From NCBI GenBank assembly GCA_033239005.1, contig BSQZ01000015.1, positions 10,433,501-10,497,500 on the forward strand: a DNA stretch of 64,000 bases, written 5' to 3'. The stretch's first letter is position 1. Every line of letters begins with the position of its first letter. Below, one piece after another: positions 1 through 64,000 of the stretch. The notes below the pieces were generated by a model, which worked only from the letters and a program-made list of their open reading frames with translations, did not search any database and was not told the DNA's origin. This DNA comes from Lamellibrachia satsuma (taxonomy: Eukaryota; Annelida; Polychaeta; Sabellida; Siboglinidae). The position numbers and the translations under genes are program-made.

Positions 1-197
1 AGATGACAAGAACATACATAATAGTAATACACGGAAAATTACAATTGTTAAAATTATAACTCACATGAGTCATACTGGGCATGATGTCACTGGCATATCA
101 CTTACGTCCATATACTGCCAAGTCACACTCATTTGAGATATGGATAACATTACCACTATTGTCCTTTACCATCACTTTCCCTGCAGCAGTCCAGCAG

Positions 198-815
198 TCA
201 GAAATGGTACCTGCTTTCTTTAGCTGCCTTGTCTGGAAGATCCTTGTTGATGAACACCTTCCTTGCACCATCTTTATTTCTACGCTTCAGCATGAAACGG
301 GTGCGATAGACAACATCTCGGGTCGCTTCGCTGCCAAAATGGACGATAATCGGTCTGTGTCGTAGTTTACCCTTCCTGTCCGATTTCGAGCCGAGTCGAT
401 GACTCCCCTCAATCTGCGACGGCAGTATATGTGCATCAGGGCACATGTCGTTGTTAATGATTTCAAGGATTTTTTCTGTTGTGTTTTCCGTTGTTTCTCC
501 TGTGTCTGGTATGCCACTGAATCGCAGATTCAGGCGGCGTGAATATTGTTCCACTTTATCTGCGTCTTGTTCAAGAACTGCCACTTAGTTTTCAACTTTC
601 TTTATACGTTCATCGCGTACCTTTACACTGGCGGTTAATGTCGACAACCTACTTGTCAGAGCATCGATTTTATCGAGAAGTTCTTCTGGATATAATGCCG
701 CCTTCAATTATTGTCAGTGCCAGCGTTTGGTATCGACGATTGGAATAACTTCTTGGTCGTCTTTCGCACAGATGGATTTCGATTTGTTTTTCATCGGCAT
801 CGTGGTCGTGGTGCA
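198..815 (-). pseudogene. LINE ORF1-like fragment
   Basis: Reading the minus strand, a coiled-coil-like stretch (about 570-690) leads, across an in-frame stop, into a 128-codon open segment with the motifs VEQYSRRLNLRFSGIP, a downstream SHRLG, RPIIVHFGS and VFINKDL. This order is typical of the RNA-binding ORF1 protein of non-LTR retrotransposons. A short MPMKNKSKS start-like segment near 810 is out of frame with the rest, so the copy is decayed. It sits in the AGL intron downstream of the exon at 1042-1175, in the same orientation as AGL. The LINE clade cannot be decided from ORF1 alone. Confidence 0.75.
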
Positions 816-1041
816 ATGAGCAATAATACCACAGTCAACTTATTCTTCGATTTAGTTATAAACTAGCACAACCTATCAATGATATGGTGTAATACAACAG
901 TTCACTGGATATTTAGTAATCCATTGTGCAAAAATGATGTGTCTATTCTCTTTATCTGGTTCCCTGAAAATTGCCAGAATAAGTCCTAATTCTGTTTCAT
1001 AGAAGCCAACAGATACAAGTTATTGCATGTAGATTACTCAC

Positions 1042-1175
1042 TTGTTTGGTGCCAGCATGCACCTTCAGGCGGTTAGTTACGTAGTCCAACAGCCAGTCTC
1101 CAGTGCGCAGATTGGCACAGAGAGGGTGGCCAAGGTCGTTGCTCTTGCGGATTTTGCGCAGCACAGAGATGATGC
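1042..1175 (-). CDS. AGL: AGL exon 16 (last in window)
   Basis: Acceptor CACCAG at 1176-1181, donor GTGAGT directly after 1042. Enters in phase 1 and leaves in phase 0. Encodes the conserved [17 protein letters not shown] segment, which precedes the glucosidase domain in AGL. The next exon lies beyond base 1. Confidence 0.92.
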
Positions 1176-4100
1176 CTGGTGACACAAACGTGAACTACAA
1201 ATGATCTGTCTTTTTATCGACCTGTTCCACTGGGGTATGGAAGGAGCTAGATTGTACAACAGCATATGTATATCATCATTATGCCATGTAGTCATCATTA
1301 TGCCAAGTAGTCATCATTGTGCCAAGTAGTCATCATTGTGCCATGTAGTCATCATTATGCCAAGTAGTCATCATTGTGCCATGCAGTCATCATTATGCCA
1401 AGTAGTCATCATTGTGCCATGCAGTCATCATTATGCCATGTAGTCATCATTATGTCAACAGTGGTCATTTGGAGAGAACTTTGATGAGTGCAATTTACAT
1501 TTCTGTCTCATGCCATTTGTGTGTAAAAAGTGAACAGGCAATGTTCAGGTTATTAATGTTATGCATGGCTAACAAAACGTATGCAACAAATATACCATAA
1601 AAAGGAAACCATTTTATGCATTGTAAATAAGGTTGTAAAAGGTCTATGTTACGAGAGTAATCATACAAAACAGCCACAATGAAAAAACACAAACTGTATC
1701 ATAAAGTTTACATATACATGTTTAACATTGTTATTATGATGTGTAAGCATCAATGTCTATGATTGTAGGTGATGGACCATCTAAATACAAATTTAAAAAA
1801 GATAACTTAAATACCTGTAAAAAAATGTCACTGGATCATTTAACAGAAACAAATGGGTTTACAAAAACAACACTCGATTTCAAGTGGGCTTTCATTCTCA
1901 CTAGATTGCTGCTCACCCTGTAAGCCGCAGTAGGGCAGATCCCCATAGCCCGGCACATTGTAGGCCCCAAACCCAAACCCATCATCACTTTCCTCACAGC
2001 CGACGTGGTACAAGACCCGGTTGAGGTCGTTGAGACTGAGACTTGTTGTGATTCGCTCCAGGTCTGTCGACATGATCTCCTGGAGATTCCGCCCGGAGTA
2101 CGTGCGCATTCGGTAGCCAAACTGGGACAGCAGCTGACGCACATTCAGGATGGCACTCTTCTGCTTACCGTCCAGGGTCACTCTTAACACAACACGACAC
2201 GACACTGTTAGCACAGCAATGATCACGTCATTATCAGAACAGCATATGATACATCAATATCAATACAACAGATGACACTTCACTGTCAGCACAGCAGATG
2301 ACATGTCACTCTCGTTAAAGCAGATGGCATGTCACTGTCAGTAAAGCAGATGACATGTCACTGTCAGTAAAGCAGATGACATGTCACTGTCAGTAAAGCA
2401 GATGACATGTAATCACAAAAAAGGAGACGGAATGTCTATAATAGAAACTGTATAATGCAGCAACCTTCGTGAATAATTACCAATAATCACAAGTCATTGA
2501 CCTTATAAGCCACAGAATGTTGGCTGAAAACATTTCAGTGTCAAGTGTACAGAACAGTTGGCTGCCTCAAACAGTGGGGGAGACAATTGTTTTTCCTTAA
2601 GCTAGAAAACACATAACCAGTATTTAATGCTTTGATATTTATTTTGTATATTTCCAGCCAAACCCTCCAAGGCCACTAAGGTTAATAGAACATATGTTGG
2701 CCATTGCTGCACCTAAATACAAAAGTGTGTCATCACATGCCAGACAAGTGGAGTTTGCATGACAATTTTGTACGAGCTATCATTTGTAATCATGTTATAC
2801 CAGTGTTTATTCATGACAGTTTCAAATGTGGTCAAAATGCACCCCGTTTCCCTTTCCCAATGACAATATGAGAATCGACTGACTTGAAGCAGATGATGGA
2901 ACCAGGGTTGAAGTTGGCGAAGTCAAGGTCAGACGTTTCACTCGTGCTGGTGGCTTTCAACTTCACCATTTTGCTCTCATCAATCTTGATGTTTTCACGC
3001 ATCTTCAGTGTGTGATTGGGCAGACCATTGAGGTAGCGCGGGTCGCGGGAGTACTGAACACTGCCTGTACGCTGCACTACATGGGCCTCCATCAACACTT
3101 CCTCAATGAGACCTGATGCAACAACATTATGTACACTGCCTATACGCTGGACCACGTGAGCCTCTAACAAAACTTCCTCAATGGGACTTGGTGCAACAAC
3201 ATACTGTACACTGCCTGTACATTGGACCATGTGGACCTCTAACAACACCTCTTCAATGAGGTCTGGTGCAACAACATACTGTACCAGGGTTTTTTGTTAA
3301 GTGTGGCTATAGCAGGGACCATGAACCCCAAAGCAGGGACCACTTATCATGCTCAGCCTGTGGCCGAGTGACTACGTATCACAGACCACTGTGGATACAC
3401 CAGGAATATGTACTGTAATTGTACCTGCATTTTAGGATGTAACATCAAGTTATGCCAAAAAATTATTGTAATTAATTTATATGACAATTGACCAAACCAT
3501 TGATACATCATGATTGATGTTTTTTAATTATCTCTTTTCATGGTTCCACTGTATTATAGGTCTGGTTTACACAATCATGTTTTCAACAATTGCTAAGTAA
3601 AAATAAATAATATAATGACACTTAATGATTATGTTAAATTTTATTTATGGAACTGCAGCAGCTTGAATATGAGTCAACTGTGTCCACTCTCAACATCACA
3701 ACACTTCCTCTTCACTCATATCTGAGTCGATACAGTGTCCACTCTCAACATAGCAACACTTCCTCTTCACTTGAATACGAGTCAACTGTGTCCACTCTCA
3801 ACATCGCAACACTTCTTCACTTGAATACAAGTCAACTGTGTCCACTCTCAACATCGTAACACTTCCTCTTCACTTGAATATGAGTCAACTGTGTCCACTC
3901 TCAACATCGTAACACTTCCTCTTCACTTGAATATAAGTCAACTGTGTCCACTCTCAACATCGCAACATTTCCTCTTCACTTGAATGTCAACTGTGTCCTC
4001 TCTCAACATCGCAACACTTCCTCTGCACTCGTATCTGACTCAACACAGTGTCCACTCTCAACATCGCAACACTTCCTCTTCACTTGAATTTGAGTCCTCT

Positions 4101-7100
4101 GACAGCAGATTGAGCGCTGTCAAATAGTTGTGTATGGTTGGCTCCGATTTAGGTTCAGTCATGGTTTCATGTACGACCTGGCTCACATGTTCACCAAGTG
4201 TCAGTGGCTGACTGGGTGACTGGCTTTCTTTCGGAAGCTTCCTACCCTTCTTCTCTGCAAGCCATGCTTGCACAACATGTTGCATGAATGGCCTGAATGT
4301 TGGCGAAGACATTTCAGGACCATTCAATGAAATGTGAAGCAGGCTTTTTTTGTTAGAAGATCGTTCTTCAGTTTGGAGCGCAACCTGTTCTTCTGGCACT
4401 TGAGGATATTCGCTGCTTGCTCTGGCCAGACATTGGAGACAGGGAGGGCAAGGGCCACCTCTGCCACCCCACTCAGGAGAGGGTAGTGGTACTTGGTTGG
4501 ATGGTCTGTGGCACCTCTTCCGTCCAAGATGGTCTGTAGGACCTCTTCCCTCCATCATGGTCTGTGGCACCTCTTCCCTCCAAGATGGTCTGTGGCACCT
4601 CGTCCCTCCAAGATGGTCTGTGGCACCTCTTCCCTCCAAGATGGTCTGTACCATCTCTTCCCTCTATCATGGTCTGTGGCACCTCTTCCCTCCAAGATGG
4701 TCTGTGGCACCTCTTCTCTCCAAGATGGTCTGTGGCACCTCTTCCCTCCAACATGGTCTGTGGCACCTCTTCCCTCCAACATGGTCTGTAGCATCTCTTC
4801 CCTCCAAGATGGTCTGTGGCACCTCTTCCCTCCAAGATGGTCTGTGGCACCTCTTCCCTCCAACATGGTCTATGGCATCTCTTCCCTCCAAGATGGTCTG
4901 TAGCATCTCTTCCCTCCAACATGGTCTGTGGCATCTCTTCCCTCCAAGATGGTCTGTGGCACCTCTTCCCTCCAACATGGTCTGTGGCATATCTTCCCTC
5001 CAAGATGGTCTGTAGCATCTTTCCCCTCCAACATGGTCTGTGGCATCTCTTCCCTCCAAGATGGTATGTAGTATCTCTTCCCTCCAAGATGGTCTGTGGC
5101 ACCTCTTCCCTCCAACATGGTCTGTGGCACCTCTTCCCTCCAAGATGGTCTGTGGCACCTCGTCCCTCCAAGATGGTCTGTGGCACCTCTTCCCTCCAAG
5201 ATGGTCTGTACCATCTCTTCCCTCTATCATGGTCTGTGGCACCTCTTCCCTCCAAGATGGTCTGTGGCACCTCTTCTCTCCAAGATGGTCTGTGGCATCT
5301 CTTCCCTCCAAGATGGTATGTAGTATCTCTTCCATCCAAGATGATCTGTGGCACCTCTTCCCTCCAACATGGTCTGTGGCACCTCTTCCCTCCAAGATGG
5401 TCTGTGGCACCTCGTCCCTCCAAGATGGTCTGTGGCACCTCTTCCCTCCAAGATGGTCTGTACCATCTCTTCCCTCTATCATGGTCTGTGGCACCTCTTC
5501 CCTCCAAGATGGTCTGTGGCACCTCTTCTCTCCAAGATGGTCTGTGGCACCTCTTCCCTCCAACATGGTCTGTGGCACCTCTTCACTCCAAGATGGTCTG
5601 TAGCATCTCTTACCTCCAAGATGGTCTGTGGCACCTCTTCCCTCCAAGATGGTCTGTGGCACCTCTTCCCTCCAAGATGGTCTGTGGCACCTCTTCCCTC
5701 CAACATGGTCTGTGGCATCTCTTCCCTCCAAGATGGTCTGTAGCATCTCTTCCCTCCAACATGGTCTGTGGCACCTCTTCCCTCCAAGATGGTCTGTGGC
5801 ACCTCTTCCCTCCAAGATGGTCTGTGGCACCTCTTCCCTCCAACATGGTCTGTGGCATCTCTTCCCTCCAAGATGGTCTGTGGCAACTCTTCCTTCCAAG
5901 ATGGTCTGTGGCACCTCTTCCCTCCAACATGGTCTGTGGCACCTCTTCCCCCCAACATGGTCTGTGGCACCTCTTCTCTCCAAGCTACTAAGTCATACTT
6001 AGCAAGCTGTCACTCGACTCCTAGCTTTTGCAAAGCTATACTACGTTTTGTCCGATATCTCAAAAACACCTAATTGTCACTTGCTCCCTTTTGCCATTTC
6101 ATGGCAGTATAGTGCCAGACTAGGTCACTAGTAGTGGTTAGCCATGAGCCAGCAGAATACGCTAACCAGTTCCATAAAACTCTAGCAATAATGTAATATT
6201 AAGACGCTATAATGTTGACCAAGTTCAGTGACTGACAATGTGGATCTCTTACAACACCTCCTCAATGAGACCTGGTCAACAACATACTGTACACTGCCTG
6301 TATGCTTGACCATGTGGGCCTCTAACAACATCTCCTCAATGAGACCTGGTCAACAACATAGTGCACACTGCCTGTATGGTGGACCACGTAGGCCTCTAAC
6401 AACATCTCCTCAATGAGACCTGGAGCAACAACATAGTGAACACTGCCTGTATGGTGGACCACGTGGGCCTCTAACAACATCTCCTCAATGAGACCTGGAG
6501 CAACAACATAGTGAACACTGCCTGTATGGTGGACCACGTGGGCCTCTAACAACATCTCCTCAATGAGACCTGGTGCAGCAACATAGTGCACACTGCCTGT
6601 ATGGTGGACCACGTGGGCCTCTAACAACATCTCCTCAATGAGACCTGGAGCAACAACATAGTGAACACTGCCTGTATGGTGGACCACGTAGGCCTCTAAC
6701 AACATCTCCTCAATGAGACCTGGTGCAACAACATAGTGAACACTGCCTGTATGGTGGACCACGTGGGCCTCTAACAACATCTCCTCAATGAGACCTGGTG
6801 CAACAACATAGTGCACACTGCCTGTATGGTGGACCACGTAGGCCTCTAACAACATCTCCTCAATGAGACCTGGAGCAACAACATAGTGAACACTGCCTGT
6901 ATGGTGGACCACGTGGGCCTCTAACAACATCTCCTCAATGAGACCTGGAGCAACAACAAAGTGCACACTGCCTGTATGGTGGACCACGTGGGCCTCTAAC
7001 AACATCTCAATGAGACCTGGAGCAACAATATAGTGCACACTGCCTGTATGGTGGACCACGTGGGCCTCTAACAACATCTCCTCAATGAGACCTGGTGCAA

Positions 7101-10100
7101 CAACATAGTGCACACTGCCTGTATTGTGGACCACGTGGGCCTCTAACAACATCTCAATGAGACCTGGTGCAACAACATAGTGCACATTGCCTGTATGGTG
7201 GACCACGTTGGCCTCTAACAACACCTCCTCAATGAGACCTGGTGCAACAACATACTGTACAGTGGACCATGTGAGCCTCTAACTACACCTCCTCAAACAC
7301 ATCACACAAATCAATTAGACAAACTGATCGTACATACACATGTAGACCAGTAAGAATGATAACAGCTCTACATAGGACATTTTTACAATTCCCTATGTTT
7401 ATGTGGTACTCTGCACTTTAAATGTCACGAGTCTCACAACTCGTTGAATTCTCAAAGAACAATGTCGATGCCACTACACAGGAACACCACTGACAGATCA
7501 CATACATACAGTTGACACACATATGACTCATTGACAGATCACACGCACGCCCGCCCGCTCACACGCATGCACGCACCCAGTTGACACGTACCTGGGAAAC
7601 TCATGCTGATTGCACCGACATTGTTTGGGTGCCGGTTGAATGCGGTGCGCACCACCATGATGACACCCTGATGACTGATGGGATTGTGACGTGTCACAGC
7701 CACTATGTCAGTGTTGAGCTTGTCAACATATACCTAGTGACAGTAAGAATCATCTCTGGAAACTGGACACAGCAATATCAGTGTTCATCAACACAGACTA
7801 TATTTTAGTCTGTTATATATGATAATAGTGGTAAAAGTGCATGTGTGCGCGTGCGCACGTGCATGCGTGTGTGTGTGTGCATGCACACATGCGTGTGTGC
7901 ATACATGCAAATACATATATAATTGTTATGTCTAGGTATCAATAGATACAGTACCAATCAAATGTTTATATCTTTTTCCCATCTGTACTTATTGCCTTTG
8001 CCTGTTACAGCTCTCCAGTCTGTGGCTTTCACCTTGAGACCTTGTCAGTTGATTCCATGTCTACTGTTTAACTCTACAGAAACCAGTGATGTCAAAAACA
8101 GTGGCAAGTGTTTACCAGACATGAAGTGGTCAAGCATGACACTCACCTGCGCATAGCCATTCTTGGCGAGTTCTGCATGCAGTTGGTTCAGCTTTCTCTT
8201 GCCTGCTATTAAACCTGTCTTCATGCTTACCACCTCAGAGCTGATCGTTGCTGGCAAGTCTGACCAGCCTGGACACAGGTAGCATTCTGCCACCTCACGC
8301 ACCTAGAAGTATGACTGACACCTGTCACTCATTAGTTACTGTTACCATGCTAGATGTCATCAGTCTCTGTGGCACTCAAGAGTTCAGTAGGGATAAGGGT
8401 GCCACAGTGCCAGCGAAGGGCTGTGGGTACTGTTTCCACTTACTGTGTGTGCACAGGAGTCTGTTGTTTAATCAGTGAGCCCATCAATTGTTCATACATG
8501 TTTTATCACCTCACTTTTCAACTACAAAAAGCAGCTGCATTAATTTGTATAAATATGATATTTATTCAGGTACATGGGCATTTCCACACTAGTAGGCTAC
8601 TTTGTACATATTGAACGTTTGAATAAATGGACCAGAACTACCTTGATTTTGTGTAGATTTTGTGTACATTAAATCAATGTCTTATGACGACGTAAAATAA
8701 AAATAAAAGACGGGTATTTCTTTTTATAAGATGACATTTTTTCACAATAAAATTGTTTGAACTGTCTTAGACTTAGTGATGATTTAGGCTTAGCACACAC
8801 GGTCGTGATTCGACGAATGTTGTCGGCGGCAGAATAGAGAATACCGCCGATCTATGAGTCAGCATCCTTTGTTACGTTGGTAGATATCCATAATGTTGAT
8901 GTGCCTGCCACTAGTAACCACGACGCTACTGTATTGTCGAGTCTTGAGTCCGATTCAGGCTCCAATTCACTTACATAACCGGCGAGTAGGCCCTACTATC
9001 GGCAGCAGTTTCCCGGTTCGTCAACTCAAACGACAGGCAAACCACCAACGATTAAGCTGTGCTCAGACTAGCAAATTCATATTGTTTTATTCAATAGGCA
9101 ATACTGAATCTGGATAATTGCTGTTTTATCAAATAAGTAATGTTTCAATGTATTACTTTCAAAACAAGTTGTATTACTGAATGCTATATCTTCTATTTTT
9201 ATTTGTTGTATTGCTTTACTTTTAGTGTAAAGCATTTGATTTTGAGTGTGAGTGTAATTATATTAATTTTGTTTCATATTAGACGTATTTGCATGCATGT
9301 ACTTAAAGTCATCCATGTTTATATATTTAAAATAAACTTTCAAGTTACTTTTTCATGAACCTTCATTTGTTGGTTCTTCTTCTATTATTATTATTATTAT
9401 TGTGTAGGTGATAACGCCAACCTCGACTGGGCCAAGAATGGTTGTCATAGACGCAATGGCTTCCACGGAAGCCGTTCGTGCGTTTAAGGTTTTTTAGAAT
9501 GTTCAAGACTGGCAAAATTTAATTTCTGGCTAAGGGCCTGCTCCATAGACACATTTAATTTTGTTGGGAGAAAGTGACTTGGAATTGTATTCCTAGACAT
9601 CAAAGCTACAATCAAAATGTGACATAGAAAAATAAGATGACTTGACATCATGTCTATGCATACAATCATCAAGCAAACATAAAATAATACTCTCACTGTG
9701 TCTTTGTCACAGTTAGAAGATATATGGTAATGAATGACAAATACAGTTATTGTTGACTATAGCATCTTTGTGATGGGTAAATTTATCTTTCTTTTATTTC
9801 TTTTATTTCCATGTCACTGAAACTGTAGAGCATGTGACATGAGGAGACACACCATCAACTTTATTTATCAACCCCTATGTCATATAATGTACCCCATTAG
9901 TGTTAAAAGTCCCATATCTTATGTTTTATTTCTAGATTTAACACTACATTTGGTGAGAAGTACATACAGGCGCCCATCGTGTCAAAAATTATGTGTCAAT
10001 GTAGTATATTGAATTCCAGTCAAGTTTAGCTTTGAGTTCTTTGAAACAAGCAAAAATGTTACAAGTTAGTTATCAACATGACCTAATCTTAGGTATATTT

Positions 10101-13100
10101 TCTGCAGTTATTTTGTCAAAGGGTGTTGGATATGTGTGTGTGGGGGGGGGAGTACTGAGTGTATGTGAAGGTACTGAGTGTGTTTGGGGATGCTGAGTAT
10201 GTGGGGGGTGCTGTGTGTGTGTGTATGTGTGGGTGTTGAGCATGTGGGGGTGCTGAGTGTGTGTGGGTGTGCCGAGTGTGTGTGGGGGGGTGCCGAGTGT
10301 GTGGGGGTGCTGAGTTTGTGTGTGTGGGGTGCTGTGTGTGGGGGGGGTGCTGAGTGTGTGTGTGTGTGTGTGGGGGGTGCTGAGTGTGTGTGTGGGGGTG
10401 CTGAGTGTGTGTGTGGGGGGTGCTGAGTGTGTGTGGGGGGTGCTGAGTGTGTGTGTGTGGGGGGGTGCTGAGTGTGTGTGGGGGGTGCTGAGTGTGTGTG
10501 TGGATGCTGTGTGTAAGTAGGGAGTGAGAAAGCCCAAGTACCTACTTGGTTGAAGCCAGTACCCATCATTTTATCATGCAGCTGGTTTAGTGCTTTCCTG
10601 CTCACTGCCAGACGGCTCGCAGCTGCCTTAGAAATGTTAGGCCAAACAGGAAAAAGCTTGGGATCAGACACTACACTGACCTGTAAGCAGAAGGCAGCGC
10701 GTCAGACGGCACAAACATCACTAACTCTTCCTAATGCAGTCTTCCACTTTGTTGCATGTTTTGAAATGACACGAGGCACTGATCGACTTAAGGACGAACA
10801 GCTTTTAAGTAGAAATTTAAGTGTGGCTGAATGCTTCCCATAGAAGTCAGTTGGGTTTCAATGAACAGGACTGCCAGGGGTGATATGTAGTATTTTGAGT
10901 GGTCCTAATGACCAGAGATAGTGCCATATATGAACATATTTACATATTTCCATATTTTATAAGTGACTTGGTGACTGAAGTAATGTGTAAATTGTGCTGT
11001 CTGACCGCTGTCTGTTCCCACACATTGACAGTGCTCTTTCACTTACCTGGAGTGACCATCCTTTGACACCAGATGACACAGTACTACTGGCTACATTTCT
11101 TTGGAAGTAACAAAATAAAGAGACTCACCGTCAACACATGAGCAGGCAGTCTGCTACCTGTGTCCAATACCATGACACCACCAGGTGGTAGTAGATGTCA
11201 TGTATGCGAGTCAGTGTGCCCCTCCTCTATGGTTAGTACAACTTACAGTAACAACCACAACTCACCTGATACAAGCAGCCAATTGACAGTAGCAATCATG
11301 ACTCACCTGTCAACTGATGACAGCAGCTGAACACATAGGTGTGAATGACATGAACACATAGGTGTGAATGACATGAACACATAGGTGTGAATGACATGAA
11401 CACATAGGTGTGAATGACATGAACACATAGGTGTGAATGACATGAACACATAGGTGTGAATGACATGAACACATAGGTGTGAATGACATGAACACATAGG
11501 TGCAACTCACTTGGTTGAAGCCAGCGTTTGACAGTTCCTGGTGCAGTTTGTTGAGTATTTTCTTGCCTTCGATGATGCCCGTCTGAATAGTAACCTTGTC
11601 ACCCTCATTCTTTGATGCATCTGACCAGCTTGTGTAAAGACGTGTCTCAGTAACAACGTTGATCTGCAAGAATCACTCCGCCATCTTACTGTCAAATCAT
11701 CGCCCACAATAGCAAAACAGCAACCTCTAAACCATAATATCTACCTTAAAACAATAATGTCATCCTCAATACCATGACACCAATCTATTTATTATAGCAT
11801 CAACCATAATATTATAATATTAGCCACAATATCATTAATTCATATTTTAGTGTTATCTCAAACTAGCCAAAAAGTACTAAAAGATGTTGGCAAGAACTGT
11901 AAAGATATGGCGATGGACCAACAGCCTGTAAGGGAGAAGACAAGGGAAACAATACAAATGTTGCACTGTTTTATACACTACTTGTACTACCCCAGGTGGT
12001 GTTGCACGGCAAAAAAGGCAAGAGCTTATGACTCCTTGCACTACCCAGCCAAGTTTTTGTAGTGCAATTCCAATGGCAATGACATCTTCGAGCCACAAAA
12101 ATCACATACAACTGCAGGTTTCACAAAGCATTCAGTAGATGTGTGATGTATATCATGGAACAATGGTTGAAACACACATAACATTACTAACAATGGCATG
12201 TAACTCTTGATCTTGTAATTTACGTCAAATGTCCACATTGGTTCCTTCGATGTAATACCCCACCTCCCAGACGAATTTCAAATATTTTTTAATGTACGAA
12301 CTACGACCATAGGCCCCAGACAGGCCCTTAGCCAGGGACCCGTCTGCCCATCTTGGATATGGGCAAATGTCTGATGAAGACGGGTAAAATTTCTTTTTAC
12401 AGGAATTGTTTTGAACTTTTACAGGAATTGTTTTGAGCGCACGCAGTCGGGATTCGACGAATGTTGTTGTCGGCAGAATAGCGAATATTACTAGAGAACA
12501 TTATAACCGGTCTCTTGCTTTGCATAATAACCGGTCCCTTATACCAGTGCACATGCACTACTAGAAACGGAACCAGTACACACTCGCATTTCAACCTGTT
12601 CAATACTTGCTTAGTTATTGTAATTTCACGCTTTCTCTTTAATAAAGTGACTGAACAAATGGAACTCTGTTCTTATTTATAACTAAACAACTTGATGGCG
12701 CCTGTGAACGTGGAGTGTCCGATCGAGGATTGTGACTATACGGCTACGCACGCAGAGGCGGCAGTGGTGGCTGCTATGCTGAGTGTACATGCCACTGTGC
12801 ACGTCGCAGTCCCCCGGGCGCTGGGCGTGAATACGAAAATGGAGAAACTCAAGCGTCCTTCCGTAGCACTGGCCGGGACGGGCGAGGCCTGGTCATACTT
12901 CATAACCCGCTGGGGTGAGTACAAGACGGGTACTAAACTTGTTGGACCCGACATAGTCGCACAACTACTGGAATGCTGCGAGGAGGAGTTGAGAAAAGAC
13001 CTCACTTGCACAGCGGGCAAGAGCCTAATGAGCAGTGACGAAAAAGATGTCCTCACCGCCATGAAGGCACTCGCCATCCGAGCGGAGAACACCATGATAG

Positions 13101-16100
13101 CTCAGGTAGCCCTGCCTAACATGCGGCAGGGACACGAGGAGCCCATCCGGTCGTTCTACGCCCGTATCAAGGGGCAGGCGGATACATGCAAGTACGAGAT
13201 GAAGTGCACTAAGACGGAGTGCGAACAAGTCAACGACTTCACAGAAGAGATTATACGCAATGTGATTGCCCGCGGCATCGCAGACCAAGAGATACAACTT
13301 GATCTACTCGGTGAAAAGAACCAGGACATGCCATTAAAGTACATGATTGAGTATATCGAGGCTGCCTGATCGGCATTGGAGTCACCCAACAAATGGGACT
13401 GAGTACCAAGGACTTCATACCCGTATCCATGACTATGAAGGCTGCGAACAACAAGGGAATTCGTATTCTCGGAGCTGTGGTGGTCAGATTCGCCGGTAAC
13501 AGTGGCACTCGGAGACGACGACGACGTCGAGGAGGACAACCTGACATGGTGCGCCGCGGGCCTCGAATCATTGCGATCAGTGAATTGGGACCGCGTCATG
13601 GAGGCTACCAGCAGCGACGTCGATATGCACACACTGGAGGAAATGGCAACCGACGGCATCCCCGACTCGAAGATCGAGATGCCAGAGACGATTCGCCAGT
13701 ACCGTGAAAACATCACATCGACAGACGGAGTGATCCTATACAAGGACAGAGTTTTCATACCGCCCTCACTCCGCGGTGAGATACTGAGCACCCTCCACGC
13801 TGCCCACCAGGGCGTATCGATGATGACCGCCTGTGCAGAATCCGCTGTGTTCTGGCCAGGCATATCGGCCGACATCAGCACCACTCGGAAAAATTGCGAA
13901 CACTGCCACCGGATGGCACCCTCACAGCCTGGAGCGCCGCCCATCCCACCGATCCCAGTCGTTTACCCCTTCCAGGCAGTGTGCTCGGACTTCTTCGTAC
14001 ACAGGGGCGTAAATTACCTCGTGACGGTGGACAGATACTCAAACTGGCCAATCATATCGCAGTCGACAGGTGGCGCCACCGGCCTCATCGACCACTTACG
14101 TCGCGCCTTCGTGACGTACGGGACGCCAGAAGAGCTTGCATCGGACGGGGGTCCGGAATTCACCTCTACCGAGACCAGGTCCTTCCTGCACAGATGGGGC
14201 GTACACCACCGCCTATCATCGGTGGCCTTCCCCCACAGCAACTGTCGTGCAGAGATTGAGGTGAAGACGATGAAACGACTCATCACCGACAACACCGGTC
14301 CGAAGGGAGAACTGGACACTGACGCTGTGCAGATAGCGATACTACAAAATCGCAACACACCCGACCCTAAAACAAAGATCTCCCCGGCGATGTGTGTCTT
14401 CGGCCGCCCGATACGCGATTTCATCCCGATTATCCCCGGGAAATACAGACCACATGAGACTTGGCGTGAGACACTCAAAGCAAGGGAGGAAGCCCTCCGT
14501 AAATGCCACATCCGCACAGCTGAAACCTGGGCGGAGCACACTAAACGCCTTCCACCACTTGCGGTAGGGGACTTCGTCCGCGTACAGAACCAGACAGGAC
14601 CTCACCCCAACAAATGGGACAAGACGGGCAGTATCGTTGAGGTACGTCAGCACGACCAATACGCGATCAAGATTGACGGATCGGGCAGAGTCACACTTCG
14701 GAACAGGAAATTCCTGCGCAAGTTCAGCCCAGTTTACTACGACCGGCCGCCAACCCGATCGATCTATGACGACCTAGCAACCCGCGTCACCGTACCAACA
14801 CCCGTTGTGACACCGCAACTACCTGACCTCTATAATGACCCTGCGACACCCGCGACGCAGACGGGGCACACACCGCCACCAACACTGACATCAGCGAGAA
14901 TGCTCCAGCACAAGACAACGCCCGCTGCAGTCACGCCTACAACCCCAGGAAGAGACACACCGAAGCGCGCGACCCTCCAGACGCCACCACCAGCCCCAGC
15001 GACCCCGAGTGAAACCACCAGCACCAGCAATTGGTCAACGACGATCCACCAGAGCGACCAGCGTGCCTACCTGGCACAAGGACTATTCCATGGGATAGTC
15101 AATAAACATTTATCAGCCTTTATCCAGTAGCATAAAGACTCGGAGGGAGATAGAGAACATTATAACCGGTCTCTTGCTTTGCATAATAACCGGTCCCTTA
15201 TACCAGTGCGCATGCGCTACTAGAAACGGAACCAGTACACACTCGCATTTCAACCTGTTCAATACTTGTTTAGTTATTGTAATTTCACGTTTTCTCTTTA
15301 GTAAAGTGACTGAACAAATGGAACTCTGTTCTTATTTAATCACCGATCTATAAGACTATATATTTTTAACCTTGACATAGTCGAAAAATTATTGATACTG
15401 CAGCCAATCTCTATTTATTGTAATCATGTACGTCATTGATTGGGTGCTTTCTCTGTGCCTATCAGCGCTCTCATTTGAAGAAATAATCCCTTTACCCAGA
15501 TGTTGTGGGGCAAGTTCAAAATGACACCTGCCAAGCGAGAGTAAGCGAAAAGATGATGCGATATGTCAACGTCAAAGTTCATGACAATCGATGCCTTTTT
15601 CAGAAACGTGAATAAGAGCAGCGTTCCGACAACTGTCCCTGAACAATCTGAGGCAGCAATTCCTTCCACATCTTTTGTTACGGTGGCGGAAATGCACAAT
15701 GTTGGTGTGCCTGCCGCCAGTAACCAAGACACTACTGTATTGTCACCCACCGCTGGCACTCTGCAGTGACCAAGCGCGATTGTGGTCGACTTAAAAATTG
15801 AGTTTGATTTGGGCTCTGATTCACATACATAATCAGCGTGTATTACGGCAGCACTTTCACGGTTGCTGAACGAATGATTAGGCTGTGCTCACTTAGTAAA
15901 TTCATATTGTTGGATGATTGCTGTTTTATCAAAGAAGTAATGTTTCAATGTATTACTTTCAAAACCAATTGTATTATTGAATGCTATTTCTATTTTTATT
16001 TGTTGTATTGCTTTAGTTTTAGTGTCATGCATTTTATTTTAAGTGTGATTGTAATCATGTTTGCTCATACTAGATGTATTTGCATGCATGTATGTACGTA

Positions 16101-19100
16101 AAATGTTTCAAGCATTACTTCCGTGTTTATATATTTAAAATAAAGTTTCAAGTTGCTTTTTCACGAACCTTCATGTGTTGGCTCTTCCTTAATTATGTAG
16201 AATTGACCATATAATCATTTTCCTATTTTTCATTATCATGTCATGGCTTAATTTTTTTTAACTAGGCTAAATACTAAGGCTTAAGTGTATGCAAAGTTGT
16301 TACTCCTGTGAAGGTGATAATGCCAAACTTGCTGCACAGCTAGTAAGAGTCGACTGGGCCAATAATGGCTAAACTGGACTTGGCCTGCCATTGAAAAAAC
16401 CTAATTCGGCCAAAAATAGCAATCATTTGACATTTGCTCAACTTGCATTGCCCACTGGCTTACCAGTGCAAAAACCAAATGGGCCAATAATGGCTGTCAT
16501 TATATACCAGCATTAGCTTGCCAGTGAAAACATCAATTGGGCCAATAATGTTTGTTATTGATGCAAACAGCTTCCACACAGGCCGTTTGTATGCTTAAGG
16601 TTACACCTTTTAGAATGTTCAAGACTGGCAAAATTTTATTTCTGGATAAGGGCCTGCCTCCAGGCACCCCTACAACATGTCAGCCCCATACATGGGCCCC
16701 AGGCACCCCTACAACATGTCAACCCTATATATGGGCCCCCACGCACCCCTACAACATGTCAGCCCCATACATGGGCCCCAGGCACCCCTACAACATGTCA
16801 GCCCCATACATGGGCCCCCAGGCACCCCTACAACATGTCAGCCCCATACATGGGCCCCCAGGCACCCCTACAACATGTCTTCTTCTTCTTCTTCCATTTA
16901 AGCTCAGGACTCTATGTTAGCCACATATAAATGTGGCTAGAGTATTTTCGAGCTGTGATCACTATTGCGTGGGAGCGGGTGATGTAATGCCGGTTCGGGT
17001 CCGTTTTAGTCAGTATATGTCGCGTCTGCGTAGTTAGGCAATAATTTAGTGCATGTGCTATATGATATCTAATAATAAGGACTGTATAATTGTTCTATGT
17101 TGGCATGGTGGGAAGGCATTGTCTAAACCTTTCTACTGACGGTTGGCTAACTAATTTGTGTGTGCTATTGTTCCATAGTCTGATGGAGCTGGGAAAGAAT
17201 GAGGATTTGTAGGCGTCGATGCGGGTGAAAGTCTGGTAAAAGCGATAAGTGCTGCCTCTGGTGCATGTTGGTGCGGCGGCTAGCGACTTCGTTGTCACAT
17301 CAACCAGTTTGTGGTTGATGCGGTACAGCATCATCAACTTGGCATCGGCTCGTCTTCTCTCTAGTGACTTCCATTCCAAACTCTCAAGCATGTTCCCTAC
17401 GCTGCTGCGTCGCCGGTAGTCGTTCATTACGAAACGGGCTGCTTGCCTCTGGACATTCTCAACTGCCTTGGTGTACTTTTTGGTGGATGGGTCCCATACA
17501 GTCGACGCATACTCCACAATAGGCCTTACAAAGGTCTGGTAACACCGCGATTTGATGGCTTGGGGGCAGCTGCTGATGTTGCGCTGTAAGAAAGCCCTGG
17601 TGTTGTTGGCCTTCTTTGTTATGTTGTCGATGTGGTCATTCCATGTTAACTTCCTGTCGATGGTTACTCCAATGTACTTGGCGCCAGTGACCTCCTTTAT
17701 AGCTTTCCCATGGATCGAGTAGCAGCTGACTACTTTCTTCTTCCTTCTGTTGGTGATTCTGATAATCTCGCACTTGTCTTGGTTAAACTCCATCAACCAG
17801 TCTGCCTCCCATTTCTGCAACCTGTCGATGTCATCTTGTAATGTATCTGCGTCAGCTGTTGCATTGATGTTCCGGTACAGGAGGCAGTCATCAGCAAATA
17901 GACGTGCGGTAGAGGATACTTGGTCTGGGAGGTCATTGATGTAACACAGGAAGAGGATGGGGCCGAGGACTGTGCCCTGTGGAACGCCTGAGGTGACAGC
18001 AGCTGTAAATGATCTTTTACCTTCGAGGACTACTTCTTGGGTACGGTTACTCAGGAAGTTTTGGATCCAGTCCAGTGTATTTCCTCGCATGCCGTAATGA
18101 CGTAATTTGGCTGCCAGGTTGGGATGAGACACTTTATCAAATGCTTTAGAGAAATCCAGCAGCACAGCGTCGATCTGTCCAGCATCATGTAGGCCCTTGA
18201 CTAGGTCATCAACTGTTTGGATAAGCTGGGTTTCGCAAGATCTACGTTTGCGGAAGCCATGCTGATAGTCAGTTAGTATGTTGAGGTTTTCCAGGTGGTC
18301 CATGAAGTTGCTGTGTATGATGTGCTGCAGAGTTTTGCAGGAAATGCTCGTTAGAGATATAGGTCTGTAGTTTGATGGTGAGCCTCTATCTCCCTTCTTG
18401 TAGACTGGAATAACCCAAGCATGTTTCCAATCTACCGGCACGGTGCCTTGATCAAGGGATGATCAAGGCATAGATGAGCGTCAGTACTGGTGCAATCTCA
18501 GCGGCATAGTCTTTCAGGAGCCTGGCAGGAATCGCATCAGGTCCAGTGGCTTTATGGGGTTTAACTGCTTCGAGGAGTTTTCTCACGCCAGTTTCACATA
18601 CTGTGATATCTGGCAAGACACTGTATTTGCAAGTTCCAAGGTTCAGCACGTTAATCTTGCCTCCTTTCGTGAAAACCGATGAGAATTGGGTGTTAAGAAT
18701 ATCAGCTTTAGTCTGGCTGTCGCTGTGGACAATGCCATTCTTCTTGAGTGGGGCTACTCCGTTGTTGTCGCTTTTCTTGCTTTTGATGAAAGACCAAAAC
18801 TTCTTCAGATTGCCCCCATTCTGGTTGCTTTCTCCTATCATGGAGTTAATGTATTGGTAATATGCCTTGCAGCACTCTGATTGAACAAGCTTCTTTGTAG
18901 CCCGGTATTTTGCTATGTCCTGGTCAGACTTGGTTCGCTGGGCCTTCTTGTAGCATTTCTTTTTCTTTCTAGACAGGTTTCTTATCTTGCCGTTGGCCCA
19001 GGGCTGATTGTAGCGCTGGGAAGACAGTTTTGTTGGAACGTGATTGGCCAATACGCTTTGGCATTTGGCTGTAAATAATGCCCACAATGTTTCCACAGGT

Positions 19101-22100
19101 GTTTCCGGGTTGTATCGGGTTTGCATCTCTTCAGCAAAAGCAGCTAGATCTTTCTTGATCATTTCAGTGTCTGCTTTCTTCCATATGTGGATCTTCCTCT
19201 GGACAGGTCTTTGTCTTTTTGGCACGATGTCCGAGTTTACGTAGACTGCTGCGTCATGATCGCTGACCCCTGGTATTGGCTCGCATCTGTTGACGAGGGA
19301 AGGTCGATTTGTTAGGAAGACATCTAAGGTGTTGTGAAGTCTTGTCGGGAAAGTGACCATCTGTGATAAGCCCAGCATGGCAAAAGTGTCAATGAAGAGT
19401 TCATTTATCTGTTTAGTGTACTGATGTTTCGATATGGTGTTTGTTTGCCAATTGACGTCTGGGAGGTTTGTGTCTCCTGCAATCCACAGGGGGCTGTTTG
19501 GGAATTTCCTGGCTATGCTTGATATGGCATCACACATACAGTTTGTGTAATCAGAGTTGTTGTCTGTTGGCCTGTAAACTCCGAGTACTACAAGAGGGTG
19601 TGGCTGTGCGGTCTGAATTTTCACTCCTACCATCTCGCACGGTGACATTATAGATATGCGTTCTGCGACAAGTCCAGTCTTGATGGCAATCATGACCCCT
19701 CCATAACCATCCGCTCTGTCATTCCTGAAAGGAGGGTCATACCCAGGTGGCATGAATTCATTACTGTTGATATTGGGCTTGAGCCAAGTTTCACATGCAA
19801 TTATGATGTCAGGTTTTGCGTCCTCTACCATGTACTGGAATTCAAGCTTCTTTGTGCTGATTGACTGTGTATTGACATTAAGCAGACTTATATTGGATTT
19901 CCAATGTTTTCTTGGCATTTGAGACATGACTAGATCACGATATTCCCAGTATCGTTGTGAAGCTAAGGGGGTCCTCGAGTGGCGAGGGTGTAAAACAAAA
20001 TTACGGAATAAATAAGATAAAATAACCTTTAAAAGCGTACTCAGATTATCATATTAAAACAGGTGGTAAAATTTTAATAAATAAATAAATAATAGTGACA
20101 ATAATACTTATATAAAATTTTAATAAATAAATAAATAATAGTGACAATAATACTTATATAAAACAAAATTACGGAATAAATAAGATAAAATAACCTTTAA
20201 AAGCGTACTCAAATTATCATATTAAAACAGGTGGTTAAATTTTAATAAATAAATAAATAATAGTGACAATAATACATATATAAAACGACAATAATACTTA
20301 TATAAGATCTGAATAGCTAAAAGAAGAACTCGTGAAAGCTGTGCAATGGATGACGCTGATTTGTGCAGGATAAGACGGAGCTTCAGACAAATCAACTTGT
20401 TTGTCCGACAGGCGTTATGATCTAGGGCGACTCTAGTTCATAAAGTTCAGCGTCGGTTAAAAAGCCTGGTTCGTACGAAAGATACGGGGCAGGGATATAT
20501 AGCATGGATAGATAGTGTGTATGTAATGTATATGTCACGCTAGGTGTTGATACCCGAGCAAGTGCGTCTAACAAGCTATGTTCAACTAAAACATACGGTA
20601 GCCTTGTTGGCCGTAGGGTCTTTGTTTACACAGATCAGCCTTGAACCAAAGGGCGGGAAATACAAATTTAATCTGGCTGGTCTAAGTGCAGATTTTACTT
20701 AGCTGCATTCAGCATATATCGTTCAGGTTTCTCCCGTCTGGGTCTTTATGTTGTACTTGATCGGTGTACCGATCAGTAAACAAGGTAAATTATTATATAA
20801 ATTAGCAAAATGACAAATTCCACCGGAGATCCGACCCGACAACACCACCGCTGACCACGCCACCTAGCGAGTCAACCCCATACATGGGCCCCCAGGCACC
20901 CCTGCAACATGTCAGCCCCATACATGGGCCCCCAGGCACCCCTACAACATGTCAGCCCCATACATGGGCCCCCAGGCACCCCTACAACATGTCAACCCCA
21001 TACATGGGCCCCCAGGCACCCCTGCAACATGTCAGCCCCATACATGGGCCCCCAGGCACCCCTACAACATGTCAACCCCATACATGGGCCCCCAGGCACC
21101 CTTGCAACATGTCAACCCCATACATGGGCCCCCAGGCACCCCTGCAACATGTCAGCCCCATACATGAGCCCCCAGGCACCCCTACAACATGTCAGCCCCA
21201 TACATGGGCCCCCAGGCACCCCTACAACATGTCAACCCCATACATGGGCCCCCAGGCACCCTTGCAACATGTCAGCCCCATACATGGGCCCCAGGCACCC
21301 CTACAACATGTCAACCCCATACATGGGCCCCAGGCACCCCTACAACATGTCAACCCCATACATGGGCCCCAGGCACCCCTACAACATGGCAACCCCATAC
21401 ATGTGAAACTGACGGAGATATGAAGGAACAGACAGAGTCACAGACTACTTTATTATATAGATGTGGAGAAAATAAAAAGAGAAAGCAAATGATAACTTTG
21501 ACGAATTCTGCAGAAACCAGTGATGGTGGCTCACAGGTGAGATAGAATGTAAATGAACATGCATACATACACGTGGTTTTACTATGCAATGCAGATAGAT
21601 CATGATGTGCTCATAGATGCTACTTCAGAGGACTTACATGGTGTGGCACAAACTCATCGTAGCCCCTGTTACTGCCGGTCGCACAACAGGTCATCGCCAC
21701 CAGGGCGGAAGTCGGCAGAAGGTCGAGGGCTGTGCGTTTCTATAAACCAAACAATTAACAACTGTTGATATTCTACCAAAGTGTCATATCTGGTAGAAGA
21801 GTGTGCTTAACTCTTTCTATTCCAACGACTTTTTACGCAGTTACCCTTTCTATCCCAACTACAACTTTTTGTGCAGTTGTGACGTCACAAAATATGTGTA
21901 TGTGTACTGGCCCAGGACATTTCCAGTTGTTATGTGCTGTTTTGCTTAAATTTTCGTCGGTGATTTTGAGCGTAATAAATTACAAAATAAAGTGTTGATT
22001 TTCGTTGTTATCGCAAAATGGCTGATGCCATTCACGCCGTGTGTGATGGCAACAATGTTAATGCATTCTCAGATGATTCAGATGCTATTTTAAATAGTAA

Positions 22101-25100
22101 TCAAGCGGTTTTTGAACCAATCGATCGGCACAAGTTCATGACAACTGGATGCAACTTTGGCTAGTAGAGGACTCAGAAACCGACTGTGATTTTGAGGGTT
22201 TCCAACAGAGGATGGATTTTCAACAATTTCGCACAGAGACTTTCTCGAATGTGGTATGGATAGCGGTCCAAGAATAACTGTTTTTAAGTTGTGTTACCTG
22301 AAAAATAAATAAATATTATACATATCTTGTGCTTGTGTGGTCACTAACAGACACTAATAGTATAACAAGTATTAAAGTTGATAAATGCAATAAATTAAGC
22401 TGTCGTTCTTTTAAAACATTTATAAAAAAATATATATATGGTAAAGTTAAAATGCACCTACATTCATCAAATTCACACCGTTCAAAAGATAATTTAATTA
22501 GCTTTCATTTCGTATATAGTTTATGGTATATGCTGACACATAAAGCATAACAAATACAACATGAACAAGGAATGCTCAGATAAAAAACATGAAATCAGTG
22601 TGAAAGCAAATTTGCTTGGCAACTAGGAGGCTTATTTTGGATGGGGCTCTGGGATAAAAAGAGTTGAACCTATACCTCAAAAACACCATCCACATAGCTT
22701 TGTTGCCTTCATCTTAACCAACTCACTGATCCCTGCCTAAATAACTCAGTGATTCCATCATAACCAACTCACTGAACCCTGCATAACCAACTCACTGATC
22801 CCAGCATAACCAACTCACAGGACCCCTGCATAACCAACTCACAGAATCCCAGAATAACCAACTCACAGAACCCCTGCATAACCAACTCACTGAACCCTGA
22901 AGATCCAACTCACAGAACCCCTGCATAACCAACTCACATAACCCCGACAAAATTAACTCACTGAACTTTTCATAACCAACGCACTGAAACCCGGCATAAC
23001 TAACTCACCGAACCCTGGCAAAACCAACTCACTGAACTCTTTGTAACCAACTCACTGAACCCCCGCATAACAAAGGCCTCACAAAGTGTCTCCTGACTCC
23101 AGTCCCTGCCAAAAGGAACCAGAGAGCCATGGCCAACCTGGCAGTTTCTCTACTGCCTCAGGACTAGTGTTGGATGCTGCAGACACTTGATGCAGAAGTG
23201 GGGGTATAACTAGGATGTCCTTACAACTCCTGTGCCAGAGCCTGTACGCTGCAGTGACAGGGAAAAATGTAGTGACACAATAAGGAGAAAAAGACTATAG
23301 CTACTGTAATGTTAGGTGTGACTGCGTGTTCAGAGTGATCAGGTCTCACCTCAATGGGACTTTCATTGTCATGTGTCTGGTCCAGGAAAATGGCATGAGC
23401 ACTGCTGGGCTGAAGGAGGCGAGATGGGGGCAGCAGCATCGACCCAACAGGACGGCCGCCATACAGGTGGACAAGACGACCTAGCTCGTACGCATCCCAC
23501 GCACTCATAGCCTCTACACAAACACAACATACACGTCATTTTACCATATTCTGTCCTGTGACATTTTACCTATTCTGTGACATTTTCAATGTTCTAAGTT
23601 TATTATTCATTATTGTTATGTAATAAGTAAATATAAATGGCATTATATGGGATCACAAAATTAAATTACAAATCATTCTTATACAATAACAGTTGTTGCT
23701 CTCCTCTTTATCCCTGTAGTCCGGGGTGAGGCTGGCACCAACACCAGTCGTAGATTTTTGTTTCCCCTTCTTCTTCATCACTAGTCCCGTTTCACTGCCG
23801 TCTCCACCAATCATCTCCACTCCCTTGCCCTCATTCTCCACTCCCTTGCCCTCATTCTCCACTCCCACCAAATTTCTCTTCACACAATCCTGCCATCTCA
23901 GTCTTTGTCTTCCTCTTGTCCTTCTACCCTCCACTTTAAGCGCATCCACTCTCTTCGTCAACCATACCTTTTCATTCTTTCATCATGTCAAGCCCACTTT
24001 AGCCGGTTCCTCAACAGCTTCCTCGTGAGACCCTCTCTCACACCAACTTCCCCCTCAGCTCCTCCATTCTTTGCTTGTCTATTCTTTTCACTCCCGCAAT
24101 TCTTCTCACCCAGTTATTCTTGCAAACTTGCAATTTCTCTTGTTGCTTTTCTGCCATTGCCATGGTCTCTAGGCCGTATAGGTTTGCTGATCCTAAGCAC
24201 CTTTCCTTTTATATGTCTATCTCCCATCACCACTTCCACTTTCCTCCATGCACTCGCCCCAGCTTGTATTTTCCTGCAAATTTCCATCTCCGTTCTGCCA
24301 TCCCCGCAAACCGCTCCACCCAGATATTCAAAGCTGTCTCATTGGTTCAGTTTCTTCCCTTCCAGTCTTATATCAAGATATTTTTTCTGCTGCCCGATCA
24401 AAAGCACCTCATCTTCTCTAGACTTACTCTCAGTCCATGTTTGCAAAAGATTTCCTTCCAATCTACCAACCGTTCTTGTCCGCTACTACTGCCTGGCGTA
24501 CATTAACTTGCTGAGAATGTCCCTCGTACTCGTTTTCTGCTGATCACCTCCACTACTGCAATGAATAATGGTGGGCTTAGGGCACTCCCCTGTCTCAGGC
24601 CGACGTCCACCCTGAATTCCTCCGATATTCTCAGTTTGCACACAACTCTACCTTTTGTCTCTTCATATGTGCCTTCGACCATTTATGACAATGTGTATAT
24701 TATACATTTATTTTATGACAGTTGTTGTGACAGTTTGTATATTGTACATTTATTTTGTGGTTGTGCTGCAGTCGTGGTAAAGTACACTATCTTACGTAAC
24801 AAGGTTTCTATAGTTATTGTCGAGCCAGGCTAGGCAGTAGTCCTGGAAATGGGCATTATGTTAGGTAATAGGACGGTAATGTTTACTGAAGTGTATCGTT
24901 GACTGGTAGAGTGTATATACGCTGGGGACAGTTCTAACTGGGGTCGATCGATTGTAGTTCGCAAGAAGGCGGCTACAATATATAAAGAGGGGTCGATCGA
25001 CTGTAGTTCGCGAGAAGGCGACTACAATATTTAAAGAGACGGTCGATCGATTGTAGTTCGCGAGGAGACGGCTACAATAGTTAAAGAGACGGTCGTCGAT

Positions 25101-28100
25101 TGTAGTTCGCGAGGAGGCGGCTACAATAGTTAAAGAGACGGTCGATCGATTGTAGTTCGCGAGAAGGCAGCTGCAATAGTTAAGGGACGGACAGAGATAA
25201 GTTGAGAGAAGACAACTAGTCTGCAATACTGAAATTATGGGTCAGTAAAAGCTGCATGACGCAACACAAGTTGAACAATGCCAGAAGCGACTGGCATAAG
25301 TATTATCTATTACGTTGTTAACTGATAATATGTGTGTATATATTTATATATATATATTCGAATGTCCTATGTGTTAATACATGTTATAAAGGTGAAGAGT
25401 CATCTACTGTAAATATGGGTTTAGAGTTAAGTCATTATTTGCCTAAAGCGTGACGGCCTTTGTTGGCATAGAGCTTGTCAGGTGACACGCCGTGTATTCG
25501 TATTTTGTATAATTGAATCGGTAAACAGATATGATTATCATTGCGTTGTTATGCATGTGTATATGGTAATTATTTACTGTCAGTGTAGTGATTTGGTTAA
25601 ATTGTGCCCTGCAGAACCAGCTTGGGATCTAACAACTGGCAACCAGCTTGGGATCTAACGACTGGCAACCAGCTTGGGATCTAACGACTGGCAACCAGCT
25701 TGGGATCTAACGACTGGCAACCAGCTTGGGATATATAACGACTGGCAACCAGCTTGAAATATAAGGTGCCATAAGTGTTACAAGGTAAGTGTCATAAGGT
25801 GCCATAAGTGTTACAAGGTAAGTGTCATAAGGTGCCATAAGTATTACAAGGTAAGTGTCATAAGGTGTCATAGGTGTTACAAGGTAAGTAATAAATAATT
25901 GCCATGAGTATTACAAGGTAAGTACCATAAGGTGCCATAAATATTACAAGGTAAGTACCACAAGGTGCCATAAGTGTTACAAGGTAAGTTCCACAAGGTG
26001 CCATAAGTATTACAAGATGTCATAAGGTGCCGTAGGTGTTACAAGGTAAGTGCCATAAGTATTACACGATGTCATAAGGTGCCGCAGTTGTGTAAAAAGG
26101 TAAGTGCCATAAGTATTACAAGGTAAGTGCCATAAGGTGCCATAAGTATTACAAGGTAAGTACCATAAGGTGCCGTAGGTGTTACAAAGTAAGTGCCATA
26201 AGTATTACAAGGTGTCATAAGGTGTTGTAGGTGTTAAAAGGTAAGTGCCATAAGTATTACAAGTTGAGTGCCATAAGGTGCCATAAGTATTACAAGGTAA
26301 GTACCATGAGGTGCCGTAGATGTTACAAGGTAAGTACCATAAGGAGCCATAAGTATTACAAGGTAAGTACCATAAGGTGCCGTAGGTGTTACAAGGTAAG
26401 TGCCATAAGGTGCCATAAGTATTACAATGTAAGTGCCATAAGTATTACAAGGTGTCATAAGGTGCCGTAGGTGTTACAAGGTAAGTGTCATAAGAGAAAA
26501 AAGGTACGTTCTTATATAACGCAGTATCCAGTCCTTTTTACACTTCACCCCTTGGCAGACCTGTTAATTTCAGGTACTCAGGTAGCCAGGTACTCATTTA
26601 TACAGCTGAGTGAACTGTGGCAACATGGGATGAACAAAACTGTCAAAGCTTCGAAATGGCAGCAAGAAGATTCAAACCTGGTTTCTCTCTGTTGAGAGCC
26701 CGACATTCTAACCATGCTCCACTAACATGAGCGTTACAATGTAAGTGCCGTAAGGTAGAATGAGTGTTATAAGGTAAGCGCCATAAGGTGCCATAACTGT
26801 TAATTAATATACAGATAACATCAGTGTGAAAATGAAATGCACTGGTGTAATTAATAGCACCACCAACCAACCAATCATATATCAAATAAGTTTCCAGCAA
26901 GGTAAGCTCATATAGCAACCAGTGGTCCTGTATTAGATCCACCTATGTCTATGCAAAGATTCTATTTTCTTCTAAATTAGATTCTAAATCAAGACTTGGC
27001 TCAAACTCAATGTGATTGAACTGACCTCTGATGAGTGAATTGAGGCCAAGTCTGTTGATGAAGATATGGTCTGTGGCACAGTTGTTGGTGAACAGCTCAG
27101 CGATGACATAGAGATCTGGACGCACCTTGCGTGCCTCGTCCAACATATACTGCCGACAGAGTGACTCTAATTACACACAACAGTCACAACTGTTCATATC
27201 ACACATTAATTTAAGTAACAATTAGGTCAGACAGCAGGAAACTACTACATTACCTCTAGCTAACATATCTAGTATGATAGCAATGCCAGTAGGCCAGTAC
27301 CTCAGCTACATGGATGGGTGTGCTATGACAATTGTCGAGCCGCACCCCATGGAAGATGCGGGCTGTCTCTGTGGCGTACTGCCTCATGTGTTCCCACAGG
27401 TATGGGTTGTCTTCTGGCTTCTTACCAAACCGCAGCTTCACACTGTCTCCCCATGGGATCAACTCCCGCTTCAGGTAAACATCAGATCCTAGCAATGATA
27501 ACATACGGAACAATAAACATTCAAATGCGTTTCCTAATATGAAAACTGCAACATTAACTAATTACTTTATTGGAACAATATATACCACCCTATCTACATG
27601 AACACCCACTCCAGCTACATGAGCAACCACACCCACCCCAGCTAGATGAGTACCCACACCCACCCCAGCTACTGTACACGAGCAACCACACTCTACCCCA
27701 GCTACAAAAGCACCCACATCCACCCCAGCTACATGAGCAACCACACCCCACCCCAGTTACAAGAGCACCCACACCCACCCCAGGTAAAAGAGCACCCACA
27801 CCCACCCCAGTTACAAGAGCACCCACACCCACACCATCTACATGAGCACCCACACACATCCCAGCTACATGAGCACCCACACCCTTCCCAGCTACATGAG
27901 CACCCACACCCATCCCAGCTACATGAGCACCCACACCCACCCCAGCTACATGAGCACCCACCACATTTACATGGAGTATCTGCACATGTTCAATATGCCG
28001 AGCCATCAATAACCATAAAAATTAGATACACAGTACGTGGCACTGTTTGATTAGAGCACACTGACCAGGCTCAGCAAAGTTTTTCATGGGGTCAGCATTG

Positions 28101-31100
28101 ATCACCCAGCCATTGTGAGCCATGCAGAACTGACCACCAGCTTCCGTCATCATGAGCTCCTCTTCCTCACTAACACTAAGGCCTTCCTGGGGTAGCACAA
28201 AGTAGCTGAAACAGGGGCAACACTGGCGGGCTTATGGAGGTAATGCAGTGTTCATGTTGAAGATCACTTCTGTGGATTGGACACAAATTGTCATGTTTGC
28301 CAGCATCTTATGGACCCGCCTTCACATTAGACTGATTACTATAACAAGTATGATAAAACCCCATATAGTTCGACAGATGCCAAGGTATGTTTATTCAACA
28401 AGGTGTCAAATGTGATACAATTATTTTACTTCTTAAACTGTGACACTTCTACACTGCACTATGTTTTATGTAAACTGAACACGTATCACTACGATGATGT
28501 GGTGGGGCAACTGAATCACAAATACACAGAAGTGACACCAGACAGCACTTATATTGCAGCTTATAACTGTCACCAGTAAAGGTAGTTTCATTTACAAGGA
28601 AGACAGTCAATAGCAGGTAGGTCCAGTCATGCTGCTACATCCTGCTTTAAGAACCTACACCACAGCATGGAGCACGCCTATACAAGAAACTCACTTCAAC
28701 ATCATAGGACTGTTTACAATACAAGCACACTCAATACCACAACATCCCCAGGGTTCACATTATAAGCGTGACTCACTTCCACATCAAAGGATTATTCTTG
28801 GAAACTGTGCCAAAACGTGGCCCCTTTGGATCAATGAACCTCCAGCGAATATTTGAAATGAAATTATCTGTGGCGACCCCAAGATGAGAGTCCATCAGAT
28901 CCTTCTGCTGTCGATTCAAATCATTCAAGTTCCTTGTCAGATTGGTAAAGTTTTGTCTGAAGAAGCAAACATTCAGGTATCGTAAGAGCATGTAGATTAA
29001 AGTAGAAGTAGACTCAAGTTTTTAGTCTTGTTTAGTCTTGCATAACAACAGTTAGCGTATCTCAACTAGGCAAACCTTCCTTCTTTATTGAGAGATATGC
29101 AGGTAATATTGGTTGACAGTCAACTTTGAACAGTGCAACCACTGAACACGAATGACAGCTTCCCAGCAAAGGGATCAAACCAAGTATTATGGATTTATAC
29201 ACACGCACGCACGCATGTACGCAGACACACACATCCCTATATGAAACGTAGACAAACCCATCTTTTCGGTAGAGCTTCAGTGCCACATGGAAGTCAATGG
29301 AGCTCTTCAGTCTGCGAAACAGTGGATCTTGGATAATCTCAAGGTGATGGAGCTCAACGGTGTGAGTCGACTCTTCTCCCGCTACCAATCATCAAACACA
29401 TCAAATACATACGTACATGACTGTAATCAAATACTGTTTAACTACTTTTTTGTATTTCACAATGTGAAATAAAAAATCTAGTATTTTCCCTATTAGGTAA
29501 TGTACAGCAGTTACCATACTCACCCTCTCTATCTGAATCATCAAACTCACCATTCTTAGTTCACACTTGCTTTTAATTTGCAAGGGGCTGCCATCCTAAC
29601 GAGTGCAATCTATGCTAACATATTGATATCGATGTAAATAAAGAAATAATACAATGTTGAGAAATAAAGTATGTAAGTTGTTTAACATTTCAACATTTGA
29701 ACATATACACACATACCATTCAGGAGTACTTTGTACTGCAGTACTGTAGCGTCTATATCGACTTGGTAGAACTCGTGTAGTTTGTAGGAAGGAAATATGC
29801 TTGTTGACAACAATTCTTTTATATTCTAAAAACAAATTACAGACCGTATTGAACAACATCAATGCTTATTCTGCATTATTGTTTAATATTTAAGTCAATA
29901 CAACATATTGTATTATAGAGATTATATATCATACAGAGATATATTATAGACAGTTACAGTCTGGAGCAGTTAGAGGTTGACTCACCATAAGCTGTGATTC
30001 ACACGTGATCTCTGGCAGTAGCCCCAAGTGTTCACAGCGGCCGGCAGCAATGTCCAGAGAGAGATGGCAGAGGATGCGGTCGACGATGTAGGCTGGCTTG
30101 AGGTGAGGCGAATTGACAACATTGTATGCACTTTCTGGGTGCTCTTGCAGCCACTCGCTCTCGTTGGCTGTGTGGTTGAGGACAAGGTCGGTCAGTGACA
30201 ATACCTCCCACTCATCTCGCATCTTCTTCACCAGCTCCCCAACGTCAGAGAAGGTGTAGCGCCGCAGCATCGTGCTGAAGTCAGGGTTCAGCTTGAGCTG
30301 GGCCTTCAGGCAGTAGCAGGAGTTGGACTCCCCGAGTTCCTGCAGAGGGGTGAAGTGAACCATGTTGTAGCCCGACTCCTTCGTCACTCGCAGGCGATCC
30401 TCCCACTGCGGGAATGGTCCAAGCAGCTTAGTGAGCACCGTTTGACATGAGATTGAATCAAGTGGCAACTTTGTGTCATAGTGACCAATGCGGAGGACAG
30501 GATCAACGAGGAAGTAGCCGTGGCCATTGGCTGTTGCCATCACATCACTGCAATCAAACAGGCACTGGTGCTATCAATGAATCCACGAGAAAAGCACCAC
30601 GGACAAACGTCCCACAGTTCCAAGACAAAACAGTACTGATTGCAAAATGTATTACTGATATCGTGTATAAAGTTTGGTAGAAATCATGTTGTGAGTAAAT
30701 AGCTATGTTTAAATTTGTTGTTGGAAAACTAAATATTACTTGATTGTTTAAACTTAAACAATTATAAAATAATCACATTTTTATTTTTATAAAATTAACC
30801 ATATTTAATATGACTCGTCTTGGAATGGAATTTTAGTATAACTAATATTGGATCATACAGCCATTTTAAAGAATATTACAAGAGACAGTCGTTACAAAGT
30901 TATGCTAAATAGATGACGAGGTGACACTAAAAGCTGTCGGTCCTTCTTGCTGGTGTCTATCACTATATACATTATGCTAAAACTTATATCATAAAAGGCT
31001 ATTTAAGCATATGCACTATTAAAAAATGCTATATATATGCACACATACTCAAGAATAAAGAAATTTATACACGCGGAAATATACAATAATTAAACTCAAT

Positions 31101-31527
31101 GAAAATCTACCAGGGTGGCTCCTATGAGAGCGACTTCAATAGTCTTAATTAATAGGAGTCTCCTATATCCAATTTGTACATTCTCAAAATAAATATTTAT
31201 GTGTATACATATATATATATATATATATATGCTCTCACATCTTATTGCTAGCGCTAATCAATCATCCACGGTGTGGTTTACCACTTGCGCTAAAATCACT
31301 TGCTCCCAACTGGAGCTGCATGTGGCTCCCTCTGACAGTTTTCATCCTTTTAAATAAGTCGTGAATTTAGCGGGATCCTGTGCTTCTGAGGATCCTAGAT
31401 TTTGATACCAAAGCGTTAGACCATTGGATTTCCATGCTTAGATGAATCAGTCAGAATCCTTGGTTCTCGGGAGCTCGACATGGTATATTATTAGCTAAAA
31501 TGTCATTATCACCGCATAAACCGACCG

Positions 31528-31568
<41 letters not shown>

Positions 31569-31697
31569 ATAGTATGAAACTTATAAGTACACAAGTGTGA
31601 CTATAAAATACCAACATATCTATCTATATATATATATATATATATAGATATGAAACTTATAAGTATACAAGTGTGAGTATAAAACACGACATATCTA

Positions 31698-31788
<91 letters not shown>

Positions 31789-34700
31789 GTGTTTTATACT
31801 CACACTTTTATTATTATATTGTTATTATTCTAGTTAAAGATCTAATGCAGGGTTAACAGGTAACCTGTCATGGACTGTTACATGCAGGATGGGGATGCAT
31901 GGATAGGAATGAAAATAAATAGACATTCAGTATACCTGCCATTGAGTGTGAAGTAATAGTTGAAGGAGCCAGCCAGACCAATGTGCACCTCTGCATAGTT
32001 GTCATAGACATCCACCTTCGATCCACTGTAGTTCTGCCACTGAAGTTCATGGTAGACATGTCGATTAGGCCCTTGTTTTGGGTCGATTGGGTGGTTGATG
32101 AAAAGACGCACGTCGAGGCCAGCAAGTGACGGACCAAGCACAAAGTGCAGCACCCATCCTGAGACAGACACCCCTGGTGAACTTCATACTTTACAGTGCC
32201 ACAGTGGTCACAAAGTCTCACATGTTGTGATTAGTTAAGTAAAATTTAAATGTCAAATGATCAGCTAGTCTAAATGTTGTGTTTATTATGAAATACTTCT
32301 ATAATCAGGGTACCTATCATTTCACTAATATTTTTATTAATTCATATAACCAAAATTTACATATATTGTCGCATCAGTTCAACAAGGTTGTAACTGAAAA
32401 CTGAATTTTGCCAATTGTTCAGTAGAAGCAAAAGAAGATTTTCATTAGTTACAGTGTCTTAAATAAGTGACTTATAGTTTAATCCTTGTGCATGCATATA
32501 GATGTCCTACATGTTTTATTTGGTGTATGCATTAAACAAAATAATATTACGTAATACTGTAAAATAGGTCAAATATGCAGGTACAACCTTTTTGCACTTA
32601 GTTACATTACAATCTCCTTGATAAACCGGAGATACAACCGTTGGTGATCAGCTTTCCTATGTATATTATGATAACAAGCCAACAACCATTACAGTATTAC
32701 ATTTATTTTCTCAGTCTTGACACTTTTATTTATCTAACTGTTTATATTTATGTTTTTCTTGGACTTTCTTTCCGTCTTTAAAGAATATCCACTTTCATAA
32801 TCAACTAAATAATGAAGTTAGTGTCCACTCTTTCAGACCAGTTCAATGTCAGTTCAGTTCTGTATATAAATGTATATAAATGTTGTACATCATTTTAAAT
32901 ATATCAGACTAATACACCATTGAATGTCATATTTACTGGGCTTATAACAAGTGTGATTGTCAGCTGAGGTGATACGTTGCACACTTGTATTGTGGCTGGT
33001 CAGAATGACAGAACTGGGCTCATTCATACTTCAGTGACTTGTAGAATGGATGGTAGGTGCTAGGGATCACCCCAGAAGTACACAGGATCTGTAGATCCCT
33101 GTATTTGGCAGCAGAGATACTGAGTGGTCCTGTGTACAGGAGTATCAGCTGAGGGTTTGGAGTTGATCGCCTGCTGCACCGAACAAGATCCACCAGGACA
33201 AAGTCCTTGTCAAAGGTTTACTTCAAGTACAGAGCATTTGGGTCATCAGCTCTGACCTGAAACAGACACACTTCCATCCACTTCACCTTCTCATCATTGT
33301 CATCCTTTTCAAAATCTATAAGGCATTTGCTGTGTTCTTTGAAATCCAGGAAGTATGTCCCTTGCAATTCCTTGAGATGGTAGGGCTGAGTTCACCTGGC
33401 CATCCTCACAGTGGAATACCACTGTTCTGGTGTGTACACAGTGACATTCTTGACAGCAGATTCTATTGTTTTGTGTGTGCGCACCATCAAGAAACTTGTG
33501 TGTAATCATTCGGAGATTGTTCTTTCTCAACACACAAACCCAACAAAACGGTTTCTGTTTTGACCTCCACAGTTATCTGAGAAGAAAATTATTTCTTTCT
33601 TCCCTGAGAGGGCTCACTCTTCTATGTAGAAATGCAAACATGTTGCTATTTCACATACACCTTGCTTTACATCTGCCTCTGTTCACTTAAAGCAAGATGC
33701 ATCTTTGGTGTTCAGAATGTAGATGCTCAGGTTGTATGCCCTGAGCTCTCTGCGATAATAGAAGTTTGACACTTCTCCATTTGGACAGTTCAGCACTTGC
33801 TGCAGATCAAAACAAGCAACACTTAACTCAGCATTTGTTTTTCCCTTTCCTTGCCGTCCTTCTCCTTGTTTTTTCATGACAGATTCTTATTGTGCTGATG
33901 GAGGTTATAAGTAGCTTGCATAGCTGCCTTCTCAGTGTCGCTGGCCATTCTGAACCTCTCACACAGATCACACATGTCCTTCTTGGGAACATGGAAGCCA
34001 ACGTTGAACTCATAATTTAAGATGTCTCGATACATCTTCAGAACTGCAAGAACCCAGATTTGGCAGAAATACCAGTTACAACCTTGTTGAACTGATGCGA
34101 CGATATCATAATAAAATAACTTGTAAAATAAATAAAACAAATAGCACACCTGCAAAGAAGACTAGCTATTTCAATAAAATTTTTTATTTGACACGATGCA
34201 GTGGTGTGGCGTGATTACACAAATCTGTGTGATGTGCCTAGTGCTGTAGTGTAGTGTGTTGTATGTAGTGTGTGCTTCATACTCTTGCTTTCAGCTACTG
34301 ACGCCAGATAGTTCCTTGTAGTGAAAAGGGAACCGAGTGCATAAGTCTCCCCTGCTGGTACATAGCCTCTCCATAGACAAGACTCTAGCACAACCTCCTC
34401 ATGGTACACTGCAGATACTGGGCACCTTGCAGCCCCAGGCGAATGTGCTAGGGATCTAGGAGCAGGTTGGCACCTTAAAGGTACACTATGCAGGGCCCAC
34501 CAGCGTGCTGCACCATTCCAACCCACAACTATGGGCAAACAGTAATGGATAGATCATGCTCATTTGACTTGGTAGGCAGGTGATCTAGAAAGAAAACTCT
34601 GACATAAAACCACAACAGCAGGTCAGCGAGGGCAGCGCTGCTAAGTGGCTAAGATGTCCCAAATATAATGATGGTGCAAATATGGTTCAGTGAGATGGTT

Positions 34701-37700
34701 AGTGTGTCTGGGGTAACCGACATACCGTCTACCTTGGCTGCGGCGAGAAGACAGCGAAAACCATGGGGATCGCCAGGCCAGTAGCGATATATATGTGAAG
34801 TCCGACTAGGCAGTCTGAACATTGGGACGATGAGCGGGAAACGAGTCAAGGTGGTGGAAATTATGGAAAGAAGGTGACTGGCAGTATTATGCATCCATGA
34901 AATTAAGTGGAAGGGAGACAGCAAGGACGATAGTGGGAGGGTACAAACTACTGCACGCAGGAGGAGATGGAAGACATTTTCTGTCTCAATCCCAGTGAGC
35001 TGTAACTAAAATTTATATTTTAGAATAGTTATTTAATTACTGTATTTATTTTACTAATTTATTTTTTTACTTTTTATATATTTATTTATTTTATTACATT
35101 TTAGTATTATGCATTTAAAATAAATTAATTTATATTTTATATACGTCTAATATTCTGTGTTAATTACATAGCATACACATATATTTTATTCATTTAAAGT
35201 AGCTGTATGCTGGTTGTAGAAATGGTTATAATTATTATTATTTTAGCAATTTTAGAAAACTACTTACAATTGTCTTGTACATGTTGTAAAGCGCTACGAA
35301 CAATATAACATTGGATCTGGCGCTATATGAAATAAAATGTATTATTATTATTATTATTAAGAAATAATGGAGTGGGCATCATTGTATCCGAAGAGATCAG
35401 TAAGATGGTAGTGAGAGTGGAGAGATGGAAGGGGCACAGAGTGATGGCATTCCTGATGATTAGGAAACAGATTATATGGGCCACAGACGGGAAGGTTAGA
35501 GGCAGAGAAAGAGTAGTTCAGGGATGCTTTGGAGAGGATGATGGAATTGGTAGAGCTGGAGGTGATGTTGTGTATTGCGGGAAACTTCCATGTACATGTT
35601 GGAGTAGTGGAATCAGGTGAAGAGGAGAGCGTCGGCAGGTATGGATGGGGAGCGAGGAATAGAGAGGGTCAAGTTCTGGTGGAGAGAAATGGGTTAGCAG
35701 TGGCTAGCCACAAGATCACATACAGGAGTGGACAGCACAAGACAGAATTAGATCTGCTGATAGTCAGGAAGCAGCAGCTATGGAAGATTAAGGATTGTAA
35801 AGCTGTGGCTGGAGAGCATGTCATGACACAGCACAAGCCAGTTGTGTTTGTTGTGCGTATGCAGAAGAAACAAACTAAGACCGTGGGCCACAGGACTATT
35901 AAGTGGTGGAGGTGCAAAGATGACATCGCTGTTGAATACAAGGACCAGGTGATGGTTAAGTATGAATAGCTCAATGAAGAAGTTGGTGGTTTGGAGGAAG
36001 AATAGTAAAAGTACAAAGAAGCATTTGTGTGAGCTGCAGGGGAGCTATATGGTAGAACATCGGGAAAGGGTGTCAAGGTGCAGTAACCAAGGATGGTGAA
36101 CAAACAAAGTTGCAGAGGCAATATGCGAAAAGAAGGAAGCCTTGAAAGAAATAGAGAAGACCAAGGAGAGAGGAAATCAACTGGATGCAAGGATATACAC
36201 ACACACGGGCAGAAGTAGAAAGCGGCAAAGAAAGCTGTTGATAAGGCGACGAGAGATATGGAAGCAGACGTATATAGCAAGCTAAATGAGGATGGTGGAA
36301 AGAAAATGATATACAAAATGGCCCAAGACAGAGATGAGAATAGTAAGGACGTGAAGGGTGGGACGGTGATCAAGGATAGAAATGGGAAGTTAGTGACAGA
36401 ACAAGAGGCAGTGCTGAAGGTCTGGGAAAGCTACTTCAAGGAGCTACAGGAAGGAAATAACAACAATCTGGAATTACCATCGTATGTAAGGGGAAAGTGG
36501 AGTTAACTGATATTACGGATACAAAGATGCAAACCGGGATGAAAGTGATGAAGAAGGCAGCGGGAAAGAGTAGAATCAGCTGGACAAAGAGGCTGCTGAA
36601 TACATGTATGAGGCAAGGTAAAGTACCAGAGGAATGGCAGACAGGACTAATTGTCCCAATATGGAAGTGGAAGGGAGATGTGCAAGACCCAGGGAAATAC
36701 TGAGGCATCACACTTCTAAGTCACATTATGTAGCTGCTAGAGATGATCAGCATGAAGGATGTTCTCAGGAAGATGATGTATGCAGACGATCTGGCCATAA
36801 TACAGCCATGCCTCATTATTACGCAGATTCGGATATAACGCGGTCAGTCGTGGACCCCAATTTTCTGCCGCCAGGGAGAAAATGCCAAATGGGCCTGCTT
36901 AAACCTATTTAGAATTGCTTTGACAATTCTCAAGAAACATTAAGAGAACAATGTCAATTAACGAGTATCAACACGTTGTTTGTTTTGCGCTGCCGCCGAC
37001 ATCAATCGGTGTCACTGGCTTCGCTTTGACGGTTTATAAATTGCAATCGAGATTCACGAATGCGCCTCGCGTAAGTATGCCAAATTCCTAACTCAAGGCT
37101 CTACCGGTGCACGAAAATACGAATTTGTCATGCGCATATGAAACGATGTATCAATGTTAAGTGGTGCGTAATAAATTTATGCTTTGGCCGAGATCAGTTG
37201 AAAGACGAAGTGAAACATTTATTAATTCTACCTATTGTCGTTTTTCTATGTTTTATCAGCTTACATACCACGTGTGTCAAATCATATACGTTTTCAGCTG
37301 CTCAGATCCAGGTTGTTATTTTCGATTCATAGGCCTATTGGTCCAGTACATCATCATCGTAGTAGATCTGTTCAATAACGGTATATGTACACGTATTTTA
37401 TTCAGTTCAAGATTCAACAGGGTGTGACATTTAAAAATAATACACATTGGTGCTAGTATGCTCGTTTAAGAAGTTCCATAAACTGCATATTGGCGTATAA
37501 GGCAGTGCTGCAAGCACACAGTGGCTTCAACAGCGTTCTTGGACTTGGTGCAGCGGGCAGCGATCACTGTTTAGTAGCTCCCTGGTGGCAGATATGGGAA
37601 CACCTAACACGCCTCGAGTACAGCGCAGTCCGAAATCGTGGACCCCGACCACCGCGTTATAACAAGGCTCGACTGTAGCTGAGAACAAATAAGAACTACA

Positions 37701-40201
37701 GGAAGTGTTGGAGGAATGGAAGGGGGCGTTCAAGAAGCACAGACTGAGAATGAACCTGGAGAAGACAGAAGTGATGTGAGTTGTACACCAGAGGCAGAGA
37801 GAGGAGTTGAACATCAGGTTGCAGGGTTGAGATTTAGCTGTCGCCCGGTCGCCAATTTGCCTTTGGGCGACTTAAATTTTTGACTACAGAGATACAGTAG
37901 CCCGGATGGCGACTCGAAATATTTACGGAGCTGCAATATTTTAGACCTAGCAAAAATAAACGGAATGTCAATAAACATCTCAGAAGTGTAGTCCTGGATA
38001 TATGTTAACCATAAATCGTATGTTTGTGACACGTTTGACATTGCAAGAAATGTTGTCAAACCGTTGCCGAAGCGATATCAATAGGGAGCATTCATTGTAG
38101 TGAGATTTAGCGGTCGCCCGGTCACCAATGGCGCCCAAAACTGGCTTCGGGCAACTTCAATTTTTGACTACAGAGATACAGTAGCCCGGGTGGCGACTCG
38201 AAATATTTACGGAGCTACAATATTTTAGACCTAGCAAAAATAAACGGAATGTCAATAAACATCTCAGAAGTGTAGTCCTGGATATATGTTAATCATAAAT
38301 CGTGTGTTTGTGACACATTTGACATTGCAAGAAATGTTGTCAAACCGTAGCCGAAGCGATATCAATAGGGAGCATTCATTGTATTTTTAATCAACCACAT
38401 CGACGCTCAACGTGTAACTGAACGGTCATTCTACATTGAAATAATAACCGGTCATGTTAATAGTCTTGCTGCCGCGTGGCACCACTTTTTTATATATACA
38501 AGTAAAATGCCCGTCCCCAGGATGGGATTACGTGTTAGTTTATACGTGACAATCATGATAGCAATGTTTACCAAAAGCCTCAGGCAATATGCCATCAATA
38601 CGCTCGAACGTATTACCGAAACAACCACGTCACACACGTGATGCAATAGTCCCATACTCGTTGAAAGTTCAAAATATAGAAGATCGTGTGGATACTTGTG
38701 TTGGTTGATGAATAGTAGAATATCTGCTTTCTACTGTCTTTTTATTGTGTATTGGTCTGCGACCTCGGGCCAATACATGGGTGCGTGCTTTCTACTATAA
38801 TAATATAAATCGCCCATATGGCGCTATGTACTCTCAAACGATTTACGTACCGAAGTATTCGCCGCAGCGCGCGTGGTTTCTGCGATTGTTGGAAGTTAAC
38901 GTTTCACGCAGTGAACATTTGATTTACCATAAAAACCACTAAGAATCCTTGATACAGGTGTATATGGGGTATTTCGAAAAAATAAAGGCGTTACGTTTCA
39001 TTAGTGGGGTCGTAGATCAATCCCTGATGGTTTGGCGCCTGAGGTGCAAGCCGTCTAGAAGAAAAACGTGAACGTGTTTATTTATAACCACATATAAACG
39101 TACATACATAAAAATATACGCTATCTCGATTTTAGTTAGATATATTATCTTCATGGTGAATTAATCGGGAGCTTGGTTAAAGTTTCTCTAGGCTAGGGTA
39201 AAATCAGGTCCCATAAAAATCAGCAAAACAGTTCAGTTCACAGGACCTTATGTCCTGTGACGCTTGGAGACTTTTCGCGAAGACTGTTGATGTACCATCC
39301 TAGGAAAGAAAAACAACCTGCCTTAAAAATAAATGTTTCAAAACTGTTTGTTTTTGACGTTTTTTATTTGTCGTTGATATTGTTCATACATTTTATCTTC
39401 AAAGTATTTACTTTCTATCATCAAAGTATTGAGTAGCAAGTGGGCTACCTAAGAAGCTGTCAGGCTACTTCACTTTGCAAGGTTGGTAGCCCGACTGGCT
39501 ACCTTGCATGACTTGCTAAATCTCACCCCTGAGGTTGGAAGGTAAGGAGATCAAGCAAGTGGATGGCTTTGTGTACCTTGGAAGAATGGTTATGGAGGAT
39601 GGGCATTCAGAGGTAGAAGTGCGACATCGGATACAAGTGGGAGCAAATGCTTGGAGAGAGGTAGAGGAAGTCATGTTGGACAGAAAATTTTTTAAAAAGC
39701 TGAAAGGGAAAGTCTTGAGAGCATGTGTTACACCGGCATGCCTGTATGGTCTATGATTGGTGAGAAGCAGGATGAGATGGGCAGGCCACTTGGTAAGGAT
39801 GGATGCAGGCAAACTAGCAAAGATAGCTGAGGTAGAACCACATCAAGGATGCAGGAAAAGGGGAAGGCCACAGCTGAGATGGGAGGACTGCATGAGAAGG
39901 GATATGAGAATATCGGGGGAGGATGAAAGATGGAGAGAGGGGGCGGCCGATAGATAACTATGGAAAGAAAGAACAGAAAGAGTGGCTCAACAAAACTTTA
40001 CCTGACCCTCACCCTTGTACAGCATGGATCAAGAAGGAACAGAACATGCAAGAAAACAACATTTCATTTAATACTTTCTAACAAAAACAAAATTAGTGAT
40101 TGAACAGCTGTAGACTGACCCTTTTCCAGCCTATATAGTGTGGCGCTCCTGTTCTCGCCCTGGTTCAGACGCAGGAGTCGGAGTTGTTGTGGTCGAGCCA
40201 T
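1042..40201 (-). CDS. AGL: Glycogen debranching enzyme, 5' two thirds (16 exon positions)
   Basis: Bifunctional cytosolic enzyme of glycogen breakdown: the N-terminal GH13-type domain moves maltotriosyl units and the C-terminal domain hydrolyses the alpha-1,6 branch glucose. Coding exons, minus strand in order: 40120-40201, 31936-32158, 29986-30547, 29717-29825, 29258-29381, 28777-28956, 28066-28205, 27301-27488, 27026-27149, 23350-23513, 21638-21739, one of 11511-11663/10546-10680/8147-8302, 7592-7733, 2884-3112, 1917-2182, 1042-1175. Using 11511-11663 the sum is 2922 nt, exactly 974 codons, and every junction phase matches. Seen GH13 signatures: LNHTANE (region I), GVRLDNCHS (nucleophile Asp), VIAELF (acid/base Glu), THDNE (third acid). 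Colinear with vertebrate AGL from its N-terminus to just after the NDLGHP..N.R.GDW motif. The remainder, including the glucosidase catalytic domain, lies left of base 1. Introns reach 9-10 kb and are packed with transposons and minisatellites. Identification is secure; use of the triplicated exon is inferred. Confidence 0.95.
1270..1453. repeat. 19-bp tandem repeat
   Basis: About ten units of a 19-bp motif, consensus ATGTAGTCATCATTATGCC, with G/A and T/C variants. Intronic to AGL. Confidence 0.9.
1917..2182 (-). CDS. AGL: AGL exon 15
   Basis: Acceptor AAG at 2183-2185, donor GTGAGC after 1917. Takes one base to complete the Lys codon begun in exon 14 and leaves in phase 1. Encodes the [28 protein letters not shown] and acidic CEESDDG segments, colinear with the central domain of vertebrate AGL. 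Confidence 0.92.
2280..2412. repeat. 26-bp tandem repeat
   Basis: About five units of AGCAGATGACATGTCACTGT plus CAGTAA, begun about 100 bases from the acceptor of AGL exon 15. Between this array and exon 14 (2413-2883) I see only unique intron sequence. Confidence 0.85.
2884..3112 (-). CDS. AGL: AGL exon 14
   Basis: Acceptor GTTGCATCAG ends at 3113, donor GTCAGT follows 2884. Enters in phase 1 (GGT from G plus GT) and leaves in phase 2. Encodes [41 protein letters not shown] and [11 protein letters not shown], each matching the vertebrate AGL central-domain order PGKIEEV, NGTPDITVEIREHI, LNESKIVK and SPGSVIIF. The first ~59 bases plus the acceptor are the source of the 75-bp minisatellite upstream. 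Confidence 0.93.
3113..3290 (-). repeat. 75-bp units copied from AGL exon 14 start (proximal block)
   Basis: Two full units and a partial one immediately upstream of exon 14, each holding a copy of the exon's first ~59 bases and the 16-base acceptor segment ending in CACCAG. They are in frame with exon 14. The unit beginning at 3262 keeps CACCAG followed by a phase-compatible AC, so splicing there would extend exon 14 by exactly 150 nt (50 codons). The middle unit reads CACCAAG and would break the frame if used as an acceptor. Confidence 0.88.
3300..3645. other. Intron sequence without recognised feature
   Basis: AT-rich AGL intron between the proximal 75-bp units and the 53-bp array. No coding or repeat structure seen. 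Confidence 0.5.
3655..4085. repeat. 53-bp tandem repeat
   Basis: About eight units with core GAGTCAACTGTGTCCACTCT, then CAACATCGYAACACTTCCTC. The rightmost unit runs into the hAT C-terminal fossil: its minus-strand reading ends [14 protein letters not shown], so the array seems to have expanded from the transposase gene's 3' end. Confidence 0.88.
4090..4495 (-). pseudogene. hAT transposase dimerisation-domain fossil
   Basis: One minus-strand frame carries [20 protein letters not shown] and [12 protein letters not shown]; after a frameshift near 4350 another frame continues [13 protein letters not shown] and [15 protein letters not shown]. The order (alternating hydrophobic helix, WPER-like motif, K..LR.KL..D.L, LL.ISLNGP) is that of the C-terminal dimerisation region of hAT transposases and their domesticated relatives. 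The 28-bp array abuts its 5' side and the 53-bp array its 3' side. Confidence 0.7.
4493..5990. repeat. 28-bp minisatellite, about 53 copies
   Basis: Unit CTCCAAGATGGTCTGTGGCA plus CCTCTTCC, with AAG/AAC and GGCACC/GGCATC variants. 28 is 1 modulo 3 and no unit contains a stop in any phase, so all six frames stay open for hundreds of codons; these ORFs are not genes. Higher-order structure is visible: the variant block with GTCTGTACC and CCTCTATC starts at 4641, 5201 and 5453, spaced 560 (20 units) and 252 (9 units). Located in the AGL intron 3113-7591. Confidence 0.95.
5991..6234. other. Spacer between minisatellites
   Basis: Unique sequence between the 28-bp and 75-bp arrays. No feature recognised. 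Confidence 0.5.
6235..7295 (-). repeat. 75-bp minisatellite derived from AGL exon 14 and its acceptor (distal block)
   Basis: About fourteen units; two are shortened by 3 bp. On the minus strand each reads as 25 codons: [16 protein letters not shown], then VVAPGLIEE. The start of exon 14 reads [17 protein letters not shown] and its acceptor lies where the array encodes VVAP, so each unit carries intron end, AG and exon start. A 300-codon open frame crosses 7224-6322. No donor is evident inside a unit, so the block is probably intronic. Confidence 0.92.
7592..7733 (-). CDS. AGL: AGL exon 13
   Basis: Acceptor CACTAG before 7733, donor GTACGT after 7592; phase 0 in, phase 1 out. Encodes [18 protein letters not shown] and [11 protein letters not shown], matching the [15 protein letters not shown] segment of vertebrate AGL. 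Confidence 0.93.
7838..7905. repeat. GT/GC-rich microsatellite
   Basis: Alternating purine-pyrimidine tract (GTGTGCGCGTGCGC and similar) in an AGL intron. Confidence 0.8.
8147..8302 (-). CDS. AGL: AGL exon 12, copy c (156 nt)
   Basis: Acceptor ACTTCTAG before 8302, donor GTGAGT after 8147; phase 0 at both ends, 52 codons, the same length as the single vertebrate segment. Contains [21 protein letters not shown] and KNGYAQ. It aligns with copies a and b at a Trp, the LN.LH block and the closing Gly-aromatic-x-Gln. It is the copy closest to exon 13. Confidence 0.85.
8695..9540. mobile_element. hAT-type element, copy 1 (left end eroded)
   Basis: Colinear with the hAT copy at 12321-16656: GATTCGACGAATGTTGT near 8812, TTTGTTACG near 8871, CTACTGTATTGTCGAG near 8930, a shared AT-rich 3' part with ATATTTAAAATAAA, and GACTGGCAAAATTTAATTTC near the right end. 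The right terminus CTGGCTAAGGGCCTG at 9526-9540 is the inverted complement of the CAGGCCCTTAGCCAG left terminus of copy 2. No matching left terminus was found. Confidence 0.7.
9541..10129. other. Intron sequence without recognised feature
   Basis: AT-rich intron between the hAT fragment and the G/T-rich array. Short ORFs only. Confidence 0.5.
10130..10515. repeat. G/T-rich minisatellite
   Basis: Variable units of about 18-22 bp built on GTGTGGGGGGTGCTGAGTG. On the AGL sense strand it is C/A-rich and lies about 30 bases beyond the donor of exon 12b. The apparent His/Thr/Pro-rich ORFs are by-products. Confidence 0.9.
10546..10680 (-). CDS. AGL: AGL exon 12, copy b (135 nt)
   Basis: Acceptor TTCTGCTTACAG before 10680, donor GTAGGT after 10546; phase 0 at both ends, 45 codons. 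Encodes [27 protein letters not shown] and GTGFNQ, homologous to copies a and c and to the SVVSEERFY..W segment of vertebrate AGL but seven codons shorter. Splice sites and frame are intact, which argues against a dead copy. Confidence 0.82.
11333..11503. repeat. 23-bp tandem repeat beside a splice donor
   Basis: About seven and a half units of GACATGAACACATAGGTGTG plus AAT. The array begins within about ten bases of the donor of AGL exon 12a, so exon 12a reads into it if unspliced. Confidence 0.92.
11511..11663 (-). CDS. AGL: AGL exon 12, copy a (153 nt)
   Basis: Acceptor TTCTTGCAG before 11663, donor GTGAGT after 11511; phase 0 at both ends, 51 codons. Encodes [36 protein letters not shown] and NAGFNQ, the copy closest to the single vertebrate exon. 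The first of three tandem copies lying between exon 11 (21638-21739) and exon 13 (7592-7733). Confidence 0.9.
11664..12320. other. Intron sequence without recognised feature
   Basis: Unique intron between exon 12a and the hAT element. The last dozen bases (CATAGGCCCCAGA) resemble the 40-bp minisatellite unit into which the hAT inserted. Confidence 0.5.
12492..12679 (+). repeat. 5' LTR (188 bp)
   Basis: Starts TAGAGAACATTATAACCGG and ends TTCTTATTTA; repeated at 15151-15338 with five transitions. Contains TTTAATAAAG, a possible polyadenylation signal. Confidence 0.92.
12695..13369 (+). CDS. Gag-like protein of the LTR element
   Basis: A 224-codon ORF from the ATG at 12695. The N-terminus has a Cys2His2-like arrangement (CPIEDC then H-x3-H about 20 residues later). 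The body is a helical capsid-like region with [18 protein letters not shown] and [19 protein letters not shown]. It stops at a TGA 16 nt after the 5' LTR distance would put a primer site: TGGCGCC at 12696 overlaps the start codon and looks like the core of a tRNA primer-binding site. GC-rich compared with its surroundings. Confidence 0.8.
   Translation: MAPVNVECPIEDCDYTATHAEAAVVAAMLSVHATVHVAVPRALGVNTKMEKLKRPSVALAGTGEAWSYFITRWGEYKTGTKLVGPDIVAQLLECCEEELRKDLTCTAGKSLMSSDEKDVLTAMKALAIRAENTMIAQVALPNMRQGHEEPIRSFYARIKGQADTCKYEMKCTKTECEQVNDFTEEIIRNVIARGIADQEIQLDLLGEKNQDMPLKYMIEYIEAA
13378..13497 (+). pseudogene. Retropepsin remnant of the LTR element
   Basis: The frame after the gag stop reads [19 protein letters not shown] and [13 protein letters not shown], like the C-terminal half of a gypsy-type aspartic protease (AAN...I.ILGA). 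The catalytic DTG half is missing, and the sequence jumps directly to the pre-integrase region, marking the internal deletion that removed RT and RNase H. Confidence 0.6.
13502..15130 (+). CDS. Integrase region of the LTR element
   Basis: About 540 codons. Seen in order: a zinc-binding HHCC-type domain (HAAHQG...C..C), then the rve core with [15 protein letters not shown] and [10 protein letters not shown] giving two Asp residues, and the third acid in [10 protein letters not shown]; then a C-terminal [20 protein letters not shown] module typical of gypsy integrases, and a Pro/Thr-rich tail. The start is uncertain because the ORF would normally continue from RT/RNase H. The frame is intact. 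Confidence 0.88.
   Translation: MALGDDDDVEEDNLTWCAAGLESLRSVNWDRVMEATSSDVDMHTLEEMATDGIPDSKIEMPETIRQYRENITSTDGVILYKDRVFIPPSLRGEILSTLHAAHQGVSMMTACAESAVFWPGISADISTTRKNCEHCHRMAPSQPGAPPIPPIPVVYPFQAVCSDFFVHRGVNYLVTVDRYSNWPIISQSTGGATGLIDHLRRAFVTYGTPEELASDGGPEFTSTETRSFLHRWGVHHRLSSVAFPHSNCRAEIEVKTMKRLITDNTGPKGELDTDAVQIAILQNRNTPDPKTKISPAMCVFGRPIRDFIPIIPGKYRPHETWRETLKAREEALRKCHIRTAETWAEHTKRLPPLAVGDFVRVQNQTGPHPNKWDKTGSIVEVRQHDQYAIKIDGSGRVTLRNRKFLRKFSPVYYDRPPTRSIYDDLATRVTVPTPVVTPQLPDLYNDPATPATQTGHTPPPTLTSARMLQHKTTPAAVTPTTPGRDTPKRATLQTPPPAPATPSETTSTSNWSTTIHQSDQRAYLAQGLFHGIVNKHLSAFIQ
15151..15338 (+). repeat. 3' LTR (188 bp)
   Basis: Same ends as the 5' LTR. It contains CpG at two sites where the 5' copy has CpA, consistent with deamination after insertion. 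Confidence 0.92.
15563..15769 (+). pseudogene. hAT transposase N-terminus-like ORF
   Basis: 68 codons starting [17 protein letters not shown], followed by a Ser/Thr/Pro/Glu-rich stretch. The start resembles the 'TIDSFF' opening of TTF/BED-type hAT transposases. The catalytic body is missing. The matching part of copy 1 (8866-8940) has no ORF. Confidence 0.5.
16657..16879. repeat. 40-bp minisatellite, left part
   Basis: Five to six units with core ACAACATGTCAGCCCCATAC and ATGGGCCCCCAGGCACCCCT. The array is interrupted at ...ACATGTC by the LINE that starts at 16880 and resumes at 20871. Confidence 0.93.
17095..18441 (-). CDS. LINE reverse transcriptase (C-terminal part of ORF2)
   Basis: 448 codons. 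RT motifs in order: [61 protein letters not shown], the catalytic LFADDCLLY, and [16 protein letters not shown] of the thumb, then a C-terminal [11 protein letters not shown] region ending in a SIRLWN motif. It joins the endonuclease half after a small frameshift. The ATG start is within the original ORF2, not a true start. Confidence 0.92.
   Translation of the reverse strand: MPVDWKHAWVIPVYKKGDRGSPSNYRPISLTSISCKTLQHIIHSNFMDHLENLNILTDYQHGFRKRRSCETQLIQTVDDLVKGLHDAGQIDAVLLDFSKAFDKVSHPNLAAKLRHYGMRGNTLDWIQNFLSNRTQEVVLEGKRSFTAAVTSGVPQGTVLGPILFLCYINDLPDQVSSTARLFADDCLLYRNINATADADTLQDDIDRLQKWEADWLMEFNQDKCEIIRITNRRKKKVVSCYSIHGKAIKEVTGAKYIGVTIDRKLTWNDHIDNITKKANNTRAFLQRNISSCPQAIKSRCYQTFVRPIVEYASTVWDPSTKKYTKAVENVQRQAARFVMNDYRRRSSVGNMLESLEWKSLERRRADAKLMMLYRINHKLVDVTTKSLAAAPTCTRGSTYRFYQTFTRIDAYKSSFFPSSIRLWNNSTHKLVSQPSVERFRQCLPTMPT
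18452..19927 (-). CDS. LINE endonuclease (N-terminal part of ORF2)
   Basis: 491 codons. APE-type endonuclease: [55 protein letters not shown], and [11 protein letters not shown] with the closing SDHD signature. The linker contains [19 protein letters not shown] and [14 protein letters not shown], the usual pre-RT motif. The frame ends at 18452 because of a 7-bp TTGATCA insertion that forms an inverted repeat with the following TTGATCAAGGC. Confidence 0.92.
   Translation of the reverse strand: MSQMPRKHWKSNISLLNVNTQSISTKKLEFQYMVEDAKPDIIIACETWLKPNINSNEFMPPGYDPPFRNDRADGYGGVMIAIKTGLVAERISIMSPCEMVGVKIQTAQPHPLVVLGVYRPTDNNSDYTNCMCDAISSIARKFPNSPLWIAGDTNLPDVNWQTNTISKHQYTKQINELFIDTFAMLGLSQMVTFPTRLHNTLDVFLTNRPSLVNRCEPIPGVSDHDAAVYVNSDIVPKRQRPVQRKIHIWKKADTEMIKKDLAAFAEEMQTRYNPETPVETLWALFTAKCQSVLANHVPTKLSSQRYNQPWANGKIRNLSRKKKKCYKKAQRTKSDQDIAKYRATKKLVQSECCKAYYQYINSMIGESNQNGGNLKKFWSFIKSKKSDNNGVAPLKKNGIVHSDSQTKADILNTQFSSVFTKGGKINVLNLGTCKYSVLPDITVCETGVRKLLEAVKPHKATGPDAIPARLLKDYAAEIAPVLTLIYALIIP
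19989..20290. repeat. Tandem duplication in the LINE 5' leader
   Basis: A segment starting AAAACAAAATTACGGAATAA at 19991 recurs at about 20160 (period about 168 bp), with few differences; within it TTTTAATAAATAAATAAATA is repeated as well. Confidence 0.85.
20871..21404. repeat. 40-bp minisatellite, right part
   Basis: About thirteen units of the array seen at 16657-16879; the last units are 39 bp (one C fewer). 40 is 1 modulo 3, so all plus frames are open, giving meaningless Pro/His-rich ORFs. Confidence 0.95.
21638..21739 (-). CDS. AGL: AGL exon 11
   Basis: Acceptor TTTATAG before 21739, donor GTAAGT after 21638; 34 codons, phase 0-0. Encodes [20 protein letters not shown], matching the MACCASGSTRGYDELVPH segment of vertebrate AGL. 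Confidence 0.93.
21807..22667 (+). mobile_element. piggyBac-like element, decayed
   Basis: TTAA at 21807 is followed by CTCTTTCTATTCC; the other end is GGGATAAAAAGAG followed by TTGA, i.e. imperfect inverted repeats flanked by TTAA/TTGA, the piggyBac target site. A second copy of the terminal motif (CCCTTTCTATCCCAACTAC) lies 30 bases inside the left end. An ATG at 22018 opens 49 acidic codons (FSDDSDAIL), and the next segment contains DCDFEGF, like the acidic N-terminus of piggyBac transposases. No catalytic core remains. Confidence 0.6.
22690..23070. repeat. 23-25-bp tandem repeat
   Basis: About fifteen degenerate units of AACCAACTCACTGAACCCTG plus CAT. Intronic, upstream... on the AGL sense strand it follows exon 10. 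Confidence 0.85.
23350..23513 (-). CDS. AGL: AGL exon 10
   Basis: Acceptor GTGTAG before 23513, donor GTGAGA after 23350; phase 1 in, phase 0 out. Encodes [15 protein letters not shown] and [16 protein letters not shown], where THDNE holds the third GH13 catalytic acid of the transferase domain. Confidence 0.94.
23660..24700 (-). pseudogene. RTE-like LINE reverse transcriptase fragment
   Basis: Minus-strand readings in several frames give [19 protein letters not shown] (RT palm), then [32 protein letters not shown], and near the end [18 protein letters not shown], in the same order as the plus-strand copy at 34790-40010. Frameshifts and stops show it is dead. The plus-strand Ser/Phe/Pro-rich ORFs of up to 212 codons over this span are antisense shadows. 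Confidence 0.8.
24945..25190. repeat. 50-bp tandem repeat
   Basis: Five units of GTCGATCGATTGTAGTTCGC then GAGRAGGCGGCTACAATAGT and TAAAGAGACG. Confidence 0.92.
25617..25755. repeat. 26-bp tandem repeat
   Basis: Five to six units of AACCAGCTTGGGATCTAACG plus ACTGGC. Confidence 0.93.
25765..26490 (+). repeat. Array of splice-donor-like units
   Basis: Irregular units of about 22-46 bp alternating GTGCCATAAGTRTTAC and AAGGTAAGT. I count 17 exact copies of the nonamer AAGGTAAGT, the metazoan 5' splice-site consensus, on the plus strand, i.e. antisense to AGL. Confidence 0.9.
27026..27149 (-). CDS. AGL: AGL exon 9
   Basis: Acceptor TCGGCAG before 27149, donor GTCAGT after 27026; phase 0 in, phase 1 out. 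Encodes [20 protein letters not shown], with the GH13 acid/base Glu, and [12 protein letters not shown]. Confidence 0.95.
27301..27488 (-). CDS. AGL: AGL exon 8
   Basis: Acceptor TTGCTAG before 27488, donor GTACTG after 27301; phase 1 in, phase 0 out. Encodes [31 protein letters not shown] and [16 protein letters not shown], the last with the GH13 nucleophile Asp. Confidence 0.95.
27595..27970. repeat. 27-bp tandem repeat
   Basis: About thirteen units of CAGCTACATGAGCACCCACA plus CCCACCC. The period is a multiple of three, so open frames result on both strands; not coding. Confidence 0.92.
28066..28205 (-). CDS. AGL: AGL exon 7
   Basis: Acceptor TGTTTCAG before 28205, donor GTCAGT after 28066; phase 2 in, phase 1 out. 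Encodes [18 protein letters not shown] and [19 protein letters not shown], matching the MAHNGWVMGDDPLRNFAEP block of vertebrate AGL. Confidence 0.94.
28777..28956 (-). CDS. AGL: AGL exon 6
   Basis: Acceptor GCTTCTTCAG before 28956, donor GTGAGT after 28777; phase 2 in and out. Encodes [17 protein letters not shown] and [14 protein letters not shown], colinear with [20 protein letters not shown] and GPKLGPVTRKHPLV of vertebrate AGL. Confidence 0.9.
29258..29381 (-). CDS. AGL: AGL exon 5
   Basis: Acceptor TTGGTAG before 29381, donor GTTTGT after 29258; phase 1 in, phase 2 out. Encodes [20 protein letters not shown], matching LTIIQDPEYRR of vertebrate AGL. GTTTGT is a non-consensus donor, but the join into exon 6 keeps frame and homology. 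Confidence 0.88.
29717..29825 (-). CDS. AGL: AGL exon 4
   Basis: Acceptor GTTTTTAG before 29825, donor GTATGT after 29717; phase 0 in, phase 1 out. Encodes [16 protein letters not shown], matching IFPKLKLWEFFQVDVN of vertebrate AGL. Confidence 0.92.
29986..30547 (-). CDS. AGL: AGL exon 3
   Basis: Acceptor GATTGCAG before 30547, donor GTGAGT after 29986; phase 2 in, phase 0 out; the largest exon (562 nt). Encodes [45 protein letters not shown] (GH13 region I) and [18 protein letters not shown]. Confidence 0.96.
30548..31200. other. AGL intron, nothing recognised
   Basis: AT-rich unique sequence between exon 3 and the TA-rich hairpin region. Confidence 0.5.
31208..31815. repeat. TA microsatellites within a duplicated, partly palindromic segment
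   Basis: TA tracts at about 31208-31232, 31531-31565, 31624-31646 and 31698-31784. The segment TATGAAACTTATAAGTATAC, AAGTGTGAGTATAAAACACC occurs twice (near 31570 and 31650), and its end recurs inverted at 31785-31812 (TTGGTGTTTTATACTCACAC), giving a long potential hairpin. Confidence 0.88.
31936..32158 (-). CDS. AGL: AGL exon 2
   Basis: Acceptor GTCTCAG before 32158, donor GTATAC after 31936; phase 1 in, phase 2 out. Encodes [19 protein letters not shown] and [13 protein letters not shown], matching FRLGPTLQG and SGSFQYYF of vertebrate AGL. The join to exon 1 regenerates LEKG before W. Confidence 0.93.
32170..33005. other. AGL intron 1, left part, nothing recognised
   Basis: AT-rich unique sequence, no coding homology seen. 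Confidence 0.5.
33010..34060 (-). pseudogene. DUF7869-like mobile-element gene, decayed
   Basis: In minus-strand order: [20 protein letters not shown] and NLHQHNK (zinc-knuckle-like PKKDxCdxC block, 34020-33880), [20 protein letters not shown] and [15 protein letters not shown] (33820-33730), [12 protein letters not shown] (33510-33470), and [20 protein letters not shown] with [12 protein letters not shown] (33150-33020). This order is that of a widespread invertebrate family containing the DUF7869 domain, thought to be mobile-element encoded. Frameshifts and an in-frame stop break it. It lies in AGL intron 1, same strand as AGL. The family name is from memory and is moderately certain; the decay is visible. 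Confidence 0.65.
34985..35363 (+). mobile_element. L2/SINE-type 3' tail inserted in the RTE-like LINE
   Basis: AT-rich block ending TGTAAAGCGCTACGAACAAT, then GGATCTGGCGCTATATGAAA and TAAAATGTATTATTATTATT. This kind of end, 'AAGCGC..GGCGCTATATAAAT' followed by (ATT)n, is shared by L2-clade LINEs and SINEs that borrow their tail. The endonuclease reading of the host LINE resumes directly after the ATT run. Confidence 0.6.
36803..37675. mobile_element. pogo/Tigger-like MITE
   Basis: Termini CAGCCATGCCTCATTATTAC and GTTATAACAAGGCTCGACTG are inverted repeats, continuing inward as GGATATAACGCGGTCAGTCG and GGTGGTCGGGGTCCACGATT-type sequence; TA flanks both ends. The insertion falls just after the YADDLAI codons of the RTE-like LINE; removing it with one TA rejoins the LINE frame. 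No transposase seen. Confidence 0.85.
37822..39531. mobile_element. hAT-type non-autonomous element with 6-bp target duplication
   Basis: Termini CAGGGTTGAGATTTAGC and GCTAAATCTCACCCCTG form inverted repeats. AGGTTG directly flanks both ends, and one copy of it joins the two sides of the RTE-like LINE in frame (NIR-LEGKE). The left end is duplicated in tandem: 37826-38100 recurs at about 38101-38385 with few changes. Inner parts include GTCGCCCGGTCGCC-like subterminal repeats. No transposase ORF. Confidence 0.85.
40120..40201 (-). CDS. AGL: AGL exon 1 (start codon)
   Basis: ATG at 40201-40199, 27 codons plus one base, donor GTCAGT after 40120. Encodes [18 protein letters not shown] and LYRLEK, resembling the N-terminus of vertebrate AGL (I.LL.LN....L..TLFRLEQG). 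Joining to exon 2 in phase 1 gives [20 protein letters not shown] at 40221-40226 could be the acceptor of this exon if a non-coding first exon lies upstream. Confidence 0.88.
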
Positions 40202-40226
40202 GCTTCAAACAGTCCTTGATCTGCAG

Positions 40227-41588
40227 CAGTCGCACACGTTTACATTACATTTTGCAGCACAAAGTCATGTCTGATTCACTAAACACGAGGCATGACATTA
40301 TGTCTAACATTTCTATCAGCTGTTCCAAGTGCCATCTACCAGTGCACTCTGATGGTAAGACATATATATATTATAACCATGAAGTAGCAAAGCCAAGTCT
40401 TTTCTCAGTGTCTACCTCCAAGGATGTACTACTCTTGAGTGCCGAATAAGCGTCCCTATACGAGTATTTATTTGATGAAAAATGCCACCCTATATGCACC
40501 TTATTTGGCACTATACCATTATTAAATTTAAACATTTGTGCCAGCCTATATTCTCCGATAATCTTGGCAATTTATACAGGGTAGTCTTGTTCCAAATGTT
40601 ACAACTGGCGAGCAGAGGAGGAACTGGCCATCCCAGAATTCCATATGAAGGCTGCCGATGGCAGTCGAAATGTTGATTAAGTAATCAAAGTAGTTGTGGT
40701 TGAAGAAAATTGTAATTCATATATATTATATGCCAATATTTTCACGAAATGTACCCTTACAATTTTAAGAAATTTAATTTTAGAAGTAGAATGTAATTGT
40801 ACTAAGTACTTATAAAGATTAACTATCAATGAACAGTTTTACCAATTATTATTTGGATTTAGCAGTATTATTGCAGCATTGACAGAAAAGAACTCATTGT
40901 AACCTGTATTCAATACAGGCCCAGTCAATATTCATAATCTGGCATCATGCCAACAGTTATGTGCCATTGTACATGTCTTTAGACATTTTACTAGTAGGCT
41001 CGTTAAGACTAGTTAGAATTAGTATTCCTGGCATCCATGCCTACCATAAAACCTGCCTGTCATCATATTGTCAAATACACACACTTAGTACTGGGTTGGG
41101 TTTCTTCTATAGGTTGACCATTATTACATATACAGGAAAATACATATTGCAATTTTTTTTACTGTAGGAGTAATATGTATATTGCCAGTGTGAACCAGTT
41201 GGTCACTCCATACACATTTCAATCATAAATATAATTGCTCAAATGTTAACAGCTTATTCACCCACCAAATAATTTGTCCACACAGAAAGGTTATTTGACT
41301 ACAAAGTACAAACCCATGTGATTATACTCAAAGCTAATTTCACCCAATACTCATGTGCACACTCTCAAACGTGAACGCACACACAATGCCACACATGTAT
41401 GCACTTGCCCATGGATTTGCACCCCACACAATCCATTTACGGTCATAGAATGTCATAGAGGTTTGGTCATATAATGTAGAGTTTAACGTATATTGGTACA
41501 GTTTCATCATTGAAAAAAAACATGTTTACAAGACATTTCATATGAAAACAACACAGCCACCACAGAATGAAGATGCAAAGATGACGAC
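40227..41588. other. Upstream of AGL start, nothing recognised
   Basis: AT-rich. The AGL promoter or a non-coding first exon is expected here or further right, but no convincing element can be read. Confidence 0.4.
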
Positions 41589-41589
41589 T

Positions 41590-41875
41590 GCACCATCGCA
41601 GAAACGAATGTTACAGGTTGACACAATGACCCATCATGCACAGCAGAGACAACTGTGGCAGGGTGACACAATGACCCATCGTGCATAGCAGAGATGACTG
41701 TTGCAGTGTGACATAATGACACATCATAGCAACGACGACTGCTGCAGTGTGACACAATGACCCATCACATCCGAGATGACTGTTGCAGTGTGACACAATG
41801 ACCCATCACATCCGAGATGACTGTTGCAGGGTGACACAATGACCCATCACAGCTAAGATAACTGCTGCAGTCAGA
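41590..41875. repeat. ~41-bp tandem repeat
   Basis: About seven units of GACACAATGACCCATCACAT with AGAGATGACTGTTGCAGTGT-like second halves. Confidence 0.88.
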
Positions 41876-42553
41876 ATAAGTTCAGGTTCTAGTGACGTGT
41901 CCTGTGATCACTACTATAGGCAAGGGAAACTGATAATGTGACATGTCATGACTGCTATTCATAAGCCACGAGTGATTTAGGTTAAGACTATAGATGACAG
42001 GATAATTGTGGACTCTGCACCCAGGTATTCTCAGCTGCTGACACAGGTCAGGAGGTGATGAGTTCACCCAGGCAACAGCCTACCTTCACTGAAACATGGT
42101 TGTCATTGTGGTTGTATCTATTACGGCCTCAAGCTGTTGAGAGGTTGCAATATAATCTGGTTGGTTCTGTGCCAGTTACCTTCTTGGCATCATATCTGAG
42201 TAACTTCAACAGCTGCAGGAGTAATAGGACTTGTTTACATATAGCACTGTCACACAGGAGATAAAGCCACTCCTAAAAAAGAAAACCATTGTTTTAAAAG
42301 CAGAGATGAAGCCTGAGTTGCATGCCTTCTTAATGAAGGGTTCATCTGGAGCAGAACATAATAATATTGCTGAATGGACATGAAACTAAGCTGTCCCCCC
42401 AGCCAGTTATTATTAGATGCTGAACACCAAACAACACACAGTGATGAAACAGGGCTAGGAATGAACTTTTTTGGAGCCAGTGGACTAAACTGATCCAGAC
42501 TGAATGAAATGAACTGAAGAAGTTCCTGATGCAATTATGGCAGGGGTTATTAT

Positions 42554-42660
<107 letters not shown>

Positions 42661-43122
42661 ATAGTAGATAAGCCAGGTGGTCATCAATCTTAATTTCATA
42701 AACAAGACATCACAATCAAACAGCTTCTCTGGGAAGGAAACCCAGCTATCAATTCAAATCATTTACAGCTAGAGAGGGATGAATCAGAGGTTGGCTGGAA
42801 TTATGGGTGATACCCAATGGCCAATATCAGTTTATGTAGAGAGGAGACTCTGGGAGTTGTGGGGAGGCAGGAGTGATTGCCTAGGAGTAGCTGGTGTGTA
42901 ATCAGGCAGTGTCATAACTGGCCAGGGAGTCTGTCAGATGGTGTTATGGTAGTTGAGGTTTATTGTTAGCTGTTTAAAGTTTGGGGTGTGCCAGGGACTC
43001 TGTCTGTGATGAGTTAAGTGTTTCATTGTCAGTTGGTTTAATGTTTGGAAAGTGTTATTAGTACTGTAGTGTAAATAAAAGATTGCTATTGTAGTAAACT
43101 CAATTTGGTTGTTAGCTTGTTC

Positions 43123-43500
43123 TTAATTGGTACCTCCCCCCATTCTCGCATTAACAGAGATTACCTCTATGACACAATTGTCTTCATGCTTTTCTGGGTG
43201 ACGAAAGTGCTGGTCTAATTTCCACATTTCGATGCCGGTTGAAGAACAAGCATTTCGAGGATCTTCTGCATCTAGTGATTTCTCAGCTCTCTCTCTGCTG
43301 TTTTTACGGAGTGATTTATTCATTGTCTGGGTGTGGTAACTGAGGTTGATGCAGGCAAGCATAAAAAACAAGTTGTATGTAAGTGCCTTCACAAAGGTAT
43401 TTTCTTCCTTACTTAAAAGCTCTTGCCTAAAGAGATATAGCTGAACAAAATTTTGCTTCCCGGTAGCTAAAATAGTTTGTGGATCCCTGCAATATGACAT
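43123..43500 (-). CDS. Unrecognised 125-codon ORF
   Basis: Open minus-strand frame with a non-repetitive composition: QNFVQLYLFRQELLSKEEN, ALTYNLFFMLACINLSYHTQ, then a charged part. ATATTGCAG just inside the start and AG/GTACC near the end could be splice sites, so it may be an internal exon or a mobile-element remnant. I do not recognise the family. No support beyond the open frame. Confidence 0.3.
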   Translation of the reverse strand: MSYCRDPQTILATGKQNFVQLYLFRQELLSKEENTFVKALTYNLFFMLACINLSYHTQTMNKSLRKNSRERAEKSLDAEDPRNACSSTGIEMWKLDQHFRHPEKHEDNCVIEVISVNARMGGGTN

Positions 43501-43649
43501 GCTAGCTCGTTTGTGTAAATGTCAATAGGTAATTTAGTTTTAATTAAATCATGCAGACAAACTATTTTTGACTGGATCCTGTCATAATTCAACAAAAAGG
43601 GCAAAAGTGGTCTGGCTCTATATGATACACGGTACATGATATCTATATA

Positions 43650-46519
43650 CAGTCGCGCCTCGTTATTACGTGGATTCGGATATAAGGCGGTTGGTCATGG
43701 ACCCAAAAGGTAAGAACATGATGGATAGAAGCATTCTGCATTCTTATTGAGCAAAGCATACATTGAAATAAGATAAAATTGCAAGTGCAACACGACATTT
43801 GCATTTTATACCAGTTTTCGCACATAAAATAGGCAATAACTTAAAAAAAAACCGCTTGATGGGTTGTTATAATTTTTTCAGTGCTCTGAGGTCTATCAGA
43901 ATCACACACACTGGACCACAGAACATTATGGTCTCACAAGTAAAAATAAACTTTTTTTCACATAATAAATGATGCAATATCAAATGGTACACCTGATTAT
44001 GCTCCTGCCATATGGTCACCCCCAGAAACTAAAAAACAGTTAACATGGAAGCTTGTGAATGGCAATTATGTATATGTAGTGTCCATAGACCTTTCATAGT
44101 GTCCGTAGACCCTTCGTAGTGTCCGTACACACCAATAAACTTATATCTAATGTAATGTTACAAACATGTGCACATCACAGTTATTGGCATTATCTGTTAC
44201 TGTGTAACCTTGTCTGTGTGCTGAATGTGTTATTATTTCAGGGAACCTAACACATCAGAATGTATGTAATATATTCTAATAATCTTGGTGGAAATAACAA
44301 TCATAATAATATAGTCAAGGTGTCTATGGACACTACACTGATTAACAGATTATTTGATTGATCATTTTACTGATAAGGACAAAGTACATTTCCAATCCTA
44401 AGTATGCAGAAGTACTTTTACTTTATTTTCTTCACCATAGTTTATGGTTTATCTTGGTTATAGATGTACACAGTTTACATACATCCATTACACAGTTCTC
44501 AGTAGTGCTAAGTTGAGGGGGCTGCAACATTTTGTCATGCTTGAACACCAAAACTTATGCCATTAAACCTAACATGAGTTATTTTAAACCTCAGATCTAA
44601 TTTTTTACATTCAAGATTGGAAATTGAATATTTATTGAAAAAAAAACATGTAGCAAACACATGTGCTTCAATATATATTATATTAACTAATTAATGTATC
44701 TTAATATTTATATATATTAATATTTATATACCCAAAGGTGTGGGTTACATGTACACACGTTTACAGTAACAAATTAATAATATACATTTAGTAATAATTC
44801 AGAGCTATACTAACTAATTTTCTTTCCAGTTAGCAAAGTAAAAAGTGAGTGAAATATCTCAACATGGATAAACAGATTAGGAGGAGTTACTGTATTGCTG
44901 GTAGAATAAAATATGAACAAGCAGGGATTGCTGTGAATTGGAAAACAATAAGGATGCAGAAGTACCGAAACGAAATTCAGGAGTTTCCTGGGAGGCATGA
45001 GAAGGCTAAAGAGAAAGACAGGGAAAGGAACAAGAGGGACAGACAGGGAAAGGAACAAGAGGGATCTAACAAGGGACTGAGCTTGGTCCAAAACAAATGC
45101 CAACTCGATGAATACCAAGAGAGAAAGAAGTTTGAAACGTGCCACTACAGAACAAAAAGAGACTACAGAAGCAGAAAAAGGAACAGAAGACTGCTTGAGA
45201 AAGCAAGGATGAGCACAAAGAAAACACCCATCGTTCCAACGAAATTGAAGGCTAAGAAGAAGTTGCGGTAAAGAAGTGTTGGCGGCTGTGTGTGAATATG
45301 AATGCTGATAACGATGACGATAGTACAAAAGCAGCAAATCCCTTCTCATCTCGTTTCGTTCATTAAAGAAGGTGAAGACTTGCATGCTGTCAAAACCAGT
45401 AAAGAAAGCTAGGATTGTACAGAAACTGATGGAATCACCACATACCAAAGCTTTACTGGAAGTGGCTCCATCATGCCAACTTCTGCAAGAAACAAGCTGA
45501 GGATGTCTGAAAAAATACTGGCATCCATCGGAACAACATTGACAGAGATCAAGGCTCATGGCGGTATGAACAGGAGCAAGAAGATAGATGTTTTGGATAC
45601 CCAAAAGTAGGAAGGTTCACAAGGACAGGCTACCATCAAGTGTCATCCAGAAGGTAGAAGACTGGTTCATCTCTACTGCAGTAGCAAGAGAAGTACCATG
45701 CAAGAGATTTTCACAACAAGATATTAAGTTAAGAAATCACAGCAGTCCTTATTTGAATTTTATTTAATGAACAGATTATAATTTCACACAAAGCAATAGT
45801 TTGTTTTATGTTTTCTTCTGAAATATGAAGATTGTTACTGAAGATATTATGCTATGTAGTGTCCGTAGACACCTTAGCCAAAAAGCAGTCGTAGATATAA
45901 GCACTGTAGATTATAGAGAATGCTTGCTATGCAAACTATATGCTTTGTTTATGTTTGTCTAATGTAGAAGTTTATACAAAATTTAAATAGAATGAGCTAA
46001 CTGCAAATATAAAATAGAAACGTGTGGGAATGCTAAAACATTTGGGTTTTATCAAAATTGCTAATATTCTTGTGTAATCATTAAAATATCACAATATAGT
46101 ATTCCCTTACAGGTTTTTTTCATGAATAAATTATATTTTCACCAAAACAAGTTAATTTGCTAACTTGTTCTTGTGCATTATGAGTGCTGTCATTGGAATG
46201 TTCCATGTGTGTAGTGTCTGTAGGCCTCTCCACTCATCCATAATGAACCAGATCCGAATAAGAAAAAACCTTTCAGATCTAGATACTTGACATGTGTGGG
46301 TACAAAGTAGCACATATTTCACCTTGATACAGCACAGTTGATTTCTCACCTCTTGTGCAACACCGTGTGTACACCTGATTGTGCTCTAGCCGAGTGTGTG
46401 GCGATCGTTGTTGTTTAGTAGCTCCATGGTGGCAGATATAGGAACACCTAATGCGCCTCGCGTACAGCGCAGTCCGAAATCGGGAACCCCGGCCACCACG
46501 TTATTATGAGGCTCGATTG
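43650..46519. mobile_element. 2.9-kb element with pogo/Tigger-like ends
   Basis: Left end CAGTCGCGCCTCGTTATTAC, continuing GTGGATTCGGATATAAGGCG; right end TTATTATGAGGCTCGATTG; TA flanks both. The last ~120 bases (TTTAGTAGCTCCATGGTGGC to GCGCAGTCCGAAATCG) match the MITE at 36803-37675. It carries a plus-strand ORF (44849-45271) and more decayed coding sequence to about 45730. Confidence 0.75.
44849..45271 (+). pseudogene. N-terminal fragment of a DUF7869-associated family protein
   Basis: 140 codons, very basic and charged: MQKYRNEIQEFPGRHEKAK, KEKDRERNKRDRQGKEQEG, DEYQERKKFETCHYRTKRDY. Downstream in another frame (about 45600-45735) KDRLPSSVIQKVEDWFISTA and VAREVPCKRFSQQDIKLR appear. The combination of a YR.....P....EKDRER basic start and a later 'R.D.L...VI..V..F......R..P' block is that of invertebrate proteins that carry a DUF7869 domain; compare the C-terminal fossil at 33010-34060. 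The opposite-strand 264-codon ORF is a shadow. Confidence 0.45.
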
Positions 46520-47431
46520 TACTCCATATTGACCATACAGCCCCATTTGTGGCTGACATAGGAGTTTGTATGTGGTGAATGCATTGTACTAGGTGTATAA
46601 ATGTGAAAAATTATTTTTAAAACACAAAAGTGCAAATAGCCTACATCTAGCTAAAATCAGAATATTAAGTACCTTTTACAGTTGGATGAGCTAGATTTAG
46701 TAGATAGGCAAGTTACCCAATAAATATGACTCATGGTGGGCTAAATGATTCATGGTGGGTTAAATCAATTGAGGAGGGAAATTTAAGTAAAACAATTTGC
46801 CACCATATACTGTTATTTGGCCTATACGTTTATTTGGCACTCGAGAGTAGGCCGAACCATTCGTTGGCGTGGGCCGAACCCATCATGGGTCGAACCATCT
46901 AGGACACGTTAGTGACAGTGCTACTAAAACTAAAGTCAAAAGAGTAAAGACGCCAAATTTGTTCATGAGCGTTTGAAAATTAACTTTGTATCCACGTATC
47001 AATTGGCTAGTTGCCTAAGCATAGCGTCCGTGTTTCGTACACATATTCACATCAGTCCACAACGTGAAAAACACGTTTCGAAAAGCATCCATAAACTGTT
47101 GAAACAATCATAAACATGGAAGGAAAATTGGCACCGCCCCCGTTATGGCTTTTGCAGAACATGCAAAAACCAAAGAATTTAAAATCGTCCTGTCTTATCA
47201 CGCCATCGTCATTCACTTTGCGTTTTACTGTACGCATACCACGTAATTTCTGCATTGAAATGCTTACCGGTAAAACATTGGCATAACGATGTAAAATACT
47301 AAAATAGTTGGTTCCTAACTAGAAAGCTCTTACCGTTCGACTGTTTATCCGACTCACGGCTCCGACCTTCACCTTGAACCTTCAGGCTTCACACCCCCGT
47401 TCAGTCGCTAGCTGTTAAAGTATGCCGATCA
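46520..47431. other. Intergenic, nothing firm
   Basis: Contains one open minus-strand stretch (47052-47255, 67 codons, CMFCKSH) without recognisable homology. Confidence 0.4.
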
Positions 47432-47432
47432 A

Positions 47433-47552
47433 CAAAATCTCTTAAAATATGAAGGTTTAAAAATAATAATGCTAATGCAACCATTAACTATTTTATTGAA
47501 TAATACGACTGTAATTAAATTATAGCTGCAACATGAAAGAGCATGTAATTGA
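47433..47552 (+). repeat. Inverted repeat, left arm
   Basis: ACAAAATCTCTTAAAATATG through AGCTGCAACATGAAAGAGCA; its inverted copy lies at about 48700-48817 with roughly one change in ten bases. Confidence 0.85.
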
Positions 47553-48114
47553 CAGTATATTTACATCGCAATCACCAGATGGCAGCACAAAAGCTTATTC
47601 CGACTTCTGCCTGAGTATTCGATGTAGGGGAGAGCGGGGCTCCGTGAGACAATTCATGTCCTTTGACCTGTGCAGCACCAGTTACAACACTTATAACAAT
47701 ATACCGTGGGCCAATTGTTGTTATATTGTGTATGGTTGCATGTCTATAGGACGTGATGGGTTTGCGTAATCCTATCATTATGAAATACAAAATACAAAGA
47801 AGCGTAGCTTGATTTTTATTATTAGTATATCGGAATTTATATACCGCCCGAATCCAATGAAGATAAAATGCTCTCAGGCGCTTTACATGAAACTGCATAA
47901 ATTAAATAAAACTAAAAATACATAAAATACATACTTTACATAAAACTGCATAAATTAAATAAAACTATAAAATATAGATTATTTTAAAAGTAGATAGTGT
48001 AAAGGAGCTGATTTAGACATTAAAATAAATAAATAAACACAGATATTACACTTATAGTACACATATGAATAAAACATTACGAGTAAGTCATTGGTATATA
48101 GCAATGTCATTTTG

Positions 48115-48435
48115 CCATTACCGATGTACAACAAGCATCACACACCTACAACACAAACTTGGCTGGCAGACATTAGAACAATGACAATTACAACACCAAC
48201 TCACTTTCTTCTACAAAATTAAACATAACCTCCTGAATATTTCTATGCTAAAACATCTTATAGTCCCATGCACCCATACACGAAACAGCGATCCTGATAA
48301 ATACATACAAATACAAGCACGCATCAACGCATACTCTTTCTATCCTAGAGTCATAAGAACCTGGAATCTACTCCCCACCGAAATAACAAGACTCCCCTGC
48401 ACTCACCCCTTCCAACTATATAGCTCTGAGCACTG
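48115..48435 (+). pseudogene. LINE ORF2 C-terminal remnant
   Basis: Plus-strand readings give KLGWQTLEQ, QLTFFYKIKHNLLNI, HTRNSDPDKYIQIQARINAY and SFYPRVIRTWNLLPTEIT, the usual 3' end of CR1/Jockey-like ORF2 ('W..L..RR....L...YKI...L', 'SFFPR.I..WN.LP'). The rest of the element is missing. Confidence 0.75.
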
Positions 48436-48699
48436 TCTATCTTGCTCCTCCAGCTCACCTCATTCGTCTATAAGGAGGATATATGATTTTCATCCATTTT
48501 TAACTGCATTATTTTTTTTAAATGTGTTATTTCCCACATTTATATGCACCTTTTTCATGCGCACCAAGTACCACACTCCAATGTTAGCCCCAGAAGGGGC
48601 TGAGTAAGAAGACTGAAAATTGAAGACTGAAATATGGCAATATGAAATTTTTTTACAAAATGGTTCAAAGTGCCCCTCTAGCGGGGGGGTCATAACATA

Positions 48700-48817
48700 C
48701 TCTTTCATGTTGCAGCTATGATTTAATTACAGTCATATTATTCAATAAAATATTTAATTGTTGCATTAGCATTATTATTTCTAAACCTTCATATTTTAAG
48801 AGATTTTGTCCGTTAAA
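48700..48817 (-). repeat. Inverted repeat, right arm
   Basis: Inverted copy of 47433-47552. The pair encloses 1.15 kb including the LINE remnant at 48115-48435; it may be one element with long terminal inverted repeats or two opposed copies. Confidence 0.85.
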
Positions 48818-49049
48818 CTACGTAACAACTGCCGTTTGCAACACATATTATTGTAATCATCCAATAACATGGACATTGCTTAATTACCTATTTGATCATC
48901 AAAAACACAAAGACTAGAAATTCTTATCAAAGATGCCACACATGTCCAAATCTGTTTCATAACATTTTCTGAAAATTAATTGCTTTTACATATCAAAAAT
49001 GTATATGTTATAATAATGTATTTTCTGTCAACATAGTTTACTTTATTTG

Positions 49050-49965
49050 AAGCCACGACTCAACCAGCCCCACCAGCCATGACTCAAACAGCCCTACCAG
49101 CCATGACTCAATGTGCCCCACCAGCCATGACTCAACCAGCTCCACCAGCCACGACTCAACCAGCCCCACCAGCCACGACTCAACCAGCCCCACCAGCCAA
49201 AACTCAACGTGCACCACCAGCCATGACTCAACCAACCCCACCAGCCATGACTCAACCAGCCCCCTCCAGCCATGACTCAACTAGCCCTACCAGCCACAAC
49301 TCAACGTGCCCCACCAGCCATAACTCAACCAGCCCCCTCCAGCCATGACTCAACCAGCCCCACCAGCCACGACTCAACCAGCCCCACCAGCCATGACTCA
49401 ACGTGCCCCACCAGCCATGACTCAACCAGCCCCACCAGCCACGACTCAACCAGCCCCACCAGCCATGACTCAACCAGCTCCACCAGCCATGACTCAACCA
49501 GCCCCACCAGCCATGACTCAACCAGCCCCACCAGCCACGACTCAACATGCCCCACCAGCCACGACTCAACCAGCCCCACCAGCCATGACTCAACCAGCGC
49601 CACCAGCCACGACTCAACCAGCCCCACCAACCAAAACTCAACGTGCACCACCAGCCATGACTCAACCAACCCCACCAGCCATGACTCAACCAGCCCCCTC
49701 CAGCCATGACTCAACCAGCCCTACCAGCCACGACTCAACGTGCCCCACCAGCCACGACTCAACCAGCCCCACCAACCACGACTCAACCAGCCCCACCAGC
49801 CACGACCCAACCAGCCCCACCAGCCATGACTCAACCAGCCCCACCAGCCATGACTCAACCAGCCCCACCAGCCACGACTCAACCAGCCTCACCAGCCACG
49901 ACTCAACCAGCACCACCAGCCATGACTCAACCAGCCCCACCAGCCACGATTCAACATACCCCACC
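49050..49965. repeat. 24-bp minisatellite, about 38 copies
   Basis: Unit ACTCAACCAGCCCCACCAGC plus CATG or CACG. The period is a multiple of three, so open frames such as MTQPAPPA repeats run on both strands. No flanking coding exon or splice signals were identified; treated as non-coding. 49966-51090 to the right is AT-rich with nothing recognised. Confidence 0.95.
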
Positions 49966-51094
49966 AGATGTATCAGGTTCTAAATAGGGGAAGGTGGAGC
50001 ATAAATAATATAAACATAAATAATATCAACATAACCAGCTGCTGTTTATATAATACTGTAAGGGAGCAGTTTGGTCGCCAACACTTAATATAGAGTTTAG
50101 TTTAGCTTGTGTTGATAGGCTACCTAATCTTGTTGTTGGTGTCATTACTTGCCACCATGTGGCAGCACCCTGGGTAATCCAGTGCATTCTAAAGATAATC
50201 TAGTTAATTAGATAGTATTATTGTTATAAATGTTTATCTTATAGTTATTTGCATTTACTGTGTAAGTTGCTGGTCGTATTACTGATAATTAAGTTGTTTA
50301 AATGTAACATTTTACCCAAGAGACATATGGATCACTTGCCGTTTAACAGCCATAATAATGTGTTTTTCTATTGCTTCATAAACTAAGCAATGCGCAGCAG
50401 GTTCCATTGCACACCACACCCAATAACTGCATTAGATGAGACAATGGTAAGGTGAGTAAAATGTGTTCTGCTAAATGACATGTTTCATCATGCTATTGCA
50501 TAAGAGGACATGTCTGAGTATGGTTGACAGTTAATACAACATTCGTTAATTAACCTCATGCAGTGAAATGACATAGTGTTGGGGTGATCGTGGTTATAGT
50601 GGATTGTGTAATTGTTGCATTCATTGGATGCATAGACTTGTATTCATGGTTTATCTTGAATAAATATTGTATCTTGTATAACCATTACACATCTCTTAAC
50701 ATACTTTACATTGTATTGGTAACATTATATTGTGCATTCTGTTAAGCGTTTTTCACACGATTTTGTTTCCATGTTTGTACAGTTGAGTGATACTGTATTA
50801 CCGACACGCTATGTTGTTGTGTGTTTCAGGTTTTTGTTTATTATTATTTATATATTTTCTCTAGGCGTAATAAATAAGACCAGAATAAAGAATTTTAGAC
50901 GACTGGAGCTAACTTGCCATTGTTTGTACAATTTGTGACGTCACAAATACAATGACCTAAATTTGGTGAGGTGGGTGTGTGATATTGGTTTGTCTCAATT
51001 ACAGCGTACAGGGAAAGCCATGTAGCGAAGAAAACCAAAAGAACACAGAATAAAAAGAGCATTATAATTATACACTTCAAGATACATGTGTGTG

Positions 51095-52944
51095 TCAGTT
51101 CGAGAATCGGGGATTTGGAGCTTCGCTTGATATCCTCTAAAGCTGCGTTGCTGGGTTCAAGAAGCGCAGCAGGGTTCACATCGAAAAGTCCGTTTATGAT
51201 TTTGTTCATCATGTTGACTCTGTCTGATGTTCTCATGGACTGCAGGTTCTCAAGTTGGAGCTGTCCAAGCAACGCAGAGGCACTAGAGGTAGAAGTCGCG
51301 AAGGATGCGGCGAGCTGAGAGTCATTGCACCATCTCCAGTGAAGATTTAAGATGTTGCTCGTGGGTCTCGCACACCACTGCTGTGTATTCTAGCACGGGT
51401 CGTACAAAGCTTTTGTAGCAATGTACCTGGACATCTATTGGGCATCCCTTGAGGTTTCTCTAGGCGAAGGCACTCACTCTGTTGTCCTTGGCTGTAGTTA
51501 CTTGTATATGCTTTCCCCAGTGGAGATTTTCAGTAATCTCAACTCCTAGATATTTGGCGCTTGTTACTTTGTCCAGGGTTTGGTCGTGCAACTTGTAGCT
51601 GGTGGAGATCTTATTTCGTTTCTTGGTGACGGTTAGTTGGTGACATTTCGCTTAATCGAAAGCCATCTGCCATCTTGTTTCCCTTAATTCGAGTGTTCTG
51701 ATATTATTACTATACAAATTTTATCTCAACAAATTCTGAAAACCCTCGTCAGACGTAGAAATCCGTAAACACAATTCTACATCGGCAGAAGTTGAAAGCA
51801 CTGCCTGAATATTCTTCATTGGTTACATTGTGTAGTTCTTTTCTAAAAATACTTCATACTGTTTCACACCTGCAACTACTAATGAAGTTCTCATTATCAT
51901 TAACAAATCTCCTAACAAATCGCGTGATCTTGACCCATTTCCAACACTTCTACTAAAAAGCTGTATAGATTATCTCATCTTTCGCATTACTACTATCATA
52001 AACCTTTCAATGCATGACGGAGTTGTTCCACAGGATTTCAAACAAGCTCTTGTAAACCGTCTTACTAAAAAACAAACTATGTGTAAAAATTACATAACGA
52101 ATTATCGTCCTATCTCCAGTTTAAGTTTTCTGTCAAAATTTTTGAAAAAGTAGTTGCTAATTGCCTTCATGAACATATTTACAAACATCATTTATCAAAT
52201 GATCTACAGTCTGCATAAAAACGATTCCACTCTACCGAAACAGCACTTCTCAAAATACACAATGATATAGTTAACAACATGGACAATGGCAAAGTCACAG
52301 TGTTCACTAGATCTTTCAGCTGGTTTCGATACAATTGATCATTTAATCCTTTTACAACGCCTTCATCGACATTTTGGCATTTCTGGCACAACTCTTCGGG
52401 GGTTCAAATCATATTTTGCAGACATATACCAAAGCATAAACATATCTGGCACACTATCTTGCCCACAACACCTTCCATTCGGAGTGCCGCAAGGATCCGT
52501 CCTTGGCCTTGTTCTGTTTAGCTTATACACTACATATTTCTGTCAAGTCATTACTAAATTACTAATCATAATCTCAGTCATCACCTGCATGCAGATGACA
52601 CACAGATTTGTATATCACTTTTACAATCAAATGCACAATAATCTGTTTCGACTTTAAGTGATTGTCTTACATATATCTTCTTTTGGATGCAGTCAAGTAA
52701 GCCAAAGCTGAATCCAGATAAAACAGACCTTATTGGCACTAAGCAACAACGAAATAGGGTCACCACCCATTTCTAGTTAAACTGCATGGGAGTGATACGT
52801 TCCCATAAGATACTGTTCTTAATCTAGGCGTTGTTTTTGATAGTGACTTCAACTTTCGCCAGCATATTTCTCAAGTATGCAAATCCTGTTTCTATCATAT
52901 ACGTGATCTCCGTCGAATTCAGCGTCACACACACGCGCACGCGC

Positions 52945-52977
<33 letters not shown>

Positions 52978-54715
52978 CACACATATATACTGCTAAAACA
53001 AGACCAACGCAATTAATTAGTAGCCGTCTTGACTATTGTAATTCACTACTAAATAATATTGCTAAAAGAGATTTGGCTAAACTCCAACGAGTACAACATT
53101 GTCTGGCAGGTGTGGTTCTCAGGGCGCCTCGGTTTTCACCATCACTACCACTACTTGAACAGTTACACTGGCTTCCTGTTACTTATCAAATTAATTTTAA
53201 GCTGTCCACTCTTACATATTGTGCTCTATCTACACAGCAACCACCTTACTTGGCTAGTCTCCTATATCTTTCAAATATCCCTAGGCAACTGAGATCATCA
53301 ATTTCACAACTTATTGTGCCTAAAACAAAACTTAACTTGGGCATATGTGCTTTCTCTGTCGCTGCGCCTAGGGTCTGGAATGAACTATCCACCACTTCGA
53401 AACCATCTGAAACTATAGCTATCTTCCGAAAAAAACTCAAGACGTATTTATTTTAAATTGCATTTCCACCATAAAACTTCGGTTGTCCCTCGTTCTGATA
53501 ATGACTTTTGTGCCTCCCTGTTCACGATTATGCTTAATGATTCTGTTTTCTTGCGCCTCTGAGCTCAGGTTCCTGATAATATAGGCGCCATAGAAGTTAA
53601 TTATTATTATTTTGTGGTTGGATTGAGTCAGTGGCAGTCTTGATGTTGTTGTAAAATATAGTGTCGTCAGCGAAGAGGCGTATTGTGGACTTAATACCGT
53701 CACCAAGATTGTTGATGTAGATTACAAATAATGTGGGACCAAAGACAGAGTTCTAAGAACTCCAGATGTGACTGCACCAGTGTACGAGTGTTGACCTTCA
53801 ACAACCACTTGTTGAATTCTGTTAATGAGGAAGTTCTGTATCCATTTGTTGGTGTTGCCTGCGATACCGTACGATTTAAGTTTGAGGAGGAGTCTCTGAT
53901 ATGGTACTCTGTCGAAGGCTTTAGACAGTTCCAAAAGGATCCTGTCCGCCTGACCACCTTTATTGATTTCACTTGCCCTGCCAGGTCGTCAGCCTTGAGG
54001 ATTAGTTGAGTTTCACAGGAGGGTTTCTTGCGGAATCCGTGTTGAGCATCTGTGATGATGTTGTTGAAGTTGAGATGACTTGTAATTTCTGACATTACGA
54101 TGTGTTCCAACAGCTTGCAACATATACTCGTCAGGGAGATGGGCCGATAGTTTGCTGCTTCGCCCCGCCTCCCTTTCTGAAGATGGGTTGGACCAGTGCA
54201 TGTTTCCATGATTGTGGGACGTGGCCGGCTGTGAGAGATCTGTTGAATAAGAGAGTCAGGGCGGGTGCGATCTCTTTAACTACACATTGGAGAATGCGAC
54301 ATGGAATATCATCTGGTCCTACAGCTTTCTTCTGATTCAGGTTTGCACACAACCTTTTCGCTGACAGTGATATCAGGCATGTCTTGATGGGTGTCATCAA
54401 GCTTGGGCATATCGTCAAGGTTTTCCATGGTGAAGATATTGCAGAACTGGTCATTGAGGATGTCAGTCTTGGCCTTACTTCCACTGTGGGTGAGCCCGTT
54501 CTTCTTGAGACCTGCTGCATCATACCTCTTGTTTTTCATAAAACGTCAGGTTTTTTGTCGTGTCTTCAGCAATCATGTCTGTCATAAACTTTTGGTAAGC
54601 TCATATGCTTACTTGCCTGGTTTCTTTATCTTGTATCTTTCCCAGTCCTTGGTCTTGTTCGTTGTTTTGGCCAGTCTGTTAGCGGCATACATCATGCCTT
54701 AATAAGAATCTCCCT
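51095..54715 (-). mobile_element. CR1/Jockey-like LINE, interrupted by an opposite L2-like LINE
   Basis: Minus-strand ORF2 pieces: KTDILNDQFCNIFT and KKAVGPDDIPCRIL (54500-54290), [20 protein letters not shown] and HGFRKKPSCETQLI (54160-54010), ELSKAFDRVPYQRLLLKLKS (53930), IRLFADDTIFYNNI (53680), break, then WQMAFD, YLGVEITENLHWGKHIQ (51550) and LGQLQLENLQSMRT with MMNKIINGLFDV (51270-51170). Multiple frameshifts. Similar in kind to the LINE at 16880-20870 but clearly older. Confidence 0.85.
51700..53605 (+). mobile_element. L2-like LINE ORF2, truncated and decayed
   Basis: Plus-strand RT motifs: NYRPISSLSFLSKF, LDLSAGFDTIDHLILLQRL, LPFGVPQGSVLGLVLFSLY, KPKLNPDKTDLIG, then RLDYCNSLLNNI, LQRVQHCLAGVVLRAPRFS, LHWLPVTYQINFKL and PRVWNELSTTSKP. 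It ends TATAGGCGCCATAGAAGTTA and ATTATTATT, an L2-type tail. A CA-rich microsatellite (52918-52985) interrupts the coding sequence. Inserted in the minus-strand LINE between its ADD box and its thumb region. Confidence 0.85.
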
Positions 54716-54944
54716 GACTATACATTCATTTATAATTATATATATTTGCTGTATTTAATATGATGGTAAAATAAATGATTCTGATTCTGATACATTTATT
54801 GAATATTTCTTAGAATAGTTCACTTTCATATCAAGTTTCATTTACGTGTATAAACCTTCGCCACTCTTGTTAAGGTGGCTTGTTCACTACTAATGACGAT
54901 GACATCCTTACAGACGTGTGGAAGTTCGTTTCACGTGTCTTCTG

Positions 54945-55215
54945 CTTCTGTTGGACTCCCTGTCTTCTCCTTCTGTGGGACTCCCTGTCTTCTGCTTCTG
55001 TGGGACTCCCTGTCTTCTCCTTCTGTGGGACTCCCTGTCTTCTCCTTCTGTGGGACTCCCTGTCTTCTTCTTCTGTGTGACTCCCTGTCCTCTGCTTCTG
55101 TGGGACTCCCTGTCTTCTGCTTCTGTGGAACTCCCTATCTTCTCCTTCTGTGGGACTCCCTGTCTTCTCCTTCTGTGGGATCCCTGTCTTCTGCTTCTGT
55201 TGGACTCCCTGTCTA
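54945..55215. repeat. 25-bp minisatellite
   Basis: About eleven units of TGTCTTCTSCTTCTGTGGGA plus CTCCC; one unit is a base short. Confidence 0.93.
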
Positions 55216-55529
55216 CCACGTTTACTCCCTCCCAGTTTGTTAAGTGGTTCTCGGTGGTTGTGGTGGACTGTTTCTTTCCATTCCTCGTGTATTATTCTCC
55301 TGGTGCATTCTCCGTCACAAGAAGGTATTGTCGAAATGATATTACAGACAGGTCTGATGGAATTTTGTCATTTCTCATGGCACCAGGTGAATGAGCTCCA
55401 CATTTTAATTATTAGCATTTGACCCCCCCAGGGCGCTTAGTAGGCCTACGAATAGCCAAATGTCTGCATTCATGGATGGTCCCTCATAGCAATATAAATG
55501 AAGTTTACGATTGATGTCGGAGCCACTTG

Positions 55530-55728
55530 GCAAACTTTTGCTGTCACAATTGGTCTCACTCGGCAAACCTTTTCTATCACACTTGGTCTCACTCGGCAAA
55601 CCTTTGCTGTCACAATTGGTCTCACTTGGCAAACCTTTGCTGTCACAATTGGTCTCACTCGGCAAACCTTTTCTATCACACTTGGTCTCACTCGGCAAAC
55701 CTTTGCTGTCACAATTGGTCTCACTTGA
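55530..55728. repeat. 33-bp minisatellite
   Basis: Six units of CTCGGCAAACCTTTGCTGTC plus ACAATTGGTCTCA; alternating units carry TTTTCTATCACACTT. The period is a multiple of three and no stop falls in several frames; not coding. 55729-56970 holds nothing recognised. Confidence 0.93.
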
Positions 55729-56971
55729 ATAAAATTACCCCAAGACCAGTTTTTACTTTAAATTCACAAGAGTCGTTTTCAGAGCAGTACAAATGAAACT
55801 GAGCAAATACTAGACATAAATGTATATTTACACAGATAAACCGTTAGATACACAATTGTATGATATATAGTGTCTGTAGAACTGTTTAGCACACAAATAG
55901 GAAGCAGGTGAATTAACACGATACGTGTAGAGTTATGATACGGACCAAATATGGCATGTGGGCACTACTATTGGATAATTTCTTGCCAAAATCGTTCCGC
56001 CGGATAAATTTTGGCTCCGAACCAAATTTATCGTGACAACTATCTCTGCTTTCAGCATTTTGTCATGCGGCTGTCTAATAGCGGCAAGGCGAACGGAGAA
56101 GCCGAGTGCGAGAGCCGTCTCCTGTCAGAACATAGTCTCTACACACACAAAACTCATCCTCCTTGGCCTCCATGCGATTGGCAACGCATCGTAACTGGGC
56201 ACCTTGCTGTCCCAAGCTAACACGAAGGGGAGCAGCATGAGCCCCAGAGGTGACACTTACCAACCATATCCCAGCCCACGGATTAAACGAGCACGGTACA
56301 TCCTACAGTACGGATCAGCTTATGCAACGCGTGCTTAATATTAGATGGCAAAGCGCAACTGTATGGTGTGTTATGAAAAAGACGATTGCATTCTACTGGT
56401 CACTACAAGAGGGCAATCAACCAACCAGTCTCCAAGCTAGTGTTTTGACTTCAAAAAAAGATTATCATCAGTTGCAATGTGTCATATGTTTGTCTGCCAT
56501 GTGTTCTAATATAACTACAGTCTGACATTGCCAGTACGAATGATTACAAGTTTGATTGAAAACATGTACAATGTTATGCCCTAACTGTTTCACTGTTGCT
56601 ATCAAAACAAGCTACTGACAACCAATACCAAGCGAGTAAACATGCATGTATAACAAACAGGGATGTCACCAGTCTTTAATATAAATTATGGTTTGACATT
56701 TGTTAACTTGCTATATTGTGTTGGTTTTGTTAGTAAATAATTAGTGGAACTAGATTCCGAATGTGGAATATCAACTGGATGTCTCGTATATGGCTGTGGA
56801 ACATTGTACTAAGTCAATCGTAACATGGATACCATCAGGATTTGTATGCAATCATATAGTTACAAATACACAACTTATTTCTATCTACAAAATTATTTAA
56901 TGATACGTGAGACTTTTTTATTTCAATATAAAGTTGCTACGAGTGTACATACATACTCGACATGCCTGGTC

Positions 56972-57046
56972 AGTGAGTGAATGAGTGAGTGAGTGAGTGA
57001 GTGAGTGAGTGAGTGAGTGAGTGAGTGAGTGAGTGAGTGAGTGAGT
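56972..57046. repeat. (GAGT)n microsatellite
   Basis: About eighteen tetranucleotide units. Confidence 0.95.
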
Positions 57047-57153
57047 TGGATATAAAACCGCGTGATAATACAGATTATTTCTTGGTGAATGTGAAGGACA
57101 TACTTTTCCAAGAACAATATAACTTAAATGTTTGACGGGTTTGTATTTATAAT

Positions 57154-59150
<1,997 letters not shown>

Positions 59151-60028
59151 ACTATTACAGGATACTAGGCAATCTGTTGGAGACACGTTGAGCACAGCTA
59201 AACGAACTACTGAGGAGCCACTCGACTGTTGCACGTATGACCATTTAGCCACCCTTTGTGTGCACCGCCGTCCCTCCCTCTAATTCAGCAGCACAAGTTT
59301 GCAAGTGGGTGTTAATTAAGCCGAACACTGTAGACCTGCCTAGCATTTCCATGAAGCACCATTCAATGTTGCGGCTCAGTGACCGCTATGGTTCTTTGTC
59401 TCGTCCGCTTTGTGCACATAGCCGTTCGCTAATGGTACCGGTTCAACCGAGCACGATTATGTAGCGGTGGTAGGCATGACACTGGCGCAGCCTTAACAGC
59501 TTTGTCAGCGGAACGAGGCGGTGGCATATGCAGCGTTGGTCCTTCGGCGGGTCAAGCTTTATGTGCAGATTAATCATCGAACGTTTGTCGACCAGATTTG
59601 TGGATGACAAAAGTGAACACTGGCCACTGGGCTAGTCTTTAGTGCGTTATTACCAGTTGAAGGTTCAGCTCACATGCCGCTGATGTTAGAGACGAAGTTT
59701 CATCGTCGGTGGAATCGACATTGTTTGGATGTTTATTAGCGCGTTGGTCCGGATTTAGACGTAGGTGTCACTTTTATGTTTCGTTTCGGGACAACTCTCG
59801 GCCTAACTGTTACGCAGGGAACGCGTCGTCGCGGAGAAATCCAACATGTTTGTTGAAATCAAAGTTCCTGTGAATGGCACAGTCTTGTTGGAGTCTACGT
59901 CGTAAAAACTTGGGTCAGTCGCCAGTTTCAGTGTACAACGAAACAACGGTTTATTCAACGACATAGGGACTGCGCGCGAGACTTTCTTTCACTGACTTCT
60001 GCCTGCACGGACATACGTCGGCAGCAAC
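59151..60028. other. Upstream region of the ankyrin-repeat gene
   Basis: No open frame or repeat of note. Base composition rises in G+C from about 59200 towards the gene. No TATA box or other promoter motif stands out. Confidence 0.4.
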
Positions 60029-61918
60029 ATGGAGCTGGACATTAATTCGGCCATCAAGAAGGGCTTCTTCCAACAGGTGCGTTTCCTCGTGCGGTTCGGT
60101 CACGGCGTGAACAAGCGTGATGCGGTGGGCCGGACGCCGCTCATTAACAGCACCTTCGTCGAAGACGAGCGTTGGGCTGTTGGCTTGGCACGCAACCTCA
60201 TTGAGAGCGGGGCCCGTGTCGGCCTGCCGGACCGCGCAGGAGTGAACGCCCTCCACTACGCCTGCATGCTTGGGCGTGCAGGGCTCGTGCAGGTATTCCT
60301 AAAAGCTATCGACTACGACCTCAACCAGCCAGACAGGTGGGAATAGCAAAAAATATTCGTTGTGCCATTAGCGTCTATATTAAAGATTTCTATTTTCTGT
60401 TCACATTTTCGATGTGATTTACAAAAAAAATATACACATTAATGCTTATCCATTCATGACATTAAAAAATCTTACAATGTATTTTGGCAGAAACCATGGA
60501 CTGTGTGTGCCGTAAGTCTTAAACCATAACTGCCATAATGTAAATAATAGAAATATGCTTGTACGCAGGAATGATTCCACCATACTTATATCGAAATCGG
60601 GCAATCAATTAATATTTCTTGAAACCCTCTCGTAATTGCTGACACGTGAAGTGTGTTAGTCATGAATAAGGAAGCAAAATATGTCCCCAGGTACGGAAAC
60701 TCGGCCCTTCACTATGCCGTGTCACGAAACAACAGCGTCGTCGTGAAGTTGCTGCTGGAGACCGCGGCCAAGTACGATCTGGCGACGGACAGAGAGAACC
60801 AATTAGGCGTGACTCCGTTGAGCCAAGCCCTCGAGTGTCAGTACGACCAATGTGTGTACTTGCTCAGTCAAGCAGGCAACGTAAATGACTCAACAGCTGA
60901 TACGACATCTGTGGAATCGCTGACTGAACAACGGCCACCCACTGACCGCATGTTGAACGGACTCGATGTTCATATCAGCGGCACATCAAAAGGACAAACT
61001 CCATCGGGTCATCTTCTCGTCCGCCGACAGCGAAGTCAGCCGGGCCGCCGGAGCAGCGAGAACGGCAACGTCATAGAATTGACGGGGACAACATTTCCGT
61101 TGGACGGCGGTTACACGGGTCGTTTCATCCGGGCGGTGAGCGCCGCCAACTTACGTAACCAGCCCGAATACATCCTGCATATGTCTCCACGTCGGTGCTT
61201 CGCCGGCGAACATCCCTGCAATCCGCTACCGTCAGCCACAGCCATCGAGGACGACGACGCCGACAACTGGAGACTGCAACTAAAGCAACTCTACACCACC
61301 TACGGCTATCAGTTCGCGCCGTCGTACCGCAAAGGGGCGCCGCCGATCGACCGGACGCTGTACGTCGATGACGAGTACGGGATACCGCGACCAATCAGCC
61401 CGAACTCGTCCGACGGCCAGAGCGATGTCATCTCAGAGCTGTCCAAACGAATGTCTCGTCGCGGTAGCGTCGTCTCCGGCAAGTTTGACTTGCCACCTAG
61501 AGTGCGCAGGAATTCGATACTGGGCATGCGCAACGGAAGGACCTCGTCAACGGCAGACAGCTCTGAGAGTGAGAGTAGCAGCTACGCGTACAAACCGAGT
61601 CGGAAGGCCGCGGCGTCTGATGACGTCATGTCTACGTCTGATAAGCAAAACAAGCACAGCAAACACGACAAGGCAGTGGCCAAGTCTGGCTCGAGCAGAT
61701 CTCGCAAGACGCAGTCGGCGGCCGACAAAAAGCATGCAGACGAGTACCCAGCAAGGCCCGTCAGTCGGACGGGACATCACGCGAAGGACGTAGTAAGTAG
61801 GGTTGGACATCATCCGAAGGACGTTGTCAGTAGGGTAGGACACCACGCAAAGGAAGCCGCCACCAATATGAACGCCGTCGCTGATCAACTGAGCGCTATA
61901 AAGGAGTATCAAGAGTAG
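60029..61918 (+). CDS. Ankyrin-repeat protein, two exons, 511 residues
   Basis: Coding exons 60029-60336 and 60691-61918; donor ACAG/GTGGGA, acceptor CCCCAG/G, phase 2 join giving Arg. Together 512 codons with stop. Residues 1-170 hold about four to five ankyrin-type repeats: DAVGRTPLINSTF, AGVNALHYACMLGRAGLVQV, YGNSALHYAVSRNNSVVVKL, LGVTPLSQALECQYDQCVYL. The rest is probably disordered apart from a NWRLQLKQLYTTYGYQFAPS segment; it is Ser/Arg-rich (SKRMSRRGSVVSG, a basophilic-kinase-like context) and ends with three 11-residue copies of the pattern SRxGHHxKDVV. Likely a cytosolic or scaffold protein; no catalytic domain. ATG at 60029 is chosen as the first in frame, in AGCAACATGG context. I do not recognise an orthologue; the layout recalls ANKRD33/34-type proteins. 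Confidence 0.82.
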
Positions 61919-62329
61919 AGAATCACAATGCAAGCCAACGGCAGGCATTGAATAATTCCGTTTTAGGTGTAACCAGGTAGTGCGACTGTTTTGCTCATTC
62001 GCACGTACGATTGTGCTGAACATAAACCACGAATATTTCGCTGTTGTATGTAATGGGTGGTGCGTAGAATATAACAATGACTATTACTGCAGAGGACTTT
62101 TACCTAGTAATAATGTTGACCGCTTTGTGGATCGATTGTGTCGAAAGTGTGGTGACGTGTGGATTACGCAAACATACATTGTTGTGATAGACCAACTGCC
62201 CGGTGATGAGCTCTAAACACAAGTGTGTTGTTGAGACAGACCAGTTGTCTATTTGTTCATGAGAGGTAAATAACATGTCAAATGCAACAATCCAAGAAAT
62301 CGGAACATCCAACCAGTCAAAGAACAATT

Positions 62330-62580
62330 GCCCATTGTTGTGCGTTAAAAATAAATGTGTTGCAGGGATGTCCAGTTGTGCAGCATTAAGCGTTAAACAC
62401 CACCGTGTAGTAGGGACAGGCTAATTACTCACTGTGTGTTAAACATAACTATTGTAGGGATAAACACATTGCTATGCGTTGAATTAAACTGATATAACAT
62501 AACTTTATATGCTATTATTGTCCAGCGTTAAATACAACACTATTTTTGGGTTATACATTTACCAGTGTTGCGCGTTATAC
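62330..62580. repeat. Degenerate satellite, left part
   Basis: Irregular copies of TTGTTGTGCGTTAAA...TGTGTTG(T/C)AGGGATG...CCA-like sequence, related to the regular array at 63778-64000. Between the ankyrin gene stop and here (61919-62329) nothing else is recognised. Confidence 0.6.
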
Positions 62581-62734
62581 CAAACTGGATATAGTCCAAG
62601 CATTCAGAGAGAAAATACGGGTAGATATCACACAACTTACAAATACCTAAAACAAGAGTCATTAAGAAATCCCGGCCCGGTGACAACAGAAAAAACATCA
62701 AAACACAAAATGGCCGCCCAAAATAATATGACTG

Positions 62735-63200
62735 CCAATTCATCCAACTCATCTCTGATAGGACACTGTTGGATTGACTCTAGGGTTTGGTCATTGATTT
62801 TGGACGGTCGGTTTAGCAGCGTCGCGTAGTAATCCTTCCAGCGGCTCAGGATGTCCAGTTTGCTGGTCAACAGAGGATTTCCATCAGCGGCCAGCATCGG
62901 GCTGCTTGTAGGTCGGCGCGGCCCGTAAATACAGTAAACAGTTTTCAGCGACTGAAATACTCCCCTGGAGTCGCCTCGATCAGAAAGTACTTGCACTTCG
63001 TCGACTTTCGCGTCCCACCAGCTGTCTTCTATGGGTCGTAGTTTGCGACGAAGCTTCGACTTGGTTTGTGCATGGTGTTGTATCGCAGCTTGCGACTGAA
63101 TGTTGCTAAGACGTTCCTGAAGTGCAGCGCGTTTATCGCGAAGAAGTGTTTCTATCGCTGGATCGTTGTAATCAAACCAATCTCGACAATGGTCGAAAAA
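62735..63200 (-). pseudogene. RTE-like LINE ORF fragment
   Basis: Minus-strand reading: [96 protein letters not shown]. This is the linker between endonuclease and RT in RTE/SR2-like elements ('WFDEND..I..LL..K', 'DSWW..K..E.Q', 'LL..K..IL.RW..HF..LLNRPS'). Only this linker is present. It interrupts the satellite. Confidence 0.8.
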
Positions 63201-63289
63201 TACAAATGCTATTACTACCAAGGTAAACACTTTCCCAAAATACATGTCACCCTGGTATGCACACAGCATATATCGTTTTCTAAATCACC

Positions 63290-63521
<232 letters not shown>

Positions 63522-63777
63522 CAACAACTGTCGAATGTAACTGCACATGTGTGCTATGTTTTCATAAAAAGACTCTGTAACAACGTGCCTCTGTATACAA
63601 CTAGCCCCGGTCTTCCCCACTGATGGCATATTGTGGTGAAGTAAGCACTGTAACTTTGACAACATAATTGCATATATGTTGTAATTAAACAAGCGCGCGC
63701 ACACATGTACACGCGCGCAAACACGCGCGCGCACACAATGCATAACCACCCATAATTGCATGGCTATGTTGCACGTG

Positions 63778-64000
63778 CACGGGAATTGTCCCTTACCCAG
63801 TTAGTGTTGTGCGTTAAACTTAGCTGTGTTGTGGCGGTATGCCAATTGTCCAGTGTTGTGCGCTAAACTTAGCTGTGTTAGGGCGGTATGCCAATTGTCC
63901 AGTGTTGTGCATGCATTAAACATAGCTGTGTTAGGGCGGTATGCCCATTGTCCAGTGTTGTGCGTTAAACATAGCTGTGTTGTGGCGGTATGCCAATTGT
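63778..64000. repeat. ~49-bp satellite, right part
   Basis: Four to five units of GTGTTGTGCGTTAAACWTAG, CTGTGTTRKGGCGGTATGCC, AATTGTCCA (49 bp; one unit is 53 bp). It continues past the window edge. Confidence 0.93.

Follow-up and report, generated by a model that had tools for sequence, protein, structure and literature searches.

Exon 12 of the gene for glycogen debranching enzyme (AGL) in Lamellibrachia satsuma is present in three homologous, stop-free copies with AG/GT borders (12a, 12b and 12c), all lying in the interval from exon 11 to exon 13. The data support their origin by an old duplication, in tandem, of a single AGL exon. Their likeliest use, judging from genomic sequence, would be mutually exclusive splicing. 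AGL trims glycogen branches, and L. satsuma is a gutless, symbiotic tubeworm of the deep sea.

The window, which is the whole stretch of 64,000 nucleotides analysed here, contains the gene model (Table 1) in 15 single exons plus 12a–c, 18 exons in all. The Pfam domains hGDE_N (E = 3.6e-14), hDGE_amylase (2.5e-139) and hGDE_central (1e-72) occur in this order. The C-terminal glucosidase part lies outside the window, and PF06202 is present in the matching L. satsuma protein record P0164, to which exons 14–16 are identical at 210/210 residues. Even if 12b and 12c are silent, this record, the only one found for L. satsuma, starts downstream of exon 13 and is without the entire 5′ part of AGL.

Table 1 Features of the AGL locus, in window positions.
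Feature	Position	Strand	Remarks
AGL gene model	1042..40201	minus	15 single exons and 12a–c
Single exons, first part	40201-40120, 32158-31936, 30547-29986, 29825-29717, 29381-29258, 28956-28777	minus	
Single exons, middle	28205-28066, 27488-27301, 27149-27026, 23513-23350	minus	
Exon 11	21638..21739	minus	phase 0 end; upstream partner of 12a, 12b, 12c
Exon 12a	11511..11663	minus	51 codons, phase 0-0; ordinary AGL exon-12 segment; profile E 8.8e-24
Intronic arm between 12a and 12b	11134..11171 (core 11139-11166)	minus	complementary to 12c 5′ end
Exon 12b	10546..10680	minus	45 codons, phase 0-0; diverged copy; profile E 6.3e-5
Arm within exon 12c	8265..8301 (core 8270-8297)	minus	pairs with intronic arm
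Exon 12c	8147..8302	minus	52 codons, phase 0-0; diverged copy; profile E 3.7e-12
Exon 13	7592..7733	minus	phase 0 start; downstream partner of 12a, 12b, 12c
Single exons after exon 13	3112-2884, 2182-1917, 1175-1042	minus	

A sequence-only reading had described the three copies as open phase 0-0 exons homologous to one AGL segment. Coordinates, splice borders, phases and frames were all as it claimed; the Trp, LN.LH and final G-aromatic-x-Q that it named are common to the three in our alignment, and the homology was confirmed by a profile built from the exon-12 segments of other AGL proteins (107 distinct ones). When the six frames of the window were searched, the profile matched exactly 12a, 12c and 12b, with the next-best match at E = 2.3 and no fourth copy in the window. 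As a chance control, 3,589 stop-free, phase-0 AG..GT stretches of 31–71 codons on both strands were scored. The best scores fall at 12a, 12c and 12b (83.8, 45.1 and 26.0 bits), whereas stretches clear of all three reach at most 6.6. Chance open frames are ruled out by these scores and the profile E-values. Joining exon 11 to exon 13 through 12a, 12b or 12c singly, or through all three, gives four spliced models with no stop.

The three copies differ in detail. Identity of 12a to the human AGL segment is 46% (tblastn). 12b is about eight residues shorter, the conserved T/S-G-I stretch being absent, while a second acceptor, also in frame, may exist in 12c and would move its start to 8293. Donor sites are strong in 12a and 12c. 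The 12c acceptor is the weakest in the gene according to a PWM from the gene's other exons, a set too small to weigh much. To search for mutually exclusive exons, PMC5740500 requires sequence similarity, lengths differing by no more than 20 residues, the same frame, no stop and GT-AG borders. The profile E-values place 12a–c as neighbouring exons of similar sequence, and their lengths, frames, absence of stops and borders agree with the remaining criteria as given there.

The claim that the tandem duplication is old was upheld. Pairwise nucleotide identities of the copies are 54% (70/129), 53% (81/153) and about 51% (67/132), synonymous sites are near saturation, and the adjoining introns cannot be convincingly aligned apart from retroelement pieces. 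Animal AGL/GDE proteins belong to the same family with the same domain order and exon-12 segment, of which 12a is the ordinary form. The profile finds this segment once in 186 of 191 relatives, no match in 5 and two in none, compared with three in L. satsuma. In the segment tree, 12a, 12b, 12c and P0137 group with a support of 0.84, and 12b joins 12c with only 0.26. A recent duplication with intron homology was considered because 12a and 12c are preceded by a common stretch (best E = 2.6e-13). We read this likeness as retroelement rather than duplicated intron, because the stretch adjoins LTR-retroelement sequence: 188-base repeats at 12493-12680 and 15151-15338 are 97% identical, and pieces near 8792-8843, 8863-8938 and 9110-9387 match window positions 12436-12487 and 15669-16196. 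The top database match, P0004 (Acipenser), repeats the segment of exons 10–11 and is not a second case of exon 12.

The other part of that claim, that the copies were kept under coding constraint, held only in part. When neutral decay from 12a was simulated at 0.75 substitutions/site, which corresponds to a nucleotide identity of 0.54, near the observed 70/129 and 81/153, none of 3000 copies kept score, frame and splice dinucleotides for 12b or 12c. At lower neutral divergence, the joint probability is 0.048 (at 0.3 substitutions/site) and 0.149 (at 0.2) for 12b, and 0.005 and 0.069, respectively, for 12c. Decay throughout the time since duplication is argued against, strongly for 12c and less for 12b. 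On the other hand, the codon test with free branch lengths does not reject ω = 1 for 12b and 12c (2ΔlnL = 2.7). Under a clock, 2ΔlnL is 6.35 in a star tree and 2.7 with 12b and 12c as sisters, the latter not rejecting ω = 1. Neither the free-branch nor the clock analysis lets dN/dS serve as proof of constraint. Codon usage does not separate 12b and 12c from open intron stretches either, 38% and 17% of which score as high, respectively.

Aligned with the yeast enzyme, exon 12 begins right after the last barrel strand and finishes with the last barrel helix. The segment is a loop followed by a helix in the predicted model of a relative (P0128), and both comparisons have it completing the barrel and joining straight to the first strand of the next domain. 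Residues 3–4 of the exon align with yeast Leu713/Val714, which touch the branch glucan (PMC4837477). Arg8, equivalent to human Arg675, is invariant in 107/107 exon-12 segments and is replaced by Lys in 12b and Tyr in 12c. Patients reported to have the R675W change also had further mutations, and in the yeast enzyme the change caused only partial inhibition (PMC4837477). At conserved positions, 12b has E6D, R8K and Y10F, and 12c has V3E, R8Y and Y10C. We infer that 12c, with Glu for Val at a contact position and Tyr for the invariant Arg, would alter branch recognition or activity, and so would 12b with its Lys, Phe and shorter loop.

We somewhat favor the reading that each mRNA takes up a single copy, so that the wall of the transferase site would differ between enzymes on the side that binds the branch. 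For this, 12b and 12c would have to enter mRNA, and their inclusion would be exclusive, as a second loop-helix seems hard to fit in the barrel. Cassette use, with joint inclusion adding an extra loop-helix between the barrel and the next domain, has every combination open to it, since each copy has a length divisible by three and joins its neighbors in phase 0. Because the segment amounts to one loop and one helix at the barrel end, two or three copies together appear less likely than exclusive choice; the direct link to the next domain's first strand and the absence of a double segment from all 191 relatives also speak against cassette use, which we consider improbable. As joint inclusion keeps the frame, loss of double-inclusion mRNA cannot be what enforces exclusivity.

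The more serious competitor of one-at-a-time use, still the less probable of the two, is that 12b and 12c are dying copies, long coding but by now left out of the mRNA or seldom included, leaving 12a as the one exon that works. Their branches are long (1.78 for 12b and 1.14 for 12c, against 0.39 for 12a), both have lost the invariant Arg, 12b is shortened, the 12c acceptor is weak, the ω tests leave their constraint unsettled, and none of 178 candidate proteins matched 12b and 12c at E ≤ 10. However, neither copy has a stop, a frameshift or a lost splice dinucleotide, the simulation disagrees with whole-time decay, above all for 12c, and the 12b replacements at its three conserved positions are conservative. 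An assembly artefact is hardly credible as the source of the three copies: they come from a single assembly and are located in a repeat-rich stretch, but their mutual identities of about 51–54% are far too low for haplotypes or misjoined reads.

A candidate device for the exclusive choice lies in the intron between 12a and 12b: about 30 base pairs of complementarity link it to the 5′ end of 12c. The isolated duplex has 30 pairs in all, 15 of them exact and consecutive. By pairing beside the 12c acceptor, the intron after 12a would cover that region and mask 12c, and 12b would be put in a loop, so that joining of 12a to 13 would be favored. The intronic arm would be lost once 12b is spliced in, and 12c would then be released.

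The complementarity, which was found after looking and is seen in one genome, is the best inverted match among the 18 exons, and none of 600 shuffles reaches its Watson-Crick score, although 2/600 do when G-U pairs are counted. In the fold of a 4-kb stretch, 21 of the duplex pairs form, worth about 8 kcal/mol. It is nevertheless rather probable that the intronic arm is a small inverted duplicate of where 12c begins, incidental and without a role in splicing, given the occurrence of the match in one genome only, the shuffles equalling it with G-U, and the arm itself, which on its opposite strand reads like the 12c start (E-A-CYLCP) as an inverted copy would. The length and rank of the duplex and its formation in the larger fold weigh on the other side. 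Best ungapped scores to the 12a–12b intron are 8, 9 and 16 for 12a, 12b and 12c, and several selectors competing for one docking site were not found, as only 12c matches the arm (intron-intron pairs were covered by the inverted-repeat list). Whole 12c against this intron gives an energy of −119.6 (mean −98.4 and minimum −112.8 in 150 shuffles). Such whole-exon energies were dropped as evidence because length dominates them, 12c giving −125.8 against the final 2 kb of intron 11. It is a speculative and rather unlikely extension that this gutless symbiont host tunes the branch grip of AGL by a one-of-three exon choice set by the duplex, which would hide 12c, loop out 12b and be destroyed by 12b splicing.

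No report of exon duplication or mutually exclusive exons in glycogen debranching enzyme was found in the literature searched. Among the matches listed for its alternative splicing or isoforms, no title or abstract start describes exon 12, and the available parts of two tubeworm glycogen papers (PMC10192322, PMC6918071) hold nothing on the AGL gene. Most likely, 12a–c would be a known kind of exon set, the mutually exclusive kind, in an enzyme with no earlier report among those matches. If so, the debranching enzymes made from one AGL gene would differ at the site that holds the branch glucan, and nature would have supplied an experiment on how branches are recognized. In people, AGL loss causes glycogen storage disease III.

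Pyruvate kinase (PKM) has two exchanged exons, compared with three in AGL. PMC5740500 counts it among the mutually exclusive cases, and it exchanges exons within a carbohydrate-metabolism enzyme, as AGL would. OGDH exons 4a/4b are likewise duplicated exons of a metabolic enzyme; according to PMC7969005, RNA evidence shows their exclusivity, which distant branch points enforce, and enzyme properties change, whereas exclusivity in AGL would involve a candidate RNA duplex instead. In docker-selector systems such as Dscam, described in PMC6071210, several competing selectors pair with one docking site. AGL resembles them in a long-range pre-mRNA pairing that could set tandem-exon choice and differs in having one pairing found, with one arm inside an exon. 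The AGL locus offers a concrete, testable model for exon choice through exon-intron pairing.

The minus strand of the window carries the 5′ part of the glycogen debranching enzyme (AGL) gene, modeled as 18 exons from tblastn matches of a human AGL sequence, with splice borders set by eye. As the sequence-only reading had stated, the frame is kept with one copy of exon 12 or all three; models with 12a, 12b or 12c alone, or with all three, stay open from the Met (40201) through position 1042. Their identity to this human sequence is 46.5, 45.6 and 45.5% with 12a, 12b and 12c, respectively, and 41.4% with all three. Pfam finds hGDE_N, hDGE_amylase and hGDE_central in order; exon 12a makes residues 667–717, and the hGDE_central match starts at 695. 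The whole relatives with the top scores against the 12a model are P0006 and P0009, the latter from Capitella, both 57% identical.

Exons 14–16 are found as 210 unbroken residues in P0164, 'Glycogen debranching enzyme [Lamellibrachia satsuma]', the only protein with this species name among 71 relatives from a shorter query; the window therefore derives from this tubeworm or from one that these residues do not distinguish from it. Because P0164 begins within repeat units just before exon 14, it lacks exons 1–13. The unit of this 75-base repeat consists of the acceptor and first codons of exon 14, in frame.

Features of the AGL locus and its surroundings
Feature	Position	Strand	Description
Exon 12a	11663–11511	−	
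Exon 12b	10680–10546	−	
Exon 12c	8302–8147	−	
Inverted pair, exon side	8270–8297		in exon 12c
Inverted pair, intronic arm	11139–11166		in intron 12a–12b
23-base tandem repeat	11328–11502		7.6 copies, 100% identical; 8 bases past exon 12a end, beside donor
75-base tandem repeat	6246–7261	−	13.7 copies
75-base tandem repeat	3052–3284	−	3.1 copies
Open stretch in 75-base repeat	7278–6325	−	318 codons
28-base tandem array	4500–5984		53 copies, intron 13; several frames have long open stretches
LTR retroelement	12493–15338	+	intron 11; 188-base repeats 97% identical; integrase domains PF00665, PF17921
LINE-like element	17098–20053	−	intron 11; reverse transcriptase PF00078, endonuclease-type domain PF14529
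Ankyrin-repeat coding stretches	59996–61915	+	Pfam

Homology of the copies was examined with a profile built from relatives. The set comprised 191 proteins (120 of 605 matches and 71 of 71 from a second search), and exon-12 segments were picked by a text pattern in 130 of them, giving 107 distinct segments and excluding the other 61. Against six frames of the window, the profile hits 12a, 12c and 12b with E values of 8.8e-24, 3.7e-12 and 6.3e-5, and the next match has 2.3. When all 3,589 phase-0, stop-free candidates between AG and GT in the window were scored, the best were at 12a, 12c and 12b (83.8, 45.1 and 26.0 bits); of the six best others shown, all but one overlap 12a, and the remaining one has 6.6 bits. 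The three exons are thus homologous copies, as first proposed, and the triplication is real and old. The profile finds a single domain in 186 of the 191 listed relatives and no domain in 5; not one of them has two. A second in-frame AG at 8293 (minus strand), nine bases into exon 12c, would remove three residues if used, leaving the score nearly unchanged (45.1 against 45.0 bits).

Synonymous differences between copies are near saturation (pS 0.685–0.769; pN 0.384–0.434). Neutral decay was simulated from 12a without indels in 3000 copies, which passed if they stayed open in frame, retained both splice dinucleotides and kept the 12b or 12c score. With 0.75 substitutions per site, where identity (0.54) resembles that observed, 0 of 3000 pass for either; the joint values for 12b and 12c are 0.0003 and 0 at 0.5 substitutions, 0.048 and 0.005 at 0.3, and 0.149 and 0.069 at 0.2. 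In the clock fits, each branch carries some 1.7 to 3.2 neutral substitutions per codon, approximately 0.6 to 1.1 per site. Together these argue against the copies having decayed ever since they were duplicated, with a firmer case for 12c than for 12b; the simulation does not bear on recent decay. Branch codon models give omega of 0.19, 0.52 and 0.40 for 12a, 12b and 12c, and omega of 1 for both 12b and 12c is not rejected (2dlnL 2.7); under a clock, the codon test gives 2dlnL of 6.35 in a star tree and 2.7 with 12b and 12c as sisters. No protein matched 12b plus 12c at E ≤ 10 in a 5.8-billion protein set (178 candidates, length limits applying). Of the proposed old duplication under coding constraint, the age stands, and constraint has likely acted for much of the triplication's life, with 12c better supported than 12b.

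The 107 segments share invariant V3, V4, E6, R8 and the N of LN.LH, and nearly invariant Y10 (106), W13 (105) and H (106). All are kept in 12a. Exon 12b has D6, K8 and F10 and is missing some 8 residues, among them the T/S-G-I stretch; 12c has E3, Y8 and C10 and retains TGLIAGK, LNQLH and GYAQ. According to PMC4837477, Leu713 and Val714 of the Candida glabrata structure belong to the set contacting branch residues B-2 to B-4, and human R675W, reported in patients who also had additional mutations, inhibits the yeast enzyme only partly. Counted along the gap-free alignment part from His669, Leu713 and Val714 are exon residues 3 and 4; R675W falls on residue 8. Catalytic Asp535 and Glu564 are encoded by other exons. 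An AlphaFold model of a relative, P0128 (mean pLDDT 70; loop blocks 66–73, helix blocks 81–87), best matches ten debranching enzyme chains in Foldseek, followed by other GH13-type enzymes. Its layout of strand 310–313, loop, helix 349–364 and strand 369–376 makes the exon essentially one loop and one helix, which would be more readily swapped for another copy than inserted beside it.

We regard mutually exclusive use, somewhat more likely than not, as the best explanation of the three copies. Exons 12a–c agree with the criteria given in PMC5740500 for finding mutually exclusive exons. Among metabolic enzymes, OGDH (exons 4a/4b, PMC7969005) and PKM (PMC5740500) have duplicated alternative exons. 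PMC5224494 notes exclusive splicing of many duplicated exons and a possibly greater weight of long-range contacts in invertebrates. The triplicated AGL exon belongs to this known kind of arrangement, in an enzyme with no earlier such case among the literature matches listed (mutually exclusive exons, exon duplication, alternative splicing). Because joint inclusion does not shift the frame, exclusivity cannot be imposed by the loss of mRNAs that include two copies. By PWM among the 18 exons, the 12c donor ranks first, 12a third and 12b in the lower range; no acceptor of the gene is weaker than that of 12c. The 23-base repeat is likely young and variable in length.

Among 11 inverted pairs listed for 7592–13200, the longest (24/28 complementary) joins exon 12c with the intronic arm. 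In isolation the duplex extends to 30 pairs, starting at base two of the exon (−52.6 kcal/mol), and none of the other 18-exon model members has as good an inverted match to the gene (16 vs ≤13). None of 600 dinucleotide shuffles covering three exons and four introns equals its Watson-Crick score, and 2 of 600 do so once G-U pairs are counted; a separate run gave 0 of 300. When 12a to 13 (4,072 bases) is folded, 21 of the duplex pairs form at −1028.3, against −1020.2 with these pairs forbidden, making the pairing worth about 8 kcal/mol; seven shuffled arms give −1016.0 to −1024.0. If formed, the duplex would adjoin the 12c acceptor and put 12b in the loop, and splicing into 12b would eliminate it. 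The pairing resembles docker-selector systems, but these are defined by several competing selectors (PMC6071210), a feature that it lacks. Since the duplex was found after looking and in one genome only, a role in exon choice is a tentative, rather doubtful suggestion. Read on its opposite strand, the arm resembles the beginning of 12c and may therefore have arisen as a small inverted copy. The ankyrin-repeat stretches apparently represent a neighbouring gene.
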